Shown in pieces: positions 1 to 64,000 of a stretch of DNA of 64,000 bases. The DNA lies in contig NZ_KB906987.1 of assembly GCF_000381745.1 (NCBI RefSeq), positions 1 through 64,000 on the forward strand. Reading direction: 5' to 3'. The notes beneath the pieces are model-generated. The model searched no databases, was not told where the DNA came from, and was given only the letters and a program-made list of their open reading frames with translations. The position numbers and the translations under genes were made by a program. Origin of the DNA: Psychromonas ossibalaenae ATCC BAA-1528. Its GTDB lineage: Bacteria > Pseudomonadota > Gammaproteobacteria > Enterobacterales > Psychromonadaceae. The number at the start of each line of letters is the position of its first letter. Position 1 is the first letter of the stretch.

Positions 1-2520
1 ATCCCCGATAAGCTTCAAAGCACTCAAATCCAACGACACCGATGTATCGCTGTCGGTTGTTTGAGTGTAGCCCTTCGCTGTCGGCGGATTATTAGGCACG
101 GGAGGATTAGCATCCGCCACATTAACCATTATTAATCCCAAACCGTAGCCGCCGCGTTCATTTTCCACCACATAGGTGGCGGAATCAACCCCGATAAAAC
201 CTGCCGGGTTGTAGGTTACTTTGCTGCCGGAAAGCACAAAACGTTCATCTGTCTGCAGCAGCTTAGTGACGCGCAGCGAATCGCTGTCGGCACCACTGAT
301 ATAAGCGCTTAAATCCACTGTCACAGAAGTATCATTGTCGGTTTCCAAGGTGACATTCTGGGCTTTTGGCGGAGTAGTATCGCGTTCGCTGATACTAATA
401 ATCAGTTCACTGCTTTTGGATTCATTCGCGGTTTCCGCCGTGTAGCGGACTCGGGCAATACCAGAAGAGAGGGCCGTCAGAGTCACCGACGGCGAGGCAA
501 TAGTACCGACTTTTACCAGCCCCGTAGGGTCATTAACATCGCTTAACTGCCAGTCCAGTCCGGAACTCACGCTCGAGGAAATATCGAATGGGCGAGTTTC
601 TCCCGCTGTCATGCTCAGCACCAATGGATTAACCTGCAAAGGTGCAGGAACTGCAACGGGGTGAACGGTGACCTGTATTTCCGCCTGTGCTATCCCTCCC
701 TTACCGTCCGATACGATATACACGAAACTGTCCAGGCCGCTGAAACTGCCGGAAGAATAGGTAATAGTCTTAGCATCGGTTATCGAAGCACGCCCGGAAG
801 CTGCAATTAGTTTAGTCAGGGAAACTTCATCCCCGTCACTGTCATTCACCAAAGTGCTGATATCAATATCAAGGCTTTCTCCCTGATTTAAAGACACCGC
901 ATGGTTTTCTGCTGTCGGCGGGGTATTAGGCACAGGCGGGTTGGCATCTTTCACGACAACTGAAATATATCCGACAGCAAAGCCGCCGCGTTTATCTTCC
1001 ACCACATAGGCAGCTGAATCAACCCCGATAAAATTTGCCGGAGTGTAGGTTACTGTGCTGCCTGAAAGCTTAAAACGAGTATTTGCCTGCAGCAGCTTAG
1101 TCACGCGCAGCGAATCGCTGTCAGTGCCACTGATATAAGCGCTTAAATTCACTGATAAAGGGGTAATATTATCCGTATTCAGGGTAATATTCCGGGCTTT
1201 TGGCGGGGTAGTATCGGCCTCACTGATGCTAATAATCAGTTCACTGCTTTTGGATTCATTCGCAGTTTCCGCCGTGTAGGAGACTCTGGCAATACCAGAA
1301 GAAAGGGCCGTCAGTGTCACCGACTGCGAGGCAATAATACCGACTTTTACCAGCCCCGCAGGGTCATTCACAGCGGTTAACTGCCAGTCCAGTCCGGAAC
1401 TCACGCTTGAAGAAATATCGAACACAGTCGTATTTCCAGCTGTCATGCTCAGTACCAGTGGATTGGTCTGCAAAGGCGGTGGAACTGCAACGGGGTTTAC
1501 GGTGACTTGTATTTCCGCCTGCGCTATCCCTCCTTTGCCGTCCGATACGATATACACAAAACTGTCCAGCCCGCTGAAACTGCCGGAAGAATAGGTAATA
1601 GTCTTAGCATCGGTTATCGAAGCACGCCCGGAAGCTGCAATTAGTTTAGTCAGGGAAACGTCATCCCCGTCACTGTCACTCACCAAAGTGCTGATATCAA
1701 TATCAAGGCTTTCTCCCTGATTTAAAGACACCGCATGGTCATCGGCCGTCGGCGGGGTATTAGGCACAGGCGGGTTGGCATCATTTACGATAACTGAAAT
1801 TTGTCCGATAGCAAAGCCGCCGCTGCCGTCCTCCACGCTGTACATCGCTATATCATTACCCACATAGCCTGACGGCGTATACGTCACATCCATACCATCC
1901 AGAGTAAAGCGGTCTGGCGATTGAGCAAACATGGAAATGGTCAGCGTGTCGCCGTCTGCGTCACTGACTGCCTGCGACAAATCAATAGAAATAGAGGTTT
2001 CACTATCGGTACTGCGTCTAATGTCGGCAGCCGTTGGCGGGGTGCTGGAGCTGCTGACATCCTGCACGGCCAGATAAAAAACGGAGGAATAAGTTTTACC
2101 CTCTTGAGTTATCAGCCAGGAAAGTGCCGTTACCCCGGCGTGATCAGCCGTCATTGTAGCGCTGCTTCCGTTAATGCTGATATTACTTACCAGCCCTTTA
2201 GGATCAGTCACTGAGGTCAGCTGCCATGATTTGTCGCTGTTGACATAAGGTGCTGCATCCATGGTCAGAACCTGGCCTTTATCCACCGTAAAGGAAAACT
2301 GCGTCAAAACGGGGGCGTTGGGAGACTGTTTTTGAACAGTATCAAACTCTACATCAGTTGAGCGCTTACACCCTGTCAAGGTAAGCAGTAAGAGCACAAA
2401 AATAGCTTTGCAGCTTTGTCTACAAATTTTTATTGCAGGAATACCGCCGCCAGAACCGCCGAAGATGGAGAGCAATGCAATGCCTGTTGAGGTTGTCTTT
2501 TTTTTGATGAAAGAGTTCAT
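1..2520 (-). CDS. Cadherin/Ig-like tandem-repeat surface lipoprotein, partial (C-terminus beyond window)
   Basis: The frame is open from an ATG at 2520 to the window edge (840 codons) and continues to the left. The N-terminus has a basic stretch (MNSFIKKK), a Gly-rich hydrophobic segment, a second hydrophobic segment and a lipobox LTGC with Cys at residue 51, so it is probably a lipoprotein with an unusually long leader. After about 150 residues of Ig-like sequence comes a 278-residue module repeated in tandem. Each module holds a cadherin-like unit (motifs such as YVVEDKRGG and VNDSDGDEVSLTKL) and an Ig-like unit (LVLSMTAG..FDISSSVSSGLDWQL). Such proteins usually act as adhesins or surface scaffolds. 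The ligand and total length cannot be seen. An AAGG sequence about 10 bases upstream supports the start. It has no obvious functional link to elaA/mel next door. Confidence 0.8.
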   Translation of the reverse strand, partial: MNSFIKKKTTSTGIALLSIFGGSGGGIPAIKICRQSCKAIFVLLLLTLTGCKRSTDVEFDTVQKQSPNAPVLTQFSFTVDKGQVLTMDAAPYVNSDKSWQLTSVTDPKGLVSNISINGSSATMTADHAGVTALSWLITQEGKTYSSVFYLAVQDVSSSSTPPTAADIRRSTDSETSISIDLSQAVSDADGDTLTISMFAQSPDRFTLDGMDVTYTPSGYVGNDIAMYSVEDGSGGFAIGQISVIVNDANPPVPNTPPTADDHAVSLNQGESLDIDISTLVSDSDGDDVSLTKLIAASGRASITDAKTITYSSGSFSGLDSFVYIVSDGKGGIAQAEIQVTVNPVAVPPPLQTNPLVLSMTAGNTTVFDISSSVSSGLDWQLTAVNDPAGLVKVGIIASQSVTLTALSSGIARVSYTAETANESKSSELIISISEADTTPPKARNITLNTDNITPLSVNLSAYISGTDSDSLRVTKLLQANTRFKLSGSTVTYTPANFIGVDSAAYVVEDKRGGFAVGYISVVVKDANPPVPNTPPTAENHAVSLNQGESLDIDISTLVNDSDGDEVSLTKLIAASGRASITDAKTITYSSGSFSGLDSFVYIVSDGKGGIAQAEIQVTVHPVAVPAPLQVNPLVLSMTAGETRPFDISSSVSSGLDWQLSDVNDPTGLVKVGTIASPSVTLTALSSGIARVRYTAETANESKSSELIISISERDTTPPKAQNVTLETDNDTSVTVDLSAYISGADSDSLRVTKLLQTDERFVLSGSKVTYNPAGFIGVDSATYVVENERGGYGLGLIMVNVADANPPVPNNPPTAKGYTQTTDSDTSVSLDLSALKLIGD
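81..1748. repeat. Tandem 834-bp coding repeat (two full units, partial flanking units)
   Basis: The marker TCGGCGG followed by a conserved glycine/proline linker occurs at 81, 915 and 1749, an exact 834-bp (278-codon) period. A second marker, TGTATTTCCGCCTG, occurs at 674 and 1508, again 834 apart. The units are nearly identical at nucleotide level over long stretches (for example about 700-900 against 1534-1734), which points to recent expansion or gene conversion. The array continues past the left edge. Confidence 0.9.
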
Positions 2521-2910
2521 GTGATTAAACCTTGCTTATTAAGTTGTGTGTTGTTGTTTGTAAATTGCTCATGATAATAAGAAGCGTGTTCTTGATTTGT
2601 AAAATCAAGAACTGTGATTTAAACTCAATAAGTGTGAAGTTTTTTGCAACATGTTGAACAGTAACTGTTTTTTCATTTTCCTGACGGAGTGGTTAATATC
2701 CTGGTAGTAATAAATTATTATACGTCTCCAAATGCTGAGCTAAGACTGTAATGTATCGTAGATGTTGTTTTTATGCGGTTTTCGAGCTGCAGGCTGTGAT
2801 TTGTGATGTTTTGCTAATCTTCGGGTAAAAGATGATTAATTGATGTTGTGCTGTTAACGCGAGCTTAACAGCAAAGCATACAAATAAACTGCGGCTTGTT
2901 TTTTGCCTGT

Positions 2911-3375
2911 TTATTTACTCTTAAGCATCTCAATATGTGCGATGCCGTCTTGATCATCATAGGGTTTGCATACCGCTGTAAAGCCCAGCTTCTCATAGAA
3001 GCGTTGTAAATACAGCTGTGCAGAAATACGGGTCACCTGGCTGGGATATTCTTTTTCGATCAGCAGCAGCGCTTTTTTAGTGAGTTCTTTTCCTAGTCCT
3101 GAGCCTCTGCTTTCTTTGCTGGTCAGAGCACGTCCGATAGAGGGCTCCTGATATTTATGTTTGGGAAACACAACGCGTAAATAAGCCGTTATTCGGCTGG
3201 ATTCAGAATCATCAGATTTTTGTACAAAAAGGTGCCAGGAATTTTTATCCAGACCATCGGCGTCCAGATAAGCACAATCCTGTTCGACAATGAAGATTTC
3301 CTGGCGAATTTTTAGTATTTCATATAATTCATCTAATGAAAGCTGTTCATATTTTTTACAATGCCATTCATACAT
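2911..3375 (-). CDS. elaA: ElaA-type GNAT N-acetyltransferase
   Basis: The 154-residue protein matches the ElaA family of small GNAT acetyltransferases: an N-terminal KYEQLSLDELYEILKIRQEIF segment, the VEQDCAYLDADGLD motif, then the acetyl-CoA loop region IGRALTSKESRGSGLGKEL (R/Q-x-x-G-x-G/A type) and a C-terminal FYEKLGFTAV motif. Length fits the family (about 150 residues). It is cytoplasmic and its substrate is not established. The start is supported by GGAGG/AGGA upstream. It lies 53 bases downstream of melR on the same strand and may be read through from it, but a functional link is not evident. Confidence 0.88.
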   Translation of the reverse strand: MYEWHCKKYEQLSLDELYEILKIRQEIFIVEQDCAYLDADGLDKNSWHLFVQKSDDSESSRITAYLRVVFPKHKYQEPSIGRALTSKESRGSGLGKELTKKALLLIEKEYPSQVTRISAQLYLQRFYEKLGFTAVCKPYDDQDGIAHIEMLKSK

Positions 3376-3428
3376 ATTTTCCTGCCTCCGTTTTTATTGA
3401 TGCCGCATTTTATAAGAGAAGTACCTGT

Positions 3429-4433
3429 TTATTTTAGAGATGTGCCCACTGGATTTCTGCCGTCACAGGCGCCTTTTTCGAGATTCTGCAGCGGACTGAC
3501 GCCTTTTTGCAGCCAGCGGTGATCTTCACGGCTTAAGACCCGGTAACGTGTTGGTGTTATGCCTAAATAGCGCTGAAAAGTATGATAAAAGCGGCTGCTG
3601 GAGTTAAAACCGACAGTCAGTGAAATATCAAGAATAGTGCGGTCTGTATCGCTGAGCAGTGCTCTGGCATGATTAATTCGCATTGCTGTTATGTACTGTT
3701 TAATAGTCAGCTGCATAACGCGTTGAAACAAACCCATCGCATAGTTGGCATGCAGGCCGATATGATCCGCTATCTGCTGTATTGTTAAAGGACTGTCGTG
3801 ATTCGCTGCAATATAAGCGAGCATTTGACGTACGTAAAACTGCGAGTGTTTGGACACTCCCTGGCTGCTGGATTTCTCACACTGGTTGCTTAACAAGCGT
3901 TCCCAGCCGTCTAGGCAGATGCGCTTAAGCATTAAGCAGATTTCATCCGCTACCAGCTGCTGGCGGCCGGGAGCCGACTGCTCCATTTCCGATGTCCAGC
4001 GCTCAAGCTCAAACTCACTGACCAGCCCGGGGCGGGATGACTGCAGCACTGCCCCGTGGGTTATCTGGTTAAGCAGTTCGCGGCTCAAGGGCCAGGAAAG
4101 GAAAAGGTGTATGGGTATATTGATTATGCCCATATTATGACTTTGACCGGGATCGGTTAAACGGTGCGGGACCGAGGCCCAGAAAAGGCAGATACGGCCT
4201 GCTTTAAGGAGCAGCGGCTGACCGTTGATAATATATTCCACATCATCACCGAAGGGGATATTGACCTCTACCTGGCCATGCCAGTGATAACCCGGCATCT
4301 CATGGGGAGGGCGTAATTCAACATCAATTTGATCATAGGATGAATACAGCGACAGAGGGCTGACGGTGACACTTTCCGTTGAATAGGCATCTATTGTTTC
4401 CAGAGTTAACTCAGGGTCAGTCGGTGTTTTCAT
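3429..4433 (-). CDS. melR: MelR-like AraC-family activator of the melibiose operon
   Basis: It closely resembles E. coli MelR along its whole length. It has an N-terminal cupin-like sugar-binding domain with HWHGQVEVNIPFGDDVEY and LFWASVPHRLTD, and a C-terminal AraC double helix-turn-helix (about residues 205-310) with MGLFQRVMQLTIKQYITAMR and SRFYHTFQRYLGITPTRYR. MelR binds melibiose and activates melAB together with CRP. The ATG at 4433 is preferred over the in-frame GTG at 4436. The gene is divergent from melA with a 395-base spacer, the classical arrangement. The protein runs about 25 residues past the HTH domain, ending in a poorly conserved tail. Confidence 0.93.
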   Translation of the reverse strand: MKTPTDPELTLETIDAYSTESVTVSPLSLYSSYDQIDVELRPPHEMPGYHWHGQVEVNIPFGDDVEYIINGQPLLLKAGRICLFWASVPHRLTDPGQSHNMGIINIPIHLFLSWPLSRELLNQITHGAVLQSSRPGLVSEFELERWTSEMEQSAPGRQQLVADEICLMLKRICLDGWERLLSNQCEKSSSQGVSKHSQFYVRQMLAYIAANHDSPLTIQQIADHIGLHANYAMGLFQRVMQLTIKQYITAMRINHARALLSDTDRTILDISLTVGFNSSSRFYHTFQRYLGITPTRYRVLSREDHRWLQKGVSPLQNLEKGACDGRNPVGTSLK

Positions 4434-4436
4434 CAC

Positions 4437-4828
4437 AATTCCGAGGTTAAAAATACAGTCCCTAATATGTAGCAGATTATGTCAATTTAAACTCAGATGC
4501 GGATCATAGTCTGAAAACTTCTGGAAGATATTGTAACCTATTGATATAAAGAATAAATCCTTTAAATATCTGATGCTTATCTAAGCATTTCAGCTTTCAT
4601 TTATTTTCTCTGCTGATAAGGAGCCTGTTGATTGAGCATAGCGATGCAAAAGAGCATCTGTTATCTGCTCTAATTTGTCTCATTTCCTAAGATTTTCTAC
4701 TGCCTTAACAGGGATCTGAGAAAACAGGACATTGATAAGTTTATTCGAGGAGATGCGCTCAGCGGCGTTATGTAATGATGCTGTTATCGAAACGAAATGA
4801 AATAACATGAAATAAGGATACAAGTAAC
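4437..4828. promoter_or_regulatory. melR-melA divergent control region
   Basis: No credible gene lies in these 392 bases. By analogy with E. coli this should hold MelR and CRP sites and two divergent promoters. I could not pick out a convincing TGTGA-N6-TCACA site. An inverted repeat TGTTAT/ATAACA (arms 4782-4787 and 4802-4807) sits just before the melA ribosome-binding site (AAGGA near 4815) and could affect its access. Confidence 0.5.
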
Positions 4829-6190
4829 ATGAAAAACCCGAAAATAGCCTTTATCGGCGCAGGCTCTACGATTTTTGTGAAAAATATTCTTGGTGATATT
4901 TTTCATAAAGCCTCACTTAAAAATGCAGATGTCGCTCTAATGGATATTGATCCAGAGCGTCTTGCAGAATCCCATTTAGTGGTTAACAAATTAATGGATA
5001 CAGCGGAAGCCCGTGGTCAGCTTAGCAGCCATACCAGCCAGAAAGAAGCGCTTCAGGATGCAGATTTTGTGGTTGTAGCTTTTCAGATTGGTGGTTATGA
5101 GCCTTGTACTGTCACTGACTTTGATGTTTGTAAGCGTCACGGTTTAGAGCAGACGATTGCTGATACCTTAGGGCCGGGCGGCATTATGCGTGCACTGCGT
5201 ACTATTCCTCATCTTTGGAAGCTTTGCGAAGATATGACTGAGATCTGCCCGGATGCCGTAATGCTTAATTATGTAAATCCGATGGCAATGAATACCTGGG
5301 CAATGTATAAAAAGTTCCCGAATATTAAGCAGGTTGGTTTATGTCACTCGGTTCAGGGAACGGCTGAAGAGTTAGCGGATGATCTTAATATTGATGCTTC
5401 CGAGCTGCGTTATGTCTGTGCAGGTATCAACCATATGGCTTATTACCTGTCGCTGGAGAAAAAAGATGCGCAGGGTAAATACGTCAGTGTCTACCCGGAT
5501 ATGCTGGCTGCTTTTGAACGTGGTGATGCACCAAAAGCTCGTAAAGATCATCTGCGCTGTCAGAATCTGGTTCGTTATGAGATGTTTAAAAAGCTCGGAT
5601 ACTTTGTGACTGAGTCGTCTGAGCATTTTGCTGAATATACGCCTTACTTTATTAAACCTAACCGTCCGGATCTGATTGAACGTTACAAGGTGCCGCTGGA
5701 TGAATATCCGAAACGCTGCGTTGAGCAGATTGCCGACTGGAAAAATGATCTGCAGGAGTTTAAAAACGGTGAAAAAGTGGAAGTACCGGCTTCCAATGAA
5801 TATGCCAGCGTGATTATCAACTCCATCTGGAGTGGTGAGACGAGTGTGATTTACGGCAACGTGCGTAATGACGGCCTGATCAGCAATCTGCCTGAAGGCT
5901 GCTGTGTTGAAGTGCCTTGCTTAGTTGATGCGAACGGCATCCAGCCTACAGCAGTCGGCCGTCTTCCAAGTCATCTGGCTGCTCTGATGACCACCAATAT
6001 TAATGTTCAGACCTTAGTGACAGAAGCCATTACTGAAGAGAAACGCGAAAGTATTTACCATGCTGCTATGTTAGACCCGCATACAGCTGCCGTGCTGGGA
6101 ATCGACGAGATTTATGCCCTGGTTGATGATTTGATTGAATCCCATCAAGGCTGGCTGCCTGAGTGGATTTATAACAACTCTAATGATTAG
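4829..6190 (+). CDS. melA: Alpha-galactosidase MelA, glycoside hydrolase family 4
   Basis: The 453-residue protein is nearly collinear with E. coli MelA (451 residues). It hydrolyses melibiose and other alpha-galactosides in the cytoplasm by the GH4 oxidation-elimination mechanism, using NAD+ and Mn2+. Visible features are the NAD-binding GAGSTIFVKNILGD at the N-terminus, the ADFVVVAFQIGGYEPC and TLGPGGIMRALRTIPH stretches, the metal-site segments NPMAMNTWA, LCHSVQG and CAGINHMAYY, and the C-terminal DPHTAAVLGIDEIYALVDDLI. AAGGA precedes the ATG. It heads a same-strand run with melB, a lipoprotein glycosidase-like gene and a LamB-type porin, and is very likely under the divergent melR. Confidence 0.96.
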   Translation: MKNPKIAFIGAGSTIFVKNILGDIFHKASLKNADVALMDIDPERLAESHLVVNKLMDTAEARGQLSSHTSQKEALQDADFVVVAFQIGGYEPCTVTDFDVCKRHGLEQTIADTLGPGGIMRALRTIPHLWKLCEDMTEICPDAVMLNYVNPMAMNTWAMYKKFPNIKQVGLCHSVQGTAEELADDLNIDASELRYVCAGINHMAYYLSLEKKDAQGKYVSVYPDMLAAFERGDAPKARKDHLRCQNLVRYEMFKKLGYFVTESSEHFAEYTPYFIKPNRPDLIERYKVPLDEYPKRCVEQIADWKNDLQEFKNGEKVEVPASNEYASVIINSIWSGETSVIYGNVRNDGLISNLPEGCCVEVPCLVDANGIQPTAVGRLPSHLAALMTTNINVQTLVTEAITEEKRESIYHAAMLDPHTAAVLGIDEIYALVDDLIESHQGWLPEWIYNNSND

Positions 6191-6292
6191 GTCTATTTTA
6201 ACCAGCGTAAATAAATAGAACATTATTGGACTGCTGTTACCGCTGATAAATCGATGCCCTTCGCTGTGGAGGGCATATTTAGGAGAAAAATT

Positions 6293-7675
6293 ATGAGTTT
6301 AACAATGAAGACAAAGTTGAGTTACGGCTTTGGCGCTTTTGGTAAAGACTTTGCTATCACCATTGTTTATATGTACCTGATGTTTTACTACACCGATGTC
6401 GCTGGTATTTCTGCGGGCGTGGTCGGGACTATTTTCTTAGTTGCACGATTTTGGGATGCGTTTAATGATCCTATTATGGGCTGGGTGGTAAATAATACCC
6501 GCAGCCGCTGGGGTAAATTCAAACCCTGGATTCTTATTGGTACCATCGCTAACTCTGTGGTGCTGTATATGCTGTTTCAGGCTCATTATATTGAAGGACC
6601 ATGGCTTATCGTTTATGCCTCGGTTACTTACATTTTATGGGGCATGACTTATACCTTAATGGATATTCCGTTCTGGTCATTGGTGCCGACGCTAACGCTG
6701 GATAAACGTGAGCGTGAAGAACTGGTTCCTTTCCCGCGTTTTTTTGCCAGCTTAGCATGGATTGTGATCGCAGCGATTGCGATGCCGTTTGTCGACTATG
6801 TGGGTGGAGATGATAAAGGTTTTGGTTTTCAAATGCTGACGCTAGTGTTGATTGTCTGTTTTGCACTGTCGACATTTATCACTCTGCGTAATGTAAAAGA
6901 ACGCTACTCGACTGCTAACTTAGACGACACTAAAGTTGAAGATAAAGTGCCGCTTAAGAAAATGATATCGCTTATCTACAAAAACAGCCAGCTGAGTAGT
7001 TTGTTATTTATGGCGCTGTCTTACAACACTGCAACCAATATTATTATGGCGTTCGCAGTTTATTACTTCACTTATGTTGTTGGTGACCCTGATCTGTTCC
7101 CGTATTACATGGCATATGCCGGTATCGCAAACCTTATCACCCTGGTGTTATTCCCTAAACTAGCTAAGCTATTCTCCCGCCGCCAACTTTGGGCCGGTGC
7201 GTCAATCTTCCCTATCCTAGGCTGCGGAGTATTGATTTATATCGGTATGAACGATTCGCAGAGCATATTTCTGATTTCAACTGCCGGCATACTGCTGCAG
7301 ATAGGTACCGCGCTGTTCTGGGTACTTAACGTGATCATGGTCGCGGATACTGTGGACTACGGTGAATACAAATTAGGTGTGCGCTGCGAAAGTATTGCTT
7401 ATTCGGTACAGACTTTAGTGGTCAAAGCCGGCTCTGCGTTTGCTGCTTTCTTTATCGGTATCGCACTGACATTAGTTGATTACGTGCCTAATGTTGAACA
7501 GTCTGCCGATACCATTTTAGGCATGCAGTTCATCATGATTGGTCTGCCAGCCTTATTCTTTGCCGTCACGCTGGTTCTGTACTTCCGTTACTATAAATTA
7601 AACGGCGCTTACCATGCCAAGGTGCAAGCCCATCTGGAAGATAAATACGACGGTGCTGCCGTACCTCAGTCTTAA
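6293..7675 (+). CDS. melB: Melibiose:cation symporter MelB (GPH family)
   Basis: The protein (460 residues from the preferred start) matches E. coli MelB throughout: [16 protein letters not shown] at the N-terminus, the [15 protein letters not shown] loop carrying cation-site aspartates, [34 protein letters not shown] and [22 protein letters not shown]. Twelve membrane helices are expected. It imports melibiose or other alpha-galactosides with Na+, Li+ or H+. The ATG at 6293 is chosen over the in-frame one at 6254 because AGGAGA lies at 6281 and the resulting start ([14 protein letters not shown]) aligns with known MelB. It lies 102 bases after melA. The following gap of 196 bases has a GC hairpin (ACCGG..CCGGT, about 7681-7716) but no gene. 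Confidence 0.95.
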
Positions 7676-7871
7676 CAGCTAACCGGGCAGGCTGTGCATA
7701 AATGCCGGTCTGTCTGTTTTACCCCTTTTAACAAATACCTGTTTATCCCGTCTCTGCTGCTGACTTTATTCGGCTGTATTTCAAGGGAGGGTATTTGACT
7801 GCCTGAATTTGGCGGTAAATGTAACAGCAAACAGCATAAAACTAATCTGATGTGATTTTGGAGAGAAAAGT

Positions 7872-10394
7872 ATGAAGTTGAAGTATTTAGCATTTGCTCT
7901 ATCCGGTGCGCTGGCACTAAGTGGATGTAATGATGACAGCAGTAGCGGGGGCTCAAATACGGGCCCGGAGACTGAAAACCTGAGCGTAAAAGGAATGGGC
8001 TCGGTAGGTACTGTTTTAGAGGGAAACTTTGATATAAAAGAGGGCCAGAGCAGTGCAGATGTGTCCAGCGTGAGATGGCTCATCTCTGACACTAAAGATG
8101 CTGATTATGTGCCTATCTCCGGTGCAACGGAAGAGTCGCTGCTGATAGACCAGGCTCAGCTCCATAAATATATTAAATTTGAAGTCTCTGCTGTTGGTGA
8201 AGACGGAACTGTCGGAGAGCCGAGCTTAAGTGAAGCTGTGGGGCCGATAGATATTAATATTGTCAATAATCCGAGTTTTGATAATAAAGGGCTGGGCTGG
8301 AGTTACGATGTAGCGAATATTAAAGGTTCATTTACTTATCAGGGAGAAAACCGTGGACGTATCGCGATCGGTGCAGATCACGGTATTACCCAGACGATTA
8401 CCATTCCGGAAACGGCTTATTATGATCTGTCTGCTTATATCAACAGCACAGGTGCTAATGCAGAATTTGGTATCAAAAATCTATTTGATGAGGTGCTGAT
8501 TAACCGTACTGCAGCTGTCAGCAACAAGTATAAATTCTCAAAAGTAACCACTATTCCACTGGAAAAAGGCGAGCAGGTCAAAATATTTTTCAACGGTTCC
8601 AATGACAGTGCGGTGAATGTGGATAACGTTAAGTTATCAAAAACGGACAAGGACGAGCTGCCGGTATTAAATCAGGTTATTCAGTTTGCTGTGGATCAGC
8701 AGTCTGGAGAAACCGGCATTAACAAAAATGATAAGACGATTGATTTTTTTGTGCCTTATAACACCGATATCAGCAGTTTAACTGTGAGCGCAATGAGTGT
8801 ATCACAGGATTCAACTTCATCAGTGAGCACTGGCGACATACTTGACTTCACTGATCCTGTCAGCATTGAACTGATCGATAAAGACGGCGGGACTGAAACC
8901 TGGACGGCGGCTGTTACTGTTAAAGATAAAGAGGTGGCAATCAGCTCATCAAATGAGAGCCTGGAAGATTCCTTTAACTGGGCAATTGATAAAACCAAAC
9001 AGTTTGTTATGACCGGTAAAAACGGTCTGGTGAACCGCGATGAGAATAATAATGACGGCAGTGGACGAGCGGATTACCTGCCTTCCTACTGGGCTGGTTA
9101 TTATGACAGAACCGCATTTTATTCAAGAGACTTTCTGCATCAGGCTGCCGGAGCAAAACTGGCTGGTTTAGATAATGAAAACTTTTCAATGTTCGAGATC
9201 TTTGCTCATCATTCAACAGAGTCCCGCAAGTGGTATACGCTATGGGCGGTTAACTTTGACGGTAGTCCGCATACCATTGATTACGTGCATGATGATTACT
9301 TTGTAAGGGAAGTCCCGGCGCAGTTTGAGTTTATTGAAAAAGCCTATGAGCAGTTCCTGTGGACCGGTGACCGACGCTATATCGAAGATGAACAGTTATG
9401 GCTTTTCTACACAAAAGTCATGACAGATTATATCTACCTGCATGATACGCAGACTAATAACGGCGTTGCTGAAGGTTACGGCGGCATCTTTGAAGGCTCT
9501 GCAACTTACAATGAACGCGGCGAGTTTCCCATTGAGGCCGGTGACGGTATAGGTTCTCAGTACCAGGCGATGGTTGCTTATACAGCGATGCTGGAAGCGC
9601 GCGGAGAAACCAGCAGTGCGCAGGAATGGCGTACTAAAACAGAAGAGTTTAAAACGTTTTTCAATGAAGACTGGAGCGTGGCGGATATTAATAACCCCGA
9701 AGCTAACTATGTCAATATTGTTCAGAAAGACGGTGTGCGCCTGAATGATTTCGGTAAAGAGAACAGCTGGTTTATGCCCATGAAACTCATTACTGAGCCG
9801 GGTCCTAGAAATGATAACTACCTGGACTTTATCTCTGCCAATGTAGGTGACGGCATCGGTTCAACGCCTGAAGCACCGCATAATATCGAAGCCTACACCT
9901 ACCTGCCGGAAACTTTCTTCCCTTACAACCGTAATGAGGAAGCCTGGAAATGGATGGAATATATCATCAGTGTACGTGAGCTGCCGCATGAGCGTCCGAC
10001 ACAGGGAACCAACGGTGATTACCCGGAAATTTCATTTACCCTGATTTCTCATACCATAGAAGGCTTGATGGGTATTGAACCTGATGCTGCCAATGATGCT
10101 GTAGTAACCGCTTCGCACCTGCCGCAGGATATCAGCTGGTTAGAAGTGCAGTATCTGCAGATTGGTGATCAGGAGCTGGCGGTAAGGCATGACGGCATTA
10201 CTAGAACAGCTCTAACTAACGACTCTGACAGACCGTTAAACTGGGAAGCAAGGTTCTACGGCGACTACGCGCAGCTTAGCGTTAACGGTTCATCTCAGCC
10301 TGCACAGCAGAAAGAGGTTAACGGTGTGTTAGTGAGCTATATCGAAGTCACTGTCGATCCGTCTGCAGTTCTTACTGTGGAAGTGACTAACTAA
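7872..10394 (+). CDS. Lipoprotein with CBM-like and six-hairpin-glycosidase-like domains
   Basis: I do not recognise a named family. The 840-residue protein begins with a lipoprotein signal peptide (LSGC, Cys19) and a Ser/Gly linker. Next come an Ig-like segment (about 35-115), a beta-sandwich carbohydrate-binding-like module (about 115-260, NPSFDNKGLGWSYD to NVDNVKLSK), another beta-sandwich linker (about 265-355, DUF5018-like), then an alpha-helical domain from about 370 to 730 rich in aromatic and acidic residues (YYDRTAFYSRDFLHQAAG, DYVHDDYFVREVPAQFEF, YGGIFEGSATYNERGEF, ENSWFMPMKL). A beta-rich tail follows. The helical part resembles (alpha/alpha)6 glycosidases. Its position between melB and a sugar porin suggests it trims an alpha-galactose-containing oligosaccharide at the outer membrane or in the periplasm. 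GGAGAG precedes the ATG. Confidence 0.62.
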   Translation: MKLKYLAFALSGALALSGCNDDSSSGGSNTGPETENLSVKGMGSVGTVLEGNFDIKEGQSSADVSSVRWLISDTKDADYVPISGATEESLLIDQAQLHKYIKFEVSAVGEDGTVGEPSLSEAVGPIDINIVNNPSFDNKGLGWSYDVANIKGSFTYQGENRGRIAIGADHGITQTITIPETAYYDLSAYINSTGANAEFGIKNLFDEVLINRTAAVSNKYKFSKVTTIPLEKGEQVKIFFNGSNDSAVNVDNVKLSKTDKDELPVLNQVIQFAVDQQSGETGINKNDKTIDFFVPYNTDISSLTVSAMSVSQDSTSSVSTGDILDFTDPVSIELIDKDGGTETWTAAVTVKDKEVAISSSNESLEDSFNWAIDKTKQFVMTGKNGLVNRDENNNDGSGRADYLPSYWAGYYDRTAFYSRDFLHQAAGAKLAGLDNENFSMFEIFAHHSTESRKWYTLWAVNFDGSPHTIDYVHDDYFVREVPAQFEFIEKAYEQFLWTGDRRYIEDEQLWLFYTKVMTDYIYLHDTQTNNGVAEGYGGIFEGSATYNERGEFPIEAGDGIGSQYQAMVAYTAMLEARGETSSAQEWRTKTEEFKTFFNEDWSVADINNPEANYVNIVQKDGVRLNDFGKENSWFMPMKLITEPGPRNDNYLDFISANVGDGIGSTPEAPHNIEAYTYLPETFFPYNRNEEAWKWMEYIISVRELPHERPTQGTNGDYPEISFTLISHTIEGLMGIEPDAANDAVVTASHLPQDISWLEVQYLQIGDQELAVRHDGITRTALTNDSDRPLNWEARFYGDYAQLSVNGSSQPAQQKEVNGVLVSYIEVTVDPSAVLTVEVTN

Positions 10395-10444
10395 AACATT
10401 CAGCGCCGGCAGGGAGCAGCACAATTCGGCGCAGCAATAACTTT

Positions 10445-10467
10445 CCTCGACAGTTTACCTGTCGGGG
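10445..10467. promoter_or_regulatory. Stable hairpin between glycosidase and porin genes
   Basis: Arms CCTCGACAG (10445-10453) and CTGTCGGGG (10459-10467) form a 9-bp stem with one G-U pair and a 5-base loop. There is no T-run. It is probably an mRNA stability or processing element ahead of the terminator that follows. Confidence 0.55.
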
Positions 10468-10479
10468 AGCATGTGAAGA

Positions 10480-10509
10480 AAAAGCAGCAGAGCGTTGCTT
10501 TTTTTTTGC
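10480..10509 (+). terminator. Intrinsic terminator before the LamB-type porin
   Basis: AAGCAGC and GTTGCTT form a 7-bp stem around AGAGC, followed by a run of T from 10499 to 10507. It would separate or attenuate porin expression relative to the upstream mel genes. The porin starts about 50 bases later. Confidence 0.75.
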
Positions 10510-10557
10510 CGAATTTTGTGAAAAGTCTTTTAATTATATTTTAAGTGAGGAAAAACA

Positions 10558-11802
10558 ATGAATTATAATCGTCTATCGCTTGCTGTTGCGGCCGCTTTAT
10601 TACCTGTGACGGTACTAGCTTCAAATGTGAATGAAACCCAGGAGAGCCAAAGTGTTGATGATCTGCAGCAGCAGGTTCTTGCAAACACTGCTGATATTGC
10701 TGAGGGGGTAGTGTTCTCTGGTTATGCGCGTTACGGTCTGCACTACACCGACGACCTTTTTGAATATGTCACTGCCGATGGTCAGCTTGCCGGTAATGCC
10801 ACCGGGCGTTTAGGTAATGAAGGAAACGGCGGTGAGTTTCAGTTTTCTAAAGCGTTTAAATCAGATGACGGCGTTGTCTGGGATATTGTGCTGATGATGG
10901 AACACTGGAGTGATGAGATTGGTCTGAAAAAATTCTATGCAGGCGCGTCAAATGTTTTTGCTTCACAACCGGATCTGTATTTATGGGCGGGGCGGGATTT
11001 CCATCAGCGTCCAGCGCAGGCACTTAATGATTATAAATGGATGCAGCATGACGGTCAGGGCGCAGGTTTTTATAATTTAGATCTGGGGGGGCTGAAGCTG
11101 GATCTGGCCGGTGTTGCTGAAGTTGACGGGGTCAGCGACAGCGGCAATTATGCGCTTACTTCTAAACTGCACGGTATCAGTTTAACAGACTCTATCGACC
11201 TCAGCCTGCTGGCAAACTATGGTTTTGAAAGTACTCAGTATGATTTAGAGACAGGCAATGAAATCAATCAGAACAGCAGTACTGCTTACCAGGTTGGTGC
11301 GGTTATTGACAGCCGCTGGTCAAAAGGTTCAAACCAGTTTGTTGTACGTTATGCGGATAATGCTGACAACACAGTATTTGCAAAAACAGAAGATTTAACC
11401 ACTTTATACGCCAGCCTTGAAGGTAATGTTTCGCTAAGTGAACAAGTCGCTGTCGAGTATTTAGCTGCTTACCATAATCTTGAAAATAAGAAAGATGCAA
11501 GTGAAGACCGTACTAACTACAGTACCATTGTCCGCCCTATGTATTTCTGGAATAACGTGCATTCTACCTGGTTAGAAGCGGGTTATTCACTGGTTGATTT
11601 TAATAATGCCGGTGAAAACAGTGCATGGAAAGTAACACTGTCACAGAATATTAGTTTTGGCAAAGGCAGCGGTGAACGTCCGATGCTGCGTTTTTATGCA
11701 ACAGTTGGTGAAGCGGATAATCAGGTGAATTATTCACAAAACAGTTATGAGCCGGAACAAGATACATTTGCTGTTGGTGCAATGTGGGAAGCCTGGTGGT
11801 AA
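10558..11802 (+). CDS. LamB-type sugar porin (maltoporin family)
   Basis: The 414-residue outer-membrane protein has a signal peptide cleaved after about residue 21 (PVTVLA). A short heptad-like segment DDLQQQVLANTADI follows, then a maltoporin-family barrel: VVFSGYARYGLHY, the GRLGNEGNGGEFQF motif, DLYLWAGRDFHQRP and NDYKWMQHDGQGAGF, and a C-terminal strand ending in aromatic residues (GAMWEAWW). It would form a trimeric 18-stranded channel for oligosaccharides. Its position at the end of the mel cluster points to alpha-galactosides (melibiose, raffinose) rather than maltodextrin. AGGA lies ahead of the ATG. LamB is the family, so the lamB symbol is withheld because the substrate is inferred. 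Confidence 0.87.
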   Translation: MNYNRLSLAVAAALLPVTVLASNVNETQESQSVDDLQQQVLANTADIAEGVVFSGYARYGLHYTDDLFEYVTADGQLAGNATGRLGNEGNGGEFQFSKAFKSDDGVVWDIVLMMEHWSDEIGLKKFYAGASNVFASQPDLYLWAGRDFHQRPAQALNDYKWMQHDGQGAGFYNLDLGGLKLDLAGVAEVDGVSDSGNYALTSKLHGISLTDSIDLSLLANYGFESTQYDLETGNEINQNSSTAYQVGAVIDSRWSKGSNQFVVRYADNADNTVFAKTEDLTTLYASLEGNVSLSEQVAVEYLAAYHNLENKKDASEDRTNYSTIVRPMYFWNNVHSTWLEAGYSLVDFNNAGENSAWKVTLSQNISFGKGSGERPMLRFYATVGEADNQVNYSQNSYEPEQDTFAVGAMWEAWW

Positions 11803-11832
11803 AAAAAGCCTATTTAAATAACTTATAAATAG

Positions 11833-11871
11833 TAACAGACGGAAAAAGTTTGCCGACCAGACCGTCTGTTA
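11833..11871. terminator. Long inverted repeat downstream of the porin
   Basis: TAACAGACGG (11833-11842) and CCGTCTGTTA (11862-11871) form a perfect 10-bp stem with a 19-base loop. No T-run follows, so it may protect the 3' end or be a factor-dependent terminator. The rest of the gap up to 12183 is AT-rich with no gene seen. Confidence 0.45.
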
Positions 11872-12183
11872 AACACAGAATATAACTTAAATTATTTAAT
11901 GCAAAATAAACCCCTTCATTGACAGCATGTTCTTCTGTTTCTTATCTTTGCTTAATGTTGTTTTTCTTGTTTTTTAATTGAGCAGTTAGCTGTTTGTAAA
12001 ATTTAAGCTGTTAACTCGAACAGATATAAGCTGTATTCGTCTACCTGTTTATTCCGCCAAAATAGTGATGCTTTCATTGGCGCTGCGGGCCTGATTACGG
12101 TCTATATTATATATTATCGACATCACTAAATAGTCTCCTGTAAAGCTGGTGCTGAGATATTTACAAATGCGGAGTTGCAGATC

Positions 12184-13353
12184 ATGATTGTTGAGCAGCG
12201 TATTTCTGAAGTTTGCGTGGGTATGTATATTCTGGATATCACCTCCCCGAAAGGAAAATTCCATCTTGCTAAGGCTGGCTGGATTGAAAATGAACAGATC
12301 TTGAAAGGTTTTAGAAACAAAGGTATAGAGCGCGTCCTTATCGATACCAGTAAACAAAGATCGCTGACTAAACCTGCTTTGTTACCCGCAGAGAAAAGTA
12401 GAATCTTTTTTCAGCAGGAAGTGGTTAAAGCAAAACATGTATTTGATGAATCTAAAGATATCCAGAAAAAACTGTTTCATGACGCCCAGAACGGCTGCCC
12501 TTTAGATCTGGAGCCGGTCAGTAAAATCACCGATGAGTCTATGGATCTTATTTATAACAACCCCAGTGCGCTTGCCTGTGTGCTTAATATTCGTCGCAAA
12601 AATGAATACTTACTGGAGCATTCCGTTGCCGTTTCTGTACTGGTGACTATTTTTGCTTTTTTTATGCACTTAGAAAAAGAGACTGTCAGGCAGCTGGCTA
12701 TTGGTGCTTTTCTGCATGATGTCGGTAAGGTGAAAACTCCCGCCAAAATACTCAACAAAGAGGGGAAATTAAGCGACAATGAATTTGCGATAATGAAGCA
12801 GCATGTTATTCATTCTATTGATATTATTAAAGCAACACCGGGTATTAGCAAGCTGAGTTTAGAGACCGCGACTCTGCATCATGAAAAACTGAATGGTATC
12901 GGTTATCCCTACGGTGTTAAAGCCAAGCAGATTTCAGTTTATGGGCGGATGATCACTATCTGTGATATTTTTGATGCGCTCTCATCCAGCCGCTGTTATA
13001 AAAAGGGATATTCTCAGGTTAAAGCCTTCAGTATTTTACGCGCCTTAGCTGAAAACCATCAGTTAGATGCGGATTTAGTGGATACGTTTATCCGCTGTAT
13101 GGGGGTTTATCCGGTGGGGGCTTTGGTACAGCTGACTTCAAACAGGTTAGCAATTGTTGAATTTCTTAACCGTAAAGATCCTATTCGTCCCTGGGTGAAA
13201 CCCTTTTACTGTCTGCAGCCGAAGCATTTTGAAATTGCACAGGCTATCGATTTAGCCGTCGCTAAAGATGAGCAGATTGTAAAGTGTGTCAGAGCTGATG
13301 ATTTTGATTTAGATATGCACATGATTATGGAGTTTTTAGCGCATGAGGGATAG
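12184..13353 (+). CDS. HD-GYP cyclic-di-GMP phosphodiesterase with N-terminal DUF3391
   Basis: Residues 1 to about 60 match the DUF3391 module often fused to HD-GYP domains (VEQRISEVCVGMYILDI). The HD-GYP domain spans about 125-330 and keeps its metal and signature residues: HDVGKVKTPAKILNKEGKL (HD), HHEKLNGIGYP (HHExxxGxGYP) and CDIFDALSSSRCYKK. It should hydrolyse c-di-GMP in the cytoplasm, as there is no membrane segment. ATG 12184 is preferred because GGAG at 12171 is well spaced. An in-frame TTG at 12175 is the alternative. It is not obviously linked to its neighbours. Confidence 0.92.
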   Translation: MIVEQRISEVCVGMYILDITSPKGKFHLAKAGWIENEQILKGFRNKGIERVLIDTSKQRSLTKPALLPAEKSRIFFQQEVVKAKHVFDESKDIQKKLFHDAQNGCPLDLEPVSKITDESMDLIYNNPSALACVLNIRRKNEYLLEHSVAVSVLVTIFAFFMHLEKETVRQLAIGAFLHDVGKVKTPAKILNKEGKLSDNEFAIMKQHVIHSIDIIKATPGISKLSLETATLHHEKLNGIGYPYGVKAKQISVYGRMITICDIFDALSSSRCYKKGYSQVKAFSILRALAENHQLDADLVDTFIRCMGVYPVGALVQLTSNRLAIVEFLNRKDPIRPWVKPFYCLQPKHFEIAQAIDLAVAKDEQIVKCVRADDFDLDMHMIMEFLAHEG

Positions 13354-13418
13354 TTCTTTTCGGGCAAAGCAGCGTCCGATGTCGCCCTGCCTACTAGTAT
13401 CTTAGATAAACACTTGTT

Positions 13419-14387
13419 TTAGAAACGAACTTCCATACCTGCCAGGTAAGCAAATTCTGAATCGTCCATATCAGAGTAACCTACTTCTGCGTACACTATA
13501 ACGTTGCTGTGCAGCTGCTGAGTTACATTGGCGTAAACTGCACTGGTTTTATCATCTACACTATTTTCTTTTGGATTCCAGTAAGTGTAACCCAGTACAT
13601 AGGTGGTTTTATTCATAACATATGAACCGGCCAGAGCCGCTGTATCCACTTCAACTTTAATAGATTTGTCAATTGACCCCTGATATTCAACCTGACCGAA
13701 TGAAGCTGCAAATGCAAAATCATTAAAGACATATTCAACTTCAGCGTTATATCCGTCGATATTCACATCCATTCCGCCGTTGAAAATATCAAACTTGTTT
13801 GAGTGAACACTGTCGCCTGAGTAAAAATATACACGTGCATCTAAATCATTGAAGCGGGCACCAATACGGCCGTCATAAATGGTTGTTTGATTTTCTGTTG
13901 TTGATTTTCCATCGCTTTCTAAAAGAGCTGCAGCCCCTAAGTAGAACTGACCGTTGTCGAAAACGTATTTAGCAACTTGATCGCCGTTGTCTTGAACAAA
14001 ATCGATACCTTCACCGGCAAGTTCGTAATCTTTACCAATACCGGAATCATCGGCAAATAAGTTTTGGCGTCCAAAAGTAAGCGTACCGAAATCGCCGCCT
14101 AAACCAACCCATAGTTCATCGCTGGTGACATCTCCTGACTCCATTTCAAATGCGATACCTGCTACAGCATTGAGCTTTTCAGAAACTGCAATTGTTGTAT
14201 TAAGTGAAAGATCACCGTCATCTAGACGAAAATGTGCTTCACTGTCGGCAGCATATTCCTGGATGTATTGAATTTCAGCTGCACCGGCAAAATCGACTTT
14301 AACACCCTCTGTTTCATAGAGAGTGATCCCGGCATTTGCTGTGCCTGATGCGCTGATAACTGCTAGTGCTAGAAGAGTTTTTTTCAT
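13419..14387 (-). CDS. Outer-membrane general porin (OmpC/OmpL-like, gram-negative porin family)
   Basis: The 322-residue protein has a clear signal peptide (MKKTLLALAVISASGTANA). It then shows the pattern of trimeric 16-stranded porins of marine gammaproteobacteria: ITLYETEGVKVDFAGAAEIQY, DELWVGLGGDFGTLTFGRQN, an acidic constriction-loop region and a terminal strand FAYLAGMEVRF ending in Phe. It would allow passive diffusion of small solutes. It lies downstream of two secreted phosphoesterase genes on the same strand, but a 538-base gap with palindromes suggests its own promoter. A functional link to phosphorylated substrates is inference only. Confidence 0.88.
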   Translation of the reverse strand: MKKTLLALAVISASGTANAGITLYETEGVKVDFAGAAEIQYIQEYAADSEAHFRLDDGDLSLNTTIAVSEKLNAVAGIAFEMESGDVTSDELWVGLGGDFGTLTFGRQNLFADDSGIGKDYELAGEGIDFVQDNGDQVAKYVFDNGQFYLGAAALLESDGKSTTENQTTIYDGRIGARFNDLDARVYFYSGDSVHSNKFDIFNGGMDVNIDGYNAEVEYVFNDFAFAASFGQVEYQGSIDKSIKVEVDTAALAGSYVMNKTTYVLGYTYWNPKENSVDDKTSAVYANVTQQLHSNVIVYAEVGYSDMDDSEFAYLAGMEVRF

Positions 14388-14925
14388 TATATTTATTGCC
14401 TTTCTTAGTTATAAGGGAGTGCTTATCTGCAGCTTCCCATTGGTGGTTATATTTAGAGCTCTTATTTTGAGCTTCTTTTTTACAGCCCTGATCACCCCCC
14501 TGTCTCAAACAGCAGAGTGAATAAGGAATGAGTCATTGATAGAATTTGTTCTGACGGTGTTTATATTTGATTCTTTAAATAAAGATATTGAGCATCGCTT
14601 ATTTAAAGTTTTAAGTGCGGAGACTTAACTGATCGTAAAACGGGTCGGAAATATCAATTTTCTGTAGATATAAAAATAGCGTCCACTATCTATTTTTGGC
14701 TACCGGCGTTTTTTACCATCATAAGTATCGCTTTGAACACCGTCTTTACACTATCTTTACACTTCTCTTTTTTTTACTTTATATTGAGGTGCTTACCTGC
14801 ATTTTTCTGCATATAAAAATGCACAGAACATGCGGGACAGCACAGTATTATATTTCTATTATGTTAGCGCCTGCTTATCGTGTAGAAGGGAGGAAATAAC
14901 TCCCCCCTGAGTCTTTATTTTACAG
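14388..14925. promoter_or_regulatory. Porin upstream region with palindromes
   Basis: No convincing gene is seen in this AT-rich 538-base stretch. It holds two operator-like inverted repeats: CTTTAAATAA/TTATTTAAAG (14573-14582 and 14599-14608, perfect 10-bp arms) and AAAAATAG/CTATTTTT (14672-14679 and 14690-14697). It also holds an 11-base-period direct repeat TCTTTACACT near 14744-14765. These probably control the porin, but the regulator is unknown. Confidence 0.4.
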
Positions 14926-15786
14926 TTACTTGAAGCTCACATTGGCAATAACAGGTAAATGATCTGATGCATATATGCCGTCTTTTATGACGTTTTCATA
15001 CTTAAAGGTATTTACATTCAGCTGAGTGTTTACAAAAATGTAATCAATATCTTCAGTGGGCTCTTTACCATATCCATGGTAGGTATAATCATGATCATCA
15101 ATACTTTTGAATGGTGTTTGAGCTGCTGTTTTTGCATCTTCAAACAGATCGGTCAACGCTTTATAGGAAGCAGTGTCGCTTCTTTCAAAATTCAGATCGC
15201 CTAAAACGATCACCGCATCTGAGCCGTTTCCAATAATCTTTTCTGCTTTTTTACTTAATAAGCGTGCACTTTCCTGACGTGCTGTTTTGCCGATATGATC
15301 AAAGTGAGCATTAAAGACCAGTACGCGTTTACCCGTGTCTTTTTCTTCTAATCTCACCCAGGTGGTAATGCGGGGAAGTTCAGCATCCCAACCGAGACTT
15401 GCTACAACGCCCGGCGTATCTGAAAGCCAGAAAGTGCCTCCGCCTAATTTCACGTATTTATCTGTCCGATAAAAAATAGGCACCGCTTCGCCTTTTGTAT
15501 TGCCGTCGTCACGGGCAACACCAACCCAGCCGTAATCAGGTAAATTTTGAGCGAGATAAATAAGCTGATCGTTAAAGGGTTCCTGCAGGCCTGCAATATC
15601 AATTTTCTGCTCATCAAAAATAGAGACAACAATTCCTTTGCGGTTTTCCCAGGTGTTATTTCCATCGTAACTGCTGCCTGCCACGCTGTCTTTGCTGTTT
15701 CGAACATTAAAGCTCATTACATTAAAATCCATCGCAAATGACGGGGCTGCCAGTGTAAATAATAAGACTGCTGCTGTTTTTTTCAT
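14926..15786 (-). CDS. Secreted endonuclease/exonuclease/phosphatase-family hydrolase
   Basis: A 286-residue exported protein (signal peptide MKKTAAVLLFTLAAPSFA) with the full EEP fold signature: NVMSFNVRN at the N-terminus, GLQEPFND (metal-binding Glu), NAHFDHIGKTARQ (catalytic His), VLGDLNF (Asp/Asn) and ASDHLPVIA (terminal Asp-His). Family members cleave phosphodiester or phosphomonoester bonds in nucleic acids, inositol phosphates or sphingomyelin. The substrate is not visible. It lies 68 bases after the metallophosphoesterase gene on the same strand, so the pair probably forms one operon for scavenging from an extracellular phosphate ester. Confidence 0.87.
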   Translation of the reverse strand: MKKTAAVLLFTLAAPSFAMDFNVMSFNVRNSKDSVAGSSYDGNNTWENRKGIVVSIFDEQKIDIAGLQEPFNDQLIYLAQNLPDYGWVGVARDDGNTKGEAVPIFYRTDKYVKLGGGTFWLSDTPGVVASLGWDAELPRITTWVRLEEKDTGKRVLVFNAHFDHIGKTARQESARLLSKKAEKIIGNGSDAVIVLGDLNFERSDTASYKALTDLFEDAKTAAQTPFKSIDDHDYTYHGYGKEPTEDIDYIFVNTQLNVNTFKYENVIKDGIYASDHLPVIANVSFK

Positions 15787-15854
15787 TTTCTAATACCTTT
15801 TAAAGTTATGTATATAGGCCTGTTTGGCCCCGGTTAATTTAAAATATATTGATT

Positions 15855-17936
15855 TTATTTCAGGTCTTTAATCGTTCCTTTATTCAGGTCCAGTGTGAAA
15901 TGATCACTTGGATTGCCGTTGGCAAATTTTGTTAAAATTCCGAACAAGCCGCCGAAACGCTGCTTGAAGACAGTGCCGAACGGACTGTCGGCATTAATCG
16001 GTTCAGAATTAAGGTGCTGTGCGAGAGTTTCTGCCAGCAGGCTGTACTGCGGAATTCTGCCTCGCTGTACATCTTTAAATGCCAGCTCGTCAGCGTTGCG
16101 CAGGCGGTAGAAGTCAACGGCCAGGTCAAAACCGTTCCAGTCCGCGAATGCCTGTAGATTTAGATTAGATTCGGCGGCCAGTTCGGCAGCTTTTTCGGAT
16201 GCCTGGCGCCATGCTTTGTTAAAAGCAGGGTCTAGAATCTGTTCCGGCGCAAAACTGCTGTTTTGCTCCTGACAAATTTCTATTGCCTGACGACCTTTGG
16301 TGAGGGCGTTAACTTGATCCTGACTGATTGGGCTTTCAAGCTGACTGAGGATCAGCATCTGTCTGCCGTCTAAGCTGAATAACATCTGCTTTAAATCGCA
16401 CGGCCATTCTTCAGGAAGAAAGCGCATACGCGTTAGTTCGGTAATATGCCAGTTGGTAAATTCATAGTAGTTATGCGCGCCGAGGATATCTTTGTTCCAC
16501 AGCTTGTCTGAACCTGTCGCTTTGAGATGTTTCCACTCCTGCTGGTAGTGTTCGAAAAGTTCATCAAAACGGGGTACCTCATCCAGTATGACTGTTTCGA
16601 CTTCTACCTGCCCGGCTGGTTTAAATGTCAGTAGTTTGTATGCGGGAACGTAGGCAGCCATTGACGGCGCCTGAATATTGAATAGAAAACTACCGTCTTC
16701 ATAGCGTTTAACACCGGTATCGTTAAAGTGCATATGACCGCCGACATGCAGTTTGATACCGGTTTTCGCTAGTGCTCTGCTGACATCCTCTTTAGGAGAT
16801 CTGGCCATCTGGAAGTTGCCGGGGCCAAAGATATCTTCGATGCTTTCAGCTGCGCCGTTATAAAATTCAGTCATCGGGAAATGGCTGAATGCGACCAGTG
16901 TTTTGCCTTGTTGTTCAGCGCGTTCAACGATCTCTTTCATCCACTCAATCACATGCTTTTTATGGGTCAGCATTTTGTTATAACCTGCATCACCGGAGCC
17001 GGCGAAATTAGCGGCTGCCTGCGGCTGATTAAGATCTGCATCGGCTTGCGGGGTATAAACGTTGGCATCAATGGCGAGCAGCCAAAGCCCGTCGACGGGC
17101 TCTACTAGGTAGCTGGTATCCGGAACAGAAGTGCAGGAGGTATAACCTTCCTGTTTGTATTCACCACCCGTCCCCTGATGACAAATCTCATATTGACGCT
17201 GTGTATAAGCCGCTTGTTTACTGGCGGTTTTGAAATTGTAATTTTTTTCGTTATAGCTGGAATAGGGGGTTTCCCAGTAGACATAGTCCGGCTGCGGGTA
17301 AAAGCCAAAGTCTCCCAGTTCGTCCATCAATCCTTTATAACCTAACTCGCGGATCTCTTCGCTGCAGATTGTCGGCAGTTCATGTCCTGCATCGATTACT
17401 GCAGAGTCACCTTGATATCCCTGACATTCTTCAGCGCCGCGACTGAAGATACGCTGGGTTTTACCTTCTTTGCCTAAAAAGTCTGGTTTACCGCTAGCGC
17501 GCCCGAAGGGGCGAACCGGATCATGGTTACCGGGAGCAGCAAAAAATTGAATGCCGTGTTCTTTACTGTAAGAGTCGAGAATTTTCTGTAATCCCCGGGC
17601 ATTAACTGACTGCCCGTCGTCGCTGAAATCACCAGGTAAAGAGACATATTTTACGCCGCGTTTAACCACATCATCGAGTGCCGCAATGAGCGTAAAATAG
17701 TTTTCATTAAATAGACGGGTAGAGGTCAGCTGCGCGTACATACTGCGGATCGTTGCATACTCTCCACTTTTGCTATTTTTAATACCCTGATAGCTGCCGT
17801 CTTCAAACTGACCATATACGTCATGAAAGTGTATATCGGGCATAAAGGCAACTTTCACTTGTTCGGCCGCAGTTACTGAGGTGCATGCGCTGAACAGGAG
17901 CAGAGAAGCTAAACTGTTTCTGGTGAATTGATTCAT
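15855..17936 (-). CDS. Large secreted calcineurin-like metallophosphoesterase
   Basis: The 693-residue protein has an export signal. LFSAC around Cys18 could be a lipobox, otherwise cleavage follows TAA near residue 24. The metallophosphoesterase core shows PDIHFHD (Asp34, His36), LPGDFSDDG, APGNHDP, SHFPM and HVGGHMHFND, all five metal-binding blocks. Unlike short family members it has insertions around residues 150-290 (many Cys, possible disulfides) and a C-terminal helical region of about 220 residues of unknown role. It should hydrolyse phosphate esters in the periplasm or at the cell surface. It is the first enzyme downstream of leader-like ORF 17947-18630, only 10 bases away. Confidence 0.88.
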   Translation of the reverse strand: MNQFTRNSLASLLLFSACTSVTAAEQVKVAFMPDIHFHDVYGQFEDGSYQGIKNSKSGEYATIRSMYAQLTSTRLFNENYFTLIAALDDVVKRGVKYVSLPGDFSDDGQSVNARGLQKILDSYSKEHGIQFFAAPGNHDPVRPFGRASGKPDFLGKEGKTQRIFSRGAEECQGYQGDSAVIDAGHELPTICSEEIRELGYKGLMDELGDFGFYPQPDYVYWETPYSSYNEKNYNFKTASKQAAYTQRQYEICHQGTGGEYKQEGYTSCTSVPDTSYLVEPVDGLWLLAIDANVYTPQADADLNQPQAAANFAGSGDAGYNKMLTHKKHVIEWMKEIVERAEQQGKTLVAFSHFPMTEFYNGAAESIEDIFGPGNFQMARSPKEDVSRALAKTGIKLHVGGHMHFNDTGVKRYEDGSFLFNIQAPSMAAYVPAYKLLTFKPAGQVEVETVILDEVPRFDELFEHYQQEWKHLKATGSDKLWNKDILGAHNYYEFTNWHITELTRMRFLPEEWPCDLKQMLFSLDGRQMLILSQLESPISQDQVNALTKGRQAIEICQEQNSSFAPEQILDPAFNKAWRQASEKAAELAAESNLNLQAFADWNGFDLAVDFYRLRNADELAFKDVQRGRIPQYSLLAETLAQHLNSEPINADSPFGTVFKQRFGGLFGILTKFANGNPSDHFTLDLNKGTIKDLK

Positions 17937-17946
17937 TTTTATTTCC

Positions 17947-18630
17947 TTAGGGAACGGTTGTTAACAATGGATGGTTGTGAATAGGGTTGGTGGCTGTTGA
18001 ATTTTTTTGTCTGCTGAAAAACGCCGCTAAGCGGGCCGTTATTAAATGCACAATGTGATACAAATATTTTATGAAGCGAGGCTGGGAATCGGGATAAATA
18101 ATTAATAAAGTTATGTGAAAACAGGTGGTTAACTGTGAAATAAGGCTGAGAGTAATAGTCTGGAAAGAGAGAATAAAACGGGAAACTGCTTTGAGGAAAA
18201 TGGTTTGAAAAGAGAAAGTTAAGTGCGGGATGAGGTAAAAAGAAAATGCTGGTTCTCCTGCGTTTCGGTAGCAGCTGAGCATCTGGCTAGATGCAGAGTC
18301 ATTACAGATATGAGCCAGTAGTGCTTGTCTAACGCTGCGCAGTTTAACGGTACTATTGTGAGTTTCCTGTGAATTTAGATTATTTGATATTTTCCGGACG
18401 CGCTTAGCTGCAAAGAGCTGTTCACTAAGGCGTGACCACAATTTACTCCACTGTAAAGAGATATCATCGGCCTCTTTTTCGGAGTCTGAATTTGAGCCGT
18501 GGTTATTCAGATCTGCTTCCTGAGGTAAAAATAAAAAAAGGATATTTTTAAAAAACACAGCAGCAAGAGGAACTAAAATATCAGTTCCCTGCTTCACCCT
18601 GTTTCTTAAAAAATTTAATCTTTTTGTCAT
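17947..18630 (-). CDS. Leader-like small membrane ORF, divergent member of the QWSxxWS family (copy 3)
   Basis: I know no named family. The 227-residue ORF is a distant homologue of the ORFs at 19019 and 20814. It shares an N-terminal hydrophobic segment after a Gly (QGTDILVPLAAVFFKNI against KGIFISLLSSVVEFFI), the motif SLQWSKLWS against SEQWSALWS, and a C-terminal hydrophobic stretch beginning QTI (QTITLSLISQLTTCF against QTISALSFIVSVCF). As in the others, the 3' end is read in frame through a hairpin plus T-run (coding RLAAFFSRQKN, compare QAAVFFFALRK) and stops just before the next gene. It has a CRP-type promoter and a short leader. I infer a regulatory leader ORF for the metallophosphoesterase operon, possibly also a membrane protein. 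Confidence 0.6.
   Translation of the reverse strand: MTKRLNFLRNRVKQGTDILVPLAAVFFKNILFLFLPQEADLNNHGSNSDSEKEADDISLQWSKLWSRLSEQLFAAKRVRKISNNLNSQETHNSTVKLRSVRQALLAHICNDSASSQMLSCYRNAGEPAFSFYLIPHLTFSFQTIFLKAVSRFILSFQTITLSLISQLTTCFHITLLIIYPDSQPRFIKYLYHIVHLITARLAAFFSRQKNSTATNPIHNHPLLTTVP
18009..18040 (-). terminator. In-frame terminator at the end of leader ORF copy 3
   Basis: On the minus strand CCGC-TTA-GCGG is followed by GTTTTTC. The stem is short (4 bp), so it is weaker than those in copies 1 and 2. It sits about 80 bases before the metallophosphoesterase start and is read as ...RLAAFF by the leader ORF. Confidence 0.45.
18569..18588 (-). promoter_or_regulatory. Early hairpin inside leader ORF copy 3
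   Basis: GGAACT and AGTTCC form a 6-bp stem with an 8-base loop, 43-62 bases from the ATG. It lies at nearly the same place as the 11-bp hairpin of copies 1 and 2 (34-59 bases from the ATG) but has a different sequence. Confidence 0.4.
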
Positions 18631-18655
18631 TTTTGCAGCTCGTTATTAGTAAATT

Positions 18656-18710
18656 CCTAATTATCATAACAGTAATTTTTCAAATACATCTTCGACTTTC
18701 ATCACATAAT
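18656..18710 (-). promoter_or_regulatory. Probable CRP-dependent promoter of leader ORF copy 3
   Basis: On the minus strand, TGTGA-N6-TCGAA (18706 to 18691) is an imperfect CRP site. A -10-like TATGAT (18668 to 18663) begins 30.5 bases from its centre, close to the 29.5 seen in copies 1 and 2. The predicted start near 18656 gives a leader of about 25 bases. Confidence 0.5.
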
Positions 18711-18941
18711 AAAATAAGCGCCTGAAATTTATTAAATTGCTGGTTTAAGGTGGAAATTGTAACAATTTTATTTTTTAGTAATCAATTTTCAGGTCTGCAC
18801 TGGAGCATCTGCACTGCTTTTTTCTGTCACTTTATACCCGCAGGCGGCAAGGTTTGGCTGTAGATTCTGAAGTGTTTCTAGTGAGCTAAAATAATAAAAA
18901 AATAATGTCTATTAGGGCGTTCATTGAAAATTGCTGTGCAG

Positions 18942-18995
18942 AATTTGTGCGTTTCTTCACAAATTATTATGCTTTTATTTTGTACCATGCCCGCA
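18942..18995 (+). promoter_or_regulatory. Class II CRP promoter of leader ORF copy 1
   Basis: Perfect half-sites AATTTGTG (18942-18949) and CACAAATT (18958-18965) form a strong CRP site (core TGTGC-N6-TCACA). Its centre (18953.5) lies 29.5 bases before a -10-like TACCAT at 18983. That places CRP at -41.5 relative to an A at 18995, the class II position. The leader is about 24 bases. Confidence 0.78.
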
Positions 18996-19018
18996 CTTTT
19001 CGACAGGGATAATATCCG

Positions 19019-19489
19019 ATGAATAATTTTCTTAACGCTGTATTTATTTTTAGCAAAGGTATTTTTATATCTTTGCTAAGCAGTGTTGTGGAGTTTTTTA
19101 TTCTGCGAAAAACTAATCATCTGACTAAAGCCTGCACCGTGGAAGACAGTGAAGCAGATCTGCAGTCTGAGCAGTGGTCTGCACTCTGGTCCAGTGCTTC
19201 ATGTTTACTTCCCTGCACCAATAGACAATATGCGCAGCACAGTGATTTCATTTTGAAACGCAAAGCGCAGAACGCTTTTTATGTGAACCTGCATCTACAG
19301 CAGACAATCAGTGCTCTGTCTTTTATCGTTAGCGTTTGTTTTATCAATATTATTAAAATTTGTCAGTACAGCATTCTTGAAAAAAGTGATTTTATTTTCA
19401 AGATAATCACCATACCGAGAAAACACAGCCGCTTCCAAGCCGCTGTGTTTTTTTTTGCTCTCAGAAAAATTAAGGAGGTACCTATGTAG
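19019..19489 (+). CDS. Leader-like small membrane ORF, QWSxxWS family (copy 1)
   Basis: This 156-residue product of unknown family is homologous to the ORF at 20814. It has an N-terminal hydrophobic helix (NAVFIFSKGIFISLLSSVV), a polar middle with SEQWSALWS, and a second hydrophobic segment (SALSFIVSVCFINIIKICQY). The last part, RKHSRFQAAVFFFALRKI, is encoded by an intrinsic terminator. The reading frame is real: in the 28-codon block 19298-19381, copy 2 differs by 9 synonymous and 7 mostly conservative changes. The ORF ends ATG TAG right after a strong AAGGAGG, where the homologous copy 2 sequence starts a PTS gene. The next gene is a porin 108 bases on. I infer a translated attenuation leader. 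A membrane role of its own is not excluded. Confidence 0.68.
   Translation: MNNFLNAVFIFSKGIFISLLSSVVEFFILRKTNHLTKACTVEDSEADLQSEQWSALWSSASCLLPCTNRQYAQHSDFILKRKAQNAFYVNLHLQQTISALSFIVSVCFINIIKICQYSILEKSDFIFKIITIPRKHSRFQAAVFFFALRKIKEVPM
19052..19077 (+). promoter_or_regulatory. Conserved 11-bp RNA hairpin in leader ORF copy 1
   Basis: AGCAAAGGTAT and ATATCTTTGCT form an 11-bp stem (one G-U) closed by a TTTT loop. It lies 34 bases into the ORF. The hairpin sits within a 55-base block (19038-19092) identical in copy 2. Confidence 0.7.
19421..19456 (+). terminator. In-frame intrinsic terminator of leader ORF copy 1
   Basis: AACACAGC (19422-19429) pairs with GCTGTGTT (19442-19449) and a run of nine T follows (19448-19456). 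It lies inside the ORF and is translated as ...AVFFF. It would cut off the downstream porin unless read through. Confidence 0.85.
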
Positions 19490-19597
19490 GAAATATGCCG
19501 TTTAGGGGCATGTTTATTCAAATTCGCTTTACCGTCAGTCTGCGCGCAATGTCTGCGTGAGCAGGCTCTATTAAAATATAACTTTGGAATTTAATTT

Positions 19598-20707
19598 ATG
19601 AATTTTTTTAAAATATCTATTACAGCAGCCGCTATGGCTGCATCATTCTCAGCCGCTGCCGGGATTAATATTATTGATAATGAAAAAGGCAGCTTTTCTA
19701 TCGGCGGTGATGTTGAATTTGATTTGAACTATGAACAGAAGAGTGATGCAGCTGCCGGTGATGACAGCTCGCATTTTGATCAGACTGGACGTATTTTGAT
19801 TGAATTTGCAGGTGAACGTAAAACCGAATCCGGTCACTATTTAAAATTTAAAGCACAGCCGTTAATGGATAGTTCAGGTGCAGTTAACCTTGATGATTCA
19901 TGGTTTTCTTTTGGAGTGAAAGACAGCTGGGAGCTGCGTTTGGGACGTTTTGAGGCATACGATATGTTCCCTGTCGGTCAGGATACTTTTCTGGAATACT
20001 CTGGTGATACTGCGAATGATCTTTATACGGATAACGCCGGTTATATGTATCAGCTGAAAGAGGGACGCGGACGTGGAGGTGAGGCCGGGCAGGTCATGTA
20101 TAGCCACCGGTTTGCTAATTTATATACCGAAGTTTCGACTATGATTGGTGACCGCACCGAATTATTTGCAGATACTTATCACGGTAAAGCTCTTGAAGCT
20201 TCAAGTGACTCGATCATTGTTCGGCCTGTTGTGGCTTATCAGACGAATAATTTTCGCGTGGCCGCTTCAATGGAAGCTAATTTAGTTAAAGATGCGGTTA
20301 TATTTGCTGACGGTAGTGCCGGTGATGTCGGTAATCGTATCGGTTACGGTGTAACTGCCAATTACTCGCAGGGTGATCTTTCAGTCGATGTGAATGCTGC
20401 TTACCTTGATGCACTTAATGAAGCAGACTCCACTTTGGCTATGAATGTTTTATGGAAAGGGTTTGGGCTTGGTTATGTTTACGGAGTGAATGATTTTGAT
20501 GCGGCTTCCGGCTGGCATGACGGTAAAGTTGAAGTTCAGACCGTATACAGCTCTTATCAGTTTGCAGATATTTTTGATGTTAATGACTTTTCAATCTACG
20601 TTGGACTTTACCATACAAACCTTACCGATAAAGGTATTTCGCTTGCTAGTAATTTTGCTGAAGGAGATGATTTTGGCGGACGAGTTCGTTTTAAATATTT
20701 TTTCTAA
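19598..20707 (+). CDS. Outer-membrane carbohydrate porin (RafY/glycoporin-like)
   Basis: The 369-residue barrel protein has a signal peptide cleaved near SAAAG (residue 22). It starts its barrel with GSFSIGGDVEFDLNYEQ, shows the DSWELRLGRFEAYDMFPVGQDTFLEY motif common in carbohydrate-selective porins, and ends VRFKYFF with terminal Phe. It would import oligosaccharides across the outer membrane. It lies between two leader ORFs, upstream of PTS and alpha-mannosidase genes, so its likely cargo is the alpha-mannoside used by that operon. The ribosome-binding site is weak (GGA, 14 bases before ATG). The 108-base spacer before it has a small GGCAT hairpin (about 19492-19512). Confidence 0.75.
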   Translation: MNFFKISITAAAMAASFSAAAGINIIDNEKGSFSIGGDVEFDLNYEQKSDAAAGDDSSHFDQTGRILIEFAGERKTESGHYLKFKAQPLMDSSGAVNLDDSWFSFGVKDSWELRLGRFEAYDMFPVGQDTFLEYSGDTANDLYTDNAGYMYQLKEGRGRGGEAGQVMYSHRFANLYTEVSTMIGDRTELFADTYHGKALEASSDSIIVRPVVAYQTNNFRVAASMEANLVKDAVIFADGSAGDVGNRIGYGVTANYSQGDLSVDVNAAYLDALNEADSTLAMNVLWKGFGLGYVYGVNDFDAASGWHDGKVEVQTVYSSYQFADIFDVNDFSIYVGLYHTNLTDKGISLASNFAEGDDFGGRVRFKYFF

Positions 20708-20736
20708 ACTACTTTTCAATTAATTATCACGTCAAT

Positions 20737-20790
20737 GGAACGTGAATTTAATCACATATTTTAATAGTTTTATTTTGTATTATGCCGGCA
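20737..20790 (+). promoter_or_regulatory. Class II CRP promoter of leader ORF copy 2
   Basis: CGTGA-N6-TCACA (20741-20756) matches the CRP consensus at nine of ten core positions. TATTAT at 20778 is a good -10 and begins 29.5 bases from the CRP centre, exactly as in copy 1. The predicted start is the A at 20790, 24 bases before the ATG. Confidence 0.78.
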
Positions 20791-20813
20791 CTTTACGAGA
20801 GAGATTATATCCA

Positions 20814-21326
20814 ATGAGCAATTTTCTTAACACTGTATTTATTTTTAGCAAAGGTATTTTTATATCTTTGCTAAGCAGTGTTGTGGATTTTTTTCTTGTG
20901 CAGAAAAGTAATCAGTTTAGTGAAGCCTGCAGTATAAATCATAATGAAACAACTCAAACGACAGAACCTGTCTCTGAGCAATGGTCTGCAATATGGTCCT
21001 GCGCTTCTTTGTTATTAACCCGTAAAAATAAGCAGCGGGAAAATCAGGAAGCTTCTCTTTCGACGCAAAATGCTTCTTGTTTGTCTATGTATATTCAACA
21101 GACCCTAACGACATTATCTTTTATTGTTACAGTTTGTTTTATAACTATTATGAAAATCTGCCAGTATTCAGTTCTTGAAGACGCGGCTACTTCTTTAAAT
21201 AAAATAATTACCCCGATTAAACACAGCTTCCTACCAGTCGCTGTGTTTTTTTTTACATTAAACAAAATCATCAAAACACAGCTGCTGACAAGGCGCTGTG
21301 TTTTTTTTTACAGTAAATTAAATTAA
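20814..21326 (+). CDS. Leader-like small membrane ORF, QWSxxWS family (copy 2)
   Basis: A 170-residue paralogue of copy 1: the same N-terminus (NTVFIFSKGIFISLLSSVVDFF), SEQWSAIWSCAS in the polar middle and TLSFIVTVCFITIMKICQYSVLE as the second hydrophobic segment. The frame then runs through two tandem terminators (coding KHSFLPVAVFFF and KTQLLTRRCVFFY) and stops at 21326, ten bases before the PTS IIB start and overlapping its ribosome-binding site. The ATG at 20814 is chosen because it aligns with copy 1. An in-frame ATG at 20742 would lie upstream of the predicted promoter start. Placement suggests translational coupling or attenuation of the mannoside PTS operon. The function of the protein itself is unknown. 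Confidence 0.68.
   Translation: MSNFLNTVFIFSKGIFISLLSSVVDFFLVQKSNQFSEACSINHNETTQTTEPVSEQWSAIWSCASLLLTRKNKQRENQEASLSTQNASCLSMYIQQTLTTLSFIVTVCFITIMKICQYSVLEDAATSLNKIITPIKHSFLPVAVFFFTLNKIIKTQLLTRRCVFFYSKLN
20847..20872 (+). promoter_or_regulatory. Conserved 11-bp RNA hairpin in leader ORF copy 2
   Basis: Identical in sequence and position to the copy 1 hairpin (19052-19077). It lies within the 55-base identical block 20833-20887. Confidence 0.7.
21219..21254 (+). terminator. First in-frame terminator of leader ORF copy 2
   Basis: AAACACAGC (21219-21227) pairs with GCTGTGTTT (21240-21248), followed by T to 21254. It is read in frame as ...AVFFF. Confidence 0.85.
21273..21309 (+). terminator. 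Second in-frame terminator of leader ORF copy 2
   Basis: AACACAGC (21275-21282) pairs with GCTGTGTT (21295-21302), then T to 21309. It is a duplicate of the first terminator stem with a different loop, 28 bases before the PTS IIB start. Confidence 0.85.
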
Positions 21327-21336
21327 GGAAACATCT

Positions 21337-21645
21337 ATGTTTATCGTATGTATTGCAGCTTGCCCTACTGGGGTCGCACACACTTTTATGGCGGCAGAAG
21401 CACTGGAAGTTAAAGGCAAGGCACTTGGGCTGGAAGTTAAAGTTGAAACACAAGGCAGTATGGGGGCTGATAATATTATTACCGCTGAAGATCTTGCCCG
21501 TGCAGATGCGGCAATTCTAGCCGCCGATGTTGCTGTTAATGATGTGGAACGTTTTGCTGATATTCCTAAAATTGAATGCAGCGTGGCAGACCCGATTAAA
21601 CACGGTGATGAATTATTTGAGGCTCTCATTAAGGAGTTTAACTAA
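21337..21645 (+). CDS. PTS fructose-family EIIB component
   Basis: A complete 102-residue EIIB of the fructose/mannitol superfamily. The phosphocysteine motif CPTGVAHTFMAAEAL puts the active Cys at residue 9, followed by KVETQGSMGADN. It receives phosphate from EIIA and passes it to sugar bound by EIIC. It is a separate polypeptide as in the Fry/Frw systems, not a MngA-like fusion. AAGGA lies before the ATG, 10 bases after the leader ORF stop. Its stop overlaps the EIIC start (TAATG). Placement with a GH38 mannosidase suggests a mannosyl substrate rather than fructose. Confidence 0.92.
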   Translation: MFIVCIAACPTGVAHTFMAAEALEVKGKALGLEVKVETQGSMGADNIITAEDLARADAAILAADVAVNDVERFADIPKIECSVADPIKHGDELFEALIKEFN

Positions 21646-22760
21646 TGAGCAAATTTAAGAGTGAAAAGAAATCCATCGGCATTGAATTGAAAAATGCCAT
21701 TATGACCGGTGTGTCCTACATGCTTCCGTTTATTATTGCCGGTGCAGTGCTGATGGGCATAGCCCGTATCGGTGCCTCTATGTACGGAATCGATAATATA
21801 TGGGACGCAGCCCATGGTGAGTCTGCTAATACGTTTGTACGTCTTTTCCATGATTTTGATGGTTTCGGCGGCCTGGCTTTATCATTTATGCTGCCGGTTG
21901 TGGCCGGTTATATTGCTTTTGCAATTGCGAATCGTCCGGCGCTTGCGCCGGGTATGATCGGCGGTTTATTAGCGTCGAATCTCGGAACAGGTTTCCTTGG
22001 TGCGCTGGTTGCCGGTTTATTAGCGGGTTACATTGTTAAATATCTGGCTGCAAAAATTAAACTGCCGAAAGCGCTGGCTTCAGCCGGACCTATCTTCCTT
22101 ATCCCGGTCGGCGGCACACTGCTGGTTTGTGTCATTATGATGTATCTCGTTGGTGGTCCGCTTTCCAGTTTAAATAGCGGATTAGAAAACTGGCTGCTGG
22201 CGATGAGCGGCACTAACAAGATTGTGCTGGCGGCTGTTATCGGCGGCATGGTTGGATTCGACCTTGGCGGACCGGTGAATAAAGCGGCTGTTACAACGGC
22301 AATGGCACTATTAGCATCGGGTATCTACGATCCTAATACAGCAGCTCAAGTGGCCATTATTATCCCGCCGATCGGTCTAGGAATCGCGACCTTAATCTGG
22401 AAGAACCGTTTCCCTGAGTCACTTCAGGAAGCCGGCAAAGCCTCGACATTAATGGGTTTTATCGGTGTATCTGAAGGGGCAATCCCGTTTGCTATCGCCA
22501 ATCCAAAAGTAATCATTGTTAATGTAATCGGCTCTGCGACCGGTGCGGCTATGGCTGTCGGCCTAGGGGCTGTTAATAAGGCGCCTATTTCAGGTTTTTA
22601 CGGCTGGTTAGCTGTTGACGGCTGGTTTGTTTACGTTATCTCTATTGCTGTCGGCTCTGCCATTATTGCGCTCGGTTCATTACTGTTTTTCACCGGTGAA
22701 GCGATTAAAGCACCCGAAAAACCAGTAAGCGCAGCGCCAAAATTCGCACTTAAACGATAG
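21645..22760 (+). CDS. PTS fructose-family EIIC permease
   Basis: A 371-residue integral membrane protein with the fructose-family EIIC start (IELKNAIMTGVSYMLPFIIAGAVLMG). Further family features are PGMIGGLLASNLGTGFLGALVAG, GGMVGFDLGGPVNKAA and GVSEGAIPFAIANP, which contribute to the sugar site. It translocates and phosphorylates the sugar with EIIB. Length fits a stand-alone EIIC (about 350-415). Its start overlaps the EIIB stop by one base. An intrinsic terminator-like hairpin follows. Confidence 0.93.
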   Translation: MSKFKSEKKSIGIELKNAIMTGVSYMLPFIIAGAVLMGIARIGASMYGIDNIWDAAHGESANTFVRLFHDFDGFGGLALSFMLPVVAGYIAFAIANRPALAPGMIGGLLASNLGTGFLGALVAGLLAGYIVKYLAAKIKLPKALASAGPIFLIPVGGTLLVCVIMMYLVGGPLSSLNSGLENWLLAMSGTNKIVLAAVIGGMVGFDLGGPVNKAAVTTAMALLASGIYDPNTAAQVAIIIPPIGLGIATLIWKNRFPESLQEAGKASTLMGFIGVSEGAIPFAIANPKVIIVNVIGSATGAAMAVGLGAVNKAPISGFYGWLAVDGWFVYVISIAVGSAIIALGSLLFFTGEAIKAPEKPVSAAPKFALKR

Positions 22761-22776
22761 TTCTTATCACTGATAC

Positions 22777-22805
22777 AGCCGTGCACTAACGGGCGGCTTT
22801 TTTCT
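22777..22805 (+). terminator. Terminator-like hairpin between EIIC and alpha-mannosidase genes
   Basis: AGCCG (22777-22781) pairs with CGGCT (22794-22798), followed by TTTTTT. An alternative CCGT/ACGG pairing exists in the same segment. It may lower expression of the downstream enzymes relative to the permease. Confidence 0.6.
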
Positions 22806-22859
22806 CTTATAAACTTTTTTACTCATTACATGGAGTGGGCTTCTGCTCATCTAGAATAT

Positions 22860-25454
22860 ATGAAAAATGTTCATCTAATTCAGCATACTCACTGGGATCG
22901 CGAGTGGTACTTTACCGAAAATGATTCCAAAGCATTACTTTATTATTTCATGGATGATCTGGCCACGCGGCTTGAAAACGATCCGGCACTAGGGCCTTTT
23001 ACGCTGGATGCACAAACGGTCGTGCTCGATGACTACTTAGAAATTGCACCGGAAAATAAACAGCGCATTACTAAGTTAATTCAGGAAGGGCGCATTTTAA
23101 TCGGTCCCTGGTACAGTCAGACAGACTTCCTGGTGGTAAGCGCAGAGTCAATGACACGCAATCTGCTGCTGGGCATTAATGACGCTAAAAAATTCGGTCC
23201 GGTGATGAATATTGGTTATGTACCCGATTCATTTGGACAGATGGAGCAGCTTCCTATGCTGCTGAATGAGTTCGATATCGATCGGGCGGTTATCTGGCGC
23301 GGCTGGTCTGAACATGAAGTAAGCACCACTGAGTTCAACTGGCAGAGTGAAAACGGCAGCAGTGTCACTGCCGCAGTTCTGCCGTGGGGTTACGGATGTG
23401 CCAAATGGCTGCCGACGGAGCCGTTTGAAGCACTGCCGGTGATCATAGAAAAAGCACGTAAACAGAGTGAATTTGCAGCATCCGAGTGCATTATGCTGCC
23501 CAACGGCAACGACCAGTCACCGTTTGAATATCAGGTCCCGGGCATGCTTGATGAGATAAATGAGGGGCAGAAGGAGTTTAATTTTAAGAACAGCAGTTTT
23601 GATCTGTTTTTTGATGAACTGCAGGAAAACAGCGATCACCTGCCGCTGTTTAAAGGTGAATTGTTATCACCTAAATACATGAGAATTCACCGTGGTATTT
23701 TCTCAACGCGTATGGATATCAAACTGTTGAATGCCAAATTTGAAAAAACAGTGAGCCGTTATCTGGAGCCGCTGCTGACCTTAAATATGGTTAACGGTCT
23801 GCCGTATCCACAAAATGCAGTGAATAATATCTGGCGCGAAGCGATGAAAAGCCACGCGCATGACAGTATCGGCTGCTGTAATTCAGATCGGGTTAACAGC
23901 ATGGTGGCAAACCGCCTGCAGTCCGGTATTGAAGTAGCAGAGCAGCTTATTGAACTTAATTTCAAAAAGTTATGTGATGGTATTAAAGCTGTTCAGGACG
24001 GCACCAAAATCATTATCTTCAACAGTATTCCTAAAAAACGCGAAAGTTTTGTGGAATTTGTTATTTACACGCCTGAAACCTCATTCTCACTGAGTGATGC
24101 GGCAGGTGAACCGGTCAGTTATCAGATTACTGCTGAATCTAAGCAGGATATGTCGACCATTATTCAAGAGCTGTCTAATGAGGCTACTACAACCTGGTAT
24201 CGAAAATTAACCATACAGGCAGATGTTAAAGATATTCCTGCATACGGTTATAAGACAATATATCTCAATGAAAGCCTGCCGGCTGCCGGCAATGTACAGC
24301 CTGTGGAAGTTAATGAACATGAAATCAGTAATGACTGGCTGCAGCTCAAATTAAATGATGATGCTTCAATTACTTTAACAGACAAACGCTCAGGTATTAC
24401 TTATAACAATGTTTTTGAATTAGTCGACGGCTCTGACGAGGGGGATAACTATAATTTCTCTCCACTGTTAAAAGACTGTTTAGTCAGCAGTATTGGTCAG
24501 CCTGTCAGCTGTCGAACCTTCAAAGGTGAATTAAGCAGTACATTGAAACTGAGCCACATGCTTTGCGTGCCTAAAAATATCAGTGAGCGCCGTGCGGGAA
24601 AATGCACAACGGAGCTGCTGGTTGAGCTTGAACTGACCATCGCGAATAACAAACCCTTTGTTAATGCTAAGGCAACAGTGCATAACAATGTTGAAGATCA
24701 CCGTATTCAGTTGTTATTCCCGACGCAGGTAAGCTGTGCTTCTCATTGTGCCGATCAGCCTTTCGGAATTATTTCACGGCAGAACCGCCCGGCGGCTATG
24801 GATCTATGGGAGCAGGAAAAATGGACTGAAGCGCCGGTAGCTCTATATCCGATGCAGAGCACGGTGATTATGAACGATCAGAAAAACGGACTGGCGGTTG
24901 TTGCGGATGGTATTCGTGAGTATCAGATCCATGAAGAGCAGCAGGACAGTATTGCGGTCACTCTCTTGCGCAGTGTCGGCTGGCTGGGCCAGGCTGATCT
25001 GACTTATCGTCCGGGGCGTGCATCGGGCATGGTGCTTCCCTCTCCTGATTCGCAGATTCAAGGTTCTCATGAGTTCGATCTGACATTAATTCCACAAAAT
25101 AACGGCAGCGATCAAACCTTCTGGAAATTAACTGAAGAGCTGAAAACGGAGCCGCTTACTTATGTCGGTACAGACTGGTCAAGATTCCGCATGAACAAAT
25201 ATGCCGCCTCCTATGCACATGAAGTCAGTCTGTTTAAGTGGGACACTGAGCTGCATTTCAGCACCATCAAAAAGGCGGAAAATTCAGAGGAAATGATTGT
25301 CCGTGCTTATAACCCGTCATTCAACACGCTGGAAATGGGAACATTTAACAGCACCCGTTCCGTCTGCCGCGCTAATTTAGCGGAAAGCAGACAATATAAT
25401 TCAGACACTAAGGTGCTTCCATGCACACCTGTTACTTTAAAAGTTGAGAAATAA
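22860..25454 (+). CDS. mngB: GH38 alpha-mannosidase (mannosylglycerate hydrolase-like)
   Basis: The protein (864 residues from this start) follows E. coli MngB closely. It has the zinc-site start QHTHWDREWYFTEND, IGPWYSQTDFLVVSAESMTRN, the nucleophile block GYVPDSFGQMEQLP (Asp123 from this start), MRIHRGIFSTRMDIK, SHAHDSIGCCNSDRVN, and the C-terminal LYPMQSTVIMNDQKNGLAVVADGIREYQI region. MngB cleaves 2-O-(6-phospho-alpha-mannosyl)-glycerate to mannose-6-phosphate plus glycerate after PTS uptake, and the neighbouring PTS and manA fit that. The natural substrate could be another alpha-mannoside. ATG 22860 aligns with the family start. 22830 is an in-frame alternative, and neither has a strong ribosome-binding site. 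Confidence 0.88.
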   Translation: MKNVHLIQHTHWDREWYFTENDSKALLYYFMDDLATRLENDPALGPFTLDAQTVVLDDYLEIAPENKQRITKLIQEGRILIGPWYSQTDFLVVSAESMTRNLLLGINDAKKFGPVMNIGYVPDSFGQMEQLPMLLNEFDIDRAVIWRGWSEHEVSTTEFNWQSENGSSVTAAVLPWGYGCAKWLPTEPFEALPVIIEKARKQSEFAASECIMLPNGNDQSPFEYQVPGMLDEINEGQKEFNFKNSSFDLFFDELQENSDHLPLFKGELLSPKYMRIHRGIFSTRMDIKLLNAKFEKTVSRYLEPLLTLNMVNGLPYPQNAVNNIWREAMKSHAHDSIGCCNSDRVNSMVANRLQSGIEVAEQLIELNFKKLCDGIKAVQDGTKIIIFNSIPKKRESFVEFVIYTPETSFSLSDAAGEPVSYQITAESKQDMSTIIQELSNEATTTWYRKLTIQADVKDIPAYGYKTIYLNESLPAAGNVQPVEVNEHEISNDWLQLKLNDDASITLTDKRSGITYNNVFELVDGSDEGDNYNFSPLLKDCLVSSIGQPVSCRTFKGELSSTLKLSHMLCVPKNISERRAGKCTTELLVELELTIANNKPFVNAKATVHNNVEDHRIQLLFPTQVSCASHCADQPFGIISRQNRPAAMDLWEQEKWTEAPVALYPMQSTVIMNDQKNGLAVVADGIREYQIHEEQQDSIAVTLLRSVGWLGQADLTYRPGRASGMVLPSPDSQIQGSHEFDLTLIPQNNGSDQTFWKLTEELKTEPLTYVGTDWSRFRMNKYAASYAHEVSLFKWDTELHFSTIKKAENSEEMIVRAYNPSFNTLEMGTFNSTRSVCRANLAESRQYNSDTKVLPCTPVTLKVEK

Positions 25455-25456
25455 TT

Positions 25457-27955
25457 ATGTTAGATTTCCAGTTCACCTGTCCGTTAGTAAACGGTATTCA
25501 TGCGCGTCCAGCGACCGAAATTGAACAGCGTGCTGCTAAGTTTGAAGCACAAATCACTATTATGAATCTGAGCAAAGATACTACAGCTAACGCAAAAAGC
25601 GTGTTGTCTATGATCGGCGCCGACATTCTGTTTGATGATTTGTGTCAATTTGTTTTCCAGGGAAGTGATGAAAATCAGGCTTATGATTTTTTTAAAAGCT
25701 TTGTAGATAACGAACTTGCAGATATCGACGGCCCTGTAGAGCGCGCAGTCCCTGCTGATGTTATGCAGGATTTACCGTTATTCTTAGAAAAAGCACAACC
25801 GCAGTTTTTACGTGGTAAAGCAGCCAGCAGCGGTATCGGTCGTGGTAAACCGGTTATTATCGGCCAGATTGATCTGCACAGTATTGCCGGACAGTATCCG
25901 GCAGCAGACAGCTGTGAAAATACAAAAATGATTAACAGTGCGCTGCTTAAAACAACCACTGCTCTGGAATATGAAATTGAGCATGCAGGTACGGATGCGA
26001 AGGCGGTTTTAGATGCGCATCTGGCAATTATTAAAGATACGCAGCTGCAGGATACGATTAATAAACATATAGATGCATTCAATGCGTGTGCTGTAGTTGC
26101 CCTGGCTAGTGATGAAATCTGTCAGACACTTGAAGGCAGTTCAAGCAGTTATCTGCGTGAAAGGGCACTGGATATCCGTGATATTGCCAGCCGTATTGTT
26201 GAAAATATAACAGGTGAAAAAATCAGCACTGATCTGAGTCTGACAGAAGGCAGCGTAATAATTTCAGAAGGTCTGCTGACACCAAGCCAGTTGTTAGCTC
26301 TGCCGAAAGAGATGATTAAAGGTCTGGTGATGGGCGACGGTGGTGATACTTCACATACGGTGATCCTGGCCCGTTCATTTAATATCCCGACATTAACCGC
26401 TGTAGAGAAAGCGGTGCAGCTGTGCAGCGCTGCGCAGGAAGTGATTGTTGATGCCAGAGCCGGCGTGCTTATTGCTGACGCCAATGAAATGACCAACAAA
26501 TATTATCAGCTGGAAGCTGTTAAACAGGAGAAGATCGAAACACGTTTATCTAAATTTAAAAGTACGGCTGTTTCTACTTCTGACCAGGCTGAGTTAAATA
26601 TTTCTGCGAATATCGTTACCTCTAACGAGATCCTCTCCTCTTTAGAAGCCGGGGCCGACGGCATCGGTTTATTTAGAACGGAAATGCTGTTTTGTGAACG
26701 TGCCGTACCGCCGACTGAAGAAGAACAGTTCGAGCATTACAAATTTGTTGTAGAAAATGCGGCAGGTAAAAAAGCCGTTATCCGCACACTTGATATCGGC
26801 GGAGATAAACCCTGCGAATACATGGGACTGCCTGAAGAGGAAAACCCGTTCCTGGGTTACCGGGCGATTCGTATGTATCCGGAATACGAAGATATTATCA
26901 AAACCCAGTTTAGAGCACTGGTTCGTGCCGGCGAATTTGGCGAAGTCTCGATTATGGTGCCGATGATTTCAAATCTTGATGAAATCAAATGGATCCGCAA
27001 TATGCTTGATGTTGTTACTGCGGAAGTCTGTGCCGATATAAATAAAACCGTCAGCGTATCGCTGGGTATTATGGTGGAGGTGCCGTCAACATTATATTTA
27101 CTGGAAAAAGCCTCTTCCTATATCGATTTTGTTTCCATCGGCAGCAATGATCTTACCCAGTACTTCCTGGCCTGTGACCGTGGTAATAAGAATATAGCGA
27201 ATCTTTATAATCACCTGGATCCGAGTTTTCTGAGACTGGTGCGCGATATTATTGCTAACGCGGATCAGGCTGGACTGCGAGTCAGCCTATGTGGTGAAAT
27301 GGCTTCTGATCCGATTGCTCAGCCGCTGCTGATTGGAGCTGGTTTACGTAACTTCAGTATGTCAGCGTCACTTATCGGCAAATCAAAAGAGCGGCTTTGT
27401 GCACTTAATGCATCAGACTGTCGGGCACTTCTCGCAAAAGCGATTGACGCGGACAATCCGGCACAAGTCACTGCATTGGTGGAGAAATTCACGGCAGCAG
27501 ATAAACAGATGCCGATTATGTGTAAGTCGCTTATCTTTACTAAGCAGGCTGTTTCCAGCAAAGAAGAAGCCATTAAACGCTTAACCGATAACCTTGAAGC
27601 CGAGCTGCGCATTCCTGTTGCCGGTAATGTTGAAAAAGCAATCTGGGAGCGTGAAGCGGTATTCTCAACGGCATTGGGGTTTTCTGTTGCTATTCCGCAT
27701 TGTAAATCTGAGCATGTGAGTCAAAACAGCGTATCGGTAATGACCCTGGATAAAGAGATCGACTGGGGTAATGATACCAGTATTGAACTGGTGATCATGC
27801 TGACCGTTAGTAAAGATGATAGCGATGATACGCATATGAAAATATTTTCTAAGATTGCACGCAAGCTGATGCATGAAGATTTCAGAAGTTCGCTGATCGA
27901 TTCTGATAATCCGGAAAATATTCTCCACACTCTGCAGGAAACGATTGCGGCCTAA
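25457..27955 (+). CDS. PTS multiphosphoryl transfer protein HPr-EI-EIIA(Fru)
   Basis: An 832-residue fusion with three phosphotransfer domains. HPr (1 to about 90) carries NGIHARPA with His15. Enzyme I (about 118-665) carries GGDTSHTVILARSFNIP with His300, DGIGLFRTEMLF and SIGSNDLTQYFLACDR. EIIA of the fructose type (about 690-832) carries VAIPHCKS with His748. Order and length match E. coli FryA (831 residues). With EIIB and EIIC upstream, the operon holds a whole relay from PEP to sugar, independent of the general ptsHI. It begins two bases after the mannosidase stop, so the genes are co-translated. Confidence 0.95.
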   Translation: MLDFQFTCPLVNGIHARPATEIEQRAAKFEAQITIMNLSKDTTANAKSVLSMIGADILFDDLCQFVFQGSDENQAYDFFKSFVDNELADIDGPVERAVPADVMQDLPLFLEKAQPQFLRGKAASSGIGRGKPVIIGQIDLHSIAGQYPAADSCENTKMINSALLKTTTALEYEIEHAGTDAKAVLDAHLAIIKDTQLQDTINKHIDAFNACAVVALASDEICQTLEGSSSSYLRERALDIRDIASRIVENITGEKISTDLSLTEGSVIISEGLLTPSQLLALPKEMIKGLVMGDGGDTSHTVILARSFNIPTLTAVEKAVQLCSAAQEVIVDARAGVLIADANEMTNKYYQLEAVKQEKIETRLSKFKSTAVSTSDQAELNISANIVTSNEILSSLEAGADGIGLFRTEMLFCERAVPPTEEEQFEHYKFVVENAAGKKAVIRTLDIGGDKPCEYMGLPEEENPFLGYRAIRMYPEYEDIIKTQFRALVRAGEFGEVSIMVPMISNLDEIKWIRNMLDVVTAEVCADINKTVSVSLGIMVEVPSTLYLLEKASSYIDFVSIGSNDLTQYFLACDRGNKNIANLYNHLDPSFLRLVRDIIANADQAGLRVSLCGEMASDPIAQPLLIGAGLRNFSMSASLIGKSKERLCALNASDCRALLAKAIDADNPAQVTALVEKFTAADKQMPIMCKSLIFTKQAVSSKEEAIKRLTDNLEAELRIPVAGNVEKAIWEREAVFSTALGFSVAIPHCKSEHVSQNSVSVMTLDKEIDWGNDTSIELVIMLTVSKDDSDDTHMKIFSKIARKLMHEDFRSSLIDSDNPENILHTLQETIAA

Positions 27956-27964
27956 CTAAGGAAG

Positions 27965-27998
27965 GCTGGTTATTCCCGGGCATCTGGGGATAACCGGC
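27965..27998 (+). promoter_or_regulatory. Stable intercistronic hairpin
   Basis: GCTGGTTATTCCC (27965-27977) pairs with GGGGATAACCGGC (27986-27998) over 13 bp with two G-U pairs and an 8-base loop. There is no T-run, so it is probably an mRNA-protecting or processing element between the PTS and transporter genes. Confidence 0.6.
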
Positions 27999-28009
27999 TT
28001 TAATACCAT

Positions 28010-29203
28010 ATGAAAAATAATCGTACTTTTACCCTTATACTGCTGGCAATGACCTTTTTTACCTGGGGCCTGCTGACTTCTGCAAATAGTATTTTGGTGC
28101 CGCACTTTCAAGATCTGTTCGATTTGAGTTATAAACAGTCGATGTTTGTGCAGATTGCCTTTTATCTGGCTCCTTTCCTGGCATGCATACCAACATCGAT
28201 AATGATGAACAGATGCGGCTATAAAATGACTTTGTCAATGTCTCTGGTTTTTACTGCTGTCGGAGCTGCTCTGTTCTTTTGTGCTGTTTCTTTCGGCTCA
28301 TTCAGCGGGGCACTTCTGGCTATTTTTATTCTCGCACTGGGAGTTGCCGCCATGCAGGTCGTTGCTAACCCCTATGTAACCCAGCTTGGTGAAGCGGCAT
28401 CTGCACCAAGAAGGTTAACCTTTACTTCATCGATTAACTCGCTGGGTACAACGCTGGCTCCTCTGTTTATCGGGATGACTTTAGTCACTCTGGGTATTGC
28501 GAATCTTTATCTCGGCATCGCTTTTGCTGTTTTAACGCTGGCGGCTGTTATCTTCAAAAGTAATATTCAGGATTTCAAAAGTGAACTGCAGAGTAATTTT
28601 ATCGGGCAGATGCAGGCACTGTTTAAACAGAAGAATTTCATGCTCGGCGCCTGTACTATTTTTGTCTACGTTGGTGTTGAGGTGAGTATAGGCACCGTTA
28701 CTATCAGTTATCTTACAGATAAAAATACTGCCGCGCTCGCGCCGTCAACCGCAATGACGCTGATCAGCCTGTACTGGGGCGGTTCAATGTTCGGCCGTTT
28801 TGCATACAGTGCATTCAGTCAGTACATCGAGCCCTCTAAGGCATTAGGTTTCAGTGCCTGCTGCGCTTCGATGCTGATTATTTTTGCCATATTAAACAGC
28901 AGTATTTATGGCGGTGCAGCCTTAATCATTGTCGGCTTGTGTAACTCGTTTATGTATCCGGTTATTTTCTCGAAATCCATTGAAGGTTTAGGCGCTCTTA
29001 CCGGCAGCGCCTCTGCGGTTCTTATTATGTGCGGTATCGGTGGTGGAGTTGTGCCGTTTATACAGGCAGTAATGGTTGATTTTACCAATGTAAGAATGAG
29101 TTACATGGTGCCTTTATGCGGCTATTTATTGATTTTAATTTACAGTGTCTACAGTAGGAAAAATGCAGTCGGCCAGCAGTATAACCAGGAGATTCGCGGA
29201 TGA
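28010..29203 (+). CDS. MFS sugar transporter (FHS/FucP-GluP-like)
   Basis: A 397-residue protein with 12 predicted helices and the fucose-galactose-glucose:H+ symporter-like pattern: FFTWGLLTSANSILVPHFQDLFDLSYKQSMFVQIAFY at the N-terminus and the loop VVANPYVTQLGEAASAPRRLTFTSSINSLGT. Family members import hexoses with protons. In an operon that already has a PTS it may bring in free mannose or another hexose released outside the PTS route, or export excess sugar. It starts 54 bases after the PTS fusion gene, with no strong ribosome-binding site visible, and its stop overlaps the manA start by four bases. Confidence 0.85.
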   Translation: MKNNRTFTLILLAMTFFTWGLLTSANSILVPHFQDLFDLSYKQSMFVQIAFYLAPFLACIPTSIMMNRCGYKMTLSMSLVFTAVGAALFFCAVSFGSFSGALLAIFILALGVAAMQVVANPYVTQLGEAASAPRRLTFTSSINSLGTTLAPLFIGMTLVTLGIANLYLGIAFAVLTLAAVIFKSNIQDFKSELQSNFIGQMQALFKQKNFMLGACTIFVYVGVEVSIGTVTISYLTDKNTAALAPSTAMTLISLYWGGSMFGRFAYSAFSQYIEPSKALGFSACCASMLIIFAILNSSIYGGAALIIVGLCNSFMYPVIFSKSIEGLGALTGSASAVLIMCGIGGGVVPFIQAVMVDFTNVRMSYMVPLCGYLLILIYSVYSRKNAVGQQYNQEIRG

Positions 29204-30390
29204 TTTATTTGCCTTTTTATAAAATGACTAACACTATTCAGAATTATGAGTGGGGCAGTAAAACCGCTATGCAGGGCCTGTTTGCTTTTAAGAATAAAAC
29301 GCAGCAGACACAGGCGGAATTATGGATGGGCGCGCATGCTAACGGCTGTTCACTGCTGTCGACTGGAGAGGGAGTAATAAAACTGTCTGATTTTATAGCG
29401 CAGGATCCGCACCTGATATTAGGAAAAAAAACGGCTGATGAATTTGGACAGTTACCTTACCTGTTTAAAGTTCTGGCCGCAGAGAAGGCCTTGTCTGTCC
29501 AGGTTCATCCTAATAAGCAGCAGGCGCAGGCTGGTTTTGCAAAAGAAAATAAATTAGCTGTCCCGCATAATGCTTTTAATCGTAACTATAAGGATGCTAA
29601 TCATAAACCCGAGGTTGTCTTTGCTTTGACTGAATACCTGGCAATGAACGGCTTTCGTGATATGCAGCAGATAGTCGAATACTTTCAGCCTATCAATATC
29701 CTGGAAATAAAGCCGCTGCTGCAGGCTTTTAGCGCTGATTTCACGGCAGGCGGTCTACAGGACTTTTTTCAGGCAATGTTATTACTTGAAGGCGGGCGGA
29801 AAACTCGTGCCGTTCAAGCATTAATGGTTTATGCGCAGGATAATCTGCATCAGCCTTTGTTTTCTTTGATTGCTGAATTAGGCCGACAGTACCCCGGGGA
29901 TATTGGTCTGTTTTCACCGCTGATGATGAACGTGCTGACACTGCAGCCGGGAGAGGCGATGTTTCTGGATGCTTGTACGCCGCATGCTTATATCAAAGGA
30001 ACCGGACTGGAAATTATGGCAAATTCTGACAATGTACTACGGGCGGGGTTAACTCCTAAGTATATTGATGTGCCGGAACTGCTGGCTAATACTATTTTCT
30101 GCAGCAAAGCCGCTGAGGATCTGTTATTAAAACCGCAGGCAGACGCCGGCTGGCAGAATTATGTTGTGCCTGTCAGCGATTTTAAATTGAGCATTGCAGA
30201 TAACGTAGAGGATCTTTGTGTAAAGGTTAACAGCGCCGAAATTATTTTTGCAGTTGATGCGCCGGTCAGGCTGAGTCACAGAGATGAAAACACAATCACG
30301 ATTAATAAAGGTGAGTCGCTGTTTATTCCAGCTTATGCCGGTGACTATCAGGTCAGCAGCTCCGGGCAGTTAGCCCGAGCCTATAATTAA
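29200..30390 (+). CDS. manA: Mannose-6-phosphate isomerase, class I
   Basis: The 396-residue protein matches type I phosphomannose isomerases: NTIQNYEWGSKTAMQGLF, AELWMGAHANG, LSVQVHPNKQQA (zinc-binding His), NHKPEVVFALT (zinc-binding Glu), and LDACTPHAYIKGTGLEIMANSDNVLRAGLTPKYID carrying the active-site region. It converts mannose-6-phosphate to fructose-6-phosphate in the cytoplasm. That completes the route from a PTS-imported alpha-mannoside through GH38 cleavage to glycolysis. AGGAG stands eight bases before the ATG, and the start overlaps the transporter stop (ATGA). Confidence 0.95.
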   Translation: MIYLPFYKMTNTIQNYEWGSKTAMQGLFAFKNKTQQTQAELWMGAHANGCSLLSTGEGVIKLSDFIAQDPHLILGKKTADEFGQLPYLFKVLAAEKALSVQVHPNKQQAQAGFAKENKLAVPHNAFNRNYKDANHKPEVVFALTEYLAMNGFRDMQQIVEYFQPINILEIKPLLQAFSADFTAGGLQDFFQAMLLLEGGRKTRAVQALMVYAQDNLHQPLFSLIAELGRQYPGDIGLFSPLMMNVLTLQPGEAMFLDACTPHAYIKGTGLEIMANSDNVLRAGLTPKYIDVPELLANTIFCSKAAEDLLLKPQADAGWQNYVVPVSDFKLSIADNVEDLCVKVNSAEIIFAVDAPVRLSHRDENTITINKGESLFIPAYAGDYQVSSSGQLARAYN

Positions 30391-30408
30391 ACTGCTGTAA
30401 TATATTAG

Positions 30409-30441
30409 ATGCAGTGAAACCTATTAGAGTTTCAACTGCAT
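30409..30441. terminator. Convergent hairpin between manA and the ABC exporter
   Basis: ATGCAGTGAAAC (30409-30420) pairs with GTTTCAACTGCAT (30429-30441) with one bulged A. It lies between convergent genes and has AT-rich flanks but no long T-run. Confidence 0.55.
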
Positions 30442-30457
30442 TCTTCAGTACTTAAAC

Positions 30458-32254
30458 CTAGTGTGACTGAACTGTGCCGTACAGAGTCTGGTACAAACCA
30501 TCCTGTTCAACTAAATCAATATGCGTACCCGACTGTGTGACCTTGCCTTCCTCTAATACATAAATAATATCAGCCTGTTTTACTGCCGAGAGACGATGCG
30601 CCACAATCAGGGTGGTTCGGCCTGCTAAAAAGGTATTTAAGGCATGATGCAGGGCGCTTTCAGTGGCGGTATCCAGTGCCGAAGTGGCTTCATCCAAAAT
30701 TACAAACTGCGGATCGCTTAAGACCATGCGTGCGATAGCAACGCGCTGGCGCTGCCCGCCGGAAAGGCGTATGCCCTGACGACCAAGCTGTGTATCTAAC
30801 CCCTCGGTCAGCTGTTCCATCAGATCACTGAGCTGCGCGACATTCAGCGCCTGCCATAATAAAGAATCACTGTAAGCCGCGCCTAAGGCTAAATTATTAC
30901 GCAGGCTGTCGTTAAACAGAACCGGCTGCTGTAATACCACGGAAATATTATCGCGGATGATATCAAAACCTATATCAGTGCTTTTCTGACCGTTAAACAG
31001 AATCTCACCGCTGCTGTGCTGATAAACACCGATTAATAACTGAATTAAAGTCGATTTTCCCCCACCGCTGGAGCCTACCAGGGCAACCTTTTTACCCGCA
31101 GGAATATGCAGGGAGAGATCATTTAATACCCGGCTTTCCGCATCGTAGGAAAAGTTCAAATTATTAATCTGTATGTCGGTACTGCTGCTGTTAATAAACG
31201 GGTTTACTTTACTGACCGGGCGGCGCTCTTCTTCAACCTGTAATAATGAGTTAATACGCTTGATGGCGACTGCTGCGCCGTACCAGGAGAACTGGATATT
31301 AAGTAACTCCTGCACCGGGGAAAGCATAAACCACAGGTAGCCGAAAACAGCAAAAATCTGACCTATGGTTAAATCGCTCATTAATACCATCAACATGGCG
31401 ACAGCCCGAAACAGTTCAAAACCTAATAAAAACAGTAAAAAAGAAAAGCGTCCGGCGGCTTCACTCTGCCAGGCATATTTGTCGGCGCTGCTGCGGATAT
31501 CATCTGCCTGGCCCTTAAGCTGATTCAGAAACTCTTTTTCCCGGTTGGAAGCGCGCAGCTGATAGATGCCGTCTAAGGTTTCAATTAAACGATTTTGAAA
31601 TTTCTCAAAGGACTGGTTCTCTTTTTTCTTAAGGTGTTTTACACGAGAGCCTAATTTACGTGAGAAAAATACCACAAGCGGATTGACCAGAAGAATAAAT
31701 AAACCTAAACGCCAGTCTATCCATAATAAAATGACCGCCGTACCCAGCACGGTTAAAAAGCTGACTAAAAAACGGCTCAGGGTAGTGCCGATAAACTGAT
31801 CGATGGTTTCTATATCGGTGACAATATGTGCATTGATACCGCCGCTGCCGCGTGTTTCGTACTGACGAATACTGATGCGCCCTAATTTATCGATCAGTTT
31901 GGTACGGATGGTATAAGTAATGGTTTTTGATACCAGAGTGAACTGGCGGCTTTGTAATATATTCAGCACCTGGCTGGTGGTGCGCATTACAATTATGCAC
32001 AGGAAGATAACCACAATATAGTTTGCCGGCTGCTGCCACTGCTGCGGTAAAAAACCATTCATAAAATCGATGCCGCCGGCCGGATTGTGAAGCAGGACTT
32101 CATCTACCATTAACGGCATCAGCAGCGGAATAGGTACGCTGATCAGCGTTGCAATAATTGCGATGATATTGGCGCCTATCAGACGTTTTTTATGCTGTCC
32201 GGCTTTTTTTAACAGCCAGCTCCGGTCAATAAATTCATTTTTATAGTCTGTCAA
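30458..32254 (-). CDS. ABC exporter, fused permease and ATPase (MsbA/MdlB-like)
   Basis: A 598-residue half-transporter. The N-terminal six-helix exporter domain (about 20-310) includes the coupling region KENQSFEKFQNRLIETLDG. The ATPase domain follows (about 350-585) with Walker A GSSGGGKST, the Q-loop VVLQQPVLF, signature LSGGQRQRVAIARM, Walker B FVILDEATSALD and the His of VAHRLS. It works as a dimer in the inner membrane. The substrate cannot be deduced. The start is TTG at 32254 (MTDYKNEF), immediately behind a Fur-box-like sequence, so iron control is possible. No partner gene lies beside it. Confidence 0.87.
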   Translation of the reverse strand: MTDYKNEFIDRSWLLKKAGQHKKRLIGANIIAIIATLISVPIPLLMPLMVDEVLLHNPAGGIDFMNGFLPQQWQQPANYIVVIFLCIIVMRTTSQVLNILQSRQFTLVSKTITYTIRTKLIDKLGRISIRQYETRGSGGINAHIVTDIETIDQFIGTTLSRFLVSFLTVLGTAVILLWIDWRLGLFILLVNPLVVFFSRKLGSRVKHLKKKENQSFEKFQNRLIETLDGIYQLRASNREKEFLNQLKGQADDIRSSADKYAWQSEAAGRFSFLLFLLGFELFRAVAMLMVLMSDLTIGQIFAVFGYLWFMLSPVQELLNIQFSWYGAAVAIKRINSLLQVEEERRPVSKVNPFINSSSTDIQINNLNFSYDAESRVLNDLSLHIPAGKKVALVGSSGGGKSTLIQLLIGVYQHSSGEILFNGQKSTDIGFDIIRDNISVVLQQPVLFNDSLRNNLALGAAYSDSLLWQALNVAQLSDLMEQLTEGLDTQLGRQGIRLSGGQRQRVAIARMVLSDPQFVILDEATSALDTATESALHHALNTFLAGRTTLIVAHRLSAVKQADIIYVLEEGKVTQSGTHIDLVEQDGLYQTLYGTVQSH

Positions 32255-32256
32255 AA

Positions 32257-32271
32257 TGATAATGATTCCTG
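32257..32271 (-). promoter_or_regulatory. Candidate Fur box before the ABC exporter
   Basis: On the minus strand the segment CAGGAATCATTATCA matches 11 of 15 positions of the 7-1-7 Fur consensus TGATAATCATTATCA. It lies directly upstream of the TTG start. One half is good and the other degenerate. Confidence 0.4.
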
Positions 32272-32397
32272 TTTTAGATTTGCATCTTATTGTACTTAGA
32301 TTCTGCCTGCCATGTTAGATAAAAGCATAATGAATAAATTTAGTTTTTTGGCAGAGATGGCCATTATTTTAAATTATATTAAGCGTAGCGCTTTCTC

Positions 32398-32419
32398 TTG
32401 TTATGTTATAACATAACAA
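32398..32419. promoter_or_regulatory. Zur box upstream of the zinc importer operon
   Basis: A perfect palindrome TGTTATGTTATAACATAACA (32399-32418), extended one base each side to 22 bp, matches the gammaproteobacterial Zur operator (TGTTATATTATAACA type). It lies 37 bases before a small ORF and about 190 before the ATPase gene. Under zinc sufficiency Zur should repress the operon here. Confidence 0.85.
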
Positions 32420-32455
32420 ACAAGATCTATTATCATTCAGCAAGAAGTCAATATT

Positions 32456-32596
32456 ATGAAAATTTTCAATAATCTGTTTAATTACATTGGCAGAGCTGGG
32501 GCAGACTCTATTTTATTAAGCAGCATTACTTTTCGCTTAAGCATTGCTCTGGGTTTGTTATCCGTGCTCTGGTCAACTTTGTTTATCTGTTTTTAG
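32456..32596 (+). CDS. Small membrane protein ORF at the head of the Zur operon (46 residues)
   Basis: The ORF begins with ATG at 32456 and stops at 32596, nine bases before the GTG of the ATPase gene. The product, MKIFNNLFNYIGRAGADSIL..., ends in one hydrophobic helix SIALGLLSVLWSTLFICF. I do not recognise it. It lies directly after the Zur palindrome, so it would be made only in zinc shortage and may couple translation of the GTG-started ATPase. The ribosome-binding site is poor (AAGAAG), so expression is uncertain. Confidence 0.5.
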   Translation: MKIFNNLFNYIGRAGADSILLSSITFRLSIALGLLSVLWSTLFICF

Positions 32597-32605
32597 GTCG
32601 GAAAA

Positions 32606-33313
32606 GTGATTAAAATATCGAAGTTAACGGTACATTACCAAAATGTTCTTGCGTTAGAAAATGTCGACACTGAGATTCACCAAGGTGAGATGATTGCAAT
32701 CGTCGGTGCCAATGGGGCCGGAAAGTCTACTCTGCTTAAAGCAATTATGGCTCAAGTAAAAGCAGCTGCCGGCGGCGTTGAATTTAAGAAATTCGGATTG
32801 AAAAATATTGCTTACCTGCCGCAGAGCCAAAAAGTTGACCGCAGCTTTCCGATTACCGTTAAAGAGTTTGTATCCGCTGGAACATGGCGAAAAACGGGAC
32901 TTTGGCGGGCATTCACCCCATTTTTAAATAAGCAGATGCTGGCTTGTTTACGTCAAGTGGGGCTTGAAAACAGTGAACATAAGCAGATTGGCGAGCTTTC
33001 CGGGGGGCAGTTTCAGCGCATGTTATTTGCACGAATGCTTATTCAGGATGCACAGATCTTAATTTTAGATGAACCTTTCAACTCGGTTGATATGCACACT
33101 ACCCGGGATCTGGCTGCTGTTATCCAGGGCTGCCATGCTGCCGGTAAAACGGTGATTGCTGTGATCCATGATATGCCGCTGGTAAAACAGTATTTTCCTG
33201 AAACGGCTCTGCTTGCCGGCAGGCTGATCGCCAAAGGGCCGACTGAGCAGGTATTAACGCAGGATAATATGTGTAAAGCCGGTTTTCATCCCGCTACGGT
33301 TAATGAACTATGA
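32606..33313 (+). CDS. znuC: Zinc ABC transporter ATPase, ZnuC-like
   Basis: The 235-residue ATPase has Walker A GANGAGKST, the Q-loop IAYLPQSQKVDRSFP, signature LSGGQFQRMLFARM and Walker B ILILDEPFNSVD, characteristic of the Zn/Mn importer family. It powers uptake through the permease encoded next (ATGA-type overlap at 33310-33313). The GTG start follows the 46-residue ORF closely. Zinc rather than manganese is inferred from the Zur box upstream and the His-rich binding protein. Gene order ATPase-permease-binding protein in one transcript differs from the divergent E. coli znuA/znuCB. Confidence 0.87.
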   Translation: MIKISKLTVHYQNVLALENVDTEIHQGEMIAIVGANGAGKSTLLKAIMAQVKAAAGGVEFKKFGLKNIAYLPQSQKVDRSFPITVKEFVSAGTWRKTGLWRAFTPFLNKQMLACLRQVGLENSEHKQIGELSGGQFQRMLFARMLIQDAQILILDEPFNSVDMHTTRDLAAVIQGCHAAGKTVIAVIHDMPLVKQYFPETALLAGRLIAKGPTEQVLTQDNMCKAGFHPATVNEL

Positions 33314-34200
33314 CAAATGTGCTTTTCGAACTATTTATTGAACCTTTTTCTAATTATTCATTTATGTCCAGAGCCCTGTGGGGCTGCCTCGTCTTAAGTC
33401 TTAGCGCAGCACCTATTGGTGTTTTTCTGACCTTAAGAAAAATGAGCTTAACCGGGGATGCAATGGCACATGCTATTTTACCCGGTGCGGCTGTCGGATT
33501 CCTGGTTTCCGGGCTTTCTATTTATGCAATGACCATCGGCGGTATTATTGCCGGCTGTATTGTGGCTTTATTATCGGGTTTTGTAGCACGGCACAGCAAA
33601 GCAGAGGAAGACTCAAGTCTAGCTGCATTTTATCTGTTATCACTGGCGGTTGGTGTACTTATTATCTCTTCTAAAGGCAGCAGTGTAGATCTGCTGCATG
33701 TTCTTTTCGGATCTACGCTCGCTCTGAATAATGAAGCACTTTTTTTACTAACGAGCATTGCTACTGTCTCAACCTTAGCGCTGGCTTTGGTCTACCGTGC
33801 TTTAGTTCTGGAGTGCGTTGACCCGGACTTTTTTAAAACGGTGAGTCGGATGGGCGGGGCTGCCCATTATATTTTCCTGCTTTTAGTGGTTTTAAATTTA
33901 GTCGCGGGATTTCATGCGTTAGGCACATTAATGTCCGTGGGGTTAATGATTTTACCGGCAGCTGTTGCACGATTCTGGACTAATCAGCTGGGGCCGATGA
34001 TTTTGATTGCATTTTTGTGTGCATCGTTCAGCTGTTTATGCGGTTTATTACTTTCTTATCATTTTGCTCTAGCGGCCAGCCCTGCAATTATTCTGGTTCT
34101 TGGCGGGCTGTATATCACGTCCATCATTTTGATTAAGCAGCGTGATTTATTTTCAAAAAAACACACCTCTCTTTCATTATCGGGACAAACTAATGCGTAA
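33310..34200 (+). CDS. znuB: Zinc ABC transporter permease, ZnuB-like
   Basis: A 296-residue metal-type ABC permease of the ABC-3 family. About eight membrane segments are visible, with family motifs LGVFLTLRKMSLTGDAMAHAILPG-like (here PIGVFLTLRKMSLTGDAMA), ALVYRALVLECVDPDFFK, and AGFHALGTLMSVGLMILPAA near the C-terminal half. It forms the inner-membrane channel with the ATPase just upstream, whose stop it overlaps by four bases. Its own stop overlaps the binding-protein start by eight bases, so the three are tightly coupled. Confidence 0.88.
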   Translation: MTNVLFELFIEPFSNYSFMSRALWGCLVLSLSAAPIGVFLTLRKMSLTGDAMAHAILPGAAVGFLVSGLSIYAMTIGGIIAGCIVALLSGFVARHSKAEEDSSLAAFYLLSLAVGVLIISSKGSSVDLLHVLFGSTLALNNEALFLLTSIATVSTLALALVYRALVLECVDPDFFKTVSRMGGAAHYIFLLLVVLNLVAGFHALGTLMSVGLMILPAAVARFWTNQLGPMILIAFLCASFSCLCGLLLSYHFALAASPAIILVLGGLYITSIILIKQRDLFSKKHTSLSLSGQTNA

Positions 34201-35203
34201 ATATATTAAAATCTTTCTCTGGCTTCCTTTATTATTAAGTTTAAATGCGGTTAATGCCGCTGCTGAAAATAAACTATCCGTTGTTGCCAGTTTTTCTATT
34301 CTAGGGGATATTACGGCGCAGATTGGCGGGGATAAAATCGAGCTGACCACGTTAGTGGGAAATAACGGTGATGCGCATACCTATAGCCCCAAACCGAATG
34401 ATGTAAAAAAAGTAGCCGCTGCTGATCTAGTGGTATTAAACGGTCTTGGTTTTGAAGGCTGGTTACCGCGGTTATTAGAGTCTTCGCATTTCTCGGGGAT
34501 GAAAATAAGTGCATCAGATGGTATTTCATCTCTTCAAGGCGCCTGCAGCCATAGTAAGCATCAGGATCATGAAGTACACCATGAACATGCTGACGAACAT
34601 GAGAACCAGCATGCCGGTAGTCATGGAGATGAAAATAATCACGAACATGAGCATGCAGACAGCCACGGCCATCACCACGATATAGACCCTCACGCCTGGC
34701 ACAGCATCAAAAATGTGAAGGTATACGCGGCGAATATTAGCCGGGCTTTAAGCATCATTGATCCCGATAATATATCTTATTACCAGCACAACTTAGCTGT
34801 GTATGAACAGAAACTTAATACTCTGGACAGCAAAATAAAAACAATGTTTGCTTCTATTCCACAGGAACAGAGAAAGGTGATTGTTCCTCATAGTGCATTT
34901 GCTTATTTTCAACGTGACTACCAAGTAAGTTTTTACTCATTACAGGGAACAAGTACAGAGTCTGAAGCTAGTGCCGCTGATATTGCCGCGGTTATTGATC
35001 AGGTTCGTAAAAATGAAATCAAAGCAGTTTTTGTGGAAAACATCAGTGATAACCGTCTTATTGAACAGATAAGCGCAGATACAGATGCGCAGGTTGGCGG
35101 GAAGTTGTTCTCGGATGCGTTATCAAATGCTGATCAGGGAGCTTCAAGCTACTTAGAACTGATGGAGCATAATGCACTCTCACTGGTTAATGCATTGAAA
35201 TAA
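34193..35203 (+). CDS. znuA: Periplasmic zinc-binding protein, ZnuA-like
   Basis: The start at 34193 (MRKYIKIFLWLPLLL) gives a proper signal peptide cleaved near NAVNAAA. The in-frame 34142 start would bury it. The mature protein has the cluster A-I solute-binding fold: VVASFSILGDITAQIGG, GDAHTYSPKPNDVKK (metal-binding His), a long His-rich acidic loop (about residues 118-162, many HE/HH/HAD) and DPHAWHSIKN, and later IVPHSAFAYFQRDY and VFVENISDN. The His loop is a hallmark of zinc rather than manganese binders. It delivers periplasmic zinc to the permease. Confidence 0.92.
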   Translation: MRKYIKIFLWLPLLLSLNAVNAAAENKLSVVASFSILGDITAQIGGDKIELTTLVGNNGDAHTYSPKPNDVKKVAAADLVVLNGLGFEGWLPRLLESSHFSGMKISASDGISSLQGACSHSKHQDHEVHHEHADEHENQHAGSHGDENNHEHEHADSHGHHHDIDPHAWHSIKNVKVYAANISRALSIIDPDNISYYQHNLAVYEQKLNTLDSKIKTMFASIPQEQRKVIVPHSAFAYFQRDYQVSFYSLQGTSTESEASAADIAAVIDQVRKNEIKAVFVENISDNRLIEQISADTDAQVGGKLFSDALSNADQGASSYLELMEHNALSLVNALK

Positions 35204-35225
35204 GCTCATTATTGCTGCGTTTATT

Positions 35226-35259
35226 ACAAATAAGGCATTCATGTGAATGCCTTATTTGT
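35226..35259. terminator. Bidirectional terminator between zinc operon and marR-type gene
   Basis: ACAAATAAGGCATTC (35226-35240) pairs perfectly with GAATGCCTTATTTGT (35245-35259), 15 bp with an ATGT loop. Its outer A/T-rich arms serve as U-tracts in both directions between convergent genes. Confidence 0.8.
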
Positions 35260-35270
35260 CACTAATGCAG

Positions 35271-35750
35271 TTATGCCTGCTTCTTCTCTTTTACTTCTAA
35301 ATCAAACAACTCCGGACTGAAGGTTTTGATAATGCCGCTCATTGCCTGGTCGACTATTGTTAGATTCTCCGGTGCAACATGACTCATCGCATTAGCAACA
35401 GTATCAGCGATAATAGGTTTAAGCTGATCATGGATTTTTTTGCCGTATATAGTTAAAAAGACACGCTTGGCATTTTTGTTTTTAGGGTCATCGGTCACTG
35501 CGATATATTCATTTCTTTTCGCGTGACGAATCAAGCTGGAAAGTGTGCCTTTACTGCGTACCATGCGTTTAGCAAGCACAGAGGGACGCAGGCCGTCTTC
35601 AGAATCTAATTCCATTAATAAGAATAACTGTTCAACATTTATCGTATCGTTAACCTTATTGATTTCCAGCTGCAGATTATTGTGCAGTAAGCGCATTGCG
35701 ATCCAGGTAATACCTGCTGTATCACGATAGGCATTTGACGAGGCTGACAT
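35271..35750 (-). CDS. MarR-family transcriptional regulator
   Basis: A 159-residue winged helix-turn-helix protein. The DNA-binding region is about 50-115 with LLMELDSEDGLRPSVLAKRMVRSKGTLSSLIRHAKRNEYIAVTDDPKNKNAKRVFLT, which is the MarR HTH plus wing, and the flanking helices form the dimer interface. The effector and targets are unknown. It stands alone, convergent with the zinc operon and divergent from a 550-base spacer, so it may control itself. Confidence 0.82.
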   Translation of the reverse strand: MSASSNAYRDTAGITWIAMRLLHNNLQLEINKVNDTINVEQLFLLMELDSEDGLRPSVLAKRMVRSKGTLSSLIRHAKRNEYIAVTDDPKNKNAKRVFLTIYGKKIHDQLKPIIADTVANAMSHVAPENLTIVDQAMSGIIKTFSPELFDLEVKEKKQA

Positions 35751-36299
35751 ATAAGAACCCTTTGTTTTGTATGTGTTGGAATCATACCCTTGTTAGCTGT
35801 AAATGCATAATTTATGTTTTATATCACACCTTTATTCTTTGATTATTACAGCTATCGAAGGAGTTTAGATTTTCTCTGTGATTTTTTAAAAATCAAATTC
35901 GAGCTTGACGTTTTACGCTAAATTTTTTGCTGGGTTCGCAGGAATTAAGGGGACTTTCCAGTAAGCTCTATCCCAATCAAGGTTTTCATTGCTCAAATAC
36001 CAACAAAGCACCTATTTAGAGGGGTTTTGTTGTTTTGGGTATCTGTTATGCTTTAAGAATAAAATAGTTACCCGTTTTCCTCCTTCAATATTTTTTGCGG
36101 GAGGTTTTTTTTATCTGCCGCCTTAATACAGCAGTGCATTACCTGCATATATAAAACACGTCTGCTCTCCTCAGCTGTTCAAAATTTTCCTTTCAAGAAT
36201 CAGATAATAATTAACCAAAACAAGATGCTGGCTTTATTTTTATATTGAAAAGTCGACTAACATATTAACTGCCCATTATCTATGCACTAGGAAATACCT
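35751..36299. other. Intergenic region with possible small RNA
   Basis: No ORF of note is seen. The stretch has a hairpin CAACAAA/TTTGTTG (36001-36007, 36026-36032) followed by TTTT, then a second terminator (36079-36112). Two terminator-like hairpins without an upstream gene on the plus strand suggest a small RNA of about 100-200 bases, but no clear promoter was identified. Confidence 0.3.
36079..36112 (+). terminator. Orphan intrinsic terminator
   Basis: CCTCC (36079-36083) pairs with GGAGG (36100-36104), followed by eight T. There is a long loop. No plus-strand gene ends upstream. Confidence 0.55.
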
Positions 36300-37055
36300 A
36301 TGCCTTATATATCAAGCCTGTTAATTACTGTTATTTTTTTATTCTCCCATGGTGTTTCTGCGCTGGAGAGCGCATTTAAAATCATTGAAAAATCAGATCA
36401 GCAGATGCGTGGTGAATCGAGTTACAGTGAAATTACCATGAATATTATTCGTCCTGACTGGACCCGCAGCATGAGCATGAAAAGCTGGACCAAAGGGCTG
36501 GATTTGTCGTTAGTGCTGATTACTGCGCCTGCGAAAGATAAGGGCAGCGCTTCATTAAAACGTAAAACAGAGATGTGGAACTGGGTGCCTGGTATTGAAC
36601 GGGTGATTAAAATTTCCCCTTCAATGTTAGGACAGTCCTGGATGGGCTCAGATTTCACTAATGATGATCTGATTAACCAGTCATCGATTGTAGTGGATTA
36701 TCATCATAAAATGATTTCCAGCGAGGTTTTTGATAATGATGACAGCTATGTGATTGATGCTACGGCTAAAACAGATGCGCCAGTGGTTTGGAGTAAAGTG
36801 CGTTTGTGGATATCTAAACAGACTTATCTGCAGCGGAAAGTTGAGTTTTATGATGAGTTTGATGAACTGGTGAACACCATGAGTACTTATGATATTCAGG
36901 AGATGGGCGGACGACCGATTGCAGCACGTATGGAGATGATCCCTGCGGATAAACCCGGGCAGAAAACAGAAATGATCACCCATCAGGCACAGTTTAATTT
37001 TGCGATCGACGAACATTTTTTTTCACAGAGCCAGATGAAAGCATTACGTGATTAA
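36300..37055 (+). CDS. LolA-like outer-membrane lipoprotein-sorting family protein
   Basis: A 251-residue exported protein (signal peptide about 1-21, ending SALES) of the COG2834 type. It has KIIEKSDQQMRGESSYSEITMNI, a beta-rich body with the MWNWVPGIERVIKISPSMLGQSWMGSDFTNDDL motif and VDYHHKMIS. Members have a LolA/LolB-like half-barrel that shields lipid. Its genes usually travel with LolCDE-like ABC operons, as here: two FtsX-type permeases, an ATPase and an outer-membrane barrel follow on the same strand. It probably carries a lipid or lipoprotein across the periplasm, and the cargo is unknown. AGGAAA precedes the ATG. Confidence 0.83.
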   Translation: MPYISSLLITVIFLFSHGVSALESAFKIIEKSDQQMRGESSYSEITMNIIRPDWTRSMSMKSWTKGLDLSLVLITAPAKDKGSASLKRKTEMWNWVPGIERVIKISPSMLGQSWMGSDFTNDDLINQSSIVVDYHHKMISSEVFDNDDSYVIDATAKTDAPVVWSKVRLWISKQTYLQRKVEFYDEFDELVNTMSTYDIQEMGGRPIAARMEMIPADKPGQKTEMITHQAQFNFAIDEHFFSQSQMKALRD

Positions 37056-37089
37056 TTAACTATTAAACGAGGCTTCAATAAGGATCTTT

Positions 37090-38334
37090 ATGTTAGTGAA
37101 ACTTGCCTGGCGGAACCTCTGGCGTCAAAAGCGCCGTACTATTTTAACTGCTTCCGCGCTGGCGCTAGCGCTGATACTGTCATTAGTGATGCGCTGCATC
37201 CAAGAGGGCAGTTACAGTGCGAATATTGAAAATATAGCGCGTTTATCTACGGGGTTAATTCAGCTCCAGCATCCAGAGTTTAAAGATAGTCAGAGTATCG
37301 ATGATCTGCTTTCTGCGGATCCCGAGTTTATCGATTTTGCCCGGGAGCTATCAACTGTCGAAACTATTTTACCGCGCATCGAGTCCTTTGCACTGGCCGC
37401 CTCTGGTGATAAATCTAAAGGTATCCTGGTCTTCGGTATTGACCCGCTCCCTGAAGATATTTACTCAAGTCTGTCAAAGAAAGTTATCAGCGGCAGTTAT
37501 TTTAGTGAGCGGCAAAACAAGGGGGATAAACCACAGGTATTGATAGCAGAAGGGTTAGCGCGGCAGCTGGGTTTGCAGCCCGGTGATGAACTGGTTTTGT
37601 ACGGACAGGGATATCGAGGTCAGACAGCCGCCGGGTTGTTTACTATTCAGGGCATTTTACATTTCCCGATGCCGCAGCTGAATAATCAGCTTGTGTATAT
37701 GTCTCTGCAGTCGGCGCAGTATTTGTACAGTACGGGGGATTTAGTCACTTCGTGGGTGCTGCATACCGATTCACTCGCTGATGTTGAGCAGGCGGCCAGC
37801 GCTTTAAAGCAGTATTATCAGCAGGGTGTAAATGTGCGGGACTGGCTGGATCTTTCTCCAGATTTAGCGCAGCAGATTTTGATGGACCGTACCAGCGGAC
37901 TGATATTAATGTATCTATTATACGGTATTGTTGGTTTTGGTTTATTTGCCACCCTGCTGATGATGACGCTGGAACGACAGCGTGAATTTGCAGTGATGCT
38001 GGCAACCGGGTTATTGCGTAGTAAATTATTAAAGCTGATTTGTATCGAGTCCGCATTTATCGGTCTGCTGGGCATTATTATCGGACTGTTGATCGCTTTT
38101 CCTATTCTTATCTGGTTATTGTTTAACCCTATTACGTTAACCGGTGAAACGGCACAATTGATGCTGGAAATGGGCTATGATCCGATTATCCCGGTATTAT
38201 TAGATCCGCAGTTATTTATTAACCAGATTGTGGTGGTGCTGGGTTTACTGGTGCTGTGTTTAATTTATCCGCTGCTGCGCCTTTATAAAATTGATCTGGT
38301 TAGTGCGTTAAAGGGAGGTGCACATGCTGCTTAA
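37090..38334 (+). CDS. FtsX/LolE-family ABC permease (first of two)
   Basis: A 414-residue type VII ABC permease. The N-terminal start LAWRNLWRQKRRTILTASALALALILS is typical, then a large periplasmic domain (about 45-270) and three C-terminal membrane segments with the ERQREFAVMLATGLLRSKLLKLICIESAFIGLLG motif. Such proteins do not import. They move lipoproteins or transmit force to periplasmic partners. It pairs with the next gene, which starts inside its last codons, and with the ATPase at 39579. Confidence 0.88.
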   Translation: MLVKLAWRNLWRQKRRTILTASALALALILSLVMRCIQEGSYSANIENIARLSTGLIQLQHPEFKDSQSIDDLLSADPEFIDFARELSTVETILPRIESFALAASGDKSKGILVFGIDPLPEDIYSSLSKKVISGSYFSERQNKGDKPQVLIAEGLARQLGLQPGDELVLYGQGYRGQTAAGLFTIQGILHFPMPQLNNQLVYMSLQSAQYLYSTGDLVTSWVLHTDSLADVEQAASALKQYYQQGVNVRDWLDLSPDLAQQILMDRTSGLILMYLLYGIVGFGLFATLLMMTLERQREFAVMLATGLLRSKLLKLICIESAFIGLLGIIIGLLIAFPILIWLLFNPITLTGETAQLMLEMGYDPIIPVLLDPQLFINQIVVVLGLLVLCLIYPLLRLYKIDLVSALKGGAHAA

Positions 38335-39541
38335 ACTCGCCTGGCGTAATTTATGGAGAAATAAGCTTAGAACCAGCATCGTATTAGGCGCCATGGTATT
38401 TGGCCTGGTCGGGGTTACCCTGATGATCGGTTTTATGAACGGTATGATGGATAATATGATCAGTAATGCCATTAATTGGCAGACCAGTCATCTGCAGGTG
38501 CATCAGAAAGACTACAGTGCGGATCCGGAAATTCATAAAACGATAAGCCGCAGCTCTCAGTTACAAGTACAGCTTGATAAGATGACGCAGATAAAAACAT
38601 GGGCTTCCCGTCACCTGGCGCAGGGCATGATTGCTTCTGCGCGCAGTACTCGCGGTATTACTATTAACGGTATTGATCTGCAGAAAGAAGCCTTAATTAC
38701 GCCGCTTGCGCAGAATATCTATGATGGTTTCTGGCTGGATGATAAAGGGCGTAATCCTATACTGGTTTCAAAAAAAATAGCGCAGCGTTTAAAATTACGG
38801 GTAGGGTCGAAAGTTGTGCTGACTTTTACTAATAAAAACGGCGATGTCAGCGGGGCGGCATTTCGAGTACGTGGTTTGTTCAAAACGCCGTCCAGTGCTT
38901 TTGATGAAATGAATGTGTTTGTGCGTAAAGCGGATTTAAAGGTGCTGAGCGGTATTGAAGGTGACCATGAGATTGCGCTGTTAGTTAATGATATTAAACA
39001 GTTAGAGTCAGTAAAACGAAAGATCCACGTCGCGCTGGCGCAGTCTGACAGCGTACAGAACTGGGAAGAACTGCAGCCGATGCTGGCGGCTATGTCGGCA
39101 AGCATGGCATCAAGCAATATTATTATTCTGGTGATATTTGTGCTGGCGATGGGTTTTGGTATTGTTAATATCCTTTTAATGTCGGTGTTTGAACGTACCT
39201 GTGAATTTGGTGTGTTAATGGCTGTTGGTATGCAGAAACATAAAATACTGCAGCTGATTTTACTGGAATCGACTTTCTTAGGAGTGGTGGGGGCAACACT
39301 CGGTCTACTTTGCTCTCTGGCTGCACTTTCAATATTAAAAGTTACCGGGATCTCCTTAAGCTCGCTGGCGGACGGTTTAAGCGCCATGGGGTTAGACACT
39401 CTGTTATATCCTAAAGTCTCCGGCAGTGATTTCGCTCTTATCTTTATTACTGTGGTACTGGCTAGTTCCTTAGCCGGTTTATATCCTGCCAGACAAATAT
39501 TAAAACAAGAGCCTGCACAAGCTATGTCGGAGAAGCATTGA
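38324..39541 (+). CDS. FtsX/LolE-family ABC permease (second of two)
   Basis: A 405-residue permease of the same fold as its upstream neighbour: LKLAWRNLWRNKLRTSIVLG, a large periplasmic domain and the C-terminal VFERTCEFGVLMAVGMQKHKILQLILLESTFLGVVG motif with three helices. The ATG at 38324 follows AGGGAGG at ideal spacing. An in-frame GTG at 38318 is possible but overlaps that site. It overlaps the upstream gene by 11 bases. The pair would form a LolC/LolE-like heterodimer. Confidence 0.88.
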   Translation: MLLKLAWRNLWRNKLRTSIVLGAMVFGLVGVTLMIGFMNGMMDNMISNAINWQTSHLQVHQKDYSADPEIHKTISRSSQLQVQLDKMTQIKTWASRHLAQGMIASARSTRGITINGIDLQKEALITPLAQNIYDGFWLDDKGRNPILVSKKIAQRLKLRVGSKVVLTFTNKNGDVSGAAFRVRGLFKTPSSAFDEMNVFVRKADLKVLSGIEGDHEIALLVNDIKQLESVKRKIHVALAQSDSVQNWEELQPMLAAMSASMASSNIIILVIFVLAMGFGIVNILLMSVFERTCEFGVLMAVGMQKHKILQLILLESTFLGVVGATLGLLCSLAALSILKVTGISLSSLADGLSAMGLDTLLYPKVSGSDFALIFITVVLASSLAGLYPARQILKQEPAQAMSEKH

Positions 39542-39578
39542 TGATGCTTACTCAAATCAATTGTCGGAGAAACTGTAA

Positions 39579-40274
39579 ATGAGCATTAAATTAGAGCAGC
39601 TGTGCAAAACCTATAATGTTGATACGGACTTTCCGGTGCATGCGGTTAATCATCTGGATTTAGAAATCAAACAGGGGGAGTTTGTTGCTGTAATGGGACC
39701 TTCCGGTTCCGGTAAAACCACACTGCTCAATATGCTCGGCGGTATTGATACTCCTACTTCGGGTAAGGTACTGATTGATGATAATAATATTTTGGAACTG
39801 CATGATAAACAGTTAATTGCTTTTCGGCGCGATAACATTGGTTTTATCTTTCAGGATTACAGTCTGCTGCCGGTATTAACGGCGCTGGAAAACGTTGAAT
39901 TTGTGATGCAGCTGCAGGGACATAGTGAAGAGGAATGCCGTAAACGCGCTACGGATCTGTTAATTCGAGTGGGGCTTGCTGAGCACCTGCATAAGCGCCC
40001 TGCGAAACTTTCCGGCGGACAGCAGCAGCGGGTTGCGGTCGCCAGAGCACTTGCACCCAGCCCGAAGTTTGTGATGGCAGATGAGCCTACGGCAAATTTA
40101 GATGCCAAAAGTACCGCGGAACTGCTTGATATAATGCAGCAGTTGAACGAACAGGAAGGTACTACCTTTATATTTTCGACTCATGATCCGCGCGTGATCA
40201 GCCGTGCTAAACGGGTTATTGTCTTTGAAGACGGATTGAAAAAAGAAGATACAATACAGGCAGAGAGCCCATAG
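39579..40274 (+). CDS. LolD/MacB-type ABC ATPase
   Basis: A 231-residue ATPase with Walker A GPSGSGKTTLLNMLGG, Q-loop FIFQDYSLLPVLTALENVEF, signature LSGGQQQRVAVARAL, Walker B FVMADEPTANLD and THDPRV. This is the LolD/MacB/FtsE subfamily that energises FtsX-type permeases. It lies 37 bases after the second permease and shares one base with the next gene, so it belongs to the five-gene unit 36300-41473. It is not lolD itself, as the genuine lolCDE is expected elsewhere. Confidence 0.9.
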   Translation: MSIKLEQLCKTYNVDTDFPVHAVNHLDLEIKQGEFVAVMGPSGSGKTTLLNMLGGIDTPTSGKVLIDDNNILELHDKQLIAFRRDNIGFIFQDYSLLPVLTALENVEFVMQLQGHSEEECRKRATDLLIRVGLAEHLHKRPAKLSGGQQQRVAVARALAPSPKFVMADEPTANLDAKSTAELLDIMQQLNEQEGTTFIFSTHDPRVISRAKRVIVFEDGLKKEDTIQAESP

Positions 40275-41473
40275 TGAGACAGATCGGTTTACTAAAATCC
40301 TGTTTAGCTTTGGCGGCTTATTTTATCTGCGCAGACAGTGTCGCGCAGATCCCCGGGCTGGCTCCGCAAAAAAACTGGGATCTTTCCGGTTATATCAAAT
40401 ATGTGGGCTCGGCTAATCTTCCCGATGATTATGCACACAGTTATGATCATCTGCTGCATCAACGGTTTAATTATGAATATCGTTTTAACAGTCAGCTGCG
40501 TTTTAATGCCGGCATGCGTAACCGGCTGATGGCGGGAGACACTGCTGAACTGCCCGGTTATGCTGATTTTATCGACAATGATCCTGGTTATCTGGATTTA
40601 TCTGCAAACTGGTTAGATAAAAATGGGGTGCTGGGTAGCAGCCAGTTTGATCGTCTTTACCTCGACTGGTCAAATCAGGAGTGGCAGGCGCGGTTAGGGC
40701 GTTCCCGTATTAACTGGGCGATGACCACTCTGTGGAACCCCAATGATATTTTTAATTCCTATTCAATTTATGATTTTGATTATGAAGAGCGCGCAGGCAG
40801 TGATTCTATATTATTAAAACGTAAACTGGATTTTGCCAGTTCCGTTGAAGTAGTTTATAACCCCAGTCAGGACAGTGACTTAAATAGTTATGCAGGGCGT
40901 TACCTGTTTAACCAGAAGGGCTGGGATATGCAGCTGCTGGCCGGAAAATCTTATTTAGATCATGTTCTCGGCGGTGGTTTTGCCGGTGATATTCGTGGTG
41001 CTGGTTTACGCGGGGAAGTTACCTGGTTTGAGCCGACTCAGGACAGCTGGTTTAACGATGTTGAAAATATTGAGCTGAAGTCAGCATTGCTGGCCAGTAT
41101 TGAAAGTGATTATAGTTTCGGCGGGCGGCGCAACTGGATGGGCCGAGCCGCTGCTTTATATATCTCTGAGCCGCAGGAACAGAACAGTGCTGCAGAATTT
41201 CTTAATTTACCACTGACAGCGCGTACTTTAAGTTTCAGTAGAATGACCTATTATTCGGATCTTAGCTTTGATATCAGCTCCTTAAGTCGTTTAACCTTTT
41301 CTGGTAGTTATTATAGTGACGGCTCTTATTATATAGGCCTGACTAATAGTTATTCGCTTGCTGATAACTGGCAGCTGCTGATGGTTTTACAACGCTTTGA
41401 TGGGGTATCAGGTAGTTTGTTTGGCGAAACACCGAGTATTTTGGCTTTTGCTCAGTTGAAGTGGAGTTTTTAA
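40274..41473 (+). CDS. Outer-membrane beta-barrel protein of the LolCDE-like operon
   Basis: A 399-residue exported protein (signal peptide ending SVAQ), GTG start overlapping the ATPase stop (TAGTG). It has alternating strands rich in Tyr/Trp/Arg (FDRLYLDWSNQEWQARLGRSRINWAMTTLWNPNDIFNSY) and ends LAFAQLKWSF with the terminal Phe used for BAM recognition. I know no named family. It resembles barrel proteins described as phosphate-selective-porin or alginate-export-like. With the ABC permeases and LolA-like carrier it may complete a path to the outer membrane or cell surface. Confidence 0.68.
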   Translation: MRQIGLLKSCLALAAYFICADSVAQIPGLAPQKNWDLSGYIKYVGSANLPDDYAHSYDHLLHQRFNYEYRFNSQLRFNAGMRNRLMAGDTAELPGYADFIDNDPGYLDLSANWLDKNGVLGSSQFDRLYLDWSNQEWQARLGRSRINWAMTTLWNPNDIFNSYSIYDFDYEERAGSDSILLKRKLDFASSVEVVYNPSQDSDLNSYAGRYLFNQKGWDMQLLAGKSYLDHVLGGGFAGDIRGAGLRGEVTWFEPTQDSWFNDVENIELKSALLASIESDYSFGGRRNWMGRAAALYISEPQEQNSAAEFLNLPLTARTLSFSRMTYYSDLSFDISSLSRLTFSGSYYSDGSYYIGLTNSYSLADNWQLLMVLQRFDGVSGSLFGETPSILAFAQLKWSF

Positions 41474-41546
41474 AAGCTGTGGTGTATCTTGTCTGCTGAA
41501 TTTTTAACCCTGTTTTAATGTCTTATTTTAAGTCTTATGGAACCCC

Positions 41547-42200
41547 ATGAATCGTTATCCCCTGATTGAAATTCCCTTTAATAACCGCAATACCTGCTGG
41601 TTTTGTGGTGAGCCGAAGGACAAAGAGATTAACTTTCCCAAGCACAGCAGCGAAGAAAGTTTAATGAATCATATACCGCTCTGTCTGCCGAGTTGTAATG
41701 AGTGCGCTAATATTGTTAAGCGCACCGCATTCACCTCATTATTTGCCTATCGTGATGCTATTAAAAAAGCCTTAACCGCCAAGCATCAGAAAACCTTAAG
41801 TATCGGCTCTAACTGGACCAAACAGGAATTAGAGGAATCTGAATTACAGGGCAGTGCTTTTGAAGGTTTTAAACGCAGCGCCTGGTTTATGTTTGAGATG
41901 ATTCAGGGGCGTATTAATTATCAGGGCTGGGAGCTGCGGATCAATAACGAGAAGTTGTATATTGAACAGGAAGATCAAGCCTTTGAATTTGACGGTACAA
42001 GTTATGTGAATCTGGACAGTGCAGTAACCCATGCGGTTAAAACATTTCACCTGGATGAGCAGTTATTTACCCGGGTGCTGAGCGTCATTGGAAAAGATAA
42101 ATTCGGTCAAGCGGTGCGTTTATGCCGCTTATATCCTATGCTGACCAGTAAAAACCGCGAGCTGGTCTTTGTAGAAATTCTAGACAGTATAGGCCTGTAA
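41547..42200 (+). CDS. Hypothetical protein with N-terminal Cys cluster
   Basis: Not a family I recognise. The 217-residue cytoplasmic protein starts with a probable zinc ribbon: CWFCGE around residues 17-20 and LCLPSCNEC around 47-54. A helical part follows, with WTKQELEESELQGSAFEGFKRSAWFMFEMIQGRINYQGWEL. It lies in its own right between the LolCDE-like operon and the alarmone synthetase gene (42 bases upstream of it), so it may be co-transcribed with the latter. Similar zinc-ribbon proteins can bind nucleic acid, but that is a guess. Confidence 0.65.
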   Translation: MNRYPLIEIPFNNRNTCWFCGEPKDKEINFPKHSSEESLMNHIPLCLPSCNECANIVKRTAFTSLFAYRDAIKKALTAKHQKTLSIGSNWTKQELEESELQGSAFEGFKRSAWFMFEMIQGRINYQGWELRINNEKLYIEQEDQAFEFDGTSYVNLDSAVTHAVKTFHLDEQLFTRVLSVIGKDKFGQAVRLCRLYPMLTSKNRELVFVEILDSIGL

Positions 42201-42242
42201 ACAGAGCCTAAGAAAAGATATAAATTAAGGAGAAAATGTCGA

Positions 42243-43337
42243 GTGTCATCAATTGACTTTGATAAAGAAAAAAATACCTTTAGGGATTATTACGATGCAA
42301 ATATTGGCTCATTAGAAACAGCCAAGAACTCTTTTGTGGCTTTAGTTGAGTCATTAACCAAAGGCAGCATCTCAATTTCAAAAATTGAGGGCAGAGTAAA
42401 AAATCGAGAAGAGTGCATAAAAAAATTCAATCTTAAGTATCGCAATGTACTGGAAGAGGCTTTCCAGCATTATACGATTAAAGATCATATTAGTGACTTA
42501 ATCGGATTGAGAGTGGTGTGCTTATATGAAGATGATGTTGAAAAGCTGAAAAGTAAGCTTGCGGAGCATTTTCTGGTGATTGATGTAACGGATAAAACAT
42601 CACAAATTGAAGATACAGAAGATTCATTTGGCTATAAAGGACTTCATTTAGATTTGAAATTAAATGAAATTCGCCGAAACCTGCCTGAATATGAAGTATG
42701 TAAAGATTTAAGCTTTGAAGTGCAGATAAGAACAATTATTCAGGATTCCTGGAGTGTTCTGGATCATAAAATAAAATATAAAAAAGTGATTCCTAAGCAG
42801 TTAAAAAGACGTATTAATACCCTGGCTGCTCTTTTTGAGTTAGCCGACAGAGAATTCAAAGAGATACGCATTGCCACGGATGCAGAGCTTGAAAAAACTC
42901 ATCTGCAGGCTGAAGAGAATACGGATATCGGGACACATATACCGGACAGTAGTGATTTAAAAGGTAATGAGTTTAATGCCTTCAGCTTCTTAAAGATTGC
43001 AAGTCACTTCTTCTATGGTTTTGAATTTGAGTCCTACAAAGTGGATGGATTTACTCAAGAAATTGTTTCACTGAAACCACTGATAACCAGGGGGAAATTC
43101 AATTTCTATATTCGTGAAACTATTACTGCAGTAAAAAAATACAAAGCCTTTTTTGCTGGTTCAAGCCCGGCAGGCTCGATGAACCCTTATACAGTGATCC
43201 GTCATTGTTTGTATTTAGGAGACAAAGAAGTTTTTTCCAGCATGCTTACCGCTTCGGCAAAGAAATCATTTGAAAAATGGCTGATAGATAACCCCTACTA
43301 TGTAAATTATTCCGGTGAAAAAGAAAATAAATATTAG
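42243..43337 (+). CDS. RelA/SpoT-type nucleotide pyrophosphokinase with C-terminal extension
   Basis: A 364-residue protein. Residues about 30-220 form a synthetase-only RelA/SpoT domain: ISISKIEGRVKNREECIKKF, HISDLIGLRVVCLYEDD, SFGYKGLHLDLKL, LSFEVQIRTIIQDSWSVLDHKIKYKK. There is no HD hydrolase domain. The last 140 residues (from about 225) are not familiar. It could make (p)ppGpp like other small alarmone synthetases, or belong to the toxin-like branch that pyrophosphorylates ATP or tRNA. The sequence alone does not decide. The GTG start at 42243 follows AAGGAG. A terminator hairpin lies right after it. Confidence 0.82.
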   Translation: MSSIDFDKEKNTFRDYYDANIGSLETAKNSFVALVESLTKGSISISKIEGRVKNREECIKKFNLKYRNVLEEAFQHYTIKDHISDLIGLRVVCLYEDDVEKLKSKLAEHFLVIDVTDKTSQIEDTEDSFGYKGLHLDLKLNEIRRNLPEYEVCKDLSFEVQIRTIIQDSWSVLDHKIKYKKVIPKQLKRRINTLAALFELADREFKEIRIATDAELEKTHLQAEENTDIGTHIPDSSDLKGNEFNAFSFLKIASHFFYGFEFESYKVDGFTQEIVSLKPLITRGKFNFYIRETITAVKKYKAFFAGSSPAGSMNPYTVIRHCLYLGDKEVFSSMLTASAKKSFEKWLIDNPYYVNYSGEKENKY

Positions 43338-43342
43338 CTAAC

Positions 43343-43367
43343 AAAAAGAGACAAACTGTCCCTTTTT
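43343..43367 (+). terminator. Terminator after the alarmone synthetase gene
   Basis: AAAAAGAGAC pairs with GTCCCTTTTT (nine of ten positions) around AAACT, giving a U-rich 3' arm. The remaining spacer to 43740 holds no gene I can support. Confidence 0.65.
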
Positions 43368-43740
43368 CAATTTTGAATTATAGGTTTATTCTCTTCCCAC
43401 ATTATAACTGCGGCTAGGCACATATAATTTATGCCGTTGGCTGCTGATGTTCTGCAGATTGCTGTATTTGTTAATACTGACACCCTCCCTACTTTCAGTG
43501 TCTGGGCCATCCCTTTAAGGTAGTGGTTTTGGCCTGCTTATGCTTTTTTTATGAAATCAGCCGCCTTATGCGCCGCAGAATTCTATGCTTATGCAATAAT
43601 TGTTGATGCTTTTTTGTATTAATAACTAAGTCGTATTGGATAAATACATCCCACTGAACTAAAGTTCAAAATGTGATCAACTTATCATCATATGGTTGTG
43701 AGTGTATATATGTACATTGATCATTATCGGGAGGGAATCC

Positions 43741-45618
43741 GTGGCTATTATCAACAAAAATAATAATAAAGAGTTTTCAGAGGGTCATAAAAAGCAAGTA
43801 TGGAAGTCTTTCTTTATCTTGTTTATTCCTTTTACTGTTATCAATATTCTGGCTTTTATACTGGTCAATATACTGTTTATTAATGTTGAGCAGGTGCAGC
43901 TGCAGAGCAGAGTTCAGGCTGCGATTGAGGTTGGGTCCCGCCTGGCGCAGCGTGATTTTGACAGCGTTATCTCGCAGTTGGAGTTTTTGTCTAAAAGTGA
44001 ATCTATGAAGGCATTTATTGCCGCAGATAACGCTGATACCCGCGATCATCTTAAACTGGAATTCTTTAATTTAGCAGAGACTGCACATCTTTATGATCAA
44101 ATTCGTTTATTAGGACCGACTGGTATGGAACTGGTGCGCATCGATTATAAAAACGGTGAACCTGTCGTAATTCCAGCAGAGCAGCTACAGGATAAGTCTA
44201 ATCGTTATTATTTCAAGCAGAGTGCTTCCATAAACAATGATAAACTATATATTTCGCCTTTGGATCTGAATATTGAGCAGGGTAAAGTTGAGATGCCCCG
44301 CAAGCCGATGATTCGATTTGCTAAACCTTTACGCAATCAGGCTGGAGAGCTTAAAGGAGTAGTGGTTTTAAATTATTTCGGGCGCTTATTTCTCGATACA
44401 TTTCGTCAGCAGATGGCAGTTGCGCCGGGAGAGGCTGCTCTGCTTAACAATGAAGGCTTCTGGCTGTCGAGTGAAGATGCCTCACGTGAGTGGGGATTTA
44501 TACTGGATCACCAGCAGAGTTTCAGCGCACTTTATCCGGAAGTCTGGCGGCAGATAAAACTTATGGAGCAGGGTATTATCAAGTGGAATAACGGACGATT
44601 CTCCTTTGCAAGCGTACATCCGGTTGTTGATGTTCATGAAAAGGTCGCTAATAAAGATCATTTCCTGGATCAATGGAAAATTGTGATCGTCAATACAGTC
44701 TGGGGTTATACGCCTGCTTTCCTATTTACTAAGGTTAAATTTCTTTATCCTATTTTAGTGATTTATCCGCTGGGTTTAATCCTTATTTACATCTGGGCGA
44801 GAGCTTCGACCGGTAGAAAAGCCGCCGAACTGCAGTTAAAAGAGCTTAACCACGTTTTGGAACGTCGGGTGGAAGAACGCAGCAGAGAGCTGGAGGTGAC
44901 TAAAAGTGTCACTATTTTGAGTATGGCGACGCTGGCTGAAACACGAGATAATGAAACAGGCCTGCACTTGAGACGGACACAGAATTATGTACGCCTGCTG
45001 GCTGCTGAGTTATGTAAACATCCTGATTTTGCAGAGTTTTTGAGTAGTGAAACGATTGAGTTATTATACAAATCCGCGCCGCTGCATGATATAGGCAAGG
45101 TTGGTATCCCTGATGACATTTTATTAAAACCAGGAAAATTGAGTAATAGTGAATTTGAGATCATGCAGCGTCATACTGTTTACGGAAGTAAGGCAATTGA
45201 GTCTTCTATCCTGACCCTGACCTCAGAGCTGCAGCAGAGTAATGGTCCGACATTTTTACAGTTTGCTCAGGACATAGCCCATTACCACCATGAAAAATGG
45301 GACGGCAGCGGTTATCCTGAAGGCCTGGTCGCGGATCAGATTCCTGTGGTTGCACGGATCATGGCAGTGGCAGATGTTTTTGATGCACTCTCCTGCCGCC
45401 GTATTTATAAAAAAGCGTTTGGCCGACAGGAAACTGAAAGAATTATATTAGCAGGGCGGGGCAGTCATTTTGATCCGCGTATTATTGATGCTTTTATGCA
45501 TGTTCGCGAGTCGTTCTGGCAGGTTAATAGTCAGTTTTCTGAGGTACCTGAATCAGTATTTCCAGTACAAAAACTTTCAGCCGAACGCACAACTCAGTGC
45601 GCCGGTTCTGCTGCATAA
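43741..45618 (+). CDS. Membrane-bound Cache-HD-GYP cyclic-di-GMP phosphodiesterase
   Basis: Start GTG 43741 is chosen because GGGAGGG stands eight bases upstream. The in-frame ATG at 43702 lacks a site. The protein (625 residues) has a cytoplasmic tail, a first membrane helix (about 20-42), a periplasmic double-Cache sensor (about 45-325, with IRLLGPTGMELVRIDYKNGEP), a second helix (about 335-355), a short coiled coil and an HD-GYP domain (about 390-590). The latter keeps HDIGKVGIPDDILLKPGKL and HHEKWDGSGYPEGL. It should degrade c-di-GMP in response to an extracellular small molecule that is not known. Confidence 0.92.
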   Translation: MAIINKNNNKEFSEGHKKQVWKSFFILFIPFTVINILAFILVNILFINVEQVQLQSRVQAAIEVGSRLAQRDFDSVISQLEFLSKSESMKAFIAADNADTRDHLKLEFFNLAETAHLYDQIRLLGPTGMELVRIDYKNGEPVVIPAEQLQDKSNRYYFKQSASINNDKLYISPLDLNIEQGKVEMPRKPMIRFAKPLRNQAGELKGVVVLNYFGRLFLDTFRQQMAVAPGEAALLNNEGFWLSSEDASREWGFILDHQQSFSALYPEVWRQIKLMEQGIIKWNNGRFSFASVHPVVDVHEKVANKDHFLDQWKIVIVNTVWGYTPAFLFTKVKFLYPILVIYPLGLILIYIWARASTGRKAAELQLKELNHVLERRVEERSRELEVTKSVTILSMATLAETRDNETGLHLRRTQNYVRLLAAELCKHPDFAEFLSSETIELLYKSAPLHDIGKVGIPDDILLKPGKLSNSEFEIMQRHTVYGSKAIESSILTLTSELQQSNGPTFLQFAQDIAHYHHEKWDGSGYPEGLVADQIPVVARIMAVADVFDALSCRRIYKKAFGRQETERIILAGRGSHFDPRIIDAFMHVRESFWQVNSQFSEVPESVFPVQKLSAERTTQCAGSAA

Positions 45619-45629
45619 ACAACAGCGAT

Positions 45630-46295
45630 TTATTGTGCTGCCTGTCTCGCCTGAAGCTGAGCTAATACATTAGACAAAGAGCTGCTGATATTATGACCCA
45701 GTGCAATGATATCTGCACAGGGTTTTACCAGATCCGGTACTTGATAAACCTGCATACCGGCCGCTATTCCAGAACGTACCCCGTTACTTGAATCTTCAAA
45801 GGCTAAACAGTTTTCCGGGCGGACATTTAAACGCTCGGCAGCCAGCAGAAAAATTTCCGGATCAGGTTTACCATTTTTAACTTCACATCCGGTACTTAGA
45901 TGTTCAAAATAATCCAGCAAACCAGCTAGCTTCAGCTTGGTTTTCGCAAGTTCTCTTGGTGTTGATGTCGCCACTGCGACTGGAATAGATTGAGATTTTA
46001 ACCAGGTTAATAAATCAATCACACCGGTTTTAACCGGAATAGCCTGATGCTCAACAATAGGATGATAACGTTTCATCCATTCGTGACGCAGTGTTTCATA
46101 ATCAAGTTCAGGACCGTAACCGCTGCGCAGAACTTGTTCAATACCAGCGGCATTACTGCCGATAATGCCTAAATACACATCTTCTAACATAGGTAGTGAT
46201 AAAAACTGACAAGCTTCCCGGAATGCCTGCATACAGACTTTTTCTGTATCTAAAAGGAGACCATCCATATCAAAAACGGCGGCTTGGTAATTCAT
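45630..46295 (-). CDS. HAD-superfamily phosphatase (beta-phosphoglucomutase-like)
   Basis: A 221-residue HAD subfamily IA protein: AVFDMDGLLLDTE (nucleophile Asp and acid/base Asp), VATSTPRELAKTKL (Ser/Thr motif), the Lys in VKNGKPDPEIFLLAAERL and CLAFEDSSNGVRSGIAAG (acidic motif). Cap domain lies about 15-80. Probably a sugar-phosphate or related small-molecule phosphatase. The substrate is not visible. It is convergent with the HD-GYP gene, 11 bases apart. The spacer upstream to the next gene has no other ORF. Confidence 0.88.
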   Translation of the reverse strand: MNYQAAVFDMDGLLLDTEKVCMQAFREACQFLSLPMLEDVYLGIIGSNAAGIEQVLRSGYGPELDYETLRHEWMKRYHPIVEHQAIPVKTGVIDLLTWLKSQSIPVAVATSTPRELAKTKLKLAGLLDYFEHLSTGCEVKNGKPDPEIFLLAAERLNVRPENCLAFEDSSNGVRSGIAAGMQVYQVPDLVKPCADIIALGHNISSSLSNVLAQLQARQAAQ

Positions 46296-46467
46296 TGTAT
46301 TTCCTCGATTTTTATTTACCTAAATTTAGAACTCTCATTTAAAGGTAAAAGGGCATAGCCTCTGTTATGGGTATTCAGCGTAATATGAGTGCAGATAATA
46401 GCAATTCCATTCAATGCTGTTAATCAATAACTTGGTTTTCAGGCACGAGTATTTTTGTTATCCATTG

Positions 46468-46501
46468 TGCCTAAAGGAGGTACGGTAGTCTCCTTTAGGC
46501 A
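46468..46501. terminator. Perfect 12-bp hairpin downstream of the exported pyrophosphatase
   Basis: TGCCTAAAGGAG (46468-46479) and CTCCTTTAGGCA (46490-46501) pair perfectly around a 10-base loop. It lies 20 bases after the pyrophosphatase stop on the minus strand. There is no long T-run. Confidence 0.6.
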
Positions 46502-46520
46502 GTTAATTGTAAAACTTTGT

Positions 46521-47534
46521 TTAATTCCCTGCTTCGACAGCGCGCTGTATTGCCGGCCCGATCTGGCGCTTGCGGGATGTTACATTCTTAAGCTGTAACC
46601 AGCCGTCGGCATTCTGGCCTTGAAAAGCCGCCTGGGCAACAGCTGCATCTGCCTCGTCAATCCATAGTAGATTGGCTTGTTTATTCTTAGTATCGGTGAC
46701 TGAAAAGAATAGATGGTCTAAGTTATTCTCTTTTTTATAAACCTGCATAGCAGTTATAAATTCATCTTTTCTGTCTGTTAACTGTTGGGCTGTTAATGTT
46801 TCAGCGACACCGATACCGACTTTTTTACCTGCATATTCAAACGTTTTGTAGTCCATGGTCAGAATAGTCGCCGCATCCGTTTTACTTAAATCCGATTTAG
46901 CGATCAGCATCTGCTCGCCAAAGGAGTGAAAATCACTAATACCGGCTTGCTCTGCTAATTTAACTGCATAATCACGATCATACTGAGTTGTAGTTGCTGA
47001 CTGTAAAACCACGGTGTCCGATAAAATGCCGGCTAACGTTGTACAGGCAACCTGTTTCGGCAGGATTATATTTAATGATGCAGCGTGGTCTGCTGCAATT
47101 GTGGCGGCTGAACCCCAGGGACGGATATCAATAGCGGCAACCTGTGCTAAATTTACCGGGCTTCCGCCAATCGCATGATGATCAATAATGGCTGTAATGC
47201 TGCCCGGGTCAATTGTTTTATGGAGCTGGGTTTTCTGATTGAAATCAACCAGACCGACTTGTTTATCTGTAAAGTCATCTAACTGCCGCGGTGCTTCAGC
47301 CTGGCAGTATTCAAGTACAAAGCGGCTTTCCGGATTGGTCTCTTGAGGCATTACCGCTGTACCGCCGTATATATAAGCCGCAGCTATGGCTGCTGTCATG
47401 CTGTCTGTATCGGGACTGAGATGGCCCGTCCAAACTAAGTTATGTGTATCATTTTTTTTCGGATCATTTAATTCAAACGCGCTGCCGGCCGTGCTGATAA
47501 CTGCTAAAGATAAAAATACAGAAGAAAATTTCAT
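46521..47534 (-). CDS. Exported family II (DHH, Mn-dependent) inorganic pyrophosphatase-like protein
   Basis: A 337-residue PpaC-like protein. It keeps GHLSPDTDSMTAA (motif I), IIDHHAIGG (the DHH motif), AGILSDTVVLQSATTT, LIAKSDLS and the C-terminal substrate-binding TSRKRQIGPAI. It differs in two ways. It carries an N-terminal export signal (MKFSSVFLSLAVISTAGSA), whereas family II pyrophosphatases are normally cytoplasmic. Motif II reads LVDFNQ instead of the usual VDHNE, keeping the Asp ligand but replacing the His. It may hydrolyse pyrophosphate or another phosphoanhydride in the periplasm. It is a single gene with its own hairpin downstream. Confidence 0.85.
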   Translation of the reverse strand: MKFSSVFLSLAVISTAGSAFELNDPKKNDTHNLVWTGHLSPDTDSMTAAIAAAYIYGGTAVMPQETNPESRFVLEYCQAEAPRQLDDFTDKQVGLVDFNQKTQLHKTIDPGSITAIIDHHAIGGSPVNLAQVAAIDIRPWGSAATIAADHAASLNIILPKQVACTTLAGILSDTVVLQSATTTQYDRDYAVKLAEQAGISDFHSFGEQMLIAKSDLSKTDAATILTMDYKTFEYAGKKVGIGVAETLTAQQLTDRKDEFITAMQVYKKENNLDHLFFSVTDTKNKQANLLWIDEADAAVAQAAFQGQNADGWLQLKNVTSRKRQIGPAIQRAVEAGN

Positions 47535-47750
47535 GGTTTATCCGTGATTAAAAGTTTTAAAGTGCTTTTAGACTAAAGATTAATTGTGAATATTTTATGA
47601 CAGCATATATAAAGTTTTCTTTATATAACTCTGCTCTTCATTGTTACAGATCACTGCTGCAGAAAGATTTTAACAATTGAAGCACGACTGCTTTATACTT
47701 TACTCTTATTATTTATAGCGACTGCCGGCTGATAATAAAAGGAGTTTAAC

Positions 47751-48998
47751 TTGTCTCAAAAAGCATTTCTCTGGTCTTTACTGCACGATACGGATTCCCG
47801 TTATGGAAGAATTTTTGCTTTTGTTATTCAAAGCTTAATTCTTATTTCGCTAGTGACTTTCTCAATGGATACCCTGCCGGATTTATCGCAGACAACAATT
47901 TTTGTGTTAAAGCGCATTGAAATCATTACGGTGATTATTTTTACGCTTGAATATGCTCTGCGTATTTATGCTGCTGATAAAAAATTCTCTTATATTTTTA
48001 GTTTTTACGGCATAGTAGATCTGGCTGCTATTGTACCTTTCTATTTCATTCCCGGTGTGGATCTGCGTTCAGTAAGAATTGTACGTTTGCTAAGGCTGCT
48101 GCGTATTTTAAAGTTGTTTAAATACAGTAAAGCGTTAAACCGGCTGCATCGTGCATTTATACTGGTAAAAGAGGAGCTGCTGTTATTCGGTTTTGTCGCG
48201 CTGATAATGTTTTATTTGTCTGCCGTGGGTATTTATTATTTTGAACATAGTGTGCAGCCGGATTTATTTAAGTCGATATTCCACAGTTTATGGTGGGCGC
48301 TTACCACACTGACCACGGTTGGTTACGGAGATATGTTCCCGATTACAGTGGGTGGTAAAGTTTTTACCTTTTTTGTTCTGCTGGTCGGTCTCGGGATAGT
48401 AGCAGTACCGACAGGGTTAATCGCGACGGCGTTATCACAGACCCGTTTACAGGAGCCTCTCAAACAGGATGATCCCGTTAATAATCATGCAGCTGTTTTA
48501 ACCGAACATGAGTTTCACCACGGTAATTTTCCAGTTTATAAACCTCAGGGAAATGAAAACTGGCGCTCTTTTAAGATAAAAGAGGGTATTGCGAATGTGC
48601 TCTATCAGCCTGCTCATAAAAACACCCTGGCACCCTCTGGACAGCAGGGATCAGGGAAACTAACCGGTAAGTGGCTGTATAATGAGCAGCCGGATAAGCA
48701 GGAAAAGCTCCTGCAGAGCAGTATGGAGCTGTTTATGGACTCAAGTTTAGAGTCGAATGCCAGTGTCGGCTTGCATGCGCACCTGGATACAGAAGAGATC
48801 TATTATCTGCTGGAAGGACAGTTGTTTATTGAGCTTGTGGGTAATAAAGGACAGATTAGCCGGCAGACAATCAACCCGGGGGATACCCACCTGATACTGG
48901 CTGGGGAAAGCCACTTCATCCAGGCGGGCGAGCAGGGAGCAAGATTTATTGTGGTGGCGGCCAAGGTGCCGTTAACTGAAGACCTTGAATTAGATTAA
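47751..48998 (+). CDS. Voltage-gated-type K+ channel fused to a C-terminal cupin domain
   Basis: The 415-residue protein has six membrane segments. S4 is a good voltage sensor with regularly spaced arginines (RSVRIVRLLRLLRILKLFK), and the pore helix and filter read LTTLTTVGYGDMFP, selecting K+. After S6 (about residue 225) comes a linker and, at about 305-415, a cupin with motif 1 GLHAHLDTEEIYYLLEG (two His, one Glu) and motif 2 PGDTHLILAGESHF. A soluble ligand- or metal-binding domain in that place suggests gating by a small molecule. The TTG start follows GGAG. The stop overlaps the convergent c-di-GMP gene by four bases. Confidence 0.87.
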   Translation: MSQKAFLWSLLHDTDSRYGRIFAFVIQSLILISLVTFSMDTLPDLSQTTIFVLKRIEIITVIIFTLEYALRIYAADKKFSYIFSFYGIVDLAAIVPFYFIPGVDLRSVRIVRLLRLLRILKLFKYSKALNRLHRAFILVKEELLLFGFVALIMFYLSAVGIYYFEHSVQPDLFKSIFHSLWWALTTLTTVGYGDMFPITVGGKVFTFFVLLVGLGIVAVPTGLIATALSQTRLQEPLKQDDPVNNHAAVLTEHEFHHGNFPVYKPQGNENWRSFKIKEGIANVLYQPAHKNTLAPSGQQGSGKLTGKWLYNEQPDKQEKLLQSSMELFMDSSLESNASVGLHAHLDTEEIYYLLEGQLFIELVGNKGQISRQTINPGDTHLILAGESHFIQAGEQGARFIVVAAKVPLTEDLELD

Positions 48999-50758
48999 GC
49001 GAGATACTTTTTTTCTAATTCTGTCGGCGTTAGCGGTTGAGAATAATAATAACCCTGGATATGGTTTATCTGGCAGTTTATTGTTTCTTCCAGTTCTTCT
49101 TTTGTTTCAACCCCTTCGGCTATAACTGATAAATTAAAATTAGCGGCAAGATGAACGATTGTTTTTACAATTTTCTGGTTATCTGTATTGAGGTGAAGGC
49201 CGGTAATAAATGCCCTGTCTATTTTTAAGGTGTCGATCGGCAGCTGCGGCAGGTAAGATAAGCTCGAGTAACCCGTGCCGAAGTCATCAATACTGATTCG
49301 GATATTTCTGCTGCGCATTTTATTAAGCAGTTCTATGGTTTCCTCTATATTTTCCATCAGCACGCCTTCGGTGAGTTCTATCTCTAATAAATCTCCGGGG
49401 ATCTGGTAGCGCAGTAGCTGCTGAAACAGGTAATCAATAAAATGCGGCTGCTTCAGCTGCACAGCTGATACATTAATCGATACAGGCGGCACCTGTAAAC
49501 CTTGATCCAGCCATTCACGGATTTGTTTAAGCACACTTTTAATTATCCAGCCTCCAAGCTCAATAATAAAACCATTCTGCTCTGCTACCGGAATAAAGTC
49601 TGCGGGAGAAATCCAGTTCTGATCTGTTGTTTTCCAGCGTAGAAGAGATTCTAATCCGACTATACTGTTTGTTTTTGAATCCATTTTAGGCTGGTAAACC
49701 AGACTGAACTCCTGATTTTTCATTGCCTGATGAAGCTGATTACCCAGTTTCATTTTATAAAGCAGCTGATCGGCAAATTCCTGTACAAAATAAACACAAT
49801 GTTTATGTTTATTTATTTTACTTTGGTACATGGCTAAGTCTGCATTTTTTAGCAGCGTTTCACAATTGCCGCCGTCATCGGGAGCAACGGCAATGCCGAA
49901 GCTGGCACTAAGGTTATAATTTAGTTCTTCGAGAATTACCGGGCTTTCAAAGAGCTTCAACAGTAAGCTTTGTAATTTCTCCAGTGAGTTATCCTGTTTG
50001 TAATACTGATGCGAGATAATAAATTCATCTCCACTGTAGCGGGCGACAATAGTCTGTTCATCGATTAATGTTTTTAAACGGTTAGAGATTTCAATAAGCA
50101 CCTGATCGCCGCACGCATGTCCTAAGCTGTCATTGATGGTTTTAAAATGATTTAGGCCCAGCAGTATAACTGCGACATGACCATCAGGCCGTTCCAGCGC
50201 TTTGCTTACCTGCCGGGTAAAAGAAATTCGATTAGGCAGGTCGGTTAAGTCGTCGTGGTAGGCAAGGTAGAGCATCTGCCTTTCGGCTTTTTTGCGTTTG
50301 CTGATATCTCTGGCTATTCCTGCTGTGCCGACGACCTGATTGTGCTCATCAAAAATCGGTACTTTGATAGTTTCAGACCAGGCGGCACAGCCGTCGCTTC
50401 CTGTTATTAGCTCCTCGGTGTGCACCATCTGTTTTTCTCTCAGGGTTTTTAGGTCGTCTTCATAATATGCCATCGCCTGTGTTTGATCGCTGCAGATATC
50501 AAAGTCAGTTTTACCTAAAATCTGCTGCTCAGATAAAGAGAACGCTCGGGAAAACTGTTTATTGACCAATAAAAAACGTGACTGTTTATCTTTCAGCCAG
50601 ATTAAATCAGGAATATGGGTTATCAGAGAATGAAGATGACGATGAGTCTGTCTGAGATCTTTATATTTTCGTTTCAGTTTTATTAAATGAAAAGCAGTGA
50701 TAGATAAAGCAAGTAATAAAAAAACAGTAATACTAATACTGATGTGGAGCAACGGCAT
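48995..50758 (-). CDS. Membrane PAS-GGDEF-EAL cyclic-di-GMP enzyme
   Basis: A 587-residue protein with one N-terminal membrane helix (about 5-25), a PAS domain (about 40-155, with LITHIPDLIWLKDKQSRFLLVNKQFS), a GGDEF domain (about 165-320) and an EAL domain (about 330-585). The GGDEF signature is changed to SGDEF (ARYSGDEFI). The EAL side reads ESL (GLESLLRWK) but keeps the other catalytic blocks INVSAVQL, ELTEGVLMEN, DDFGTGYSSLSYL, KIDRAFI and AEGVET. So it is most likely a phosphodiesterase, perhaps with residual or regulatory GGDEF. The 3' end overlaps the convergent channel gene. Confidence 0.92.
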   Translation of the reverse strand: MPLLHISISITVFLLLALSITAFHLIKLKRKYKDLRQTHRHLHSLITHIPDLIWLKDKQSRFLLVNKQFSRAFSLSEQQILGKTDFDICSDQTQAMAYYEDDLKTLREKQMVHTEELITGSDGCAAWSETIKVPIFDEHNQVVGTAGIARDISKRKKAERQMLYLAYHDDLTDLPNRISFTRQVSKALERPDGHVAVILLGLNHFKTINDSLGHACGDQVLIEISNRLKTLIDEQTIVARYSGDEFIISHQYYKQDNSLEKLQSLLLKLFESPVILEELNYNLSASFGIAVAPDDGGNCETLLKNADLAMYQSKINKHKHCVYFVQEFADQLLYKMKLGNQLHQAMKNQEFSLVYQPKMDSKTNSIVGLESLLRWKTTDQNWISPADFIPVAEQNGFIIELGGWIIKSVLKQIREWLDQGLQVPPVSINVSAVQLKQPHFIDYLFQQLLRYQIPGDLLEIELTEGVLMENIEETIELLNKMRSRNIRISIDDFGTGYSSLSYLPQLPIDTLKIDRAFITGLHLNTDNQKIVKTIVHLAANFNLSVIAEGVETKEELEETINCQINHIQGYYYSQPLTPTELEKKYLA

Positions 50759-51290
50759 ATTAAGGGCCCTGGGTCTTAAGGTGACGGCGTCTTTTTATAA
50801 TAAGGGGGATTAATCTATTCTGGTAGTGAAATGTGCCGGTAGTGTGAACCTCCTGTTTCATTTAAATCTAAAACTGAAAGCAGTTTTGCTGTTTGATGAA
50901 CTTTTTTAGATTAATGAACTCATATACCCGTTACCAATCAAAATGCATTTATCAGGCGCTAGCTCGGACACCAAGACAAGGCGCAGCATGAAGACCTTTC
51001 GAGCGATTAACTTCGTTAATCCTCTATCGGTAGGATTAAAATAAAGACTTTAATCCTTAAATGGCTAGCCCTTATCGAATGCTGCAACGCTGTACTGGTT
51101 TTCGAGCTAGGCCTCGCAGGGCAAGCCGTGAGTCAAACACTTTCGTTGTTGTGAAGTTTTGATTTAACCGGTTAGATCTTCACCTTCATGCCTAGAAATT
51201 ATTCACCTCACGACTTGCTGATTTTTGCATCTTGAATGATAACGGGTATAGTAGATAATTGTTACACAAATTTAACACCTTGATGAGTTT
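50759..51290. other. Intergenic stretch dominated by a MITE-like element
   Basis: No gene is seen. Bases 50923-51250 are a terminal-inverted-repeat element, listed separately. The 40 bases after it lead to the next ORF. Confidence 0.7.
50923..51250. mobile_element. MITE-like non-autonomous element, 328 bp
   Basis: The ends are 25-base inverted repeats: TATACCCGTTACCAATCAAAATGCA begins at 50923 (25 bases in all) and its near-complement occupies 51226-51250, ending GATAACGGGTATA. There are three mismatches. The interior has nested hairpins (GATTAAC/GTTAATC near 51015-51031; AGGATTAAA/TTTAATCCT near 51033-51060) and no ORF. Ends of the form TATACCC...GGGTATA could reflect a TA target. A solo copy of the end lies at 63620. 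Confidence 0.75.
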
Positions 51291-51650
51291 ATGGTTCTTA
51301 TAAGTAGTCAGACAGAAAAACAAAAGCATGCACGCTGGACTATGTTACTGGTTGTAATGATCATGACATTTTGTCTTAGCCAGCGCGCCGGTTTTGTAAC
51401 ATCCTGTTCGATAATAGTTTCTCAGCAGGCAGAGCAGGATCATCCGGTACTTACACAGGATGAATGTGACTCGGCAGTGCATCTGCTGCAGTGGTTTGCC
51501 GGCAGCTTAGATGCCGCGATTTTTACTTTAGTGCTGACCCTGCTGCTGGTGGTAAGTTTTAGCTCCTACGCAGTTCAGTTTGTTCCTTTTATTGCACCTC
51601 GCGCACCTCCGCTGCGGCGGCATCTTCTTTTTTGTGTTTTTCGTGAATGA
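51291..51650 (+). CDS. Small hypothetical membrane protein ahead of the scs-like genes
   Basis: A 119-residue protein with two likely membrane segments (about 17-33 and 75-93), several Cys (CLSQ, CSII, DECDSAV) and a C-terminal arginine-rich tail. Position and size recall ScsA of the suppressor-of-copper-sensitivity locus, but the sequence is too divergent for me to assign it. It lies 83 bases before the scsB-like gene on the same strand, which suggests a shared redox or copper role. It begins 40 bases after the MITE-like element, which may supply or disturb its promoter. Confidence 0.6.
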   Translation: MVLISSQTEKQKHARWTMLLVVMIMTFCLSQRAGFVTSCSIIVSQQAEQDHPVLTQDECDSAVHLLQWFAGSLDAAIFTLVLTLLLVVSFSSYAVQFVPFIAPRAPPLRRHLLFCVFRE

Positions 51651-51733
51651 AATTTTTTGTTCGAATCTCGGCTCTTATCAGTTAGCGGTTAAATTTCGCT
51701 GACTGCGTTTTATTATTACTTGGAGATTTCCAA

Positions 51734-53926
51734 TTGAATTCATTGTTTCGTTCTATTTTAATTACTTTTTTACTGAGTGTTTCATTACTCAGTCATGCCG
51801 CCGTTAAATTCGGCTCTGTACCAGAGCTCAGTAATATTGCTCCTGCTGAATTCAGCAGTGCCTCTGCTAAGTTTTCACCGGTCAGCCAGACATCAACCGG
51901 CTGGTTAGTTAATCCGAATCATCCTCCGGTTTCTGTGCAGATGCAGCTGACAGGACAAAGTGATCCTTTATTAAAAACCGTTGATGCGGTATTACAGGTC
52001 AAACTTGAGGGTGACTGGAAAACCTACTGGCGTTCCCCGGGAGAGGGCGGCGTTGCACCGAGTTTTGATTTCTCACAATCAGATAATATATCTGATTTCA
52101 GCTGGGTCTGGCCTGCGCCAAAGCGTTATCCGGTATTAGGGGTTGAAACATTAGGTTACAAGCATGAGGTTAATTTCCCTATCACCTTACAGGTGCAGAA
52201 CCCGGCAGAGCCTGTTTTGTTAAAAGGCATCATGACTATGTCGTCATGTACCAATATTTGTGTGTTAACCGATTATGATGTTGAATTAAACTTTAATGTC
52301 GAAGACCTGCACATCGATAATGATGCTTTGTTTGCTTTTAATCAAGGCATAGGTGCGGTGCCGATGAAACTTGATCAGCAGGCAGTGAAAGATAAAACAA
52401 CCAGTTCTACGGTTTCTGCTTACCGTTCATATTGGGATGCTGAAAATCAAACACTGCTAGTACAGGTTGACAATCAAAGCGGCTGGTTCTCTCCGGATGT
52501 GTTTATTGATTCACAGAATAGTGAACTGGCTGAAGTCAGTTACTCAGCCCCGGAAATAAAAATTTCCGATAAGCAGCTGACGGCTAAAATCACAACCAGC
52601 AGCTGGACCGGCCCGGTAGATTTAGCTGACAAGTCTATTAATATTACTGTGGTTGATAAAGATTTAGCGGTGGAATTAAGTACGACACCTTCTGTGCAGG
52701 CCATTGTATTTGAGTCGAGCAGTATTGTTTCAATGTTTTTAATTGCCCTGCTGGGTGGTTTGATTTTAAACATTATGCCTTGTGTTTTACCGGTATTAGG
52801 CATGAAATTAAGCTCGGTTATCTCGGCGCATGGTATTGAGCGCAGTCAGATCCGCAAACAGTTCTTTGCATCAGCCGCCGGTATTTTAACTTCATTCTGG
52901 TTATTAGCCGGATTTTTATTAATTCTTAAATTTTCCGGACAGGCATTAGGCTGGGGCATTCAGTTCCAAAGTCCTTATTTTATTACTGTGATGGTGGTGA
53001 TCACCGCTTTATTTGCAGCTAATATGCTGGGATTATTTGAAATTCAGCTGCCAAGTGGTATGCAGACCTGGCTGGCAACCAAAGGCGGCCACTCTTATCT
53101 CGGTCATTATATGCAGGGGATGTTTGCAACTCTGTTAGCAACACCTTGTAGTGCCCCTTTCCTAGGCACGGCTGTTGCGTTTGCATTAGGTGCATCTAAC
53201 CTTGAGCTGCTGACTATATTCAGCGCACTAGGACTGGGTATGGCATTTCCATGGATATTAATTGCACTGTTTCCGGCAATAGCTTTGCGTCTGCCGAAAC
53301 CAGGTAAATGGATGAACAGTGTTAAAACACTGTTTGCACTGATGATTTTAATTACCTGTTACTGGTTATTAAGTTTATTAACTGTCTTTATCGGTACCGG
53401 TATTACCTTGTTAACCGGCCTTGTTTTAACAGTTATATTATTAGTCTTAATCGCCAGAAAACGCGGTAAAAAAGTATTAATCACAGTTTTAGCCAGCCTG
53501 TTAGCTGCAAGTGTATCAGGTATGATTATTGCCAGTTTAACAACCAGTAAGTGGGTACAGCCTCTTGCTCAGCTGGACTGGACGGTTTTAGATACTAATG
53601 TGATAGATCAGCAGATTAAGCAGGGAAATATTGTTTTTGTGGATGTTACCGCAGACTGGTGTATTACCTGTAAAGCCAATAAGATCGGTGTGCTGCTGCA
53701 GGATCCTGTTTATAGTGCACTGCAGGGTGAGCAGGTCATGACCATGAAAGGAGACTGGACGGTCCCTTCTCAAGATGTCACTGATTATCTGCAGTCCTAC
53801 GGGCGTTTTGGTGTGCCGTTTAATATTGTTTATGGTCCGGGAGCGCCGCAGGGGCTGCCTTTGGCCACTATTCTGACTACGGATGAAGTACTTAGTGCTA
53901 TTCAGCAGGCCAGGGGATCGAAATAA
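51734..53926 (+). CDS. scsB: ScsB/DsbD-family protein-disulfide reductase
   Basis: A 730-residue inner-membrane electron transporter. It has a signal peptide (to about residue 22) and a two-part periplasmic N-terminal domain characteristic of ScsB rather than DsbD (WKTYWRSPGEGGVAPSFDF, CTNICVLTDYDVELNF). A CcdA-like core with eight helices carries Cys in MPCVLPVLGMKL and ATPCSAPFLGTA, and the C-terminal thioredoxin domain has TADWCITCK. It passes electrons from cytoplasmic thioredoxin to periplasmic partners. The TTG start follows GGAG. The stop overlaps the next gene by one base. In Salmonella the locus gives copper tolerance. Confidence 0.87.
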   Translation: MNSLFRSILITFLLSVSLLSHAAVKFGSVPELSNIAPAEFSSASAKFSPVSQTSTGWLVNPNHPPVSVQMQLTGQSDPLLKTVDAVLQVKLEGDWKTYWRSPGEGGVAPSFDFSQSDNISDFSWVWPAPKRYPVLGVETLGYKHEVNFPITLQVQNPAEPVLLKGIMTMSSCTNICVLTDYDVELNFNVEDLHIDNDALFAFNQGIGAVPMKLDQQAVKDKTTSSTVSAYRSYWDAENQTLLVQVDNQSGWFSPDVFIDSQNSELAEVSYSAPEIKISDKQLTAKITTSSWTGPVDLADKSINITVVDKDLAVELSTTPSVQAIVFESSSIVSMFLIALLGGLILNIMPCVLPVLGMKLSSVISAHGIERSQIRKQFFASAAGILTSFWLLAGFLLILKFSGQALGWGIQFQSPYFITVMVVITALFAANMLGLFEIQLPSGMQTWLATKGGHSYLGHYMQGMFATLLATPCSAPFLGTAVAFALGASNLELLTIFSALGLGMAFPWILIALFPAIALRLPKPGKWMNSVKTLFALMILITCYWLLSLLTVFIGTGITLLTGLVLTVILLVLIARKRGKKVLITVLASLLAASVSGMIIASLTTSKWVQPLAQLDWTVLDTNVIDQQIKQGNIVFVDVTADWCITCKANKIGVLLQDPVYSALQGEQVMTMKGDWTVPSQDVTDYLQSYGRFGVPFNIVYGPGAPQGLPLATILTTDEVLSAIQQARGSK

Positions 53927-54453
53927 TGGATAAGCAGATTTCTGATCTTGTAAAAAAACATAAAGGCTGGCGGGGCTGGCTGAAAGAAGCACTTGTTTTA
54001 GTGCTCCTGTTGACAGTTATCAGCTGGGCTGTCGATTTCTGGCGGAGCGGCTCCATGGCTTCCGGTCAGGCTCCTGCCTTAACTGCTGTTTCAGTGCAGG
54101 GGGAGAAGATTGATTTAGGTGCTATGAGTCAGGACAAACCCGTGCTGCTTTATTTCTGGGCAACCTGGTGTCCGGTGTGCAGTTATGTCTCGCCGTCGGT
54201 GGATTTTTTATCGGCGGATTATCAGGTAGTGACTGTGGCTTTAACTTCTGGCGAAGAAGAGCGAGTTCATAAATACCAGCAGGCAAAGGAATATGATTTC
54301 AGCACGATTAATGATCCTAAGGGGCAGATAAGCCAGGCTTGGGGTATATCAGTAACGCCGACTATTTTTATTATCGATAAAGGTCAGATAAAGTCGGTAA
54401 CAACCGGTTTTACATCTCCCATGGGTTTGTGGATGCGTCTTAAGCTGACTTAG
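53926..54453 (+). CDS. scsD: Membrane-anchored thioredoxin-like protein (ScsD-like)
   Basis: A 175-residue protein with one N-terminal membrane anchor (about 20-38) and a TlpA/ResA-like thioredoxin domain. Its active site ATWCPVCSYVSPS has the CPVC dithiol, and VTPTIFIID is the cis-Pro loop. It is probably reduced by ScsB, whose stop it overlaps (TAATG), and acts on periplasmic substrates. A separate ScsC (DsbA-like) gene is not present between or after them, so the locus is incomplete compared with Salmonella scsABCD. Confidence 0.83.
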   Translation: MDKQISDLVKKHKGWRGWLKEALVLVLLLTVISWAVDFWRSGSMASGQAPALTAVSVQGEKIDLGAMSQDKPVLLYFWATWCPVCSYVSPSVDFLSADYQVVTVALTSGEEERVHKYQQAKEYDFSTINDPKGQISQAWGISVTPTIFIIDKGQIKSVTTGFTSPMGLWMRLKLT

Positions 54454-54464
54454 GCCGTCACTGT

Positions 54465-54492
54465 AAAGCAGCGCGGTCAGCGCTGCTTTTTT
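54465..54492 (+). terminator. Intrinsic terminator after the scsD-like gene
   Basis: AAAGCAGCGC (54465-54474) pairs with GCGCTGCTTT (54480-54489), followed by further T. A clean 10-bp stem with a 5-base loop. Confidence 0.88.
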
Positions 54493-54517
54493 ATGTTTTT
54501 CTAAACAGCTCTTATAT

Positions 54518-55582
54518 TTATTCTTGTTTGTTTTTTCGAAAATGCTGCCGATTAAAAACTTTACTTAGACTGAAAGACACAGCACAGACATGCCGGGCTA
54601 ATTCATGATTCAGCCATAAATATCCAAAGAAATTAATATTACTCTGGTGGCAGCTGTCAACGGCACTCACTGTTTCACTGGTAATCGTGAACAGGCTGAT
54701 ATCGTCGGCTAATATCTGCTGTACATCCCCCATATCCACCTGCAGGCTGATCTGGTTCATATGCTCAAACAGATCTGATGCTCCGTGCATTAAATCTGAA
54801 TTGGTTTTTATCTTTTGAAAAGCATCCTGGCTGCGCCACTGCCGGTTAATCAGCGTTTCTAATACACTTAAAATGCGCCGCTCTAAAAAAATGATATCGG
54901 TAATATCCTGCTCATCACCTTTCCACTCTTTGTATATATGTGCCATTAATGAGCGTTGTTTATTTAAGTTGGTGCTGAGCAGTTTCAGATTGTAGTCAGC
55001 CGCACCGTTATCGCTGTTTAAGCCTTTGTTATGCAGAAGATAATAATCGCTGCTGAGCAGTAAAAACTCTGTTACCAGAAGCTGAAAGTGGACTAATGCC
55101 CGTGAGGGAAAAAACAGGCGGCTGCATAAGATGGTTAATAATGTTGCCCAGACAACATTAATTGCCCGCCACTCTGCAACCACAATATTGTCAGCTCCGC
55201 CGGGCCCGGCAACTAAAAATAGAGTGAGCGCCACCAAGACAGCTGCATAGGAATATTTCCCCACAACTGCATACATAGCGACAGCTAAGATTAGTAAAAG
55301 GATTAAATCATGCAGAACAATGTAAGCGCCAGGCAGCAGGTAGACGGCTAAACCAAGCAGTGCACCGATAATTGTACCGCTTAAGCGCTGATTAGCTTTA
55401 GTTAAAACAGAGCCCAAATATGAAACAGGCCCCATCACCACAATAATAGTGATCAGCGCCCAGCTGGAGTGCGGGAATTCGAAAACTCGGATCACAACAA
55501 GTGCAATCGCGCAGGCGATAACAACCCGTAAAGCATGAAGCATTCGCTGGTGGCGAATGACAAAACGATCTGATAGCAGCAT
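54518..55582 (-). CDS. FUSC-family membrane protein (aromatic-acid exporter-like)
   Basis: A 354-residue protein. The N-terminal half has about six membrane helices with the FUSC pattern (RMLHALRVVIACAIALVVIRVFEFPHSSWALITIIVVMGPVSYLGSVLTKANQRLSGTIIGALLGL). The C-terminal half is soluble and helical. Full FUSC proteins such as YccS or AaeB have two such halves (about 650-720 residues), so this is a half-size form and may dimerise. Probably an efflux or envelope-related transporter with unknown substrate. Convergent with the scsD-like gene. Confidence 0.8.
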   Translation of the reverse strand: MLLSDRFVIRHQRMLHALRVVIACAIALVVIRVFEFPHSSWALITIIVVMGPVSYLGSVLTKANQRLSGTIIGALLGLAVYLLPGAYIVLHDLILLLILAVAMYAVVGKYSYAAVLVALTLFLVAGPGGADNIVVAEWRAINVVWATLLTILCSRLFFPSRALVHFQLLVTEFLLLSSDYYLLHNKGLNSDNGAADYNLKLLSTNLNKQRSLMAHIYKEWKGDEQDITDIIFLERRILSVLETLINRQWRSQDAFQKIKTNSDLMHGASDLFEHMNQISLQVDMGDVQQILADDISLFTITSETVSAVDSCHQSNINFFGYLWLNHELARHVCAVSFSLSKVFNRQHFRKNKQE

Positions 55583-55722
55583 TATGCAGACTTAATCTAG
55601 TTAAAAAATGAGAGTATTATTTTTTATACAGAAAACCAAGAAAGAATAGCTTATATTTTCTAGCTTTGATTATCAGCAGTCTCCCAATATTAACTAGGAG
55701 ACTACCTTGTCTTCTTCTGTGT

Positions 55723-56166
55723 TTAATTAAGCTGCGAAAGCGAAGGCGGTGTTTCTTTAGAATTAACAAATTTAAGACGCAGATGATCGTAACAGTAATT
55801 AAATACCAGAGTGTAAAGCGTAATAAACAGGGTAATGCCTAGATCCAGAATAAAAGCCTCCAGCAGACTGACTTGTAAAATATACGCCATGACCGGAGTG
55901 GTTAAAATGACAAGGCCTGATTCAAAAATTAAGACGTAAAAAATGCGTAATTTTAACCCTCTTTTTTCACGGGCTCCGCGATAAAATTGATCAAAAATGA
56001 GGTTAAAAAGATAGTTCCACACCATCGCGATTAGCGATACAACTATCATTGTTTTTAATGCAGAATAAAGTGCAATATCGGAGAAAACAATTAAACCGAT
56101 AATTACTGAGGACACTGCAATTAGTTCAAACAATAGCATGTGTAATAGACGTTCACGTGCAGACAT
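55723..56166 (-). CDS. PACE-family multidrug/biocide efflux transporter
   Basis: A 147-residue protein with four membrane helices and two tandem bacterial transmembrane pair domains, the PACE (AceI-like) hallmark: SARERLLHMLLFELIAV at the start, WNYLFNLIFDQFYRGAREKRGLKLRIFYVLIFESGLV, and a second half ending in FNYCYDHLR. The conserved Glu in the first helix (FELIAV) is present. Members expel chlorhexidine and natural polyamine-like cations. It is divergent from a LysR gene, the arrangement seen for aceI/aceR, so that regulator probably controls it. Confidence 0.9.
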   Translation of the reverse strand: MSARERLLHMLLFELIAVSSVIIGLIVFSDIALYSALKTMIVVSLIAMVWNYLFNLIFDQFYRGAREKRGLKLRIFYVLIFESGLVILTTPVMAYILQVSLLEAFILDLGITLFITLYTLVFNYCYDHLRLKFVNSKETPPSLSQLN

Positions 56167-56261
56167 AAATATTCTCCTGTTTATTATTGTAACTAGATGT
56201 TGGAAGTAGTGTGACTTTAAACTAAGATGATAGAAAGTTAGTAACCATCACAGGTCGTGAT

Positions 56262-57137
56262 ATGTATAGTCTTGAACAGTTGAAAATTTTTGTTGCCGTT
56301 TCTGAAAATGGATCTTTTTCTGCGACCGCGCGTAAGCTTAAAAGAGCGCAGTCCGGTATCAGCCAGTCCATTTCTAATTTAGAAATTTCTCTTGATAAAC
56401 AACTGTTTGACCGAAGCAGTAATACACCTTCATTAAGCGATGACGGCAAAGCGTTATTGCCGGTTGCTAAATCTCTGCTGCTACAGCAGCGTCAGTTTGA
56501 TCAAAAAGTCGCCGCATTATCACAGCAGCAGGAGCATGAATTAATTATTGGAATTGAAGAAAGCCTTTCTTACGGGCCTATTTTCAGCAAAATAAAAAAG
56601 TTTGCCGAGCAGTTTCCCATGACCAACCTGGAGGTAGTAACCGCATCTACTTATGATATAGAGGAATACGTACGTAATGGTGATGTACATATCGGTCTGA
56701 TTTACAGTAAAGGGGAAATTCAGAATGATGTTGATTTTGGAACGCTTGGTTATAATAAATTTATTACTGTAGCGGCTGCTTCGCACCCTCTCGCTGATCT
56801 GCAGGAAATTAATGATCAGGTATTACGTGCTTATCGGCAGCTGGTTTTGCGTACTTATCATGGCAAAGAGTTATGGTTCAGCCACGCTATCAGCACGCAG
56901 ATCTGGTACGCCAGTAATCACCATTTACTGCTTGAGTTAGCAGAGCAGGGCATAGGCTGGACTATGCTGCCTGAAGATCTCGCCTTAGACTCGTTGGCGC
57001 AGGGTAAGGTCATTCTGCTTGATGTGACTTACGAACCCTACGGCTGGATGAATACCATTGATTATATTGTTAGTCGAAGAAGCCAGCAGGGACCTGCTTT
57101 ACAGGGATTGATTAAACTATTAAAGCAGGCTTTCTGA
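56262..57137 (+). CDS. LysR-family regulator, probable controller of the PACE efflux gene
   Basis: A 291-residue LysR protein. The N-terminal winged helix-turn-helix is about 2-60 (LEQLKIFVAVSENGSFSATARKLKRAQSGISQSISNLEISLDKQLFDRSS) and the effector domain about 88-290. It is divergent from the PACE gene with a 95-base spacer that should hold the shared operator, the classic LysR layout. The inducer may be the efflux substrate, which is an inference from aceR. Confidence 0.9.
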   Translation: MYSLEQLKIFVAVSENGSFSATARKLKRAQSGISQSISNLEISLDKQLFDRSSNTPSLSDDGKALLPVAKSLLLQQRQFDQKVAALSQQQEHELIIGIEESLSYGPIFSKIKKFAEQFPMTNLEVVTASTYDIEEYVRNGDVHIGLIYSKGEIQNDVDFGTLGYNKFITVAAASHPLADLQEINDQVLRAYRQLVLRTYHGKELWFSHAISTQIWYASNHHLLLELAEQGIGWTMLPEDLALDSLAQGKVILLDVTYEPYGWMNTIDYIVSRRSQQGPALQGLIKLLKQAF

Positions 57138-57236
57138 TAAAAAATGTTTGTGCCGGGCTTGTTTTAAATCAACCTGAATAAGAGATGCTAGACAGATAAT
57201 CGTTACTTAGATAAATTTACATAATGGAAGCTTCTG

Positions 57237-58700
57237 ATGGATTATATTACTGCGCAGTTTAAAACTTTTACTATCCTGTTATTTACTCTGTTGATGTTAT
57301 CACTGAACTGCACGGTTAGCAGAGCTGCCGTGGTGGACAGTGAGCTGGGTTTTGAACTGGAATTACCGGAGCGCTGGATAAAATTAGATCTGGAAAGTGC
57401 ACAGTCTATTTATGCTCAGGCATTGTCTTTATTTGAAAAAAAGAAAATAAGCAAGGCGCAGCTGCTTGAGTTTAGAGAGCTTTTCAGCGCAGTGGGCAGC
57501 AGCACCAGCAGTGTATTCATGCCCGTTGATATTATCGGCCTGCTTAAAAAGAAAAAAGCTTATTCGGTAGTCTGGCTTAGCCTGGTGCATAAACATCTGC
57601 CTCAAAAAGAAGATCAGGCCGCAAAATGGTGCCAAAACAACCGCAGTGCCAATGACTTTTCCTGTGAGTCTCAAACGGTTAATAACAAAACAGTTATGCA
57701 GCTCAAAGGAAATACTCGGAAAAGCGACAGCCAGTCTTTTGTTTATGTAAAAACACAGTCTTTTTATCAGCTTAGTCATCATGTCAGTTTAGCTTTTACG
57801 GTTTTCGGCAGCGGTGATTATGATCCCGATGCTTTGCTGTTTAAGCAGAATATAAATAAGAGCACAAGGCAGGTGGTTGAAAAAATAGAGCGTATCTATA
57901 AACAGTCTGAGCAGGTAAAAACAGCCGAGCAGGTGGAACTGTTTATTAAAAATCTGCATTATGTTGCTGATTTGGGTGATCCGCAGGCAAATATGGTGAT
58001 TGCCGGTTATCTGGCTGATTCCCAGAAACCGCAGCAGGCTGAAATTTATTATAAAAAAGCGGTGGCCACGCCATGGGAATTAGCCGATGCTATGTATACC
58101 CTGGCAATGTTTTACCATTCCCATCCTGAACTTGTTGATGCTGATGAAGCCGATGGTAATGATCTTATTACTCAGGCTGCTGCAAAAGGCTATCAGCCTG
58201 TTCTGGATCTTGTTGAACAGTTAGCTGCAAAAGGTAATGCCCGTTCGCAGTATTTAAAATACCAGTTAACAAAAGAAAAAATCTGGTTAATAGAGGCAGC
58301 TAAAGTGCTGCCGGAAGCTATGCTCAATTTAGCTGTGCAGAATCATAGCGAGGAGACGGGAGATATAATTAGTCATGTACGTAAGGTCGAGGAGCTAGCG
58401 GCGTCCGGGAAGTTAACTGTTCATGATTTGAAGCGCTTAACTCCTTTATTTCCTTACCTGCTGCGTATCAATACCTTGATAAACCTGCATGAACAGGCGC
58501 TTAGTGAGCATAAAGAAGAGTATCTGAGACTTATGAAAAGTATTTTTGAAAAAACTTTAGCGCCTTTGAGCGCATCACAAGCTCTCTCTGAATCTGAATG
58601 GTCTGTTATCTATTATCAGGCTGAACGGTTCAAAAACCGTAACGGTGATCCGTTGTTTGATATTGTTGAAAAATATAAATTTGAAGCTGCACAGAAGTAG
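57237..58700 (+). CDS. Exported TPR/Sel1-repeat-like protein of unknown function
   Basis: A 487-residue protein with a signal peptide (cleavage near VSRAAV, residue 30). An N-terminal part of about 180 residues (LGFELELPERWIKLDLES) has a few Cys. From about 225 there are repeated helical hairpins of the Sel1/TPR kind (DPQANMVIAGYLADSQKPQQAEIYYKKAV, ADAMYTLAMFYHSHPEL). Such repeats mediate protein contacts in the periplasm. No catalytic motif is visible. It stands alone between the LysR gene and torD, and a large palindrome follows its stop. Confidence 0.72.
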   Translation: MDYITAQFKTFTILLFTLLMLSLNCTVSRAAVVDSELGFELELPERWIKLDLESAQSIYAQALSLFEKKKISKAQLLEFRELFSAVGSSTSSVFMPVDIIGLLKKKKAYSVVWLSLVHKHLPQKEDQAAKWCQNNRSANDFSCESQTVNNKTVMQLKGNTRKSDSQSFVYVKTQSFYQLSHHVSLAFTVFGSGDYDPDALLFKQNINKSTRQVVEKIERIYKQSEQVKTAEQVELFIKNLHYVADLGDPQANMVIAGYLADSQKPQQAEIYYKKAVATPWELADAMYTLAMFYHSHPELVDADEADGNDLITQAAAKGYQPVLDLVEQLAAKGNARSQYLKYQLTKEKIWLIEAAKVLPEAMLNLAVQNHSEETGDIISHVRKVEELAASGKLTVHDLKRLTPLFPYLLRINTLINLHEQALSEHKEEYLRLMKSIFEKTLAPLSASQALSESEWSVIYYQAERFKNRNGDPLFDIVEKYKFEAAQK

Positions 58701-58723
58701 TTATAGGTTTTACTGGTCGTTTA

Positions 58724-58763
58724 TAAGCCCTGCCTGTCACTGTGCAGTGACAGGCAGGGCTTA
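58724..58763. terminator. Perfect 19-bp palindromic terminator between convergent genes
   Basis: TAAGCCCTGCCTGTCACTG (58724-58742) and CAGTGACAGGCAGGGCTTA (58745-58763) are perfect complements with a 2-base centre. It lies between the TPR-like gene and torD and can serve both strands. Confidence 0.8.
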
Positions 58764-58768
58764 AGCGT

Positions 58769-59410
58769 TTAATCGGGCATGATTTCAACTATATCCTGCT
58801 TGATATAAGCCTGCAGCAGCTGACAAACCCCTTGGTAAAAACCGGAGTTGTTGACCTTAGCAGTCGCTTTCACAAACTGTTCTAGCCAGGACAGAATATG
58901 TACTTCAATAAAGTTGATCTGCGCTTCACTGACACCGTTAACATCCTGAATAATCAGATTGCCTAGGTAATCAAGCTGGATGGCAATATGATCCGCCGGT
59001 TCATTAAAGGACGGATCAACTACCAGACCTTGTGCCTTGAATAAGTCAATCATATCCTGATGAGGCTGCTCAAATAGTTGTCCTGATTTAGACAGATAAA
59101 CAGAGGCATAGGGTGGTGCACCCGTCTTTGTATCGGTTAGAAAAATCTGGCTGAAGTCGGCTGCTAATTCCAGCTCAGGTTTGTTCATGGCTAAAATAGC
59201 GGTTAATGCTGATTTTATTTTCTGTACAGACGCAGTAAAGTCAGGCTCCTGCTCAAGCTGATCTAAAAGTGTTACCCCTTCACCGCAGAAATACATAGCA
59301 AGCTGTTCTTTATCCAGCTCTTTGGTGAGTAAAGTTGCAAACCACCAGTAGAGGCTCGCACGTGTTTCATTTATTTCTGATATGGTTGTTTCTGTCATTT
59401 CCGAGCTCAC
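58769..59410 (-). CDS. torD: TorD, chaperone for TMAO reductase
   Basis: A 213-residue all-helical cytoplasmic chaperone of the TorD/DmsD family, with ASLYWWFATLLTKELDKEQL, LELAADFSQIFLTD, GAPPYASVYLSKSG and the conserved EPADHIAIQLDYL motif. It binds the twin-arginine leader and core of apo-TorA until the molybdenum cofactor is inserted. It is the last gene of torECAD, 52 bases after torA. A GTG at 59410 and an ATG at 59398 are both possible starts. Confidence 0.93.
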   Translation of the reverse strand: MSSEMTETTISEINETRASLYWWFATLLTKELDKEQLAMYFCGEGVTLLDQLEQEPDFTASVQKIKSALTAILAMNKPELELAADFSQIFLTDTKTGAPPYASVYLSKSGQLFEQPHQDMIDLFKAQGLVVDPSFNEPADHIAIQLDYLGNLIIQDVNGVSEAQINFIEVHILSWLEQFVKATAKVNNSGFYQGVCQLLQAYIKQDIVEIMPD

Positions 59411-59462
59411 TTTCTTGGTACCAGAAGGCAGGGTATTCAGTGAATACCCGCCACAGTTATAT

Positions 59463-61928
59463 TTAGCTTATCTCTTTCGGCCCGCCGAAGGCAGTTACCG
59501 CAGGTGCTTTACCGACAAATTTTTCATACTGAACCTGACAGGTATTTGCACTGGTTGCCTGTGACAGCTCAGAAGTTGCCAGATCTATGGTTAGTGTGTT
59601 CGGATCGCCATAGGTATCTAATGAACCTATTTTTTCGTCAACCGGGCCGTACCATGCACCTTCTTCGATACGGGCTACACCCGACGGGAAGTTATCTGAT
59701 ACGACAGCACCGGCTAATAACTGCCCGCGCTGGTTAAATACACGCACTATATCACCGTCTTTAATACCGCGAGATTTAGCGTCCTGCGGATTAAGGTAAA
59801 TCGGCTCACGGCCTTTAACGGCATAAGTAGCACGGAACTGCTCTGAATCACACATTTGTGAGTGCAGGCGTTTGTTCGGGTGGCAAGACTGTAACCAGAT
59901 CGGGTGTTTATCCGAGCCAGGACCACCGTGTGAGCGTTCTGCTTTTTCAAACCACATAGGGTGACCCTGACACTCTGTGTATCCGTAACGGTCTATTTTA
60001 CGACTGAATATTTCGATAAAGCCGGACGGAGTGCCTAATGAATTGATTTCCGGATCTTCGCGGAAAGCCGCCTGGCGTGTCCAGTCTTTACCTGTACCGA
60101 AATCAACAAAACCCTCTTTCCAGAATGTCTCAAAATCAGGCATCGAGAAGCTGGCTTTATTGGCTTCAACACAGCCGTTATAAAGTTCTTTTACCCACTG
60201 CATCTCATTTTTACCCTGGGTGTAGTCTTTTTCCTGGCCGAGTTTGCGTGCCAGCAGGGTAAATATTTCAAAGTCAGTTTTTGACTGGAATAAAGGATCC
60301 ACCAGTTTGTGCATCGCAATAATGCCGCGCCCGCTGTATGAGCCGTACAGATCTAAATCATTACGTTCCCACTGTGTACAGGCCGGCAGCACGATATCAG
60401 AAAAACGGCAGGTTGCCGTCCAGGTGAAATCAACCGTCACAACCGTTTCCAGTTTATGGAACGCTTTTTTCATGTTATTACGGCCTTGATGGTGGTGCCA
60501 CGGGTTACAACCCGAGAAAACCATCATCTTAAGATCCGGTAGAGTAATTTCTGCACCGTTTGCCTGAATCTTTTTGCCCGGCTGTAAAATCGCATCAACC
60601 CAGCGTGCTACGGGAATCGTGCTGCTGTAACCCTTGAAATCTTGATTTTTATGAATGCGGTTATCAGGTTTAGCTGGATTGCGCGGGAATGCTCCCGGAC
60701 CGGCTGCCCCTGTTGAAGAAACACCTACCGAGCTGTAATGATGCGCGTAACTGATACCACCGCCGGGTAAACCTATCTGCCCTAACATAGTGGCAAGTAC
60801 GGCAGCCATCCAGTACGGCTGCTCACCATGCTGCTGACGCTGAATACTCCAGCCGACCATAATCTGGGTACGCTCCTTGACCAGCATGCGTGCAAATTCA
60901 CGAATATTATCGGCTTTTATACCGCAGATCTGCTCAGCCCATTGCGGCGTTTTTTCAACTTTATCTTTTGATTCGCCCAACAGGTAGGGAACAAAGTCTT
61001 CAAAACCTAATGCATATGTATCAATGAACTTTTTATCGTATAAGTTTTCTTTATAAAGTGTATGTGCAATTGCCAGCATAAACGGCACATCGGTCTGTGG
61101 ATTGATATACTGCTGCTCTGAATTTAAGTAGTTCTGCGTTTTGCTTTTTACCGGATCCACACTGATTACACGGATCTCTTTTCTGGCTATTTTTTCTTTC
61201 AACTGTTCAAGATACTCAAAAGACTCGTGGGTTTCACAGTTCCAGCCGACCTGTAAATTTTTAACCAGATCATTGCCCCAAAGCACAATTGTTTTACTGT
61301 TTTTAAGGATCAGCGGCCAGGAAGTACCCTGCGCATAGACTTCGGTGGTGCCCAGTACATAGGGCATAATCGTCTGACCCGCGCCTGTTGAATAGTCGCC
61401 GACCTTATTGACGGTATAACCGTGCATAGCGATTGCGTGTGCCATATGGTTACCACACGAATGCAGCTGACCTGTTGAGCGCCAGCCGGTACTTCCTGCG
61501 TGAATGGCCCAGGGACCATACTGAGTCTGCATGCGCTCTAATTCATTATGAAAAAGGGTTATTGCTTCATCCCAGGTCACACGGATAAAACGGTTGTCAC
61601 CACGTTTGCTGGTATCACTTTTTTCACGGTTCAGATACCAGTCGTAACGTACCATAGGGTAACGAATGCGTGACGGGCTGTAGATAATACCTTTAATGCC
61701 TTTAAGCATATCGGTCGGATATTTATCTGCTTCAAATGCTTTTATTTCCTGCACTTTACCGGCGTAAACGCGGGCACGGAAAGCGCCCCAGTGCGAACCG
61801 CTAATCTTCCATTGACCAGCTGTATCGCCTGTCGCCGCATGCGCTGCTTGAATTAAACCCGGGCCGACTAAAGCTGCGGTACTAGTGGCCAGCAAACCTT
61901 TTAAAAAACTACGTCTTGAAATTGACAT
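59463..61928 (-). CDS. torA: Trimethylamine N-oxide reductase catalytic subunit TorA
   Basis: An 821-residue periplasmic molybdoenzyme of the DMSO reductase family. The twin-arginine signal SRRSFLKG lies at residues 4-11. Family blocks include [60 protein letters not shown] (Ser ligand of Mo), [32 protein letters not shown] and the C-terminal [24 protein letters not shown]. It reduces TMAO to trimethylamine with electrons from TorC. It follows torC by 13 bases. Length is slightly below the E. coli protein (848). Confidence 0.97.
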
Positions 61929-61941
61929 TGTGACCTCCTAG

Positions 61942-63123
61942 TTAATGCGCTTCGTCTGAAAAATCAGATGAATGTTTTTGTAGATATTTAAGCACTAACG
62001 CCTGTGTATCCCCGTCTAAATTCACGAAAGATAACATACCGTTAAACATGCCCGGCCACGTATTGGTGTCAAAATGATTTTCTGCCGGCTGAGTGTGACA
62101 AACACTGCAGCTGCTGTCGTAGGTTGTTTTAGCAAAGGTCCATAAAGTATCGCGGGACTCTGTTAAGGAGCTGTTGCGCATCCATAGTTTTACTTCAACT
62201 TTCTGCCATGGTAGACCGGTTAAGTCGTCGACTTTAGATTCGCCTTTGCTCATGTAGTCATCGCTCTGTGCAACTTCTTTAGTTAAGAAACCGTCATTAA
62301 CATTCATTGCAAAGTCTTCAAACATTACCCGTCCGAAACCCTTGGTTTTACGCCATGCATCAATTTCAACCTGAACAGCATCGCCTTCAACTGCCAGTAT
62401 GGTTACTTTAGTTGCCGCATTTAACTGTCCGGCTTCAGTTGTTAAGGTGTTATCGGTAAATAACGGCAGCTGACGAACACTGTAATAACTTTGACCTTTG
62501 TTGTAACCCGATGTAGCCATCTCTTCAAGTTTTGCCAGTGTACCTTCACCTGACCCCATATTTTCAGGCAGTTCGTGGGCAATCCCTTTATGACAGTCAA
62601 TACAGCTCTGATCGCGCTCGGCCGCCATTTTCATTTGTACCTGTGCACGCTCAGACATGATAGAAAAATCCATACTGTTGTAGTTATGACAGTTTTTACA
62701 TTCTAAGGAATTATTGGCAGTGAAGCGATCCCATTCATGCTGGGCTAATTCACCGCGTTTAGCTAAGAACTTTTCGCGAGTATCGATATTGCCGAAAACA
62801 GCGCTCCAAACCTCTTTAGATGCCTGCATTTTACGGGCAATTTTGTCTGTCCAGTTATGCGGTACATGGCAGTCCGGGCACGTTGCACGTACGCCTGATC
62901 GGTTCTGCCAATGCACTGTCTCCTGCAGCTCAACATAAACATTATCAGACATCTCATGACAGCTGATGCAGAACTCTTCGGTATTAGTCGCTTCTAGTAC
63001 GGTATTAAAACCACCCCAGAAAATAACACCCGCTAAGAACCCCCCCATAGTGAGCAGCCCAAAACTTAAATGTACACTTGGTTTACTGACAATCCGCCAG
63101 AAACATTTAATTAATTTGATCAT
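61942..63123 (-). CDS. torC: Pentaheme c-type cytochrome TorC
   Basis: A 393-residue NapC/NirT-type cytochrome with one N-terminal membrane anchor (about 15-38) and four CxxCH heme sites in the first domain (CISCH, CPDCH, CKNCH, CIDCH). A C-terminal domain holds the fifth (CSVCH). That two-part layout is TorC. It takes electrons from the quinone pool and passes them to periplasmic TorA. It sits between torE and torA. Confidence 0.96.
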
Positions 63124-63178
63124 AACTAGTCCTTTGTTATAAAAGGTAAAGGAAAATAGTAACTACAGAACTGTGAGG

Positions 63179-63352
63179 TTAACCATGGCCGGGAGGACCG
63201 ATCATAAACATCTGTAAAAACCAGACGCTAAAACCATAACCGCCGACCAGCATGACGCTTAAAATTGGGAATAAGCAGACGGTGATAAATAAAAATGTTT
63301 TCCATTCGCCCGCACGTGTTGTTTGTTCTGATTCAGTTTTTATCTCTGACAT
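63179..63352 (-). CDS. torE: TorE, small membrane protein of the TMAO reductase system
   Basis: A 57-residue ORF (MSEIKTESEQTTRAGEWK... ending MFMIGPPGHG) with a single membrane helix, FLFITVCLFPILSVMLVGGYGF. This is the TorE/NapE family: a short polar N-terminus, a TFLFITVCLFPILSV-type helix, and a C-terminal GFxVW..Q.....GPPG. It is the first gene of torECAD, 55 bases before torC. Its exact role is not established. It may assist TorC/TorA assembly. Confidence 0.9.
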   Translation of the reverse strand: MSEIKTESEQTTRAGEWKTFLFITVCLFPILSVMLVGGYGFSVWFLQMFMIGPPGHG

Positions 63353-63690
63353 AATAATTCCATTTTTTGTAAATTTAGGTAATTTTATCCAGCTATTTAG
63401 TTGTACTGTTCAGGATGTAACTTAATTATGAAGTTCTTGTGAAGAATTGTAGTTTCGAAACACGGGGTGTTCAATTACCATACGATAATTCACAATAATT
63501 TAATGAAAACTATTTGTTTGTGATGTTGCGGCTTGTGATAGAGTAAAACTTGCTTGTTACAGGTCTTTTTCAGTGAAAAGAGAATGGTATTTACTTGAAT
63601 GTTGAGCAAGTGATCTTTTTACATTTTGAATGATAACGGGTATAGGTATCTCTCGTTGAAATTCCACTGAGCAGATAAGTAATCAGCCGC
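63353..63690. promoter_or_regulatory. torECAD upstream region
   Basis: No gene is seen. Two decamers loosely resemble the tor box CTGTTCATAT: CTGTTCAGGA (63406-63415) and GTGTTCAATT (63467-63476), seven of ten each, on the plus strand. A solo MITE end lies at 63620-63644. Confidence 0.35.
63620..63644. repeat. Solo end of the MITE-like element
   Basis: This 25-base segment ends TGAATGATAACGGGTATA and matches the right end at 51226-51250 with few differences. No partner end is present within the window, so it is a solo or decayed copy. Confidence 0.7.
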
Positions 63691-64000
63691 TTATTCTTGT
63701 AAATTTTCCTGCAGGTAGTCAACAAGTAGACGTATCTTGGGGGATAGATAGCGGTTTTGCGGATAAACCGCCCAGATTCCTTCCGGTGCTTCGCGCATAT
63801 TATCCAGTAGAGTGACTAATTTTCCTGAGTCTAAGTGCCGCTGCAGATAATAATCAGGCAGCTGAATGATGCCTAAATGTTTCAGTGCCGCATCAACCAG
63901 ACCGATACCGCTGTTACAGCGGATATTACCTTTTACGCGGATATTTTTTTCTCTGCCTTGTTCGTTAAAGCGCCAGTAATCGCGCGTACCCAGCAGACAG
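63691..64000 (-). CDS. LysR-family regulator, partial (C-terminal part only)
   Basis: The reverse frame open from the window edge to a TAA at 63691 encodes the last 102 residues of a LysR effector domain: LLGTRDYWRFNEQGRE, a GNIRCNSGIGLVDAALKHLGIIQLPDYYL stretch (the second Rossmann-like lobe), and the ending EGIWAVYPQNRYLSPKIRLLVDYLQENL, typical of the CrgA/AaeR-like group. The DNA-binding domain is outside the window, so target and ligand cannot be suggested. Confidence 0.88.
   Translation of the reverse strand, partial: CLLGTRDYWRFNEQGREKNIRVKGNIRCNSGIGLVDAALKHLGIIQLPDYYLQRHLDSGKLVTLLDNMREAPEGIWAVYPQNRYLSPKIRLLVDYLQENLQE

What the first reader, a model, noticed from the sequence alone, without database searches (positions are those of the whole stretch)
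17947..21326. Three homologous small membrane ORFs, each the first gene behind a CRP-type promoter: a possible undescribed leader family
Seen: ORFs at 17947-18630 (minus), 19019-19489 and 20814-21326 share a hydrophobic N-terminal helix after a Gly, the motif QWSxxWS, and a second hydrophobic segment starting QT(I/L). Copies 1 and 2 are clear paralogues (KGIFISLLSSVV, SEQWSAxWS, KICQYSxLE). In codon block 19298-19381 they differ by 9 synonymous and 7 mostly conservative changes, so the proteins are selected. Each precedes a different functional gene: metallophosphoesterase, porin, PTS. I know of no family with this layout. Inference: a family of translated leaders or membrane regulators for nutrient operons.
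Basis: partly seen in the sequence, partly recalled or inferred. Interest (0 to 1): 0.88.

Follow-up and report, generated by a model that had tools for sequence, protein, structure and literature searches.

The report
Leader proteins translated through transcription stops
Bacteria of at least three families carry, in front of a sugar-uptake operon, an unnamed leader protein gene of about 160-220 codons that runs straight through a built-in transcription stop signal, so that translating it probably decides whether the operon behind it is read.

Summary
The window is Psychromonas. Three ORFs (c1 17947-18630 minus, c2 19019-19489, c3 20814-21326) open three transcription units of one sugar locus. 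All three are conserved in P. aquimarina under purifying selection. The same leader family lies directly before the orthologous PTS EIIB/EIIC genes in 8 of 12 species of an unnamed genus of the same order, in Chimaeribacter and in Photobacterium. No match reached a cut-off in the protein and RNA family libraries searched.

In the PTS leaders the terminator hairpin ends 32-39 nt before EIIB. Long hairpins fold over the leader's start codon (Psychromonas) or Shine-Dalgarno sequence (second genus).

Best explanation: translation-suppressed attenuation. If ribosomes translate the leader close behind RNA polymerase, the terminator cannot form and the operon is transcribed; if not, transcription stops. 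This works like pyrBI, but with a long conserved leader protein of unknown signal; Psychromonas has related copies before porin and phosphoesterase genes. c1 lacks a 3' terminator. The membrane-regulator idea is weak. Nothing here has been shown by experiment.

The parts
17947..18630 (-). leader ORF c1 (227 aa), first gene before the metallophosphoesterase-EEP unit; its stop codon overlaps the next gene's Shine-Dalgarno sequence
   Evidence: no terminator-like hairpin in its 3' part
18505..18640 (-). c1 start-site hairpin spanning the start codon and about 30 codons (z -4.2; P. aquimarina -5.8)
18691..18706 (-). CRP-like site for c1 (2 mismatches to TGTGA-N6-TCACA); weak, such sites are not enriched in the window
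18946..18961 (+). CRP-like site for c2 (1 mismatch), about 65 nt before the ATG
19011..19117 (+). c2 start-site hairpin (z -5.6)
19019..19489 (+). leader ORF c2 (156 aa) before the RafY-type porin
19420..19456 (+). intrinsic terminator inside the c2 ORF (stem AAAACACAGC..GCTGTGTTTT, T run 19448-19456); the stop codon ends 33 nt after the T run
19598..20707 (+). porin (Pfam Porin_8, RafY type), downstream of c2
20741..20756 (+). CRP-like site for c3 (1 mismatch), about 65 nt before the ATG
20806..20912 (+). c3 start-site hairpin (z -4.4; P. aquimarina -5.7), with a base-pair-preserving double change between species
20814..21326 (+). leader ORF c3 (170 aa) before the PTS EIIB/EIIC operon
21219..21254 (+). 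first intrinsic terminator inside the c3 ORF (T run 21246-21254)
21273..21309 (+). second intrinsic terminator inside the c3 ORF (T run 21301-21309), 27 nt before the EIIB start; the stop codon ends 17 nt after the T run
21337..22760 (+). PTS EIIB (21337-21645) and EIIC (21645-22760), the genes that the leader family precedes in the other lineages
   Evidence: (EIIB)
15855..17936 (-). metallophosphoesterase downstream of c1; homologues lie on the same strand behind the leader and PTS genes in Chimaeribacter and Photobacterium

Best explanation
Each ORF is a translated leader that controls the genes behind it, in c2 and c3 by translation-suppressed attenuation. A CRP-type promoter starts the transcript a few tens of nt before the leader (inferred from sequence). 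A hairpin over the start region limits how often the leader is translated (fold shown by prediction, covariation in one genus; effect inferred). In c2, c3 and the PTS leaders outside the window, the leader's frame continues through an intrinsic terminator that stands between the promoter and the structural genes (shown in sequence). If ribosomes follow RNA polymerase closely through the leader, the terminator hairpin cannot form and the operon is transcribed; if translation does not start, lags or stalls early, transcription ends inside the leader (inferred, by analogy with pyrBI and with measured ribosome suppression of in-gene terminators, PMC4824070). The leader's conserved core (W-S-x-x-W motif and Q-L-x-C-x-R-x-x-G-E block) suggests that translation of the leader is itself the sensor step, for an unknown signal of the mannoside / phosphodiester pathway (inferred). 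c1 has no 3' terminator; there control would have to act through translational coupling, Rho or its start hairpin (inferred).
For: 12 of 12 PTS leaders examined (8 of one genus, Chimaeribacter, Photobacterium, c3 in two Psychromonas) have an ORF of 166-221 aa open through an intrinsic terminator hairpin ending 32-39 nt before EIIB, with stops at -10, +19, +71 or +98 relative to the EIIB start. Chance of an open tail by dinucleotide shuffle: 0.10-0.18, 0.27, 0.014 and 0.06-0.07 for the four lineages; about 3e-5 together if they are independent and if my choice of ORFs added no bias. Past the terminator the amino-acid sequence drifts (dN/dS 0.69 in the second genus) while the frame stays open, one leader with a 3-nt insertion there. 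The protein core is selected (dN/dS 0.06 for codons 96-126 and 0.09 for codons 39-70; neutral simulation P 0.0006-0.006 for codons 30-122 of c2/c3). In c3, 27 nt separate the last T run from the EIIB start, which leaves little room for a second promoter. The stem AACACAGC-N3..20-GCTGTGTT occurs exactly 3 times in the 5.2 Mb genome, all here. Start-site hairpins: the three leaders have the 3 lowest z of 45 ORF starts (-5.5, -5.4, -4.9; next -2.9); in the second genus 5 of 38 pairs show both-side changes against 1.0 in shuffles, 0 of 500 reach it. In Photobacterium (and probably Chimaeribacter) the phosphoesterase lies behind the same single leader, so c1 and c3 head two parts of one pathway.
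Against: No transcript, ribosome or protein data. c1 has no terminator-like hairpin in its 3' part. The openness of the tail is not striking in any single lineage except Photobacterium. The pattern scan did not list the c2 and c3 terminators on their own strand (their loops are longer than it allows); they rest on folding and on the pattern. The start-site hairpin is not seen in Chimaeribacter (z -0.18) and is weak in some members of the second genus (z -0.04 to -3.3 in the 7 of 8 folded); in Psychromonas the shuffle control for covariation is not passed (103-132 of 500), and in the second genus one of five measures is not (further pair types, 74 of 500); that structure was predicted from the same alignment. 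The covariance model of the c2/c3 hairpin does not match c1. A leader of 155-231 aa is longer than any attenuator leader I know of (recalled). The Photobacterium leader was not found by sequence search; it is assigned by position, motif and terminator. The inducing signal is unknown.
Confidence: 0.6

Rival explanations
1. The ORFs are ordinary small regulatory or membrane proteins acting in trans; the terminators only lower the expression of the genes behind them (partial polarity), and the start hairpins tune the level of the small protein.
For: Core under purifying selection; two hydrophobic segments in Psychromonas c2/c3 (KD19 1.8-2.2).
Against: The second hydrophobic segment is not conserved in the family. 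The gene sits immediately before the orthologous EIIB in all four lineages, and the frame stays open through the terminator although the tail sequence is not conserved. Psychromonas has three diverged copies, each before its own unit.
Confidence: 0.2
2. The leader is an RNA device: terminator and antiterminator are switched by a ligand, sRNA or antiterminator protein, and the reading frame is secondary.
For: Start-site hairpins; candidate upstream segments that could pair with terminator arms; nucleotide-level constraint in codons 1-29.
Against: Codon-level selection across the central 90 codons in two genera. No Rfam family reaches its gathering score. I saw no single alternative pairing shared by the four Psychromonas leaders in the listing, which was not an exhaustive search.
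Confidence: 0.12
3. The terminators are constitutive insulators and the downstream genes have their own promoters; the ORFs are remnants.
For: c2 is separated from the porin start by about 110 nt, room for a promoter; a porin paralogue on contig C9 carries only a decayed piece of the leader.
Against: c3: 27 nt between the last T run and the EIIB start. dN/dS far below 1 in eight species. Conservation across four lineages.
Confidence: 0.05

Closest known systems
pyrBI attenuator with leader gene pyrL (Escherichia coli)
   Same: Intrinsic terminator inside the leader gene; a ribosome close behind RNA polymerase suppresses termination (PMC4824070, passages read).
   Different: Leader 155-231 aa with a conserved protein core instead of a 135-bp leader gene (PMC4824070); pathway is sugar uptake; start-site hairpin; three diverged copies in one locus; no evidence on UTP.
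Amino-acid operon attenuators (trpL, hisL, leuL)
   Same: Translated leader plus intrinsic terminator before an operon.
   Different: There the terminator lies more than 20 bp beyond the leader gene (PMC4824070, passage); here the frame goes through it. I saw no run of one amino acid in the translations.
Nascent-peptide sensors (TnaC, SpeFL, MdtU uORF, SecM/VemP)
   Same: Conserved leader protein; a conserved block ends 12-15 codons before the terminator in 4 of the 5 leaders measured (L095 of the second genus, Chimaeribacter, c2, c3; 42 codons in Photobacterium).
   Different: No stall shown; much longer leader; intrinsic terminator inside the ORF. Basis: MdtU and SpeFL from passages of PMC7815308, TnaC from abstract starts, SecM/VemP recalled.
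Tandem attenuators of Salmonella mgtCBR
   Same: Leader ORFs thought to control transcription into the operon.
   Different: Two short ORFs. Seen only as a listing with the start of the abstract (PMC3641672); sequences not compared.
BglG/LicT antitermination of PTS operons
   Same: Terminator before a PTS operon.
   Different: I noticed no BglG-type gene among the window translations and recognised no RAT-like element by eye; recalled, not searched systematically.

Membership tests
pyrBI-type attenuator (mechanism class: translation-suppressed intrinsic terminator in the leader gene) | Intrinsic terminator lies inside the leader ORF and the stop codon is beyond it | tested here: met
   12 of 12 PTS leaders and c2; not c1
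pyrBI-type attenuator (mechanism class: translation-suppressed intrinsic terminator in the leader gene) | Leader is translated | tested here: inconclusive
   Purifying selection at codon level supports it; no ribosome data
pyrBI-type attenuator (mechanism class: translation-suppressed intrinsic terminator in the leader gene) | Termination relieved when the ribosome follows RNA polymerase closely | not testable with these tools
   needs reporter and 3'-end mapping
pyrBI operon itself | Controls pyrimidine genes | tested here: not met
   Downstream genes are PTS, porin and phosphoesterase
pyrBI operon itself | UTP-sensitive pause in the leader (recalled) | not tested
   none
trp/his-type attenuator | Leader stop codon upstream of the terminator | tested here: not met
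   Stop lies beyond the terminator
Known protein family (Pfam, NCBIfam, PHROGs, PDB) | Match at or above the curated cut-off, or a significant E-value | tested here: not met
   Pfam: 3 window proteins and 7 relatives, best E 0.02, below cut-offs; NCBIfam: 6 and 4 proteins, best E 0.025, below cut-offs; PHROGs: 3 window proteins, none; PDB profiles A2 and A10, none to E 1
Known RNA family (Rfam 15) | Score at or above the gathering threshold | tested here: not met
   window 17900-21700 only: 7 matches up to E 10, all below gathering scores; the other lineages were not searched
Nascent-chain arrest leader | Ribosome stalls at a defined codon in response to a signal | not testable with these tools
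   only geometry available

The most novel reading that the evidence does not exclude
The leader protein is a nascent-chain sensor for a carbohydrate signal. Its conserved Q-L-x-C-x-R-x-x-G-E block ends 12-15 codons before the terminator in most lineages, so it would lie in the ribosome exit tunnel just as the ribosome reaches the terminator. The signal (sugar phosphate, PTS state, or insertion of the leader's N-terminus) would set whether the ribosome presses on and keeps RNA polymerase going. One sensor cassette was copied before porin, phosphodiesterase and PTS units of one pathway, as a regulon-wide leader.
Probability: 0.2. Interest if true: 0.88.

Novelty: new variant of a known kind. 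Interest (0 to 1): 0.74.

Why it matters
The textbook case that I know of attenuation by a ribosome translating through a terminator is pyrBI (recalled). This would be an independent and more elaborate case, for sugar uptake, with a long conserved leader protein that no searched library names; the held gene table of the Chimaeribacter plasmid, which is incomplete, lists no gene there. It suggests that a leader cassette can be copied before several operons of one pathway. It is directly testable with reporter fusions in E. coli K-12, and it suggests a search rule: find conserved ORFs that stay open through an intrinsic terminator just before an operon.

Tried and rejected
Membrane regulator: not accepted as the family-wide function because the second hydrophobic segment is not conserved; a hydrophobic stretch at about codon 133 in the second genus (KD19 1.3-1.9) covers the terminator. 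AlphaFold2 model of c3 from four sequences: mean pLDDT 38.9, not used, so no fold search was made. RNA thermometer: computed start-codon accessibility rises with temperature in c3w, c2g and slightly in c2w, but stays at 0.04 or less in c3g, c1w and c1g up to 45 C; not pursued. Antiterminator pairing upstream: candidates differ between copies. Phage or plasmid origin: no match with the c3 protein, none in viral contigs with the c2/c3 alignment. Weak hits with stops in other genomes (for example G070 at E 1.2e-4, G285) treated as chance. Covariance model of the c2/c3 start hairpin: in 24 genomes of the genus only the four known copies at E below 0.1 (next 0.19). Ten other GH38 or porin loci (L063-L072) show no ORF with the motif. 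Of the 12 plasmid-collection records with the EIIC I looked upstream in three: Photobacterium and Chimaeribacter have the leader, one Listeria record has EIIA and regulator-like ORFs instead; the other nine were not examined. Literature: searches listed no paper that I recognised as dealing with these leaders; the library holds open-licence papers only.
Full report
WHAT IS THERE. The three ORFs exist as stated. I call them c1 (17947-18630, minus), c2 (19019-19489) and c3 (20814-21326). Downstream of each lies a different unit: a metallophosphoesterase and an endonuclease/exonuclease/phosphatase protein (c1), a RafY-type porin (c2), and PTS EIIB/EIIC, a GH38-type mannosidase, a fused HPr/enzyme I/EIIA, a transporter and a ManA-like gene (c3). 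Pfam supports the first three and EIIB and the fusion protein; EIIC, mannosidase, transporter and ManA are named from their sequence by recall, with support for EIIC and GH38 from annotated relatives. Aligned blocks with P. aquimarina over the locus are 87-90% identical and colinear, and all three ORFs are open there.

CODING. NG86 dN/dS against P. aquimarina is .12/.32.10/.38 and .065/.166 for c1, c2, c3. A neutral simulation with the same substitutions placed at random gives P 0.011, 0.0004 and 0.0048 for the observed share of nonsynonymous codons, and produces a stop codon in 98%, 86% and 80% of runs, where none is seen. In c2 and c3 the signal sits in codons 30-122 (P 0.0006-0.006 in orthologue and paralogue comparisons). 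Codons 1-29 are conserved as nucleotides instead (0-1 synonymous against 5-8 nonsynonymous codon differences in four paralogue pairs). The tail beyond codon 122 shows no protein selection (P 0.10-0.50).

RNA ELEMENTS. c2 carries one and c3 two intrinsic terminators inside the ORF, all with the stem AACACAGC...GCTGTGTT followed by nine T. The consensus scan did not list them on their own strand because their loops are longer than it allows. The stem pattern occurs exactly three times in the 5.2 Mb genome, all here. In c3, 27 nt separate the last T run from the EIIB start codon. c1 has no comparable hairpin in its 3' part; its strongest hairpin before a T run is its own start hairpin. The start of each ORF folds into a long hairpin that includes the start codon: z -4.2 to -5.8 in six of six sequences. 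Among 45 ORF starts (44 of the 45 ORFs of at least 150 aa, one antisense ORF left out, plus EIIB) the three leaders have the three lowest z-scores (-5.5, -5.4, -4.9; next -2.9). In a scan of 2130 stretches 18 had z of -4 or less, including one at each of the three leader starts. c3 of the two species keeps one pair by changes on both sides, but with four sequences the shuffle control is not passed (103-132 of 500). In c1, of 9 pairs that differ between the species 6 remain paired through G-U and 3 are unpaired in one species.

RELATIVES. By c3 protein or c2/c3 profile, full-length matches came only from the two Psychromonas: 2 of 24 genus genomes, 2 of 394 order genomes, 1 of 398 phylum genomes (own); none in plasmids or phages (c3 protein) or viral contigs; only P. 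aquimarina in the GTDB contig scan. The c1 profile opened the family. Of the 392 other genomes in the order sample, three had a match at E 0.001 or better; two of them (G305 E 5.8e-5, G129 E 4.1e-4) are open ORFs immediately before the orthologous EIIB/EIIC, the third (G285) holds stops and is taken as chance. G305 and G129 are also the only other genomes of 394 with that EIIC at E 1e-120 or better, so all four genomes with the EIIC have the leader. In their genus 8 of 12 species have the leader; the PTS was not searched separately in the other four. The genus is unnamed here. The plasmid collection added Chimaeribacter arupi (34% identity to the G305 leader, E 7e-17; the held gene table, which is incomplete, lists no gene there) and Photobacterium sp. 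DA100. The Photobacterium leader is assigned by position, the QWSGMW motif and its in-ORF terminator, not by a sequence hit. In Photobacterium one leader stands before EIIB, EIIC, phosphoesterase (74% identical to the window's) and EEP (69%) on one strand; in Chimaeribacter a phosphoesterase (56%) follows the PTS genes on the same strand. So c1 and c3 in Psychromonas appear to head two parts of one pathway. Chimaeribacter and the unnamed genus may belong to one family in some taxonomies, so I count at least three families.

ANATOMY ACROSS LINEAGES. In 12 of 12 PTS leaders the ORF (166-221 aa) reads through an intrinsic terminator hairpin that ends 32-39 nt before EIIB (counted with its first T residues); the ORF stops at -10 (Psychromonas), +19 (all eight of the second genus), +71 (Chimaeribacter) or +98 (Photobacterium) relative to the EIIB start. 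Dinucleotide shuffles give a chance of an open tail of 0.06-0.07, 0.10-0.18, 0.27 and 0.014 for these lineages, and 0.13 for c2. These numbers do not allow for my having picked the ORFs and their starts by eye. In the second genus dN/dS is 0.20 overall, 0.09 around GWSRLW (codons 39-70), 0.06 for codons 96-126, 0.37 for codons 71-95, 0.43 over the terminator (few changes) and 0.69 beyond it. So the core is kept as protein, the terminator as nucleotides, and the rest of the tail only as an open frame. The best CRP-like site within 110 nt upstream matches 9 of 10 positions in ten leaders and 8 of 10 in Chimaeribacter and Photobacterium, 59-72 nt before the start (no chance control). In the second genus a start-region hairpin pairs the Shine-Dalgarno sequence; 5 of 38 pairs show both-side changes against 1.0 in shuffles (0 of 500 reach it, covariation score likewise, but 74 of 500 for further pair types; relatedness is not controlled by that test, and the structure was predicted from the same alignment). 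Individual z-scores run from -0.04 to -3.3 (7 of 8 folded), Photobacterium -3.6 or -2.3 by length folded, and Chimaeribacter shows no such fold (-0.18).

MECHANISM. Intrinsic terminators in the latter part of a coding region are suppressed by a closely following ribosome, and the pyrBI terminator lies inside its 135-bp leader gene (PMC4824070, passages read). In amino-acid attenuators the terminator lies more than 20 bp beyond the leader gene (same paper). The present leaders have the first arrangement. I conclude: CRP-driven transcription, leader translation gated by the start hairpin, terminator suppressed by the translating ribosome, operon expressed. What varies with the environment is unknown. 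The conserved block before the terminator ends 12-15 codons ahead of it in the G305 leader, Chimaeribacter, c2 and c3 and 42 in Photobacterium, which would allow but does not show nascent-chain sensing.

HISTORY. A porin paralogue on contig C9 keeps a decayed piece of the c2 leader's 3' end without the ORF core or a complete terminator, consistent with leader and porin having been copied together and the leader lost where the porin joined another operon (inference).

VERDICT. Real, conserved, unnamed in the libraries searched, and most likely a new variant of translation-suppressed attenuation. Unproven at the bench.

Noticed in passing
L064 (G000:C9:58000-64500), upstream of the porin at 4184: A porin paralogue carries a decayed remnant of the c2 leader's 3' end, lacking the ORF core and one arm of the terminator.
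   Followed up: partly
window 19473-19489: c2 ends in a start-stop pair ATG-TAG behind a strong Shine-Dalgarno sequence (AAGGAGG); kept in P. aquimarina and, slightly altered, in the C9 remnant. By alignment it corresponds to the EIIB start of c3.
   Followed up: partly
window 14926-17936: The metallophosphoesterase and EEP-family protein have homologues behind the mannoside-type PTS genes in Photobacterium, which suggests a phosphodiester-linked substrate.
   Followed up: partly
L104 (Chimaeribacter plasmid) 12642-15174 and 11006-12574: The GH38 and the HPr/enzyme I homologues match in two pieces each on this plasmid, which also carries a class A beta-lactamase gene; described only.
   Followed up: no
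window 25457-27955: HPr, enzyme I and EIIA domains fused in one 832-aa protein in the c3 operon.
   Followed up: no
own genome contigs C30, C49, C86: Three further GH38 mannosidase homologues, near PTS or porin genes, without a leader ORF bearing the motif.
   Followed up: partly
window, minus strand, near 18545-18560 (in c1): c1's start hairpin contains GCTGTGTTTTTT, nearly the letters of the 3' arm of the c2/c3 terminators; a trans-acting pairing is imaginable but was not tested.
   Followed up: no
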